Source: Pseudofrankia coriaricola
GTDB lineage: Bacteria > Actinomycetota > Actinomycetes > Frankiales > Frankiaceae
Direction: 5' to 3'
Assembly: GCF_001854805.1 (NCBI RefSeq)
Contig: NZ_MBLO01000062.1
Span: 1-34,904 of the forward strand
Length of the DNA stretch: 34,904 nt
This document shows, in pieces, positions 1-34,904 of the stretch. The translations under genes were made by a program, and so were the position numbers. Within the stretch, counting starts at the first letter, position 1. The number at the start of each line of letters is the position of its first letter. The notes under the pieces are model-generated. The model did not search any database. It was not told the origin of the DNA and was given only the letters and a program-made list of their open reading frames with translations.

Positions 1-357
1 GCCGAGTACCGTGAGCCAACCGAGGAGGAATGGCGCGAGTTCCAGCAACACTTCCAAGCCCGCAAGCTGGAACTGGGCGACTGCGGCCGACCCTACGGCA
101 CAGGCTGCCAGCACGAACACTCGTGCCTGCGCTGCCCGATGCTGAGAGTCTCACCGGCCCAGCGAACCCGGCTGGTCGAAATCATTCGAAACCTCGATGA
201 CCGCATCAGCGAGGCCAAGATGAACGGCTGGCTCGGCGAAGTCGAAGGACTCCACTACAGCCGCACCAAAGCCAAAGAGAAACTCACCAGCCTCGACAAG
301 ACGATCCGCAACTCCCCGGGAACCCAGACCGACCTCGGGATCCCGACCATCAGATAG
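1..357 (+). CDS. Tyrosine recombinase/transposon integrase, C-terminal fragment (5' end outside window)
   Basis: The frame is open from the first base, so the gene begins before the window; 118 residues are visible. They include the segments RKLELGDCGRPYGTGCQHEH, CLRCPML and GWLGEVEGL. I recognise this Cys/His-containing tail from long actinobacterial site-specific integrases of transposon type, in which it follows the catalytic domain. The catalytic Arg/His/Tyr residues are not in view, so the call rests on the tail alone. The gene ends about 90 bp from the point where lanC homology stops on the opposite strand, so its element probably inserted into lanC. The ATG at 139 is an internal Met, not a start. 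Family fairly sure; element type unknown. Confidence 0.7.
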   Translation, partial: AEYREPTEEEWREFQQHFQARKLELGDCGRPYGTGCQHEHSCLRCPMLRVSPAQRTRLVEIIRNLDDRISEAKMNGWLGEVEGLHYSRTKAKEKLTSLDKTIRNSPGTQTDLGIPTIR

Positions 358-1085
358 CAGCAGCGGCCGACACCAGCCACCCTTCCCCGGACGAACACTC
401 CACATATCCGAGGAATGTCCTCTTTGCTTACTCCAGAAAAGTGGTTGGCGTGCCCGCCGTCGAACCGGTCGCTGGGCCGCCCGGCCGGCCCGGTGAGCGT
501 CCACCAGCCCGGCACTGCCTCGCCGTCATGGCTGATCGGTTCGCTGAGACGGACCAGGTACTCGAGGACGGCGTGTGTCGCCGTGCCGGCCGGGTCGCGG
601 TGTAGCAGGTATGAGCCGAGCCCGGTCAGCCCGCGGATGAGGTCGAACTCGGCCAGAGCGGGCAGATCGCTCCGGTCGAGTCGGGCGTGTGCGGCATCGA
701 CCCGTGACCGCGTCTGCCGGGCGATGTCGTGGTCCAGGCCGTCGAGGGCGTGGCGGTAGGACTGTGGCTGATGGGCGTTGGCGCAGGCCAGGACATGGGC
801 GAGCGCGGGCGCGCCGTAGAACAGGTGGCTGTCTGGTCCGGTGGTCAGTGCTGGTGCGGCGAGGTAGGTGATCCAGTCGTGGGCGGGCCGCCAGCGCGCG
901 AGTCCCAGGGCTGCGCGCTCGATGTGGAGCAGCGCGACGCCGGGGGCGCCGTGGGCCAACGACTGTCGCCACCAGTTCGTCGCCGTCAACGACGGCGCTA
1001 TCTCCGCGGGGTTTGTGAGGCGGTCGGCGATCGCACCGGCCAGGCCCGCCGTCCGAGAGTCGGCCGTCGCGGTCCGCGGGCTCAT
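255..1085 (-). pseudogene. lanC: LanC-like lanthionine synthetase (cyclase), 3'-truncated
   Basis: LanC cyclases add cysteine thiols to dehydrated Ser/Thr to close (methyl)lanthionine rings. The ATG at 1085 overlaps the lanB stop (TAATG), so translation is coupled. Recognisable LanC features are SLAHGAPGVALLHIERAA near residue 42, the FYGAPALAHVLA segment near 89, IRGLTGLGSYLL near 150, and GGHAN near 210. After GGHAN (about position 444) the normal continuation, a glycine-rich repeat and then the zinc-binding Cys/Cys/His residues, is absent. The frame runs through unrelated sequence to a stop at 255, overlapping the integrase gene on the other strand. A normal LanC is about 400 residues; roughly 215 are genuine here. 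Without the zinc site the product should not cyclise, so the pathway is probably dead or relies on another cyclase. Confidence 0.8.
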
Positions 1086-4000
1086 TAGACCGCGCCGGTG
1101 GTGCGGGCTCGCCAGGACAGCGCGGCGCTGCGGGCGAGGTACAGGCCGATCGCCTCGTCGTCGAAGTCGATGCCGCAAGCCCGCACGAAATGCGCGTGTA
1201 GGAGGGAGGTGAGGACATCGTCCGGCGCGATGCCGTCGCAGTCCGGCCCGTCGAGATGCTTGCGGTAGGCCGTCAGGACTTCGCCGCGGGCAGCCCAGCC
1301 ATCAATGATCGGACCGCCGCCGGCGGCGCGCAGCTGCGCCCACCCGTCGGCCGGGTCGGCGAGACATACTGAGGCGGAGAACACCGGTCGCGGCGTTTTG
1401 GCTGGCGCGGGCGCCGGGATGCGGTCGAGCAGCCAGGACATCGCCGCGATAGTGCTTCCGGTGAAGGCGGTAGCGATCGCGACCGCCTGCACGGCAACCA
1501 GCGCCTGCCGGTGGGGCCTGCTGGGCTGGCGGAGCTGGGTGAGGACGGCGGCCGAGTCCGCACGGAAGACCTCCTCGGCGGTGGCCCAGGCCTGTCCGGA
1601 GCCCCAGCGGCCGGTCTCCGGGTAGGAGGTGCGGTAGCGGATGTCGCAGAGGAGGCCCTGTTCACGGAGCTGGTCCGCCCAGGCGCTCACCGTGGCGGCG
1701 GTCGGGCCGAAGTGGGCGGGGTCGGGCAGGGCGATCCGTAGCCGCAGATGATGGTCCGGGTCGCGGTAGCGGATGAACCACCAGGGTGGCTGGCCCAGCC
1801 GCGTGAGCAGGTCCGGCAGATGCTCGGTCAGGATCGCGTCCTGGCGGAGCAGGTCGCCGTACAAGCACGCAAGCAGTACCGACGACGTGCCTGGCGTCTG
1901 GTGGTGTCCTCGTCCGGTGACCCTGGCGGTGGTTGGCGTTGGCAGCGGCGGCCAGGGCGCTGGCGTCGCGGTCGTGACGGGGACGACGATCTCGTGCGGG
2001 GTTCCGTCGCACCAGCCCAGCTCGTCACGGCTCGGAGCCTCCGCCAGCAGGGCCATCCCCGCGTGGTCGACGTGGTCGCGCAGGAGCACCCGGTGGCCCG
2101 GGTGGTCGAGGTCGAGTAGGAGTTGCCGGTCGCCGTCGGCGAGGTGGACGAGGCGTGGCACCCGTCGGCGTGTGCGCAGCTTCTGCCAGGCCTCGTCCCA
2201 CGCCGCGAATAATTCGGTCCTGCCCGGCAGTTCGCGTCCTTGGATCCGCCAGCACGCCGGGGCGAGAATGATCCGCCCATGACGCAGCCGAGGCAGGAAC
2301 GGCAGGTGCCGGGCAGCGCCCCAGTCGAAGGTGGTCACCTGCGCGGACTGTGCTCGGCTCAGCTCGGCGAGGAAGCGGGCCAGCGGCGGCGTGTGCGTCC
2401 GCAGGTTCAGCGCGTGCAAGGTCGCGGCCTCGACCCGGACGCCGCGCGCCGGTGCGGCTAGATACATCCGGCGGCCGTCGCACCCCACAGCCAGGTCCGC
2501 TGGCGTCAGCACGTCCTCGCCACCGGACCGGCCCTCCGCGAGGCTGATCACCAACGGCCTGACCCGCGGCGCACGGGTCACGTGCGCGGTCGCCAGATCC
2601 AGCGGCGGGAAGGACAGCTGCGCGGCGACCGTCCCCTGATCGCTGGTCGGCACGTCGTCGAGACAGCCAGCCAGGCGTGCGGCGTCCTGTGGCGCGAGGA
2701 TCTGGAGGAACCGGCCGGTGAGAGTGCCGGCGCCGCGCGACACGTTCACGATCTCCACCAGGTAGTCGCCCCGGCCAAGCGCGCCCAGGTCACGCGCCCG
2801 CAGCCGAGTGCCGATCTCCAGGTGTGGCGGCGGCCGCAGCGGCGCGGCACCGAGCGTCAGGCTTTCGATGAGCTCGTCGTCCACCACGACCTCGTCGGCG
2901 GCGTCGAGCGCGGCGCGTTGCGCCAGCGCCAGCAGGACCTCATCGCGGCTCGACAGCTGCGATGGCCGCTCCGCGCTGGTCGTGCCGGGGTACCCATCCG
3001 GCCAGCCGATGCCGCTGTCGCTGACTACGTCGAGCACCCCTGGTAGCGAACCGATGCCGTACCGCTCGTAGAAGCGTTGGTGATAGGCCCGCCAGGCGGG
3101 CGCGCCGACCGGGAAGCGGGCCAGCCGGGTCAACAGCCCGGCCGCCAGCTCGACATCCTGGGCGGCCCGGCCAGGAAGCATGACCGCCGTGTCCAGCCGC
3201 AGGTCAAGGGCCAATGGGTGGCGTTCGACAGCGGCCAGTTCGCGCATCCGGTCAGCCACCCCGGGGCGCATCGCGCGCCCTTCGTCGACGGATACCTGGT
3301 TGTGCCGCCGGATCAGGTCGTGCACTTCCCGTAGCGAGTCGACGCGTTCGGCGACGCGCTGTCCTCCGGGCGTGCCGGTTACCCGCGCCGCCGCGGAGTC
3401 CATTTCGGCAAGGAGGTGGCCGAGCGCGTCGGTTTCCGTGCTGGGGGCATGCAGAGACGGGACCAGTACGCCGCGTCGGACCAGATCGCGCACGAACGCG
3501 GCCACCGTCGCCGGCGCCGCGTCGGTGAAAGTCCCCCGCAGCCTGTCCTCAAGCACGACCAACGGGAGCGGGACGCACGCGGCGTCGATGGCGGCCCGGA
3601 CTGCCGCCGTGTGGCGTAGCGAGATCTCCGCCGCGCCCAGCCCGCTGGATCGCGGCCACGGTTGGTAGGGCACGACAAGGCGCTCGCCACGCACCAGCAC
3701 TGTCGAGTTCGCCACCACCGTCACGCCGGCGAGCAGGTCGGAATCGTCCACCAGCGCGTCGACCACGCGAGCGAGCCACTCCGCCGAGGCCGCGGCAACC
3801 GGTCGGTGCTCGCCGCCGCACTGGTAGGACGGTCGAGCGCCAAACGACACCATGGCGACGCCGGCCAGCAGGCCGAACGGAGTGGCTCGGCCCGCGAGGC
3901 GCCGAAGGTACCGGGCGACGGCGAGGATCGCGCGCCGGACGTCTCGGATGTCCTGGACGTCCGGCGCATCGGCTGCGCACAGCGCGCGGACCTGTCGAGC

Positions 4001-4225
4001 GAGCGCCGGGCTTGCATGCTCCACTGCGTCGGCAAGATCCTCGTTCGTCCACACGGCCCGCAGCCAGCCGATCCAGGCCTTGGCCGTGGACGGCCTCGGG
4101 TCCGTGAGGTCCGGCCACGGCAGGCCGTCTGGGCAGGCAACGGCGGCAGCACGCAGCAGCCCGGTGCCAGCCGCCCGAAATTGCGGGTCAGGAGCGCGCG
4201 AGCTCACCAGGACCTCCGAGGTCAC
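1085..4225 (-). CDS. lanB: Class I lanthipeptide dehydratase LanB, full length
   Basis: Predicted to dehydrate Ser/Thr in the precursor core by glutamyl-tRNA-dependent glutamylation and elimination. At 1046 residues it has the usual length of a one-piece LanB. The N-terminal glutamylation domain shows ARYLRRLAGRATPFGLLAG near residues 105-125, the conserved Lant_dehydr_N signature. The last ~270 residues match the SpaB_C/thiopeptide-type elimination domain (LACLYGDLLRQDAILTEHLP, then WWFIRYRDPDHHLRLRI). The start is GTG, 26 bp after the precursor stop, with only a weak GAGCAG-like ribosome site, so coupling to the precursor gene is likely. The stop overlaps the lanC start. No frameshift is seen, so the enzyme is probably intact although its partner cyclase is broken. 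Function is inferred from family and position. Confidence 0.92.
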   Translation of the reverse strand: MTSEVLVSSRAPDPQFRAAGTGLLRAAAVACPDGLPWPDLTDPRPSTAKAWIGWLRAVWTNEDLADAVEHASPALARQVRALCAADAPDVQDIRDVRRAILAVARYLRRLAGRATPFGLLAGVAMVSFGARPSYQCGGEHRPVAAASAEWLARVVDALVDDSDLLAGVTVVANSTVLVRGERLVVPYQPWPRSSGLGAAEISLRHTAAVRAAIDAACVPLPLVVLEDRLRGTFTDAAPATVAAFVRDLVRRGVLVPSLHAPSTETDALGHLLAEMDSAAARVTGTPGGQRVAERVDSLREVHDLIRRHNQVSVDEGRAMRPGVADRMRELAAVERHPLALDLRLDTAVMLPGRAAQDVELAAGLLTRLARFPVGAPAWRAYHQRFYERYGIGSLPGVLDVVSDSGIGWPDGYPGTTSAERPSQLSSRDEVLLALAQRAALDAADEVVVDDELIESLTLGAAPLRPPPHLEIGTRLRARDLGALGRGDYLVEIVNVSRGAGTLTGRFLQILAPQDAARLAGCLDDVPTSDQGTVAAQLSFPPLDLATAHVTRAPRVRPLVISLAEGRSGGEDVLTPADLAVGCDGRRMYLAAPARGVRVEAATLHALNLRTHTPPLARFLAELSRAQSAQVTTFDWGAARHLPFLPRLRHGRIILAPACWRIQGRELPGRTELFAAWDEAWQKLRTRRRVPRLVHLADGDRQLLLDLDHPGHRVLLRDHVDHAGMALLAEAPSRDELGWCDGTPHEIVVPVTTATPAPWPPLPTPTTARVTGRGHHQTPGTSSVLLACLYGDLLRQDAILTEHLPDLLTRLGQPPWWFIRYRDPDHHLRLRIALPDPAHFGPTAATVSAWADQLREQGLLCDIRYRTSYPETGRWGSGQAWATAEEVFRADSAAVLTQLRQPSRPHRQALVAVQAVAIATAFTGSTIAAMSWLLDRIPAPAPAKTPRPVFSASVCLADPADGWAQLRAAGGGPIIDGWAARGEVLTAYRKHLDGPDCDGIAPDDVLTSLLHAHFVRACGIDFDDEAIGLYLARSAALSWRARTTGAV

Positions 4226-4251
4226 CTGCTCGACGGGACGGGGTGTCGGGC

Positions 4252-4419
4252 TCAGGCCGAGTTCGTGATGCAGGCGCCGCAGGTGCTCGTGCAGTTGTCG
4301 TCGGTCACGTTCACCAGCCCCGCCGCGTCCGTCATCTCGACCAACGTGACGTCCAGGTCGAACACGTCCTCACCGAGTTCCCGGTCGAGGACCGCGACGT
4401 CGTCCGCTTGCCTTGCCAT
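4252..4419 (-). CDS. lanA: FxLD-family lanthipeptide precursor peptide
   Basis: A 55-residue peptide. The acidic leader contains FDLDV at residues 20-24, the FxLD motif that names this family and is thought to bind LanB. The core ends with DDNCTSTCGACITNSA, giving three Cys and several Ser/Thr for thioether rings. I chose the ATG at 4419 because GAGGTG lies about 5 bp upstream and the peptide has the family length. The same frame is open to 4830, but that would run through the regulatory region and the NUDIX gene. It is the first gene of a lanA-lanB-lanC operon. The FxLD-system methyltransferase, a transporter and a protease, which often accompany such clusters, are not seen; they may lie beyond the truncated lanC. 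Confidence 0.88.
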   Translation of the reverse strand: MARQADDVAVLDRELGEDVFDLDVTLVEMTDAAGLVNVTDDNCTSTCGACITNSA

Positions 4420-4500
4420 GTGATCACCTCTGTGGGTCGGGATGGCGCTCCTAGTGGTCATGTCGGCGCCATCGCTGCGCAGCGTGCCTGTTACGGGAGG

Positions 4501-4581
4501 TGTCCGGGAAGGTGATCGCTGTCCGGAAGCGTCCGGACCTTGGCGCCGAGTACGACCGGACAACCGGCTCCTCGCCGGACA
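4501..4581. promoter_or_regulatory. Symmetric operator array TGTCCGG/CCGGACA between divergent lanA and NUDIX genes
   Basis: TGTCCGG occurs at 4501-4507 and 4520-4526. Its reverse complement CCGGACA occurs at 4556-4562 and 4575-4581. Both pairs have 12-bp gaps and the whole array is symmetric about position 4541. A palindrome GTCCGGAC (4531-4538) sits near the centre. The array lies about 80 bp upstream of lanA and 46 bp upstream of the NUDIX start. A similar pair occurs upstream of the regulator operon at 8525-8549. A regulator-binding role is inferred. Confidence 0.6.
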
Positions 4582-4626
4582 GCCGAACCGGAGAAGCGGA
4601 CCGCCGGAGCGAACTACGCTCGGACC

Positions 4627-5190
4627 ATGACCACCGAGATCCGGCGGGCAAGCGAGTGGACCATCCATGGCGAACGGGTGGTTGACGACACCCGCCGGGC
4701 GGTGCTGAGCATCGCCGACGTGGAGCTCCCCGACGGGGTGCGTTTCGAGCAGTACGTACTGCGGCTGCCGCGCGCTGCGGTCGTCGTCGTGCTCGACGAC
4801 GACGAACGGGTGCTCATGATGTGGCGACACCGCTTCATCCTGGGCAAGTGGGTCTGGGAGCTGCCTGGTGGCTACCTCGACCCCGACGAGGACCCAGCCG
4901 ACTGCGCCGCCCGCGAGGTCGAGGAGGAAACCGGCTGGCGCCCTCGGACGATGCAGCAGCTGGTCTCGTTCCAGCCCGCCGTCGGCACCATCGACCAGGA
5001 CAATCTCGTCTTCCTCGGTCGCGGCGCCGACCCGACCGGCGCGGCGCCCGATATCAACGAGACCGCGAAGATCGGCTGGGTACCGCTCGCCGAGGCGAAG
5101 GACCGCATGCTGCGCGGCGAGATCGTCGGCGCGGGCTCCGTCGCCGGAATCCTCGCGACGCTGCTGGCCAAGGCGGGCGGCGAGTTCTAA
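4627..5190 (+). CDS. NUDIX hydrolase, ADP-ribose pyrophosphatase-like
   Basis: NUDIX enzymes hydrolyse nucleoside diphosphates linked to another moiety. The 187-residue product has a complete Nudix box, GxxxxxExxxxxxxREVxEExGW, beginning at GGYLDPDEDPADCAAREVEE and ending EETGW. The preceding beta-strand segment (VLMMWRHRFILGKWVWELPG) and the length resemble the ADP-ribose pyrophosphatase (NudF) group, but the substrate cannot be read from the motif. The frame is open from 4540; I prefer the ATG at 4627 because homology-like sequence starts there and the region upstream holds the operator array. It diverges from lanA and shares that regulatory region. The next gene starts 2 bp after its stop. 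No transfer signs are visible. Family certain, substrate uncertain. Confidence 0.9.
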   Translation: MTTEIRRASEWTIHGERVVDDTRRAVLSIADVELPDGVRFEQYVLRLPRAAVVVVLDDDERVLMMWRHRFILGKWVWELPGGYLDPDEDPADCAAREVEEETGWRPRTMQQLVSFQPAVGTIDQDNLVFLGRGADPTGAAPDINETAKIGWVPLAEAKDRMLRGEIVGAGSVAGILATLLAKAGGEF

Positions 5191-5192
5191 GC

Positions 5193-5561
5193 GTGCCAGA
5201 GCAGATTCCCGATCACCTCGACTTTGTCGGCCACGGGTGGCATCCGTTATTGAGACGCCTGCACGAGCAGTTGCTGGCCGTCAGCCCGACCTACAGCGTC
5301 CAGCAGGTCAAGGAGAAGTACGGCACCCTGCGCATCCAGCTCTACACCGGCATGCTGCGTCACCTGAGCATGGGGAACACCGACTGGCCCGACCCCGATC
5401 AGGCGGCACGCTACAAGGCGGAGGACGACGCGGCGAGGGCGCTCGTTCACGCCGCGGAGCAGGAGTCAGCCAGAACCTGTGAGGCCTGCGGCAGTCCAGG
5501 CGAACTCCGTGAACGTGCCTGGATCAAGACCCTCTGCGACAACTGCGCCGCCCACGGCTGA
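5193..5561 (+). CDS. Small zinc-ribbon protein, function unknown
   Basis: A 122-residue protein starting with GTG two bases after the NUDIX stop, so co-translated with it. The N-terminal half contains GWHPLLRRLHEQLLAVSP and a conserved-looking VKEKYGTLRIQLY stretch. The C-terminus has a CxxC pair (CEACG near residue 94) and a second pair (CDNC near 115), separated by about 18 residues, typical of a treble-clef or ribbon zinc site. I have the impression of similar uncharacterised actinobacterial proteins but assign no function. Its stop lies 7 bp from the stop of the convergent regulator gene, with no clear terminator between them. Confidence 0.75.
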   Translation: MPEQIPDHLDFVGHGWHPLLRRLHEQLLAVSPTYSVQQVKEKYGTLRIQLYTGMLRHLSMGNTDWPDPDQAARYKAEDDAARALVHAAEQESARTCEACGSPGELRERAWIKTLCDNCAAHG

Positions 5562-5568
5562 ACCATTT

Positions 5569-7134
5569 CTAACCAAGCCTTGCTCCTGAACGCACGTCGA
5601 AACGGTCCACGAAGTCGCCGACTGCAGCGAATTCCGCATGGGGTCGAAGCTGGTCCGAAAGATAACGAAGGCGGTCCTCGACGCGAGCGGACCGCAGGCC
5701 CTCGGCCACCGACATCGCCTCCGCCGCGATCGTAGCCGCCTGCTCGATCTCACCCGTCTGTGTGAAGGCCCGCGCAAGCAGAGCCAGGTTGAACTGCCGG
5801 CCCCGTACGAACCGCCCGTCCATCTCCAACGACCGTGTGGCGAAACGCGCGGCCAGGTCACCCCGCCCCAACGAGGCAAAGCACTGGCCGAACTTGGCCG
5901 ACAGATACGCCTCGTCGAAGTAGCCGATCCACTGCGGGTCTCTGGCCCGGTCCGCTCGGTCCAGTTCGTGCTCGGCACGGTCAAGAGCGTCGGTACACGC
6001 CTGTTCGTCGCCGCGGAGCGCAAGGCTGTGCGCTTCCAGCACCGCGGCCTCTGCCCTCAGTGCGGCGAACCCCGCATCCGCGGCCGCCTTCCCGGCCGCT
6101 CGTGCCAGGTCCACCGCCACGTCCACCGCACCCAGGTACGCGGCCTGATGGCTCATCGCGGCGATGATCTCGGCGCCCAATGGAACGTCACCTGCGGCCA
6201 GAGCGAGCCGCAGTGCCTGGATCAGATAGCGCTGGCCAAGTCCGTGCAATCCGACGTCATAGGACGTCCACCCCGCCAGCCGGCTCAGCTCGGCCACCGC
6301 CGACAACAGCGCCGCCCCGACCAGTCCGTCGAAGCGACCCCGAAGTAGAAGCGGAGCAACCTCGGCATCAAGGAAACGCACGATCCGCTCGCGGACACCG
6401 CCGCCCCCGAACTGGTTGTCAAGATCACGGAACATCTCGGCCGATCGCCGAAGGACCTCCACGTCGGAGGTCTCCACCGGCCGGTCTCCGTCGCCGACTG
6501 GTCGGTGATCGAAGGAGGCGGTCAGCCACCGTAGGACCGGCGTGGTGAACGCAGCGGCGTCAAACCCGGATCTGCGGATCCCCGTCTGACGGGACGCGTC
6601 GCGACGCCAGAGGTCGACCGCCAACTCTGTAGCCCGCGGCCAGCTTGCGGTGAACTCCAATCCGGCGGTGCCTGGCCGGCCCTCACCGCGACCGGTGGTG
6701 GCCGCCAGCGCCAGCAGGGTGCCGCCAGCCTCAAGCGCGTCGTCGATATGCCGCGCCGTCTCGACCGTCGGCCGCTCCCGACCGGTCTCGAACGCGTGGA
6801 GCTGGCTCTTGCTCGACAATGCGTGCCCCGCCAGCGCGCGCAGCGACAAGCCCCGGGCGGTCCGTAGCTCTCGCATCCGCTGTCCGAACAGCGAGTCCCC
6901 GGTGGCAGTCCTTGACGTGCCGAGAACGTCCGGCCGGGCGGAAGCACCGGCGGCTGGGCTTGGCTGTTTCGGCAGCGCACACTGAAAAGCGTCATCTGCG
7001 GAGCCGACCACCTCGACCGGCCGCCGCTGGTGATCCGAGCCTGTGTCGGGGACGCCGATCGTGGCCGGCGCCGTCTGGCTTACTTCCACACTGCGCCCCA
7101 CGGTGGGCCGCAGATCTTGGCTGGGCGTGGACAC
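5569..7134 (-). CDS. XRE-family HTH regulator with long helical-repeat C-terminus
   Basis: A 521-residue protein. After ~80 low-complexity residues comes a Cro/C1-type HTH: FGQRMRELRTARGLSLRALA, then SKSQLHAFETGRERPTVETA and a dimer-like helix, residues about 82-145. The rest is Ala/Leu-rich paired helices (for example YLGAVDVAVDLARAAGKAAA) resembling TPR repeats. This matches the large actinobacterial regulators that sense peptides or interact with partners through TPRs. The start is GTG at 7134, only 14 bp after the upstream regulator gene, so the two form an operon. The long N-terminal tail leaves open a later start just before the HTH. The target is unknown; nearness to the lanthipeptide genes is suggestive only. 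Confidence 0.8.
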   Translation of the reverse strand: MSTPSQDLRPTVGRSVEVSQTAPATIGVPDTGSDHQRRPVEVVGSADDAFQCALPKQPSPAAGASARPDVLGTSRTATGDSLFGQRMRELRTARGLSLRALAGHALSSKSQLHAFETGRERPTVETARHIDDALEAGGTLLALAATTGRGEGRPGTAGLEFTASWPRATELAVDLWRRDASRQTGIRRSGFDAAAFTTPVLRWLTASFDHRPVGDGDRPVETSDVEVLRRSAEMFRDLDNQFGGGGVRERIVRFLDAEVAPLLLRGRFDGLVGAALLSAVAELSRLAGWTSYDVGLHGLGQRYLIQALRLALAAGDVPLGAEIIAAMSHQAAYLGAVDVAVDLARAAGKAAADAGFAALRAEAAVLEAHSLALRGDEQACTDALDRAEHELDRADRARDPQWIGYFDEAYLSAKFGQCFASLGRGDLAARFATRSLEMDGRFVRGRQFNLALLARAFTQTGEIEQAATIAAEAMSVAEGLRSARVEDRLRYLSDQLRPHAEFAAVGDFVDRFDVRSGARLG

Positions 7135-7148
7135 CGATCAATCCGCCG

Positions 7149-8498
7149 TCAGACCTCGGAGGCCGAGGGGAGCGCGCGGTGAGCCGGGAGCTTGGCGGCC
7201 AGGTCTCGGACTGCGTCGAGGCTGGCCCACTTGGAGTTTGCCGCGAGGCGGTGGTAGATCGCGGCGGCGCGGGTTTCCGTGCGTCCGTGGTTGTTGCCGG
7301 CAGCGGTGTGCAGCGCGTCCGCGACGGCGCTGGCGGCCTGCTCTGGATCGGGGTTCGGGCGGCGCAGGAACGCGCGGGCCAGGGCGAGATGCGTTCCGGT
7401 GAGCTGAACGTGACGGCCGCTCTGGGCAAGCAGGTCAAGCGAATTGCGGGCGTGGTGTTCGGCGACGTCACCGCGATCGAGATAGCTGAGTGTCACGGCG
7501 CTGTGCGCCTCGTAGGCTTCTTCGTCGCCTGGTTCGAGGCCGGGCTGGGGCGGACCTGACCAGATGTTGTCGTGCATGGTGCGCATCGCGTCCAGGGCAC
7601 CGTCGGCGTCGCCGGTCAGGGCGAGTGCCCGGGCCAGGGCGAAGGCGAGCACCGGGGCGATGTAAGGATGGGCGCCCGGCTGGGCCCGGCGCGCGATGTT
7701 CGCCGCTGTGGTGAACTCCCCGGAAAAGAACGCCAAGGAAGAGCGCATCGTGGCGACCGAGCCGGCGAGCAACGAGTCGCCGGCGGTCTCGGCGTGCTGG
7801 CCCGCGAGAACAAGGAAGGTCAGCGCGGCACGCTTGTCGTCCATATCGAACGCGAGCCGTCCGCGGTAAAACGCGAACTGACCTGCAGCCAGTTCGAGAT
7901 CGAGGCGCGCGGGGCCGGTGACGCGGCTGTCCAGGAGCGTTTCAGCGTCTTCCCAGGCTCGTTCGATCGGGGCGACCAGGTCGGCGTGTGGGGTGACCGA
8001 AAAGAGCGTCGTGAGCTGGTGGATGCCTTGCTGGAGCTGGGCGAGCGTCAGCGGGTCGGGCGTTGACGCGGCGATCGCGCGTGAAATGCGGGCGGCCCGG
8101 TCGACAGGGTCGACGGCCACGAGCGAACTGGCGGGCACGACAACGCCCAGGGACAACAGGTCTCGGCGGCGCGACGGACTCATCTCCTCAGGGATAGCCA
8201 ACGGCGCCTGTCCCTCGTCACCCGGTGTCGTGACCGCAAGCGGCCCGTCGGGTGGCGCGAGCAGCAGCACGGCGTCAAAGCCGAACATCGTCTCCAGGAC
8301 GCGCTGGGACACCGGGTGCGGCAGGGACGGGAGCCGTCCGGCGACCCAGCGGGTCGCCTGCCGGCGGCTGATCGCATGGTCGCGGTCGTCCGCTCCAGCA
8401 CGGCGGCCGGCGCGGTTGAACTCACGGACGAACTGGTCCACCGTCCAGTGCCGTTCGTGCAGCAGCCGGGCGAGCAGGGTACGCGGGGTCGGGGGCAT
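7149..8498 (-). CDS. HTH/TPR-like transcriptional regulator
   Basis: A 449-residue protein. The N-terminus (LLARLLHERHWTVDQFVREF, then AISRRQATRWVAGRLPSLPH) is an atypical HTH of the kind found in Streptomyces and Frankia regulators, followed by a segment RRRDLLSLG that often links to a TPR-like sensor. The C-terminal ~300 residues are Ala/Leu helical repeats with ARALALTGDADGALDAMRTM and similar units. The frame extends to 8537, but I prefer the ATG at 8498: GAGGGAGG lies 6 bp upstream, and the longer start would put the operator copy at 8525 inside the coding region. It is the first gene of a two-regulator operon and has TGTCCGG repeats in its promoter, consistent with autoregulation (inferred). 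Confidence 0.8.
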   Translation of the reverse strand: MPPTPRTLLARLLHERHWTVDQFVREFNRAGRRAGADDRDHAISRRQATRWVAGRLPSLPHPVSQRVLETMFGFDAVLLLAPPDGPLAVTTPGDEGQAPLAIPEEMSPSRRRDLLSLGVVVPASSLVAVDPVDRAARISRAIAASTPDPLTLAQLQQGIHQLTTLFSVTPHADLVAPIERAWEDAETLLDSRVTGPARLDLELAAGQFAFYRGRLAFDMDDKRAALTFLVLAGQHAETAGDSLLAGSVATMRSSLAFFSGEFTTAANIARRAQPGAHPYIAPVLAFALARALALTGDADGALDAMRTMHDNIWSGPPQPGLEPGDEEAYEAHSAVTLSYLDRGDVAEHHARNSLDLLAQSGRHVQLTGTHLALARAFLRRPNPDPEQAASAVADALHTAAGNNHGRTETRAAAIYHRLAANSKWASLDAVRDLAAKLPAHRALPSASEV

Positions 8499-8524
8499 GC
8501 CGCGCCTCCCTCGGATCGGCGGGA

Positions 8525-8549
8525 CCGGACATCCCACATGATCCGGACA
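8525..8549. promoter_or_regulatory. CCGGACA repeat pair upstream of the regulator operon
   Basis: CCGGACA occurs at 8525-8531 and 8543-8549, a direct repeat with an 11-bp gap. Relative to the minus-strand gene it reads TGTCCGG twice, 27-51 bp upstream of the preferred start. The heptamer is the same as in the lanA/NUDIX array. An autoregulatory operator is inferred, not shown. Confidence 0.5.
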
Positions 8550-8815
8550 GCGAGGCTATCTGTCACGGCACCACGACACAGCGCGGCGAGATGTCCCCAA
8601 GACGGCCCTGAGACGACCCCAAAACGGCACTCACGACGACCTTGAGACGGCGCTAGGCGGCCACGGCCACGTCCGCACGGCGGTACGGCATCCGCCGGGC
8701 AGGAGACGTCGCCGAGGAGTCACTGGCGACGGTCGAGCGCTCGCGGTGATCGTGGCGGCGAACCCGGAGCGGGCCGCCGAACGCTGGCCCGGTACCCAGG
8801 CGGGAGGTCGCCACC

Positions 8816-9328
8816 ATGCACATGATGATCGACATCGACGGCGGGGCAGGCGGGCTGATCGCCGTCAACCCGACCACCCACCCGATCCCTTCCCAGCCAG
8901 GAGTTCTACACAGCTGTGTCCTCGGGCCGGAACCTGACGGCAGCGGCTTGGCGTTCGTGCCCTCGCATCCGTTCCCACCAGAGACAACCGCCCGCGCTCT
9001 GGCCAGGACCGCCGGGACACGGACGTTGGTGATCTGCCCGCGGCTGACCTCGCCCGCCCGCAGCAGGCTCGCGCTCGCGGTCGGCCTGCTTCTCGCCGAG
9101 CAGCGCGAGACGTCGGCGACTGGCCCACTGCCGGTGATCGTCTCCGGGCAGCGACCGCAGTGCTCGTGGCGGACCGGCGAGATCGCTCTACCGCACCTGG
9201 TGTCTGTCGTGACGCCTGGCGGGGTCCAACTCCGCGTCGTCTGGGAGCTCATGGACACCGAGCAGATCCCCGCCTGGCTCGCCAACCAGCGCCCCGTCGA
9301 TATCTGGCCCGTGGCGGCTGCGGCATGA
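8816..9328 (+). CDS. Hypothetical protein coupled to an HTH gene
   Basis: A 170-residue protein with GGGAGG 8 bp upstream of the ATG at 8816; Met codons at 8822 and 8825 could also serve. Its stop overlaps the next start (ATGA), so it is translationally coupled to the HTH gene that follows. No motif is recognised. It has VLGPEPDGSGLAFVPSHPF, then a segment TLVICPRLTSPARSRLALAV and an Arg/Trp-rich middle, with no membrane segment or signal peptide. Codon use matches the neighbours. I am moderately confident that it is real because of the ribosome site and the overlap; the role is unknown. Confidence 0.6.
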   Translation: MHMMIDIDGGAGGLIAVNPTTHPIPSQPGVLHSCVLGPEPDGSGLAFVPSHPFPPETTARALARTAGTRTLVICPRLTSPARSRLALAVGLLLAEQRETSATGPLPVIVSGQRPQCSWRTGEIALPHLVSVVTPGGVQLRVVWELMDTEQIPAWLANQRPVDIWPVAAAA

Positions 9329-9557
9329 CCACGACAGCGCCCAAGACCAGCAGAAACTCACTGGCCGCACCGGATACACCCATCGGCGGCACCCATGGCG
9401 AGAACTGGGTCGCGGTCGCCGAAGCGCTGAACCACCGCATGGCCGACTGCCGGATCGCCCAGCAGCGCCTCTCCGCCCGCTCCGGCGTCTCCGTGAGCAC
9501 GATCCGCGTCCTGCAACGCGGCACCGGGCGCCGCGCCCGCGACACCACCCTCGCCGC

Positions 9558-9567
9558 TCTCTCCCGC
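9558..9567. repeat. Target-site duplication, left copy (ISAs1-family element)
   Basis: TCTCTCCCGC directly precedes the left inverted repeat and is repeated exactly after the right one. Ten base pairs is within the range known for this family. Confidence 0.9.
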
Positions 9568-10929
9568 CAGGGCCCCGGCAAGTTTGCTTGGTAGCGGCGG
9601 GTAGGACGTGCTGAGGGCTTCCGGTGGGTCCGGGTGGCGGGTTGCTGGTGGCGGGCGGGCCAGAAAACGGGCGGGCATGACCCCTGGCTGATCATGGAGG
9701 TTCCTACGCCGTCCGTGATGTTCCCGAGGTGCCATGCCCGCCGCACCATTATCGTCGCCTGCTCCTGCTCTCGATCAGCTGGCTGCCGCTGTACCCGGCG
9801 ATGGCCCGGTGGCGCCGACCGATCTACTGGCGGTGTTCGAGCGGGTGGCCGACCCGCGGAAACGGCGGGGGCGGCGGTATCGGCTGCCGGTGCTGCTGAC
9901 GTTGGCGACGTGCGCGGCGCTTGCCGGAGCCCGCTCGTTCACGGCGGTCGCCGAGTGGGCGGCGGACGCGGGCGACGTGGTCGCAGGCCTGCTCGGGGCC
10001 GTCCGGGTCCCGGACGAGTCGACGTTTCGCCGCGTCTTCGCGCGGCTCGACGCCGACGCCCTCGACCAGGTCCTGGGCGCCTGGGCCGCCGCGGTGACCG
10101 CGCCCGGGCAGGGCGAGCGGCGCCGCGTCGCGGTCGACGGGAAGACTCTGCGCGGATCGCGGGCCGGCGGCACCGCCGGTCGCCATCTGCTCGCCGCGTT
10201 CGACCAACGCCACGGCGCGGTGCTCGGCCAGTGCGCCGTCGACGCGAAGAGCAACGAGATCCCGGCCCTGAAAACCCTGCTGACCGGCCTCGACCTGACC
10301 GGCGCGGTGGTCACCGCCGACGCGCTGCACACTCAGCACGACACCGCCGACTGGCTCGTCGAGCACGACGCCCACTACTTCTTCATCGTCAAGGCGAACC
10401 AGCCGACACTGCACGCCCAGCTCACCGACCTGCCCTGGGCCCAGGTCCGCACCACAGCTCGCACCAAAGACCGCGGTCACGGCCGCGCCGAGCGCCGGAT
10501 CGCCAAGGCCACCGAGGTCCGCGCCGGGATCGGCTTCCCGCACGCCGTCCAGGCCGTCCAGATCACCCGTCACCGCCGGCCCCTGACCGGCGGTGACGCA
10601 CAGACCGAGACCGTCTACGCGGTCACCAGCCTGCCCACGCACCAGGCCAGCCCGACCCTGCTCGCCGAACTCGCCCGCGGCCACTGGACCGTCGAGAACC
10701 AGCTCCACTGGGTCCGCGACGTCACCTACGACGAGGACCACCACCGCGCCCGCACCGGAAACGCACCCCAGATCATGGCCAGCCTCCGCAACCTCGCGAT
10801 GACGATCCTGCGCCTGACCGGTACGACCAACATCGCCCAGGCCCTACGCCACCACGCCCGCCGACCAGAACGACCACTCGAAACGATCAAGAAGCTAAGT
10901 TGCTAACCAGCAACTTTGCCGGAGCCCTG
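9568..10929 (+). mobile_element. Complete ISAs1-family insertion sequence, 1362 bp
   Basis: The ends are imperfect inverted repeats of about 28 bp. The left starts CAGGGCCCCGGCAAG and the right, read inward, starts CAGGGCTCCGGCAAA, with further matches GTT/TTGCT and TAGC. The outermost CAGGG is typical of the ISAs1 family. Exact 10-bp target duplications flank it. The element carries one transposase gene (9734-10906) with no visible damage, so it may be recent and active. It inserted into an HTH gene. Confidence 0.92.
9734..10906 (+). CDS. ISAs1-family DDE transposase
   Basis: Cuts and rejoins the element by a DDE mechanism. The 390-residue product begins with an N-terminal domain (LLAVFERVADPRKRRGRRYR, then LTLATCAALAGARSFTAVAE) typical of ISAs1 transposases. 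Catalytic signatures are VAVDGKTLRGS (first Asp), VVTADALHTQ (second Asp) and GHWTVENQLHWVRDVTYDED (Glu within the WxVEN/HWxxDVxxxED block). The ATG at 9734 has GAGG 5 bp upstream. The stop lies 23 bp inside the right end. Length matches the family (about 370-400). Intact by eye. Confidence 0.95.
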   Translation: MPAAPLSSPAPALDQLAAAVPGDGPVAPTDLLAVFERVADPRKRRGRRYRLPVLLTLATCAALAGARSFTAVAEWAADAGDVVAGLLGAVRVPDESTFRRVFARLDADALDQVLGAWAAAVTAPGQGERRRVAVDGKTLRGSRAGGTAGRHLLAAFDQRHGAVLGQCAVDAKSNEIPALKTLLTGLDLTGAVVTADALHTQHDTADWLVEHDAHYFFIVKANQPTLHAQLTDLPWAQVRTTARTKDRGHGRAERRIAKATEVRAGIGFPHAVQAVQITRHRRPLTGGDAQTETVYAVTSLPTHQASPTLLAELARGHWTVENQLHWVRDVTYDEDHHRARTGNAPQIMASLRNLAMTILRLTGTTNIAQALRHHARRPERPLETIKKLSC

Positions 10930-10939
10930 TCTCTCCCGC
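10930..10939. repeat. Target-site duplication, right copy (ISAs1-family element)
   Basis: TCTCTCCCGC, identical to 9558-9567, directly follows the right inverted repeat ending CCCTG at 10929. Confidence 0.9.
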
Positions 10940-11350
10940 GCCCTCAGCCGGCCCGACGACCACTTGCTCCGCATCCTGCTCGGTGACCAACCGCGCACAG
11001 CCGATGCACACCACCCCGAGACCGCTGTTCCGCCACCTCGAATCGCAGGCCCGAACCCGTCGCTGCGCCTACCCGCCGGCCTAACCGACTGGTGGAGCCT
11101 CCGCTACCTCGCTGACAGCCCCGCCACCGAGCACCTCGAAACCGGCACGGCCAACCAGCTGTTCGCCGTTGTCCACCTCCCCGGCCCCGGCCGACCCGAC
11201 CCCGCCGTCTACGTCACTTTCGAATCCGCCCACGCCGCCAGTACTTTTGCACTCGAACATGGCCTCTTTGGATACCTCGTGGCTCAACTCCTGTTCGACA
11301 TCACCTCAACCGCCAGCCATCCCACGTCGAGCTTTGGTAACAGTGAGTAA

Positions 11351-11831
11351 CGGAAGGTGAGATCGCGGAGCGAGCCATCCCCGCAGCCCGAAACACCGCC
11401 CTCCCGTCCGGCACAGATGGAACCGGTGGCTACGCCACCGGTTTCCAGGAGCACCACCGCCGCCGCCGGCCGAGCCACGGCGGGCCAGGGCCTGGTCGCG
11501 CCAATATCGCGGCAGACCGCCGTGCTACCCGCCGCAGGCCGCAGACCCTGACGATCGCGTACGCCGCGTACAGCGGCCGCGCAGCCCGCCGCGGGCCGCA
11601 CGGAGCGGTCACAACGGCAGGACGAACTGTCGAGGCCCGCTGTCGAGGTCCGCATGTTGCCGAAAATCTCGTTCTGAGATCAAGCGCCGTCAGCGATGGT
11701 CGCGCCGCGCGACGGCTGCGCGCGACGCTGCCGCGCCGTGCTCGCCGGCGCGGCGCATGGCGCATCAGACCCACGCGCGACCGTACGATACGGCAGACCT
11801 TGCACAACGCGGGCGAAGGTGGACAAAATCG
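11351..11831. other. Intergenic stretch without a convincing gene
   Basis: No reading frame here looks coding. It holds one strong inverted repeat (11421-11443) and GC-rich simple-pattern sequence near 11560-11760 (repeated CCGCG/GCGCGC). The last bases carry a GAAGGTGG ribosome site for the HNH gene. Nothing else is seen. Confidence 0.5.
11421..11443. terminator. Perfect 10-bp hairpin, possible terminator
   Basis: AACCGGTGGC and GCCACCGGTT pair perfectly around a TAC loop, about 70 bp after the end of the interrupted HTH gene. No U-run follows, so termination is only a guess; an operator is also possible. Confidence 0.45.
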
Positions 11832-12716
11832 ATGCCACAGCTTGACCCATGGTTTTTCGAGCATCGGTATTTCGAGACATACGCAATTGCTTCGACCGTC
11901 TCCGCATGGGTCCTTCACCCATTTGCATATCTCCACAACCTTGAAGACCTATGGCTTGACGGTGGAGTTCTCCAATTCATTCAACCTTACAATCGTCGAG
12001 AGCCGGCGATATATCCTGTCATCCAGCTTGCGATCGAAGACACCTTCGACAGTTGGCATACTTTGACGTTCCGGCCCGGTGGCGACGATTACGACGACGA
12101 ACCGCAGAATATGTGTTATCCGATCGAAGCGGCATGCGAGACGTTCGAGATCGACTATCAGCCGTTCCTTGAATGCAGTTGGCTAACGTTTCCCAACGAC
12201 TACGACCCGAGAGGGAGGTTCCGAAGTTGGAAGGCGGAGGCGAATGCCTACGAGGAATACTTTGCAGAACTGAAGCTTATGGGAACCCTTGAGGAGCTTT
12301 CTGGGCCACTGTGCGATGAAATATTCTTCATCTTGTTCTTGAACCGGGAAGCATTGGCGGGGTTCAATCGCCTCGTCGCGATGCACCTTGATGACCTCTA
12401 TGTCGATGACCTAGAGGAGGAGTACAGGTCTCTATTTCGATCGAATGGGGTATTGCTCCGGAAGGACATTCCAGCCTGGGCATACCATGCCGTTTACTAC
12501 AGAGATCGAGGCGCCTGTGTCCGCTGCGGGCAACGAGTTGACAGGGATATAAGCCCTAGGGACACGCCCGAGATCGATCATATCGTGCCGCTAAGCAAGG
12601 GCGGATTGAATGATGTGACAAATCTTCAGATTCTCTGTCGATCGTGTAATCGTTCGAAGAGCAACAGAGATTCTAACGCTGGTACTCGGTACGAGCGGTG
12701 GTGGTCGAAAAAGTAA
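11832..12716 (+). CDS. HNH endonuclease-family protein
   Basis: A 294-residue protein. The C-terminal 80 residues form an HNH module: CVRC at 229-232, DHIVPLSKGG from 249, Asn264 and CRSCN at 269-273. The CxxC pairs are structural zinc ligands and DH/N are the expected catalytic residues. The N-terminal 220 residues (many acidic and aromatic residues, for example YFETYAIASTVSAWVLHPF) match nothing I know and probably set specificity. ATG 11832 has GAAGGTGG at 11815-11822; the frame is open further upstream without a good site. By eye it is clearly less GC-rich than its neighbours, a sign of transfer. It could be a restriction, homing or defence nuclease; the target is unknown. Confidence 0.85.
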   Translation: MPQLDPWFFEHRYFETYAIASTVSAWVLHPFAYLHNLEDLWLDGGVLQFIQPYNRREPAIYPVIQLAIEDTFDSWHTLTFRPGGDDYDDEPQNMCYPIEAACETFEIDYQPFLECSWLTFPNDYDPRGRFRSWKAEANAYEEYFAELKLMGTLEELSGPLCDEIFFILFLNREALAGFNRLVAMHLDDLYVDDLEEEYRSLFRSNGVLLRKDIPAWAYHAVYYRDRGACVRCGQRVDRDISPRDTPEIDHIVPLSKGGLNDVTNLQILCRSCNRSKSNRDSNAGTRYERWWSKK

Positions 12717-12727
12717 TGTCCACGCGG

Positions 12728-12762
12728 CCAACCCGATCCCTGCGAGCGCGGGTCAGGGACGG
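12728..12762. terminator. Weak inverted repeat between convergent genes
   Basis: TCCCTG and CAGGGA flank an 11-nt GC-rich loop just after the HNH stop and overlapping the stop of the convergent gene. It could terminate both; no U-run is present. Confidence 0.25.
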
Positions 12763-13373
12763 TGGGCGGTACGCGAATTGATAGCGGCCCTTGGCGCCTC
12801 GTTCCCTCCGTTCACGTTGTCAGTTGGAGCGTTGTCATAGGTGATGTAACTCGTCCGCTCAACAACCTTTCCCGCTCGAAGTGAGAATCTAAGCATCGTC
12901 GCCCACTTCTCCTTGTGACCAAATTTTACTTCGATCGCCATACGATATTCTCGAGCCTCAAACGGGAATCCCAGCGAGGGCGTCCCAAACTCGGCGAAGA
13001 GCTGCCAGGCCGTTCGCCCTGCCACGGCGAAGACAGCCGGGAAGTCGTGACTTTCATCGCTCTTCGGTCGAATATTTGACTGCGTCCCGACCCAGTAGAG
13101 TGGCGCCACCTTTGGCCACTCCAAGAAGCGGACACGAAAGTTTTGAATGACTATTGGGATAGCTCCATTGTTGTACAGGACAAGGGGAAGTCGTAGGCGT
13201 ACAAGATTTGGAGTGACCGCGAGGGCGAAGGTATGTGGCTCGAAGGTCCGAATACGTCCCCGTCGCGCATTGAGCCACCAGAAAGACGCGACGGTAAATA
13301 GAAGCGCGCATGACGCAACAACTGCCGCCGAGGTCAGCCATGGCGAGGTACCGCTAGATGATTGGTTCCCCAT
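12753..13373 (-). CDS. Single-TM protein, function unknown
   Basis: A 206-residue protein with one clear membrane segment near residues 12-34 (WLTSAAVVASCALLFTVASF then WWLN) followed by ARRGR, so the N-terminus is probably outside and the body cytoplasmic by the positive-inside rule. The body is beta-rich (LRLPLVLYNNGAIPIVIQNF, VRFLEWPKVAPLYWVG), as in small membrane-anchored immunoglobulin-like domains. No family was recognised. ATG 13373 is preceded by GGTGG, close to the start and weak. Base composition is lower in GC, like the convergent HNH gene, so the two may have arrived together. Confidence 0.65.
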   Translation of the reverse strand: MGNQSSSGTSPWLTSAAVVASCALLFTVASFWWLNARRGRIRTFEPHTFALAVTPNLVRLRLPLVLYNNGAIPIVIQNFRVRFLEWPKVAPLYWVGTQSNIRPKSDESHDFPAVFAVAGRTAWQLFAEFGTPSLGFPFEAREYRMAIEVKFGHKEKWATMLRFSLRAGKVVERTSYITYDNAPTDNVNGGNEAPRAAINSRTAHRP

Positions 13374-14518
13374 CCACCGATCATCCCATACGCTCTGAAA
13401 TCACCTGAGGCTCGTCGGCGTCGAGTGGCGACAGAGCCACTCCAACAGACGTGGCCGGTGGTGCAGCCGCCCGTACGGCGAAGCCTGGGACGCCGGCGGA
13501 CCGGGGCGGACGGTGGTGGACGCGGGCAGGGCTGCCACCAGGACCAACGTACAGCGGTGGAGTCACCGAACGTAACAGGCTTATCTTGCAATCGGAAGGT
13601 AGACCACGTAGACGGTCAGTCGGTGAAAGCCGTCGGCCGGGACTGGCGACAAGGCCCTACGATCGGTCCCGCCTGCGTTGGTCGGTCCACCTAACCCCAG
13701 CCATCGGCACCCCAGCCGTCGGCGCGTTGTGGAGGGGGCCAGCCGAGTCCGAGGCGGGCCAGGCAGGGGCCAACATAGGCGTGGCCGGCAGCCAAGGCAG
13801 CGGCCAGACATGCAAGGCCGCTGACGGCGGTGGAGCGCGGCGGATGAAGTCGAGCCCACGGCCAGCATCGGCGGGCGCTTCTGAACGTCTGTAGATCATG
13901 CGCCGATGCCCTCATGACCCTCCCCCGATCGGTATGGCCGATGCTCCGTCACTGCCCGCAGGCGAAATGCCGTACGGCGGTTGTACCGCAACGGGACCGG
14001 ATGTCGGCGGACTGGCCACCGAGGTCTACGGATCTGAAGGTTCTGACCCGGCTGAGGCGCAGGCTTGCCGCAGCCAGGGGAGAGGCCATCGGGGCGATCG
14101 TCTCTTTGGCACGGCGACAACACTTCGAAGATCGACAGCCTGGTCCGAAGAGACTTCCGAGTACAAATTGAGCGCTTTGCGACCGCAACGAATGTTGGCA
14201 TGCGGTGCCTACGCAGTCGCGGTTGGCCGAGTTCCTGATTGAGTGTCACAGGTTGAGCCCGCCGCTTGTCGTCTGGGGTCCGGGCATGAGAGAACTCACT
14301 GCACCGGCCGAAAGTGATAATCAGCGGATGCGCTGAGTAGGCGCTTGTCGTCGAGTCTTTCGAAGAGCAGACATCCCCCTATGCGACGCCAGCGGACGCC
14401 CAACTCGCGGCGAACTTCTAGGGACTGCGGCTGGGCGTTGCGCCAGTCGTGGCATGATCGCGCAGTCTTAGCCGGACCTGTCGTAGACAGGCGGGTCGCG
14501 AGTGCTTCGGGGGCGATC
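13374..14518. other. Long stretch without a convincing gene
   Basis: Short frames exist on both strands (for example 13914-14171 plus and 13896-14249 minus) but none shows a motif, a good ribosome site or the GC-biased third position of nearby genes. The TerD frame is formally open from TTG 14345, but its first ~58 residues are Arg/Ser-rich and look non-coding. This may be decayed element DNA. Confidence 0.4.
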
Positions 14519-15991
14519 GTGGGGTTGTTGGATCGTGCTCGCGTCTCGGCATCCTTGAGTCCGAACGCGGTCGATCAGGTGGCTCGGGGCGGGTCGGTGG
14601 ATCCGTCGGCCGGGCCGGAACTGCTCGACCGTGCTCGGCGTCGCCATGCGCGAGCTGAGGACGAGTACGACCGCAGTCCGGAGACCAAGGCCGTCTTGGA
14701 GGCGATGTTCGCGGACGCGGCCGAGGCTCTGGCGGCGGGTCACCACCCCGACGAGGTCGAGGCCTGGTTTGGCCTGGCCCAGGTCCGCCGTTACCAGAAG
14801 GGTCGTCGGGACGACACCCTCGCGGCCTTCGATCGAGCACTCGCCGCTAGTCCGGAGCATCGTGGAGTCTGGGACGCCTATTTGGAGTACGTCACCTACA
14901 GCATCTCCGTCGACAGCCTGCTCGCGCTGACCGAACGCCTCCCCTCGGCGCTGAGGCCGGAGTATCTGCATTGGTTGGTGTCTGTCGCCGACGGCCGGGA
15001 CCGATGGGGTGGCATGCCTGCCGCAGACGGGGCCCGCTACCGCGTCGAACTCCTTGGGCTGCTTACGCGCCTTGGTGATCAGGAGAGTCTCGGCTGGTTC
15101 CTGAGCGAGACCGGACTGACCGAGGAACGCACAGGCTCGCACACCCGGGCCGTCGACATCCTGCGCGACGCGATGCGCACCGGGTACCCGTCGGTCAAGG
15201 CGGTCGACCGGCTCACCATCCGGCTGGTCAAGGACGGGGAGTGGGACGAAGCAGCTCAGGCCCTCACCGCTGTCCTGGCCAAGCCGATCACGTCGGACTC
15301 GACGCGGGAGAAGCTGACCAAGCGCCTTGCCCGCTGCCGCAAACTACTCGCCTCCAGCCAGCCGAAGGCCGCGGACCTCCCCGAGCCGGAGATCGAGACG
15401 AACGAGGCAGAGGTCGATCTCCCGCCTGCTCCGCTACCCGCGGCGCGGTCCCTCGTCGCCGGACAGAACACGCCCATCGCCGTCGGCGTGTGGACCGTCG
15501 TCGTCAGTTGGCGTGACCCCGCCGGCAAGTTCGACGTGGACGCCTCCGCGCTGCTGCTCGCGGACACCGGCAAGATCCGCTCCGACGCCGACTTCGTCTT
15601 CTACAACCAACGCGTCACCCCGGATCGCACCGTCATCCACCACGGCGAACAGACCATCGGCCTCGGCGACGAGGTCCACGAGCAGATCACGATCGACCTC
15701 GCGGCCCTACCCGCGTCCGTCACCCGGGTCGTCATCGCCGCAAGCATCGACCAGGGCGACTTCAGTAGCGTCGACGGCCTGCGCCTGCGGGCCGACCGGT
15801 GCGCGGGCAGCAGCGAATCCCTGGACATCGCCGGGCCGGTCAGCTTCCCCCTGCACCGACTCGGAGTGGAACGAGCCATCCTGCTCGCCGAGGTGTACCG
15901 CCGCAACGGCGGCTGGCGCATCCGAGCCATCGGCCAGGGCTACGCCGACGGCCTGGCCGGCATCGCCCGCGACTTCGGCGTCCACGTGTAG
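14519..15991 (+). CDS. TerD-domain protein with TPR-like N-terminus
   Basis: TerD domains are calcium-binding stress or conflict-related modules, classically linked to tellurite resistance. The C-terminal ~180 residues show the pattern: AVGVWTVVVSWRDPAGKFDV, DASALLLADTGKIRSDADFV, FYNQ, then IDLAALPASVTRVVIAASID, ending with GWRIRAIGQGYADGLAGIAR. The N-terminal ~300 residues are helical-repeat-like (AEALAAGHHPDEVEAWFGLA; DDTLAAFDRALAASPEHRGV), as in TPR proteins. I prefer GTG 14519 (MGLLDRARVSA, with a G-rich site upstream); TTG 14345 and ATG 14381 are longer options. No other ter genes are nearby, so a tellurite role is not supported. Confidence 0.82.
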   Translation: MGLLDRARVSASLSPNAVDQVARGGSVDPSAGPELLDRARRRHARAEDEYDRSPETKAVLEAMFADAAEALAAGHHPDEVEAWFGLAQVRRYQKGRRDDTLAAFDRALAASPEHRGVWDAYLEYVTYSISVDSLLALTERLPSALRPEYLHWLVSVADGRDRWGGMPAADGARYRVELLGLLTRLGDQESLGWFLSETGLTEERTGSHTRAVDILRDAMRTGYPSVKAVDRLTIRLVKDGEWDEAAQALTAVLAKPITSDSTREKLTKRLARCRKLLASSQPKAADLPEPEIETNEAEVDLPPAPLPAARSLVAGQNTPIAVGVWTVVVSWRDPAGKFDVDASALLLADTGKIRSDADFVFYNQRVTPDRTVIHHGEQTIGLGDEVHEQITIDLAALPASVTRVVIAASIDQGDFSSVDGLRLRADRCAGSSESLDIAGPVSFPLHRLGVERAILLAEVYRRNGGWRIRAIGQGYADGLAGIARDFGVHV

Positions 15992-16689
15992 GAGCCGACA
16001 AGGGCCCTACGGTATTGATCCACCGCAGGCGCTCGCGTCATGGACGGGACGTGGATTCGCGAACGGCTCCCCGCCACGACTGGAGCATTATCGCTGGCAG
16101 GTGGATGTCGATCTTCTCAAATGAACATCACCCAGATCTATTGAAGGCTCCGCTCAAATCAGAGGTCTCGTGATCTCCCGGCACCTCGCCCAGGGCCTTG
16201 GCCTGACACGGTCGATGTCGTCGTTGCCCAGCGTTCGACGCGCCGGTTGGCCGACGTTCTCCCTCCCCCCAGGCCAAGTGGTCGAGTCAGGCGGTGCAGG
16301 TGTGCCCGCGGGCTCGCACCAGGTCAGCCCTCAAGCGTCCGCGCTACCCGACATCCCGGAGGACATCCGCGGAGGCATCGCGGACACCATCGCGACCGAC
16401 CAAGGCATCCCCCCGAGCATCGCGACGGGCATCGCGCGGTCACCGGCGCCCGACCCGGGGCCGGGCGGTTGCCCGCGTTGGTCTCGACGCACGGCGAAGA
16501 AGCGCACGGTGCGAAGGCTGGTGGAATGGCCGGTACACGCAACGTCCGTTTTCAGAGTCGGCGATAGGTCGGGCTACCGCGAAGGCGGGCTGGCCCGCAA
16601 TACCGACGGTTCAGAAAAATGGCCAATTCGGAACACGATGCTTCTGGCGATGTCGTTGGCGGTGACCGTGATTCGGACCGTGCAGCGTT
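15992..16689. other. Stretch without a convincing gene; contains CATCGCG repeats
   Basis: CATCGCG occurs at 16376-16382, 16388-16394, 16418-16424 and 16430-16436, as two pairs each with a 12-bp period. A plus-strand frame (16170-16796) spans it but lacks motifs and ribosome site. Elements with xis/int often carry replication or control sites upstream; that role here is only a guess. Confidence 0.35.
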
Positions 16690-16977
16690 ATGGGCACAAT
16701 CAGTCCGAGCGCCGGCGGTGGCCGCCGGCTGACGAAGCCGATCCAGCCAACCAAGCAGCCGACCCGAACCGATCAGCGGATTCTGCTGACCCTTGACCAA
16801 GTCCTCGCCGAGCTCGGCGGACCCGACGGGCCGCTGCCGCGCTCGACCTGGCACGACTGGCAGACCAAAGGCACTGGCCCAAAGGTCATCAAGCTGCCGA
16901 ACGGCCAGATTCGGGTCGCCCGCGACGACCTGAACACCTGGCTCGACGGCCTCACACGCGACCCGGGCGCACGATGA
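16690..16977 (+). CDS. xis: Excisionase-like small HTH protein
   Basis: A 95-residue protein with a winged-HTH/AlpA-type region: ILLTLDQVLAELGG, LPRSTWHDWQTKGTGP, KVIKLPNGQIRVARDDLNTW (residues about 32-88). This order (helix, recognition helix with R-S-T-W, wing, then arginine-containing strand and W-L end) is typical of recombination directionality factors next to actinobacterial integrases. It overlaps the integrase start by ATGA, so the two are coupled. Start ATG 16690; the first ~30 residues are Pro/Thr/Gln-rich, so a later start is possible. Predicted to bend att DNA and favour excision. Confidence 0.8.
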   Translation: MGTISPSAGGGRRLTKPIQPTKQPTRTDQRILLTLDQVLAELGGPDGPLPRSTWHDWQTKGTGPKVIKLPNGQIRVARDDLNTWLDGLTRDPGAR

Positions 16978-18575
16978 GCCGCGCTCAGGCCGGCGGCGCC
17001 ATCCCACCCGACGGGGAGGAACGGCGCATCACCTTCGACGTCCGTGTCTGGTCCGTCAAGGAGATCCGCCTCAAGAACGGTTCGAGTTGGCAGGTCAGAT
17101 GGCAGGTCGCCGGCCGGCCGCGGCCCAACACCCGCAACTTCGCGTCGAAGACCGCAGCCGAGTCCCGTCGCGCCGAGATCCTCACCGCGGTGCGCAAGGG
17201 TGAGGCGTTCGACGTCGAGACCGGTCTCCCGCTCTCCGAGTGGCGCGCACTCCCCCAGCCGGCACCCGACCCGGCGCCCGAACGCACCTGGCTCGCCGTC
17301 GCCCGCGACTTCGTCGACGCCAAATGGGCCGAACATCAGGCACCAGGCACCCGCCGTTCCCTCTCGGAAGCCCTCGGCTCCGTCACCCCAGCCCTGTTCG
17401 ATGAACCACCGCCGGCCCGCCTCGCGGGCCTGGTGCGCGAGGCGCTGGCCGGCTGGGTATTCCGCACCGGGAGCCGCACCATCCTCGGCCCAGACGGCCG
17501 CCGCGTCGAGAACGAACCGCCCGAAGGCTGGGCCGAGGTACTCGCCTGGATGGAGCAACACAGCCGGCCGATCAGCGACCTCGCCGACGTCGCCGTCACC
17601 CGCGCCGCGCTCGTCACGCTGTCACACCGCCTCGACGGAAAACCGGCCGCGGCGAACACCATCACCTGGCGCCGCATGTTCTTCAGCCAGGTCATCACGT
17701 TCGCCATCACCCACGGCGACCTCGAGGCCAACCCGCTGCCCGGTGCGCAGTGGACACCGCCCCGCAAGGTCGTCGTCGTCGACCGCCGGGCCGTCGTCGA
17801 CCACGGCCGTGCGCTACGACTCCTCGCCGCGGTCGCCGAGAGGGCCCCGGAGCTGGAGGCCTTCTACGCCTGCATCTACTACGCGGCGACCAGGCCGGGC
17901 GAGACGCAGGAACTCACCATCGACCAGCTGACGCTGCCCGAGACAGGCTGGGGCGAGGTCGCGCTGGAGGGCAACAACCCGGAGGTCTCCCCGCTCTGGT
18001 CCGACGAACCCGACCAGCCCAGGCAAGCCCGCGAACTGAAACACCGCGAGAAGGGTGAAGTCCGCCCGGTCCCCCTCCACCCCGACCTCGTCGCACTGCT
18101 ACGCCGCCACATCGAGCGGTTCGGGACCACGCCAGACGGCCGGATCTTCCGCTCCTACACGGGCGGAGCGGTCAAGACGAGCCGCTACCTGACCGTCTGG
18201 CGCGCAGCCCGGAACAAGGCACTGACACCAGCCGAGGTCGCCTCGCCGCTCGCGCGACGCCCCTACGATCTCCGCCACGCGGCGGTGTCACGCTGGCTGA
18301 ACGCCGGCGTACCACCCACCCAGGTCGCCGAATGGGCCGGACACAGCGTCCGCATCCTTCTCACCGTCTACGCCAAGTGCATCGTCGGCGAGGAGAAGCG
18401 CGCGCTCGGCCTCATCGACGCCTCCTTCGCCGCCGAACAGCAAACCGCCGAACCCCGGACAGCCCGGACCCAGCCCCTGGCCCCGAACCCGAACACCATG
18501 ATCGTGTCCACACGGAGTCCACAGACACCCGGAAACCACCGGACATCGACGGCCCCAACCGGACACCGTCCGTGA
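16974..18575 (+). CDS. int: Tyrosine site-specific integrase
   Basis: Catalyses integration of the element into the chromosome. The 533-residue protein has an arm/core-binding N-terminus (SWQVRWQVAGRPRPNTRNFA near 38) and a C-terminal catalytic domain: Arg307 in YYAATRPGE, the YDLRH box at 431-435 (the usual first His is Tyr, with Arg434 kept), His457 in EWAGHS and nucleophile Tyr466 in VYAKC. The Pro/Thr-rich tail after 480 is unusual but is repeated in the truncated copy at 21097-21582. It follows the excisionase gene and ends about 140 bp before a remnant of an acyl-CoA dehydrogenase 3' end, the inferred attachment site. It appears intact. Confidence 0.93.
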   Translation: MSRAQAGGAIPPDGEERRITFDVRVWSVKEIRLKNGSSWQVRWQVAGRPRPNTRNFASKTAAESRRAEILTAVRKGEAFDVETGLPLSEWRALPQPAPDPAPERTWLAVARDFVDAKWAEHQAPGTRRSLSEALGSVTPALFDEPPPARLAGLVREALAGWVFRTGSRTILGPDGRRVENEPPEGWAEVLAWMEQHSRPISDLADVAVTRAALVTLSHRLDGKPAAANTITWRRMFFSQVITFAITHGDLEANPLPGAQWTPPRKVVVVDRRAVVDHGRALRLLAAVAERAPELEAFYACIYYAATRPGETQELTIDQLTLPETGWGEVALEGNNPEVSPLWSDEPDQPRQARELKHREKGEVRPVPLHPDLVALLRRHIERFGTTPDGRIFRSYTGGAVKTSRYLTVWRAARNKALTPAEVASPLARRPYDLRHAAVSRWLNAGVPPTQVAEWAGHSVRILLTVYAKCIVGEEKRALGLIDASFAAEQQTAEPRTARTQPLAPNPNTMIVSTRSPQTPGNHRTSTAPTGHRP

Positions 18576-18787
18576 CCGACCTCGGGTCGGCCGACGGACC
18601 GCTCGACGACGACTTCGGCCTCTAATCTGCAGAAACAGCAGGTCAGGCAGGCCGGCAGGATACGCCGCAGATCGCCACTGATCGTGATCGACCGCAACCT
18701 CTTCTAGAGTTACACATCCTCGGGGGCACGAGCGAAATCCAGCGCCTCGCGATCGTTCGCGCCATCTCTGGCCTGCACATTCGCTGA
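18141..18787 (+). repeat. Direct repeat copy A: integrase 3' end plus att region
   Basis: About 647 bp matching 21097-21745 in the same orientation and order: integrase codons from RIFRS onward, the tail, the non-coding spacer and the acyl-CoA dehydrogenase remnant. Identity is high over the integrase core and lower in the spacer. Tandem accretion of related elements is the likely cause. Confidence 0.85.
18713..18787 (+). other. att: Attachment-site remnant A (acyl-CoA dehydrogenase C-terminus)
   Basis: Translates as HILGGTSEIQRLAIVRAISG, then LHIR and TGA. GTSEIQRxxIxRAISG is the conserved C-terminus of acyl-CoA dehydrogenases, yet no such gene precedes it. Such a fragment next to int is what an element leaves when it integrates into the 3' end of that gene and rebuilds it at its other end. 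The stretch shared with copy B starts GGCACGAGCGAAATCC at 18725 and is 23 bp long. Confidence 0.75.
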
Positions 18788-18867
18788 TTTCCGGTTGACG
18801 TCCGTCACCACGGGACCGGACCACCAAGGAGCGCGAGCACGCAGAGGGAAGATCTTTTCACGCGAGT

Positions 18868-20679
18868 TTAGGGCGCTCTAACCGAGGCGCCCAACTCTTG
18901 CTCGAGACGGAACGCGATAGTCGCGGCCCGGACCAGTCGCTCGCCGATGTCAAGGGACGACTGGTTCCTACGATACCTACGTTCTTGGAGGCTAGAAAGA
19001 ATTCCTTCGACCCTACCACGAATCGGATCCCATCTCGGACTTATGTCGATCTTTATTATGTATCCGGGGTCTACTTGGGATAGCTGCCCGCAGGTCTGAT
19101 GTAGGGGAATAAGCGCGCGATCACAGGTTACCAGAGCAAGGTTGTTATTCAGGGTCGGGTCGCCTGTCCCGCCGATGGCGAGAAATCGGAGGAATGACAA
19201 GTCCCACATTGCACCCCAGGTCGCGTGGACGATATCGCCCTTACCAGGCTTCAGGAGACGCTGGACATAGTTTGGATCGTCAGACGATCCAAAGAAAGCA
19301 TTCAGGGCGATCTTCGTGGTGAGCGGCTCGACGATGTCCAGTTCGCTATCCATCCAGTCGATGAACTTCTGGAACCTGGAGACGCGGTCATCTGGGCCAG
19401 AGAATCCCCGGAGAAGAAGGAGTTGAATCTTGATCAGAGCAGCGTAGACGGGTGCTTGCATCAGCTCATAGAAGGATGATGTTGACGATTCGTCGAGAGG
19501 ATCATCCGAGTCCTGTTCCGGTCTTTGCAGAGGGTGCCTCGCCTCGGCCGGCGTTGGGTTGGTGAACTCTTCGAGGATCTGATCTGGTGCCCAGGACGCT
19601 ACGACCCGTGACGCATGCCCAAGTCGAAGGGCCCCCTCCAGGTCCCTGGGGCCACCGAGACGCTGCGAGCACGTCTCGTAAATCGCCAGTCCGGGAATTA
19701 TGTCGTCCCCCGCAATTGCCAGAAGAATTTTCTGGAGTCGCATCCGGTCGCCTTCTGGAAGTTGGTTTCGATAAAACCACCGATCCAGGTCAACTAGTAT
19801 GTTGCTGTCGACGAGTATGCGCCGCCGGAGCGTGTCGTCGAACCCGGTCGAGGCAATGAACGAGCAGCCATCCAATGTCCGCACGTCAGGTGGCGCCGAG
19901 CTCTCGATGGCTCGAACACTGCCGCCCGCGACTTGGTCGTCCCTAGCCATCGTCCGCAGCCAGGCCTCGATCTCGCGGGAGACCGGTCGCTGGCTTCTGC
20001 TCGACACGATTAGACAATTACCGTGGCGCCTCAATCCCTGGACCATCCGGGCCGGCGGGTTCGTGAGTGAAAGAAGTTTGTCGCCATTTGACGCGCGCCA
20101 CGTGACGTGGGTGTGCGAATACTCCAGCGTAGAGTCCGATACTTTGGTCGCCTTGCGCCAGACTATCCGATTAAACGGTAAGCCGATCTGCTGGACGTAG
20201 CTCTTCCACTCGCTATCAGTCCGCGCATGACGTCCGAAGTAGTAGAGGAACGAGTCGCACCACAGAGCGGCCGGAAATTTACCCTTCCGCGGGGCGAAGA
20301 CGGCCAGGTCGCTCCGTGGAATCCTTGGCGCGGTGTCGCCCAATGAGAGATCGACAAGTCGCGTGGCAGGCGGGAGATCTCCGGACTCGGTCAACTTCCT
20401 GACGGTCGACTGCACGTGGTAGATTAAGGTGCTCGACGGCTCGTCGCTGTGTTCGAACAGGAATACAGCCCAAATCTCGCAGCGGTCTGTAACCCGAAAA
20501 AAGCTTATCCCGATCAACCCGATATCGGGCGAGTGGAAGGCCACCGTCCGCCGGTATTCGCCGAGAAGGTAGGCGGCGGAATTGTCCCCGCTGCCGAGTT
20601 CGGGAACGTCCATGCGGGTCGGCGGTATGGAGTCGGATCCGGGAAACTGGAGAACGGCGGTGACGTTGCGGCGGGTCAT
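18868..20679 (-). CDS. Large PIN-like domain protein, possible defence nuclease
   Basis: A 603-residue protein. The C-terminal half carries a PIN-nuclease pattern: Asp291 in RRILVDSNILVDL, Glu335 in AIYETC, Asp482/Asp493 in GDIVHATWGAMWDLSFLR and Asp520 in LALVTCDRAL, the spaced acidic residues that bind metal. The N-terminal 285 residues (YRRTVAFHSPDIGLIGISFF; WLRTMARDDQ) match nothing I know and may sense or bind a partner. PIN enzymes usually cut RNA. ATG 20679 has AAGGGTG 7 bp upstream. It lies alone, opposite to its neighbours, between two att remnants, so it is probably cargo. By eye it is less GC-rich than the integrase. No antitoxin-like gene adjoins. An anti-phage role is inferred. 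Confidence 0.7.
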   Translation of the reverse strand: MTRRNVTAVLQFPGSDSIPPTRMDVPELGSGDNSAAYLLGEYRRTVAFHSPDIGLIGISFFRVTDRCEIWAVFLFEHSDEPSSTLIYHVQSTVRKLTESGDLPPATRLVDLSLGDTAPRIPRSDLAVFAPRKGKFPAALWCDSFLYYFGRHARTDSEWKSYVQQIGLPFNRIVWRKATKVSDSTLEYSHTHVTWRASNGDKLLSLTNPPARMVQGLRRHGNCLIVSSRSQRPVSREIEAWLRTMARDDQVAGGSVRAIESSAPPDVRTLDGCSFIASTGFDDTLRRRILVDSNILVDLDRWFYRNQLPEGDRMRLQKILLAIAGDDIIPGLAIYETCSQRLGGPRDLEGALRLGHASRVVASWAPDQILEEFTNPTPAEARHPLQRPEQDSDDPLDESSTSSFYELMQAPVYAALIKIQLLLLRGFSGPDDRVSRFQKFIDWMDSELDIVEPLTTKIALNAFFGSSDDPNYVQRLLKPGKGDIVHATWGAMWDLSFLRFLAIGGTGDPTLNNNLALVTCDRALIPLHQTCGQLSQVDPGYIIKIDISPRWDPIRGRVEGILSSLQERRYRRNQSSLDIGERLVRAATIAFRLEQELGASVRAP

Positions 20680-21096
20680 GTCGCACCCTTGGTCTGGCGA
20701 TTTATATATCTTAGAGCCCGTCGCGGGCAGTCCTTCGATCAGTTTCTACCGCGGTTCGGCCTGTCGGCTGAGACCTCCGGCGACTGGCGTCCTTCCTGTC
20801 ATCTCCTTGGCCCGCGACTGTCCAGAGGGCGATGTGCGGCAGCCGCCCGTGTGCGCGATGCTCGATCGCATAAGATCCAGTAACAGTATGCACTGGTGTG
20901 GCGAGAAAATCCGCGCTTTTGGTTACCTGAGTGGTTGCCTGCGGCTACTGGCATGGCGGTGTGTATGGCCGGGTCCGAGGCACGACAGCGTGGTCTCGGC
21001 GATGTCCATGCGATGTCGGTGGCTCGCAGGCTGGAGGCTTGGCCTCGCATCATCTGGCTTGACTCTAGGCCAATGTCTGCCGCAGCCGCTACGCTG
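20680..21096. other. Stretch without a convincing gene, upstream of truncated integrase
   Basis: Holds the putative promoter of the PIN-like gene near its left end. The plus-strand frame from 20896 runs into the integrase fragment, but its first ~67 residues have no similarity to integrase and no good ribosome site. It is probably a deletion or recombination scar. Confidence 0.4.
20700..20740 (-). promoter_or_regulatory. Putative promoter of the PIN-like gene with an internal dyad
   Basis: An AT-rich block TAAGATATATAAA (minus strand) lies about 20-35 bp upstream of the start and could hold a -10 element. Directly upstream, GCCCG-CGA-CGGGC (20716-20728) is a perfect short inverted repeat, where an operator would sit. 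The -35 is not clear. Confidence 0.3.
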
Positions 21097-21582
21097 GGGA
21101 TCTTCCGCTCGCAGACGGAAGACGCCGTCGAGACGAGCCGTTACCCGGCCGTCTGGCGCGCAGCTCGGAACAAGGCGCTGACTCCAGCCAAGGTCGCTTC
21201 GCCTCTCGCGCGACGCCCCTACGACCTCCGCCGCGCCGCGGTGTCACGCTGGCTGAACGCCGGCGTACCACCCACCCAGGTCGCCGAATGGGCCGGACAC
21301 AGCGTCCGCATCCTTCTCACCGTCTACGCCAAGTGCATCGTCGGCGAGGAGAAGCGTGCGCTCGGCCTCATCGACGCCTCCTTCGCCGCAGAGAGGGAAG
21401 CTGACAGCCGACCGGACGACCCGGCCCCAGCACCTGAAGGCGATCCCGAACACCATGATCGTGTCCACGCCGAGTCCACAGACACCCGGAAACCACCGGA
21501 CATCGACGGCCCTCACCGGACACCATCCGTGACCGACCTCGGGCTGACCGACGGACCGTCCGACGAAGACTTCGGCCTCTGA
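21097..21582 (+). pseudogene. Truncated integrase, C-terminal fragment
   Basis: About 161 codons homologous and in frame with the 3' end of the integrase at 16974-18575: GIFRSQTEDAVETSRYPAVW onward, through EWAGHSVRILLTVYAKC, to the same tail ending EDFGL. The catalytic Arg region and the whole N-terminus are missing. The box reads YDLRRAAVS, with Arg for His after LR, so it is decayed as well as truncated. The second att remnant follows. Remains of an earlier related element. Confidence 0.88.
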
Positions 21583-21667
21583 GCTGCAGAAACGCCAGGT
21601 CAGACAGGCTGGAACCACACGCCATAGATCACCACCGAACGTGATCGACGGCGTCCTCATCTAGAGC

Positions 21668-21745
21668 TACACCATCTTCGAGGGCACGAGCGAAATCCAG
21701 CGCCTGGTGATCGCTCGCGCCATATCTGGCGTGCACATTCGCTGA
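21668..21745 (+). other. att: Attachment-site remnant B (acyl-CoA dehydrogenase C-terminus)
   Basis: Translates as YTIFEGTSEIQRLVIARAIS, then GVHIR and TGA, a better match to acyl-CoA dehydrogenase ends than copy A. It shares GGCACGAGCGAAATCC at 21683 with copy A. No dehydrogenase gene precedes it. Confidence 0.75.
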
Positions 21746-22539
21746 GGGGCGGTTAGCGGTCGCTCACCGTCCCGCACCGAGGCCGCCCGACCTCATCCAC
21801 CCCTCATCCACGTCGATCTTGAGGGCGCTCTCTCGGGCCGCTCTCCTCTGACTCCCGTCCTGGCCCAGGTCCGGCTCTGGATAGGCACAGGCGTTGGCTC
21901 GACTGGCGCCCAGCTGCCTGCCGAGGATCGCGAGGCCGTCCTCACCCAAGCGCCGCCGGCCGCGACCGCCCGCCAGACTGTGTGAATCATGGCGCGCCGT
22001 CCGGGACTCGAATCTTGAACCCTCAAATTAAGAGTCACGGAGAGTTACTGTCTTTCGGTGTCGGGGTGGACCGGCTGGTGCTGCGGTGTCAATAGCCGCA
22101 ACGGTTTTCACGGTCCGCCCCTGACGCCCGGTGTCGGTACGTGACGGCTCCTGCTCGCGCTTCCGCACCCATTTCACACCCACAGCGATCTTGCAGCTCG
22201 CTCGTTGAGGGGCACTGGGCGCCCCGCCATTGGGCTTGTGTCCCTCGGCAGGAACGTCATCGAGGGCACGGTCGGCCCGGAGCGGGATGCTGCCAGCGAT
22301 GTCACGCCGACCGTTCGCGGGGGCAGCGACACGCGTCGACGATGTCTGTTGCATCGAGCGAAGCCGAGCGATCTTCGCCGCAAGCTTCCTGTTCGGAGGC
22401 CAGGGAGACGCCAGAGGGATGGCGCGGGAGCGGCCGGCTGGGCCGTCGGAGGGCTTGTTCCCAGGACGTTTTACGGTCAAGATCGCGATGTTGGCTCGAT
22501 GCAACAGTGTCGGCTGTGGCACGTCGCTATGCTGGCGCG
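21746..22539. other. Stretch without a convincing gene; holds a tRNA-Lys relic
   Basis: Contains the 3' tRNA-Lys-like relic at 21990-22038. A long minus-strand frame (22028-22816) crosses the region but is Arg/Pro/Ala-rich without motifs, and it overlaps the start of the following plus-strand gene. Nothing else is recognised. Confidence 0.45.
21990..22038 (-). pseudogene. tRNA-Lys(CTT) 3'-end relic, probable old attachment site
   Basis: On the minus strand the 49 nt run from GTGA, through the anticodon loop CTCTTAA, a 5-nt variable region, T-loop TTCGAGT with CCCGG, and a 7-nt acceptor strand, to GCCA. All segment lengths fit a tRNA. The T-stem 5' side (CAAGA) and anticodon stem no longer pair, and no 5' half exists upstream, so it is not a working tRNA. 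Anticodon loop to 3' end is the usual att segment for tRNA-targeting integrases. Confidence 0.55.
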
Positions 22540-24118
22540 GTGAGTGACCGGGTTTGGGAGAGTTGGTCACGGCCTTCGGAAGCGGAGGGCCGGGATCCGG
22601 TGATCGGGTCTCTGCGGGTGGCGTTCGGTCACCTTGCGAGGACCATGCCGACGCTTTGGACGCCTGACGCCGGTAGCTCCGAGCCCGCCGAGAACGGCCT
22701 TTTGGGCGGTCCGTTCGAACCGCTGCAGTATCCGACGACTGCTGTGGTGCACCGGCTCGGGGGCGATGCCGGTGACGAGTTCCTGATCGAGCAGCCGACG
22801 CTGGCGGTGCCCTCATGGGTGCGTGGGAAGGGTGCGCGGCTGGCCGCGCATGAGCGGCTCCTGCTGAGTTGCCGACCAGGCGGTCCGGCGGCCTTGTTGG
22901 CGGCGGCGGTGCCGGCGACGTTTCTGTCCTCGCGGGTCAGCGAGCGCACCCGTGACCGCATCGCGCGGTTATGGCGCCCGGTGCTCGTCGCGTATTTCAC
23001 CGGATGGGACCCGACCAGTCCGCATCTCGAGTGGGTGGGCGGTGCCGTTCTTCGAACCGCGCGTTGGAAGTACGCGTCCGGTCATTCTCTTCCGGGTGCC
23101 CGCGAGGGCTGAGGCGGCGGAGGTCGAGCAGGAACTCGAGAGTCTGCTCGCGGGCGATCCCGGTCCTCACCGGTTCGGGTACGTTCTGCCTTCGGAGCCA
23201 TCCGCGGCCGAGGGCCTCGGATTCGAGCGGCACCACCCGGCGACCGCGAAGCTGAAGCAGGACGTGGCTGACTTCGGTGAGATCGCCGCCCTTGGCGATC
23301 TCTTTGACCTGCCGGATCCGTCGATCATCGTGCAGCAGGCGAAGGGCAAGGGGGAACTCTGCACCGCTGACCAGGACGGAGCGGTGCGGGTCGTCAGGGG
23401 AGCGGATCTGCGCCGCGACGGGACCATCAGGGTGGCCGACGGGCAGGCGACCTATGCGGTCATCTCCGCCGAGAAGCAGCTGAAGGCGGGTGACCTCCTT
23501 CTCCGGGCGCATGTTCGGTCGGCGGATTCCCTGTTTCCGGTCGTGGAGGTCGCCGAGGAGGATCTACCGCTGGCGTCCAGTGGCACAGTGATCGTCTTGC
23601 GGCCCAAGGGCGGCCTCGGCCTTGATGAGCAAGATCTCGCGGCTGCGGCGTACTACCTGCGTTCGCCGACCGCCCGCAGACTGATCAACGCGGAGCGGAG
23701 CAACCCGCTGAGCCTGGCACGCAGTGAGCTGCGAAGGGTACGTGTTCCCAGGGCTGACGGGTCGCTGCGTGCGGCGCTCGCTGACCTGAACGACGCCGTC
23801 CGTGAGTTTGATCGGTGGCGGATGGAAGCGCAGGACGCGCTTGAGGACGCCTTCATGGAGGAGTCGGTGCGCGCGATGCGTGCGCACCTCGTCGACAAGG
23901 GCCGGTTGCTGCGGCTGCGTCACGAGGCCGCTGCGTTGATCGACGACTCCGCGTTCGTCGTCCGTACCCGGTACCCGTACACGGTCGCCTTTCGTTGGCG
24001 ACGGGCTGAGGCGGCGCTCAGTGCCGATCATGCGGCCGATGCCCTCAACGAAGTCCTGCAGGCAGCGGAGGTCCTGCTGTGCTTTCTGGCCCTCGTCTCG
24101 CTCGCGCTCGCGAACGAG

Positions 24119-24124
24119 CACGGG
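24119..24124. repeat. Target-site duplication, left copy (IS21-family element)
   Basis: CACGGG directly before the left end; repeated exactly at 26812-26817. Confidence 0.85.
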
Positions 24125-24231
24125 TGGCTCTGGCGGTTCCATCTGGCCCCGCCAGGGCGGTTTGAAGTGGCCCCACCCGGAGGGTGGTGGGGCCACGGTG
24201 TGGCGGCTTGAAGTGGCCCCACCTGGGTGGG

Positions 24232-25017
24232 TCAGGCGGTGGCCTGGCGGGCGGCGCGGGCGTGGGCGAGGCGGTAGGAGTCGGTGCCGGTTTCGATGAT
24301 GTTGGCGCCGAAGGTGAGGCGGTCGACGATGGCGGCGCAGAGTCTCGGGTCGGTGAAGGTTTTGGTCCAGCCGGAGAAGGACTCGTTGGAGGCGATCGCG
24401 ACGCTGTTCTTCTCTTCGCGTTCGGTGAGGACCTGGAAGAGGAGTTCGGCGCCGCGGCGGTCGAGTTCCATGTAGCCGAGTTCGTCGATGCAGAGGAGGT
24501 CGACGCGGCCGTAGCGGGCGATGGTCTTCGCGAGTTGTTTCTCGTCGGCGGCCTCGGCAAGTTCGTTGACGAGTTTCGCGGCGAGGGTGTAGCGGACGCG
24601 GTGGCCGGCGATCGCGGCGGCGGAGCCGAGGGCGATGAGGAGGTGGGATTTGCCGGTGCCGGAGTCGCCGATGAGGCAGAGTGGTTCGCCCCGGGTGACC
24701 CAGGCGCAGCTGGCGAGGGTGTTGACGAGGGCGGGGTTCACGGTGGGGTTCGCGGTGTAGTCGAAGTCGGCGAGCCATTTCGAGCGGGGGAAGCCGGCGG
24801 CTTTGACCTGCCGGTCGGAGCGGCGGCGGTCGCGTTCCTCGCATTCGGTCATGAACAGTTCGGCGAGGAACCCGCGGTAGGTGAGGTGTTCGCGTTCGGC
24901 GGCGTCGGCGATCTCGGGGAACCGGGCGCGGACCGTCGGGAGGCGTAGGGCTCGGCAGGCCTGGTCGATGGCGGCGTCGGCGGCCTGTTCGGTGACGTTG
25001 CGGCGTAGCGCGTTCAT
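24232..25017 (-). CDS. istB: IS21 helper ATPase IstB
   Basis: AAA+ ATPase of the DnaC/IstB type that assists the IS21 transposase by organising target DNA. The 261-residue protein has Walker A GDSGTGKSH in LCLIGDSGTGKSHLLIALGS and Walker B LLCIDELGYM. An N-terminal helix region (YRGFLAELFMTECEERDRRR) is typical. The ATG overlaps the istA stop by ATGA, so it is coupled. Length matches the family (about 250-260). Intact. Confidence 0.95.
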   Translation of the reverse strand: MNALRRNVTEQAADAAIDQACRALRLPTVRARFPEIADAAEREHLTYRGFLAELFMTECEERDRRRSDRQVKAAGFPRSKWLADFDYTANPTVNPALVNTLASCAWVTRGEPLCLIGDSGTGKSHLLIALGSAAAIAGHRVRYTLAAKLVNELAEAADEKQLAKTIARYGRVDLLCIDELGYMELDRRGAELLFQVLTEREEKNSVAIASNESFSGWTKTFTDPRLCAAIVDRLTFGANIIETGTDSYRLAHARAARQATA

Positions 25018-26681
25018 GACATTTCTCCTTCAGATGCTGGGGGTGGGGCCCGGGCGGCGGGCGGTTGGGGTGCGCGGCGGCGCAGGAGCTGGTCGTAGTG
25101 GGCGACCGACGGGGCCGGGCGGCTGTCGGGTGGCAGGCCGGCCAGGCGCCGCGCGGTCAGGCTCACGACCGGGCTGGCCGTCGGGGCCGGTGCGGGTGTG
25201 GGCCGGCGGGCCTGGGTGGCTTTGCGGGCCTCGACCGCGACCACGTCGGCGGTGGACGCGCCGGTGGCGACCGCCGCGGTCAGGCCGGCGACGACGTCGG
25301 GGTGGGACAGGTGGCGGTGCAGCAGGAGGACCTCGACGAGGGCCCGGGTCCCGCCGCTGTCGCCGTGCGCCCGCCTGGCCGCCGCCCAGAAGGCGTCGTG
25401 CGCCGGCGTGAACATCCCGCTGGCGCGGGCCTGGACCAGCGCGGTCGCCCCCGGCAGCGCTCCGGGCTTGCGGGCCAGGACCTCCAGGTAGTGGTCCAGC
25501 AGCAGGCTCTGGGAGCCCTTGCGGACCGCGCGGGTGTGCCGGGCGACCTCGACCCGGCCGTCGAGGATGACCAGCTCGGAGGCGCGCAGGAACACCCGGA
25601 CCCGCTGGCCGATCAGGCGGACCGGTACCGAGTAGTGGCACTGGCGGACCGTGACCTGCCCGTAGCGGTCGACCCGCGGGGTCAGCAGCAGCCCCGGCTC
25701 GAACGCCTCCTCCGGCAGCGCCCGCAACAGCCCCACCTCCGCCGCGAACGCCTGCCCGACCGTGACGAGGCGTCCCTCGATCCGCCGGCCGTCGTCGGCC
25801 AGGTCGGCCTGTTCGATTCGCCCGTTGAGCTCGGCGAGCGTGTCGACCTCGGGCACCGGCACCAGATGGTTGCGCCGGAACCGGCCGACCTCGCCCTCGA
25901 CCCCGCCCTTCTCGTGCGCGCCCTCAACCCCGGGCAGGCAGTAGAACGCGTCGAAACCAAAATGGGAACGAAACAGCACCCACCGGTCGGACTCGGTCCG
26001 GTTACGGCCCAGCAGCACCCGCGACACCGCGGACCGCAGATTGTCATAGCGGATCTTCCCGGCCGGGACACCGCCGAGCACCGTGAACGCGTGCAGATGA
26101 CCCTCGATGAACGCCTCCTGTCCCTGCGAGGCGAACACCCGGTGCACGGCCTTGCCCGAATACGACAACCGCAACGTGAACAGGAAACACTTCGTCTGCA
26201 CGCCGGAAAGCAGAACCCACAGATCCCCGAAATCAACCTCGGCTTCCTGCCCCGGCAGATGGGTCTGTAACACGAACGCGGTCTCCATTCCACGACCAGC
26301 CTCGGCCGCGATCTCCGGCCGGCGCCGGGCCACATAGTCACGCACCGTCGAGTACGCGACCGCCTCGCTCATCCCGTCCTCCGCGACGAGGCGGTCACGG
26401 ACCCGCCTCGCGGTGTGCCGCTGTTTCCGCGGAGCGTCGAGATCCGCCACCAGCATCGCGTCGATCGCCGCCTTGAAGGTCTCCAACCGCGCCGAGACCC
26501 GCACCGGGGTCCGCCGCGGAACCGGAGCCGCCGACTCCAACGCCTGCCGCACCGTCCGCCGATGCACCCCATGCCGCTCGGCCAACTCCCGGATCGACAT
26601 CCCGCGGCGCGCATCCACCCGGATCGCCTCGAACTGCTCGACCCTCGACGACCCCACAGCCCCCCACAGCCCTCCCCGCAA
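25014..26681 (-). CDS. istA: IS21-family transposase IstA
   Basis: DDE transposase. The 555-residue protein has an N-terminal HTH (MSIRELAERHGVHRRTVRQA), then a catalytic core with VDFGDLW (first Asp), KIRYDNLRSAV (second Asp) and AHEKGGVEGEVGRFRRNHLV (Glu), the usual IstA order. A Pro/Ala/Arg-rich tail follows. The frame starts at TTG 26681; GTG 26657 (beginning MGSSRVEQFEAIR) may be the real start. It overlaps istB. Slightly longer than many IstA proteins (about 400-520) because of the tail. Intact. Confidence 0.94.
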   Translation of the reverse strand: MRGGLWGAVGSSRVEQFEAIRVDARRGMSIRELAERHGVHRRTVRQALESAAPVPRRTPVRVSARLETFKAAIDAMLVADLDAPRKQRHTARRVRDRLVAEDGMSEAVAYSTVRDYVARRRPEIAAEAGRGMETAFVLQTHLPGQEAEVDFGDLWVLLSGVQTKCFLFTLRLSYSGKAVHRVFASQGQEAFIEGHLHAFTVLGGVPAGKIRYDNLRSAVSRVLLGRNRTESDRWVLFRSHFGFDAFYCLPGVEGAHEKGGVEGEVGRFRRNHLVPVPEVDTLAELNGRIEQADLADDGRRIEGRLVTVGQAFAAEVGLLRALPEEAFEPGLLLTPRVDRYGQVTVRQCHYSVPVRLIGQRVRVFLRASELVILDGRVEVARHTRAVRKGSQSLLLDHYLEVLARKPGALPGATALVQARASGMFTPAHDAFWAAARRAHGDSGGTRALVEVLLLHRHLSHPDVVAGLTAAVATGASTADVVAVEARKATQARRPTPAPAPTASPVVSLTARRLAGLPPDSRPAPSVAHYDQLLRRRAPQPPAARAPPPASEGEMS

Positions 26682-26811
26682 CGGAAGACGCGATCATCGC
26701 ACCCCCACCCTCGGGTGGGGCCACTTCAAGCCGTCACTCCGCCACCGAACGGCCTCCGGGTGGGGCCACTTCAAGCCGCCACAGTGGGGCCAAATCAAAC
26801 CGCCAGAGCCA

Positions 26812-26817
26812 CACGGG
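26812..26817. repeat. Target-site duplication, right copy (IS21-family element)
   Basis: CACGGG directly after the right end; identical to 24119-24124. Confidence 0.85.
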
Positions 26818-27541
26818 ATCTGCCTGGACGCCAAGAAGATCTTCACGGACGCTCTGAAGAAGGGCGGACCGACCTTCGGCACCTGGCGGCAGGTGCTCGT
26901 CAAGATCGGCGGATCGGCGGACATCGGCACGCTGCCGGACAGCCACCCCCTGCACGACCTGCGCCGCGCCGTGGCCGATCCCGGATTCCAGGACCGAACC
27001 AAGTACCTCCTCGATCTTCGAAACGACAATTCTCACCTGGTCGGACCGGACCCGACGGAACTACCGCACGTCCGTGACCGCGCGGCGCAGTCTCTTCAAG
27101 ACCTCCTCACCTCGGTCAGCTTCCTCGCGGATCTCACGCTCGCCGAGGTGACCCGGACCGACTGGGACAGCCTGACCAAGCAAGGACAGGTCACCTACCG
27201 GGAGCTTGTCGGTGACCACCCCGTCGTGCGCACCCAGCGCATCCCCTACCCCAGTCCCGAAGTCGAGCCCGGCAGCCTCTACCTCCTCGACGGCGAACAA
27301 CGCCTCCACCTCCTCCGGCCCTACCTCACCGGGCGGATCTGCGCGGACTGCCGCACCTGGTCGACCTTCCACATCGGCGGTGCCAAGGGCGGCACAGTGA
27401 CCCTCAAATCAATGGGATGCGGGCATACCGCCGACGACGCAACCCTCCGTAGCGCGTTCCAGCAGGTCGGCCTGCTGCCAGCAGGCAAATGAGAAGGATG
27501 ATCATCCTGGTGGTCGTCTCTGTCGACCCTCATGTCCGTTC

Positions 27542-28225
27542 GTGAACGGTCCCGGTCGGCAGGACGACACCGAGGGCCTTGGGCTGCGCTCGTCGGGTGA
27601 GATCCGGTCTTACCTCGCCGATCAGATGAACGCTGCGCTCCGCCGGCCTGGCATGTACGGCGGTGAGATCGCACTGAGGCTGCTGTTCGCCACCCTGGCG
27701 CACGTGGAGCGCCTCGACGCCCGGTGGGAGGCGGAGCTGGATCTTCTGCGCGCTCGCGGCCTGTTCACGTCGACCGGCGTGACGGGCGCCCTCGACGGCG
27801 TTCTGCCTGACGGGCGCAGTCAGGACGGCGCGATTGCCTCGGTCTATGCCGAGATCGCGGCACGGTTCGGCTGGCTCGTGCCTGACCGCGGGCTCTCCGC
27901 CGCTGAGCAGTCCGCCCTTGTCCAGCAGGCCGCGGACTGGGCAGGCGACGATCGGACCCTCGGCGAGGTGTTGAGCACCTGGGGTGCTCCATCGGTATGG
28001 CTTGGCGGGAAGAACCCGCTGTACCCGAAGACACTCGCCTATCTTGTCGATGATCCGCAGGCGCCACTGGTGTGCTTTCACCTGTGGAACCAGATCGAAC
28101 CGCGCGAAGGCCCGGGCCTGAACCCCGTCTTCCCTGAGCCCATGATGCTTGCGGTGCGCCTCGGCCATGGTCCGCTCTCCACGACATTGACCTTCACGCC
28201 CGAAGGGCAGCGGCGCCGACCGTAG
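27542..28225 (+). CDS. Uncharacterised protein next to the HsdS-like gene
   Basis: A 227-residue protein starting at GTG 27542, 49 bp after the interrupted HsdS-like gene and in the same direction, so they were probably one operon. The N-terminus SSGEIRSYLADQMNAALRRP, then GMYGGEIALRLLFATLAHVE, suggests a helical domain; the C-terminal part has FHLWNQIEP and an acidic Trp-rich patch. No catalytic motif, membrane segment or signal peptide is seen, and I recognise no family. Composition matches the partner gene. No strong ribosome site is visible. Probably real but of unknown role; if the partner is a restriction component, this could be an accessory factor (inference). Confidence 0.6.
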   Translation: MNGPGRQDDTEGLGLRSSGEIRSYLADQMNAALRRPGMYGGEIALRLLFATLAHVERLDARWEAELDLLRARGLFTSTGVTGALDGVLPDGRSQDGAIASVYAEIAARFGWLVPDRGLSAAEQSALVQQAADWAGDDRTLGEVLSTWGAPSVWLGGKNPLYPKTLAYLVDDPQAPLVCFHLWNQIEPREGPGLNPVFPEPMMLAVRLGHGPLSTTLTFTPEGQRRRP

Positions 28226-28893
28226 CCGTGTGGGCTGCACTGAACTCGTCAGCGGTCCACCAACCTTGGCGGCGTCCCGTCTGTCAATGGACACCGCACG
28301 CCGGTTCTCCCAGACCAGGCGCAGCACCAGGGCACGGGCCGAGCGCACCGCGCGGGGCTGGCCGCGCTGCTTGGGACGGCAGGCGGTCGCGCAGCAGCGA
28401 GCGATCAACCCCTGAACTCGCCGGTTAAAAGCCACCCGAATCGTATGTCGCACCGTGTCGTCAAGATCCGCCCTGGGTCGGAAAATTCAATGAGCGCAGA
28501 GGTTTTTGCGGACCGCCGTGCCGCTCGATGCCGTCTTGATCCGGCCTGTGCCGGCGCTTCCGCGACCACATACCGACCACAATGATCTTGTTCTGGGTGG
28601 CTGGTTGTGCCGCGGGTCTGATGGCCTCGGCCGCGGGTCTACGGGTGCGACCGACTACGCACGGTGAGACGTTTGGTACTCGGTACTGACCCAAGTCCCA
28701 GACAGCCTGCTGCAGGACGACGCCGGGTTCAGGAGTATTGCCGGGCGCTCAGGCCCTGAGGCTACTCACGTCCGGAAGCCGTTGCGTCCGGCGAGACGAG
28801 ATGATCGTGAGGGATCGATCGGCACCGCAGGATCGACGACTGGACCAGGGAGCGGGTGAGGAGTAACCCCGATACCAGGACTCGTCCGGAGGC
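28226..28893. other. Stretch between convergent genes, no convincing gene
   Basis: Short frames on both strands (for example 28461-28694 minus, 77 codons) lack motifs. The frame on the minus strand from 28453 has an Arg/Cys-rich beginning but runs antisense to the previous gene. No clear terminator hairpin was identified. Confidence 0.4.
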
Positions 28894-31800
28894 TCAGTGG
28901 GCCGCCGCCCGAGGGATGGCAGCGGCGAGAAGGCGTCGTTCACGCTCGCCCGTGACTCCCTCGACGCGGGCGCCGGTGCACTGGAGTCGCAGGGTGAGTT
29001 CGCGACGGCCAATCGGTCGCCCTTGCTCGTCGAGCCGTGTCAGCGTGAGGCTCCTGTCTGCGCCACCGGTCATGAGGCAGTCCTCGCCGCGGAATAGGAC
29101 CGCCGTCACCGCTGCTCCGTGTGTCCGCTCCTCCCAGAGCGGCCTCGGTTTGTCGTCCCCGCCAAGCCGCCCTACCGCGACCGTGCCGTCGGCACGTCCG
29201 ACCGCGACGAGGATCGAGTCGTGCGACAGCACCGCGTCGAAGCTGGTGACACGCGCTCCAGGCGACAACTCGACGAGATCCGTCGGCAGCGCGGGGCGCC
29301 CGACCGTCGTCAGTCCCATGGACGTCCGTCGGGTGGTGGCGAGCGCTGCCGCGCCAACGAACGTGTCAGGAAGCTGGCCTCCCACAGGCCCCACGTTCTT
29401 GATTAGTTGACAGCGGGTTCCGCTGATCGGGTCGTGTCGCTGGATCTCCCGGCGGATGTAGGGGTCGTCTGGCTCCGAAGGTGGCAGAACGGTCAGTACC
29501 AGATCGCCATCGATGTCGCGAAGCCCGTGCAGATGAGGGTCAGGGCGACCCCGGGACGCTCGCACGAAGCCTGCGCCGGTCCACAGGTGGATCTCGAGAC
29601 GCCCAGAGGCCAGGAGCACCAGATCCCCGAAAGGGCTAACGGCGACTCCCTGCAAGTCCCTGGGCAGGTCAGCGAAGACCGTGTCGGGACCCGATCGGTC
29701 ACGTGGCGCCAGCGGCCAGCGGCGGATCTTGTTGTCGCTGTAGTAGGCATACACCGCATCGTCGTCGGCTACGACTGGCCGGGAGAGGGCAAGCACGCGG
29801 GCCGTCTCCTCAAGCCGCACCCCGGTCAGGTCGGCATTGCGAAGATCGATTTCGCGCAGGTCTGCGTTGTCGAGGTTGGCGTATCGCAGCGACGAGTTGG
29901 AGAAATCCAGGCCGCTCAGGTCTGCGCCGGCGAGGTGCGCGTAGTCGAGGTCGAGCCCGGACCAGCTTCCGGGAGGAAGTACCGGTCGGGCGGCGGCGAG
30001 CAGCGACAGTGCGTTGCCGCCGAGGCTGCCGGGGCCCGAGCCGCGGACAGCCGAGCGGGCCAGGCCCAGCAGCCGCTGAATTACCTGGTCACGCTCGCTC
30101 TCCGCAAGTTCCCCGTCACCGATCATGAGAGTGACGAAGTCCATGACCTCGGACCGCAGCGGCGCGGCGATCAACAGCGGCCGGGCGTCGCCGTGGCGCA
30201 GAGCCCCAAATATTGCGCACGCGAAGAAGTACTCGCGCATCGAACGGTGGAAGAAATCGACGGGCCAGCGGTCCAGGTCGACACCCTGGAACGGCTTGAG
30301 CAGTGACCGGATCCCGATACGTGCCCGGGCGTCATCAACAGCCTCCGCTCCCAGCGAGGCGACTGGCCCATCGCTCATCCGCCACAGCGTCGCGGCCAGT
30401 TCGTGGTCGCCCCAGGAGCGCAGCTCGATGTGGGTCTTCCCGTTGAGGAACAGTTCGGCGGCCATTTTCTCAAGGACTGTCTGGACGTTGGCGACGGTCT
30501 CGTCGTCTTTGACCTCCAAGGAGTCGTCAGCCAGGCCCCAGATCTTGCGCCGGAGGCTGCGTTCGACGTATTTGCGGTAGAGCACAAGCTCGTCGAAATG
30601 GTCGTCTGGCAAATCAGGCAAGGTCTCCTTGATCATTTCAAGGAACAAGGGCTTACGTGCCAGGCCGACCGGGTCGTACAGGGTCAGCAGCCGGTCGAGC
30701 TTCGCCTCGGCGTCGACGCGCCGGGCGAACGTGCGCAGGTGGCTGGTGACCTTGTCGCGGGCAGCGGGTACCAGCCGGAGGATCCGCGGGCGACCGACCC
30801 GGTCGAGGAACCGGTCCTGGTCCCGCTGGCGCTCGAAGAACTGGGTCCGCGACGTGATCAGCAGCTTGGACCGGTGGAACACCTCGTGGCAGGTCGCGAG
30901 CAAGGCGATGTTGCTCCGCAGCGAGGCCGGGTCAAGACGGACGGACATCTCGTCGAAGCCGTCGAGAATCACCAGCGTCTGGTGACGGTCGGACGCCGCG
31001 TTCCACTGGGCGACGGTGACATCGATGTCCGCGAGACGCCGCTCCAGCAGATCACGCCCGTCACGGACGTTGCGTAGGTCCTTGAGCGCGATTCGCAACG
31101 GGATCCAGCCTCCGCGCGGGTCGCGTAGCGCGTCCCGGGCTAGCGACCGGCTCAGCTGGTAGGTGAAGAAGCTCTTGCCTTCGCCGAACTCGGCGAGCAA
31201 CAGCAGCGACCCCGACTCTGGGCGCGGGTCTGCCAGCCAGGACTGGATCTCCACCTCCAGGGTGGTGCCAAGCGGGGTGCCACGGTCGTCCGCGGCCCAG
31301 GGTTCGACGAACTCATTGAGCAGGTCGCGGAACCGGCTCCGATCCTCTCCGGAGAGGCAGTGCAGGTCATCGTCGGACAGGTAGGCCCGCAGACTGTCGG
31401 GATACCTGACCGGCTTGGTCAGCCGCGTACGCCACGCGGCGGCGACCTCGCCGCGTGGGGCAGACTCCCCGGCATAGGCGTCCTCGCCGTAGACGGCGGC
31501 GTAAACGTCTGGGTCGAGCGCGAGAAGCCCGCCCACGCCGCCCCGTGGGCTCCAGATCTGGACGTCAAACGGATAGCGGCCGGCGGTCTGCCAAGCGGTG
31601 AGCCTCTCATCTAGCTCCGGGGTCGGATCAGAGAGCGGCGAAATAATCACAAACTGGTCAAATGCCTCCCCTTCTCGCTCGGCCAGACGCCCTGCGACCT
31701 CGCGCGTGGTGAGTGGTACATCACAGATCTCCACATGACAGGCAACGCTCTCCGCATCCACGACCGCGCAGTCGAACCGGATCTCCTGTGTCAGCGTCTT

Positions 31801-33186
31801 TTCTGCAGCAAGCGACGTTCGCAGAGCCTTGTCCAGCGTCGGCGGGAGCGCGAACACCAACCGCAGGACATCCAGCAGGCACTCGCCCACCGAACGGCCA
31901 GCAGGGCCGATCAGCCCTTGGATCACGATTGTGTCTACATGCACGATCTGCTCTGCCGGTTCGTTCGTTGAGGGCTGGGGCTCCGGATCGGCGAACGACG
32001 GATCGTTGCCCTCGGCGAGCGCAGCCCAGACGCCGACCACCCATTGACACCGATTCATATCCGCCGACAGTACTTCCCGAACTTCATCGTCGAGTACGAA
32101 GCCGAACTCGGCCTCAAGCTGTTCGCGAACATCGCCTTCCAGGCCCGAAAGAATCTCGGCTAGTTCCGTGCGGACAGCCATCACGTTGTCACTTGAAATA
32201 CCGTTAGCCAAGCGCCGCCGCACCGCCGACAAGCGGTTCCGCACGCCGACTTCGCCTTCTTGCCCGGGCGAAACTGGGCTGAGTTTGTATGCGGTGAAGC
32301 CATCTGGAAGAGCGTCGTCTCGGGCAGAGATAAACAGGACCCGTGACGTTCTGGGTATCATTGGAAGCAGCAGTTCGACGCCCGCCGACCAGGTCCACCC
32401 ATCGAGGATAATCAGGAAGGCGGCGTCCGATAGAAGCCGTTCCAGCCGAGCCAATCCTTTCTTCACATCCTCGACATGTTCCAGGTCTCCGAAAATATTT
32501 AGGATATGGCCGATCGCGTCAGAGAGGGACGATCCGTCGAAGTCGTTGCGGCGATGGCCAGGCCATGCGATCCCGTCGGGAAAAGCCATGCGGACCTCCG
32601 GATCATGGACGACCACGGTAGCGAGCAACGTCTTCCCGGAGCCAACGTTTCCAAGTAGCCCAACGACAGGAGTAGAAGCCTCGTCCAGCAATAGTTCACG
32701 AATCCTCGCCAGGTCGTCAGGCCGGGATACATAGGAGGCGGGAACCTCTGGCAGCTGGTCGTAAGGAGGAACCACCCTCCTGGGTAGGGACGCCTCGGGG
32801 TCGCCAACTGGCGACGGGAAGGCCGGCGCAGGGCCACCCGGGAAGCCTGGCGGACCAGACGGACGCGCCGTTCCTGCCACGGCAACACGGATCCTGTCCA
32901 GGAGCACCTCGCGTGCCCGTTCTTCGCCGAGCCCGAAGAGGTCGAAGGAGACCAGACCAGCCAGTAGCCCAGAAAGCTGACAGTCCTCGATCTTTACGGG
33001 CACCAGGTTTCGCTTCTCGCCGGCGGGATCCTCGCCGAAGAGAATCCCCCACTCGGCCTGAGCGACAGCCGACGCCAGGTATTCCGCCGAGACGACGATG
33101 ATCGTACGTACCGCCATCCGAATAGAGTCCTGAACCACCGAGATTCTGCGCGCCCCCGGCACCATCTCCCATGCCTGCACCCGCAC
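28894..33186 (-). CDS. TIR / NB-ARC-like / NACHT / pentapeptide / beta-propeller STAND protein
   Basis: A 1430-residue chain from GTG 33186, with TIR homology continuing in frame to 33270 (IDLYISHASGDAGWAEW). Order: TIR (VRTIIVVSAEYLASAVAQAE near 26-45); an NB-ARC-like ATPase with Walker A GLLGNVGSGKT (176-186) and Walker B FLIILDGW (257-264); a possible nuclease-like segment (FDCAVVDAESVACHVEI, 471-487); a NACHT ATPase with Walker A LLAEFGEGKS (663-672) and Walker B LVILDGFDEM (738-747); a helical part with FFHRSMREYFFACAIF; pentapeptide-type repeats (ADLSGLDFSNSSLRYANLDN); and WD40-like beta-strands to the end. TIR domains cleave NAD or signal; STAND NTPases switch on sensing. An immune role is inferred. 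Two NTPase modules in one chain is unusual. The start is unresolved. Confidence 0.85.
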   Translation of the reverse strand: MRVQAWEMVPGARRISVVQDSIRMAVRTIIVVSAEYLASAVAQAEWGILFGEDPAGEKRNLVPVKIEDCQLSGLLAGLVSFDLFGLGEERAREVLLDRIRVAVAGTARPSGPPGFPGGPAPAFPSPVGDPEASLPRRVVPPYDQLPEVPASYVSRPDDLARIRELLLDEASTPVVGLLGNVGSGKTLLATVVVHDPEVRMAFPDGIAWPGHRRNDFDGSSLSDAIGHILNIFGDLEHVEDVKKGLARLERLLSDAAFLIILDGWTWSAGVELLLPMIPRTSRVLFISARDDALPDGFTAYKLSPVSPGQEGEVGVRNRLSAVRRRLANGISSDNVMAVRTELAEILSGLEGDVREQLEAEFGFVLDDEVREVLSADMNRCQWVVGVWAALAEGNDPSFADPEPQPSTNEPAEQIVHVDTIVIQGLIGPAGRSVGECLLDVLRLVFALPPTLDKALRTSLAAEKTLTQEIRFDCAVVDAESVACHVEICDVPLTTREVAGRLAEREGEAFDQFVIISPLSDPTPELDERLTAWQTAGRYPFDVQIWSPRGGVGGLLALDPDVYAAVYGEDAYAGESAPRGEVAAAWRTRLTKPVRYPDSLRAYLSDDDLHCLSGEDRSRFRDLLNEFVEPWAADDRGTPLGTTLEVEIQSWLADPRPESGSLLLLAEFGEGKSFFTYQLSRSLARDALRDPRGGWIPLRIALKDLRNVRDGRDLLERRLADIDVTVAQWNAASDRHQTLVILDGFDEMSVRLDPASLRSNIALLATCHEVFHRSKLLITSRTQFFERQRDQDRFLDRVGRPRILRLVPAARDKVTSHLRTFARRVDAEAKLDRLLTLYDPVGLARKPLFLEMIKETLPDLPDDHFDELVLYRKYVERSLRRKIWGLADDSLEVKDDETVANVQTVLEKMAAELFLNGKTHIELRSWGDHELAATLWRMSDGPVASLGAEAVDDARARIGIRSLLKPFQGVDLDRWPVDFFHRSMREYFFACAIFGALRHGDARPLLIAAPLRSEVMDFVTLMIGDGELAESERDQVIQRLLGLARSAVRGSGPGSLGGNALSLLAAARPVLPPGSWSGLDLDYAHLAGADLSGLDFSNSSLRYANLDNADLREIDLRNADLTGVRLEETARVLALSRPVVADDDAVYAYYSDNKIRRWPLAPRDRSGPDTVFADLPRDLQGVAVSPFGDLVLLASGRLEIHLWTGAGFVRASRGRPDPHLHGLRDIDGDLVLTVLPPSEPDDPYIRREIQRHDPISGTRCQLIKNVGPVGGQLPDTFVGAAALATTRRTSMGLTTVGRPALPTDLVELSPGARVTSFDAVLSHDSILVAVGRADGTVAVGRLGGDDKPRPLWEERTHGAAVTAVLFRGEDCLMTGGADRSLTLTRLDEQGRPIGRRELTLRLQCTGARVEGVTGERERRLLAAAIPRAAAH

Positions 33187-33315
33187 ACGGAAGCCAGCTT
33201 TTTCCAGCTGCCATCCAATCCATTCGGCCCAGCCAGCATCGCCCGACGCATGCGAGATATATAGGTCAATACCAGTAAGTTAAGAGGGGTCACTACCGGA
33301 ACTTCTTGTAGCTGT

Positions 33316-34879
33316 CTACGCAGCTCGAGGTCGCCTCCTCGTCAATTTTTCGTCATCACGTCCCGCGATTTCACAACATTCGGCGGATGGCTGGGGAGTG
33401 GGATGCGTGGCCGGGGTCACGGCGAGGACGGTGATGGCTGGGGAGTCGGTGTGCCGGACGGTGGCGTCGGTGGCACGTTTGACCCGGTAGTAGTTGTGGC
33501 GGCCACGTCTGATGACCCTGGGGTTCGTGCGTTCGCGACGTTCGTTGAGCCGTTCGAGGATCTCTTCGTAGGTTTCCCGGAGCGCGCGGTCGTGCCGGTC
33601 AGGGGGAAAAATCCGCCTGGTCGGTGACCTGGCGGCGGGTGACACGCAGCGAGCGTATGAAAGAGAGCCGGTCGGGATCCTCGCCAGCCTCGTCGGCGGC
33701 GGCTGTCATTATCTTTCGGATGGCGTAGTGGGCGAGCAGAAGCGCCCAGAGCTCCTGTCTCACCAGGTCCGGAGACTTCGACCGCAACACTGCACCGGCA
33801 CCTCGCATATGCGTCTTGATCTCGTCGAAGGTGTTCTCTTCTTCCCACCGCTCATGGTAGGCCGCCGCGATTTCCACGGCGGGGACGTCCGCCGGGTCCA
33901 GTACGCTGGCGAGTAGGCAGAATATTTCATTCGCACCGTTGCCGGGTCGGTTCGCCACGGTGTATTCGACGACGCGGGCGATGAGGACGTCGTCCGCGTC
34001 GTCGGCGGGCAGCACGCCTTCGCCACGGGCGGCGGCCGTGGCCGCGGCAGTCAACCGTCCCCGCCGCTTTCCCTGGATCTTCGGGTTGACCAGGACAGTG
34101 AGGAAGGACCCGTCGTCGAGGACGTGGACGACGGGAGTCCGCACCGAGGCGGACAGCCGCCAGGCCAGGTCAGCACCGGTGGCACGGACCTGTTGCCACA
34201 GCTCGAAGCTGTAGAAGTTGCGGTCCGCGAGCAGGAGCATGCCCGGGCGCAGACGGTGCGACAGCTGGGCGGCCAGGGCACGTTCACCGACCCGGCACGA
34301 GTCGATCTCAGCGCCGACGACCGCGTGGGTACCGGCCTCGACCAGCCCGACCACCAGAGCTTTCGGGAAGGCACCGGGATCGGCCTCGCCGCCGGCATAG
34401 CCGAACTCGGCGGCGTTGTCCGGGGAGTTGGGCAGGTCGAACTGGGTGCCATCGATCACCATCAACCGCCGCCCGCCCAGCCAGGCGCCCTTCGTGCCCC
34501 GCCCTGCCTGTGGGAGGGCGAGCCGGTCGAACAGCAGGCGCAACGGTTCGGAACCGAGGCGTTCCCGGGCCTGGCAGATCGCCGGCGTCGTCGGTACCCG
34601 CCATTTCGGGTCCCACGAGCGGAACGCTTTCAACGACGAGACGAGCTTACGCATCACCTCCTCATAGGAGTCCTCAAAGAACAGGCACATCGCCAGCACG
34701 AAATAGACCACGACGTGTGCCGGCAGGAGCCGGACCCGGGTCTGGCGGCGGCCGGCGCGGTTGACCGCCTCATCCACGTCGTCGCGGGATACCACGCTCG
34801 CCAGTACTCCGATAGAAATCCAGTCGGTCAGCCGGCCACCCGGTACCGCCCGCGGAATGCCACTCTGCCCACGCTCCAC
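33316..34879 (-). CDS. IS4-family transposase, in two frames joined at CCC-TGA
   Basis: DDE transposase. Frame 1 (34879-33599, GTG start, 426 residues) has LMVIDGTQFDLPNS (first Asp), LLLADRNFYSFELW (second Asp) and YHERWEEENTFDEIK (Y-2-R-3-E-6-K), the IS4 signature. It stops at TGA 33601-33599 after DQADFSP. The +1 frame continues at once with DRHDRALRETYEEILERLNE and GRHNYYRVKR, the expected IS4 C-terminus, to a stop at 33316. The junction is TTT-TCC-CCC-TGA-C: either a one-base indel or a +1 frameshift on CCC-TGA. The N-terminal part (LPAHVVVYFVLAMCLFFEDS) is typical. The right terminal repeat is beyond the window; the left end was not resolved but must lie within about 50 bp of the TIR gene. 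Confidence 0.85.
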
Positions 34880-34904
34880 CAGCGCATTCTATCGTCCACG
34901 CATC

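What the first reader, a model, noticed from the sequence alone, without database searches (positions are those of the whole stretch)
28894..33270. One polypeptide with TIR, two STAND NTPase modules, pentapeptide repeats and a propeller
Seen: two separate P-loop/Walker B sets in one continuous frame, the first NB-ARC-like (GLLGNVGSGKT/FLIILDGW), the second NACHT-like (LLAEFGEGKS/LVILDGFDEM), with a TIR in front and a pentapeptide plus WD40-like region behind. Known: bacterial TIR-STAND and NACHT proteins act in anti-phage defence and normally have a single NTPase. Inference: this may be a fused two-stage sensor/switch, or two ancestral defence genes joined end to end.
Basis: partly seen in the sequence, partly recalled or inferred. 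Interest (0 to 1): 0.8.

Follow-up and report, generated by a model that had tools for sequence, protein, structure and literature searches.

The report
Disrupted bacterial immune protein, two NTPases
A soil actinobacterium carries a damaged copy of a large immune-type protein with two molecular switches in one chain; relatives suggest that doubling the switch is a repeated design, but here the first switch is only half there and the gene has lost its start.

Summary
One open frame (33270→28894, 1458 codons) carries TIR, an NB-ARC-type P-loop, a NACHT module, pentapeptide repeats and a WD-type propeller. Three corrections matter. (1) The first NTPase is only the nucleotide-binding half: ARC and winged helix are missing, and its Walker B is LDGW. 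(2) A conserved domain of unknown family sits before NACHT. (3) The 5' end is cut: an in-frame TAA (33282-33280), no ATG/GTG/TTG before codon 29, and an IS4-type transposase gene directly upstream. This copy probably makes no full-length protein.

Residues 346-1458 are a constant core found in five other actinobacterial genomes. The N-terminal slot varies: EAD1–2×αCTD–full NB-ARC (Frankia nepalensis), trypsin then STAND, caspase-like, or HsdM methylase. Three of six members have a STAND-type P-loop before NACHT; in none is the core a separate gene. Unrelated TIR–NACHT–NACHT proteins occur in the same genome and two relatives (one 92% identical). Tandem-STAND chains thus recur; the literature searches made here listed no description, in a library that lacks most subscription journals. 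Best reading: a modular NLR-like defence protein with NACHT as the working switch. A two-stage switch stays open for the intact relatives.

The parts
28894..33270 (-). Open frame of the STAND protein (1458 codons and stop); no canonical start codon before codon 29 (GTG at 33186)
33280..33282 (-). In-frame TAA stop immediately upstream of the frame
32836..33270 (-). TIR domain (residues 1-145), first residues missing; E of the AEW motif is present
   Evidence: TIR_2 4-120 E 1.7e-24, 33-51% identity to 16 TIR stretches of the same genome; role of the Glu recalled
32251..32775 (-). NB half of an NB-ARC domain (residues about 166-340): Walker A GLLGNVGSGKT (32629-32661), Walker B-like FLIILDGW (32395-32418); ARC and winged helix absent
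   Evidence: profile 4-108 of 248
31993..32235 (-). Helical segment (residues 346-426), start of the core shared with 5 homologues
31471..31905 (-). Conserved domain X (residues about 456-600), possibly restriction-endonuclease-like; ExK present only in the two Micromonospora members
   Evidence: helix/strand order; no Pfam or PDB sequence match
29986..31398 (-). NACHT module (residues 625-1095): Walker A LLAEFGEGKS (31171-31200), Walker B LVILDGFDEM (30946-30975), then helical and winged-helix parts
   Evidence: NLRP3 Z 18.0, model 280..794; key motif residues invariant in 6 of 6
29836..29952 (-). Pentapeptide repeats (best stretch, residues 1107-1145)
   Evidence: E 2e-13
28984..29805 (-). 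WD-type beta-propeller (residues 1156-1429)
   Evidence: Seh1 3f3p Z 13.1, rmsd 6.8, 209 aligned; low confidence (pLDDT under 50) over model 893-987
33599..34879 (-). IS4-type transposase gene directly upstream; the element's ends were not mapped
   Evidence: Nterm_IS4 8.2e-30, DDE_Tnp_1 5.2e-15

Best explanation
This is a 5'-truncated member of a small family of modular, NLR-like actinobacterial proteins, most likely for defence. The family has a constant core: a helical segment, domain X, NACHT, pentapeptide repeats and a WD-type propeller. It also has an N-terminal slot in which effectors and adaptors are swapped. Here the slot holds a TIR and the nucleotide-binding half of an NB-ARC. In an intact protein the propeller and pentapeptide part would sense an invader or a disturbed host process. 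NACHT would exchange ADP for ATP and oligomerise, and clustering would switch on the N-terminal effector (for TIR, NAD+ cleavage and growth arrest). The first P-loop of this copy most likely no longer cycles; at most it binds nucleotide or acts as a spacer or dimer contact. Shown here: the domain order, the missing ARC, the missing start, the constant core with variable slot, and the fold match of a predicted NACHT and propeller. Inferred: sensing, oligomerisation, NADase output, removal of the start by the IS, and loss of function of this copy.
For: Domain calls; NLR and WD fold matches of the core model; core aligned in 6 members with the key NACHT Walker A and B residues invariant. A scan of genome contigs found five homologues (24) with different N-termini: EAD1–αCTD–NB-ARC (20), HsdM methylase in two Micromonospora, STAND_TPR-type ATPase (96) behind a trypsin in another frame, and a caspase-like domain (101, 102; both under the cut-off). 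NB half less like the F. nepalensis NB than the core is like its core (36.6% against 59%; 54, 57). GC3 of TIR 0.69 and NB 0.63, against a median of 0.855 and minimum of 0.72 in 16 TIR stretches of the same genome. No start codon, and an IS4 transposase upstream.
Against: No activity is known to me for any of the 6 members. PADLOC has no model for the whole protein; its hits are four weak TIR-region matches. The frame is still open over 1458 codons, so the gene may be used from a non-canonical start (ATT is codon 1) or from GTG at 33186. The ends of the IS were not found, so its role in the truncation is inferred. The TIR–NB model failed (pLDDT 41.8), so the fold of that half is untested by structure.
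Confidence: 0.62

Rival explanations
1. Two-stage switch: both NTPases work in series, the first setting or licensing the second. In this copy it would be inherited from an intact two-NTPase ancestor; F. nepalensis would be the working form.
For: F. nepalensis has a complete NB-ARC (profile 5-242 of 248) and NACHT in one 1855-codon frame. A Streptomyces member has STAND plus NACHT. TIR–NACHT–NACHT is conserved at 92% over 1531 positions in one relative and 40% over 1602 in another.
Against: In the window copy the ARC and winged helix are missing and the Walker B second acid is G. In three of 6 core members no NTPase match was found in the slot, so a second switch is not part of the core design.
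Confidence: 0.18
2. Chimeric pseudogene: a deletion or recombination joined the TIR–NB half of one gene to the core of another, then an IS removed the start; it has no function and no design to explain.
For: The core homology starts abruptly at residue 346, a few residues after the NB end; NB is closest to other NB-ARC proteins of the genus; low GC3 in the front half; no start; IS4 and IS21 genes and integrases nearby.
Against: No stop in 4.4 kb; NACHT motifs intact; a related fusion with NB-ARC in the same place exists in F. nepalensis; the N-terminus differs between most members of this family.
Confidence: 0.2

Closest known systems
Bacterial NACHT (bNACHT, NLR-related) antiphage proteins
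   Same: Tripartite layout of N-terminal effector, central NACHT and C-terminal sensor (layout as described in passages of PMC12169576); NACHT motifs and NLR fold match.
   Different: An extra P-loop module and domain X before NACHT; pentapeptide plus propeller behind; no activity known; this copy lacks its start.
TIR–NB-ARC (AP-ATPase) proteins of the same genus
   Same: The TIR–NB half resembles proteins of the same genome and relatives: TIR 33-51% to 16 own-genome stretches, NB up to 42% among the loci held.
   Different: The relatives read here (L052, L053, L063, L064, L065) go on for hundreds of residues beyond the NB fold; the window switches to another core straight after it.
EAD1/EACC1-type modular conflict systems (PMC7159879, PMC8195603; passages only)
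   Same: A constant part with rapidly exchanged effectors, EADs, caspase and trypsin; EAD1 and an EACC1-type caspase match under its cut-off occur in the core's relatives.
   Different: The passages seen describe no tandem NB-ARC–NACHT chain; the constant part here is domain X–NACHT–pentapeptide–propeller.

Membership tests
NACHT-clade STAND NTPase (residues 625-1095) | Walker A GxxxxGK[ST] and Walker B hhhhDGxDE | tested here: met
   AEFGEGKS and LVILDGFDEM; F, G, G, K of Walker A and ILDGFDEM of Walker B invariant in 6 of 6 members; Pfam over its cut-off
NACHT-clade STAND NTPase (residues 625-1095) | NBD followed by helical and winged-helix parts as in NLRs | tested here: met
   NLRP3 7vtp Z 18.0, rmsd 6.1, 405 aligned, model 280..794; fold match of a prediction only
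NB-ARC (AP-ATPase) (residues 166-340) | Nucleotide-binding half with Walker A | tested here: met
   NB-ARC 29.3 bits over the 23.5 cut-off, profile 4-108
NB-ARC (AP-ATPase) (residues 166-340) | ARC and winged helix | tested here: not met
   Profile 109-248 unmatched; the core starts at 346; present in F. nepalensis, profile 5-242
NB-ARC (AP-ATPase) (residues 166-340) | Walker B with two adjacent acids (rule as in passages of PMC12258605) | tested here: not met
   LIILDGW here, LLVLDD in F. nepalensis
TIR NADase | TIR domain by profile | tested here: met
   TIR_2 87 bits, cut-off 28; the first few residues are missing
TIR NADase | NAD+ cleavage | not testable with these tools
   Needs an assay; the Glu of AEW is in line with relatives, its role recalled
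bNACHT / NLR-related antiphage protein | N-terminal effector, central NACHT, C-terminal sensor | tested here: met
   for the domain order; layout rule; that the C-terminus senses is inferred
bNACHT / NLR-related antiphage protein | Protection against phage | not testable with these tools
   No assay possible
Avs (AVAST) or another PADLOC system | Match to a PADLOC model over most of the protein | tested here: not met
   Only four weak TIR-region hits, best 1.1e-5
PD-(D/E)xK nuclease (domain X) | Profile match and D...ExK motif | tested here: inconclusive
   ExK in 2 of 6 (both Micromonospora), lost in the window (EIC); no Pfam match in 5 of 5 scanned (Paractinoplanes was left out); hhalign to one NA-iREase3 stretch negative; domain not folded alone

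The most novel reading that the evidence does not exclude
Actinobacteria of this group build tandem-STAND immune proteins in which two NTPase switches in one chain work in series or as an AND gate. Such chains are seen in three forms (NB-ARC + NACHT, other STAND + NACHT, NACHT duplicated behind TIR) and would have arisen independently. The window locus is a decaying member in which the first switch has already been lost.
Probability: 0.22. Interest if true: 0.75.

Novelty: new variant of a known kind. Interest (0 to 1): 0.5.

Why it matters
STAND proteins are described as one effector, one switch, one sensor. Chains with two STAND modules, found here in several forms, one of them conserved between species, would make a testable question of what a second switch adds: a threshold, two-signal control or larger assemblies. 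The family core also shows how actinobacteria exchange whole N-terminal modules in front of one sensor, including a methylase, a trypsin, a caspase-like domain and an adaptor with RNA-polymerase αCTD. The window gene itself is of little use as an object, because it has lost its start and half of its first switch; the intact F. nepalensis and TIR–NACHT–NACHT proteins are the ones to study.

Tried and rejected
Tried without result. The TIR–NB structure model came out at pLDDT 41.8 and is not used. Viral contigs: no relative of the core or of TIR–NB found with the patterns used. Plasmids: only distant matches in 3 records. The IS ends could not be set: no near copy in the genome or in the 8 genus genomes, and no plasmid match covering 80% of the query; the scaffold has an N just upstream of the window. 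I first suspected a frameshift in the transposase; three relatives end at about the same place, so that was dropped.

Rejected. 'NB-ARC and NACHT are one overlapping match': the two Pfam stretches lie about 400 residues apart. 'Homologues are separate genes': 0 of 6. 'Core common in the class': only 2 of 393 sampled genomes hold it at E 1e-20 and 2 of 35 of the order at E 1e-60, the same two genomes.

Literature: PMC10294775 (the bNACHT paper of 2023, known from a reference list) is not held. The listings of searches showed no paper on a tandem NB-ARC–NACHT or NACHT–NACHT bacterial chain, judged by title and start of abstract; of the papers listed I opened five, passages only. One search was swamped by unrelated uses of 'stand'. 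Most subscription papers are not in that library, so absence from print is not shown.

Full report
What is there. The protein lies on the minus strand, from 33270 down to the stop at 28894-28896. Pfam finds TIR_2 (residues 4-120), NB-ARC (186-291), NACHT (695-813) and Pentapeptide (1107-1145), each over its cut-off. An AlphaFold model of residues 346-1458, made with five homologues, has mean pLDDT 66.6 and pTM 0.45. Foldseek's best match is NOD2 (5irm, E 3.9e-13); VIA-align gives NLRP3 7vtp Z 18.0 (rmsd 6.1, 405 aligned, model 280..794) and the WD propeller Seh1 3f3p Z 13.1 (rmsd 6.8, 209 aligned, model 811..1084). So NACHT and propeller are supported by fold, though part of the propeller (model 893-987) is of low confidence.

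The first NTPase is half a domain. NB-ARC is matched only over profile 4-108 of 248, whereas the F. nepalensis homologue matches 5-242. By pairwise alignment the NB fold of the window ends near residue 340. From residue 346 on the sequence belongs to the constant core: 53% identity over the first 81 residues to F. nepalensis 728-808, 59% over the whole core. About 270 residues that carry ARC and winged helix in F. nepalensis are missing. The Walker B reads LIILDGW instead of LLVLDD. A structure model of residues 1-430 failed (pLDDT 41.8), so this rests on sequence. Partial profile coverage alone would not show it: other NB-ARC rows of the genus also match only part of the profile; the argument is the short distance to the core.

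The gene is cut at its 5' end. A TAA stands in frame at 33282-33280 and there is no ATG, GTG or TTG before codon 29. In 16 TIR-bearing frames of the same genome 16 to 500 frame residues precede the match (these are open-frame lengths, not proven starts). An IS4-type transposase gene (33599-34879, minus; Nterm_IS4 8.2e-30, DDE_Tnp_1 5.2e-15) lies directly upstream and runs to about the same C-terminal end as three relatives. The ends of the element were not found. I infer that its insertion removed the start and promoter.

A constant core with a variable slot. With a two-sequence alignment of the core, a scan of genome contigs (84,980 species genomes by the tool's description) returned 5 loci: F. 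nepalensis CN7, Micromonospora parva, Streptomyces sp. KL109B, Paractinoplanes tereljensis and Micromonospora trifolii. The scan used only two short peptide patterns, so the number is a lower bound. Six members including the window align over the core; M. trifolii only in part, because its frame breaks. Their N-termini differ. F. nepalensis: EAD1 43-129, two RNA_pol_A_CTD stretches, NB-ARC 308-531. The two Micromonospora: HsdM_N and N6_Mtase. Streptomyces: a STAND ATPase (PADLOC STAND_TPR, residues 233-426, 7.4e-22) with a trypsin domain in another frame just upstream. Paractinoplanes: a caspase-like domain (EACC1-type caspase 85-251, 5.3e-8, 32.6 bits against a cut-off of 140; Peptidase_C14 also under its cut-off). 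Three of six (window, F. nepalensis, Streptomyces) thus have a P-loop of STAND type in the slot; in the other three no NTPase match was found there. In no member is the core a separate gene.

Domain X. Between the slot and NACHT lies a domain (window about 456-600) predicted as helix, helix, strand, strand, helix, strand, helix, strand. Both Micromonospora members, which carry a methylase in the slot, have HVECK; the window has HVEIC, and the three remaining members also lack the Lys. This would fit a restriction-endonuclease-like domain, live beside the methylase and dead elsewhere. No profile (0 of 5 members scanned), PDB sequence or single-sequence hhalign supports it, so it remains a guess.

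Is the front half a swapped module? The window NB is 36.6% identical to the F. nepalensis NB, but 42% (L046) and 40% (L017) to two NB-ARC proteins of the genus (compared only with loci held at that point, chosen because they matched the query; neither frame has a NACHT row). GC3 is 0.63 in the NB and 0.69 in the TIR, against a median of 0.855 and minimum of 0.72 in the 16 TIR stretches found in 19 own-genome loci examined; the core has 0.71 (346-600) and 0.81 (beyond 600), so the drop does not fall exactly at the junction. This favours a separate origin of the front half, or relaxed constraint; it does not decide between them.

Other tandem chains. In 8 genomes of the genus I compared by eye the listed NACHT rows and NB-ARC rows. 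Non-overlapping NB-ARC and NACHT in one frame occur twice: the window and F. nepalensis. Two separate NACHT matches in one frame occur three times (G000:C207, G005:C153, G006:C1); these are TIR–NACHT–NACHT proteins. The G000 and G005 proteins are 92% identical over 1531 positions, the G006 one 40% over 1602, and the two halves of the G000 protein are 34% identical over 340 positions, an internal duplication. Weak or decayed P-loops would be missed by these searches.

How it most likely works. By analogy with NLR-like bacterial NACHT proteins (effector, NACHT, sensor; passages of PMC12169576), the propeller and pentapeptide part senses, NACHT switches and oligomerises, and the N-terminal effector fires, for TIR by NAD+ cleavage. 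Every functional step is inferred. For the window copy I expect no full-length product. For intact two-NTPase relatives a serial switch is possible and untested.

Literature. PMC7159879 and PMC8195603 (passages only) describe constant modules with exchanged effectors, EADs and STAND NTPases; the passages seen do not describe a chain with two STAND NTPases. PMC12258605 (passages) gives the Walker B rule and reports fungal NLRs that match both NB-ARC and NACHT models, whose NB domain the authors treat as one. The listings of searches showed no description of a tandem chain; the library lacks most subscription journals.

Noticed in passing
L058 (P0006 residues 457-489) and L059 (P0007 residues 293-317): A segment like the C-terminal half of Pup, the bacterial ubiquitin-like tag, lies inside the Streptomyces and Paractinoplanes chains between the slot and the core. 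Pfam Pup 31.9 bits (cut-off 27) in the first, under cut-off in the second; TIGR03687 under its cut-off in both. It could tie these proteins to the proteasome.
   Followed up: partly
L057 and L060: Micromonospora parva and M. trifolii have an HsdM-type DNA methylase in the slot before domain X (with ExK) and NACHT: possibly a restriction-modification pair fused to a NACHT switch. In M. parva a stretch of 200 residues in front of the methylase has no Pfam match.
   Followed up: partly
L077:1267-5937, L078:2428-7548, L079:1943-6643: TIR–NACHT–NACHT proteins with hydrophobic stretches (by eye) after each NACHT; the halves of the first are alike, so it arose by internal duplication.
   Followed up: partly
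L050:2384-8842 (minus): Another chain of the same genome: TIR, a region that looks like a phosphoesterase by eye, NA-iREase3, a NACHT match, pentapeptides (by eye) and a large WD40 array.
   Followed up: partly
L051/L056, P0002 residues 159-282: Two RNA polymerase alpha C-terminal domains stand between EAD1 and NB-ARC in the F. nepalensis protein; they might bind DNA or the transcription machinery.
   Followed up: no
window 255-4225 (minus): Lantibiotic dehydratase (1085-4225) and a LanC-like protein (255-1178) next to each other: a lanthipeptide-type gene cluster.
   Followed up: no
window 16974-18575 and 20896-21582 (plus): A tyrosine integrase and a second, shorter frame with a nearly identical C-terminal part by eye (Phage_integrase under cut-off), with IS21 genes at 24232-26681: a mobile, rearranged region.
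   Followed up: no
window 14345-15991 (plus): A TPR–TerD protein (tellurium-resistance-type domain).
   Followed up: no
window 18868-20679 (minus) and 22952-24211 (plus): Two long open frames without any Pfam or NCBIfam match inside the same mobile region.
   Followed up: no
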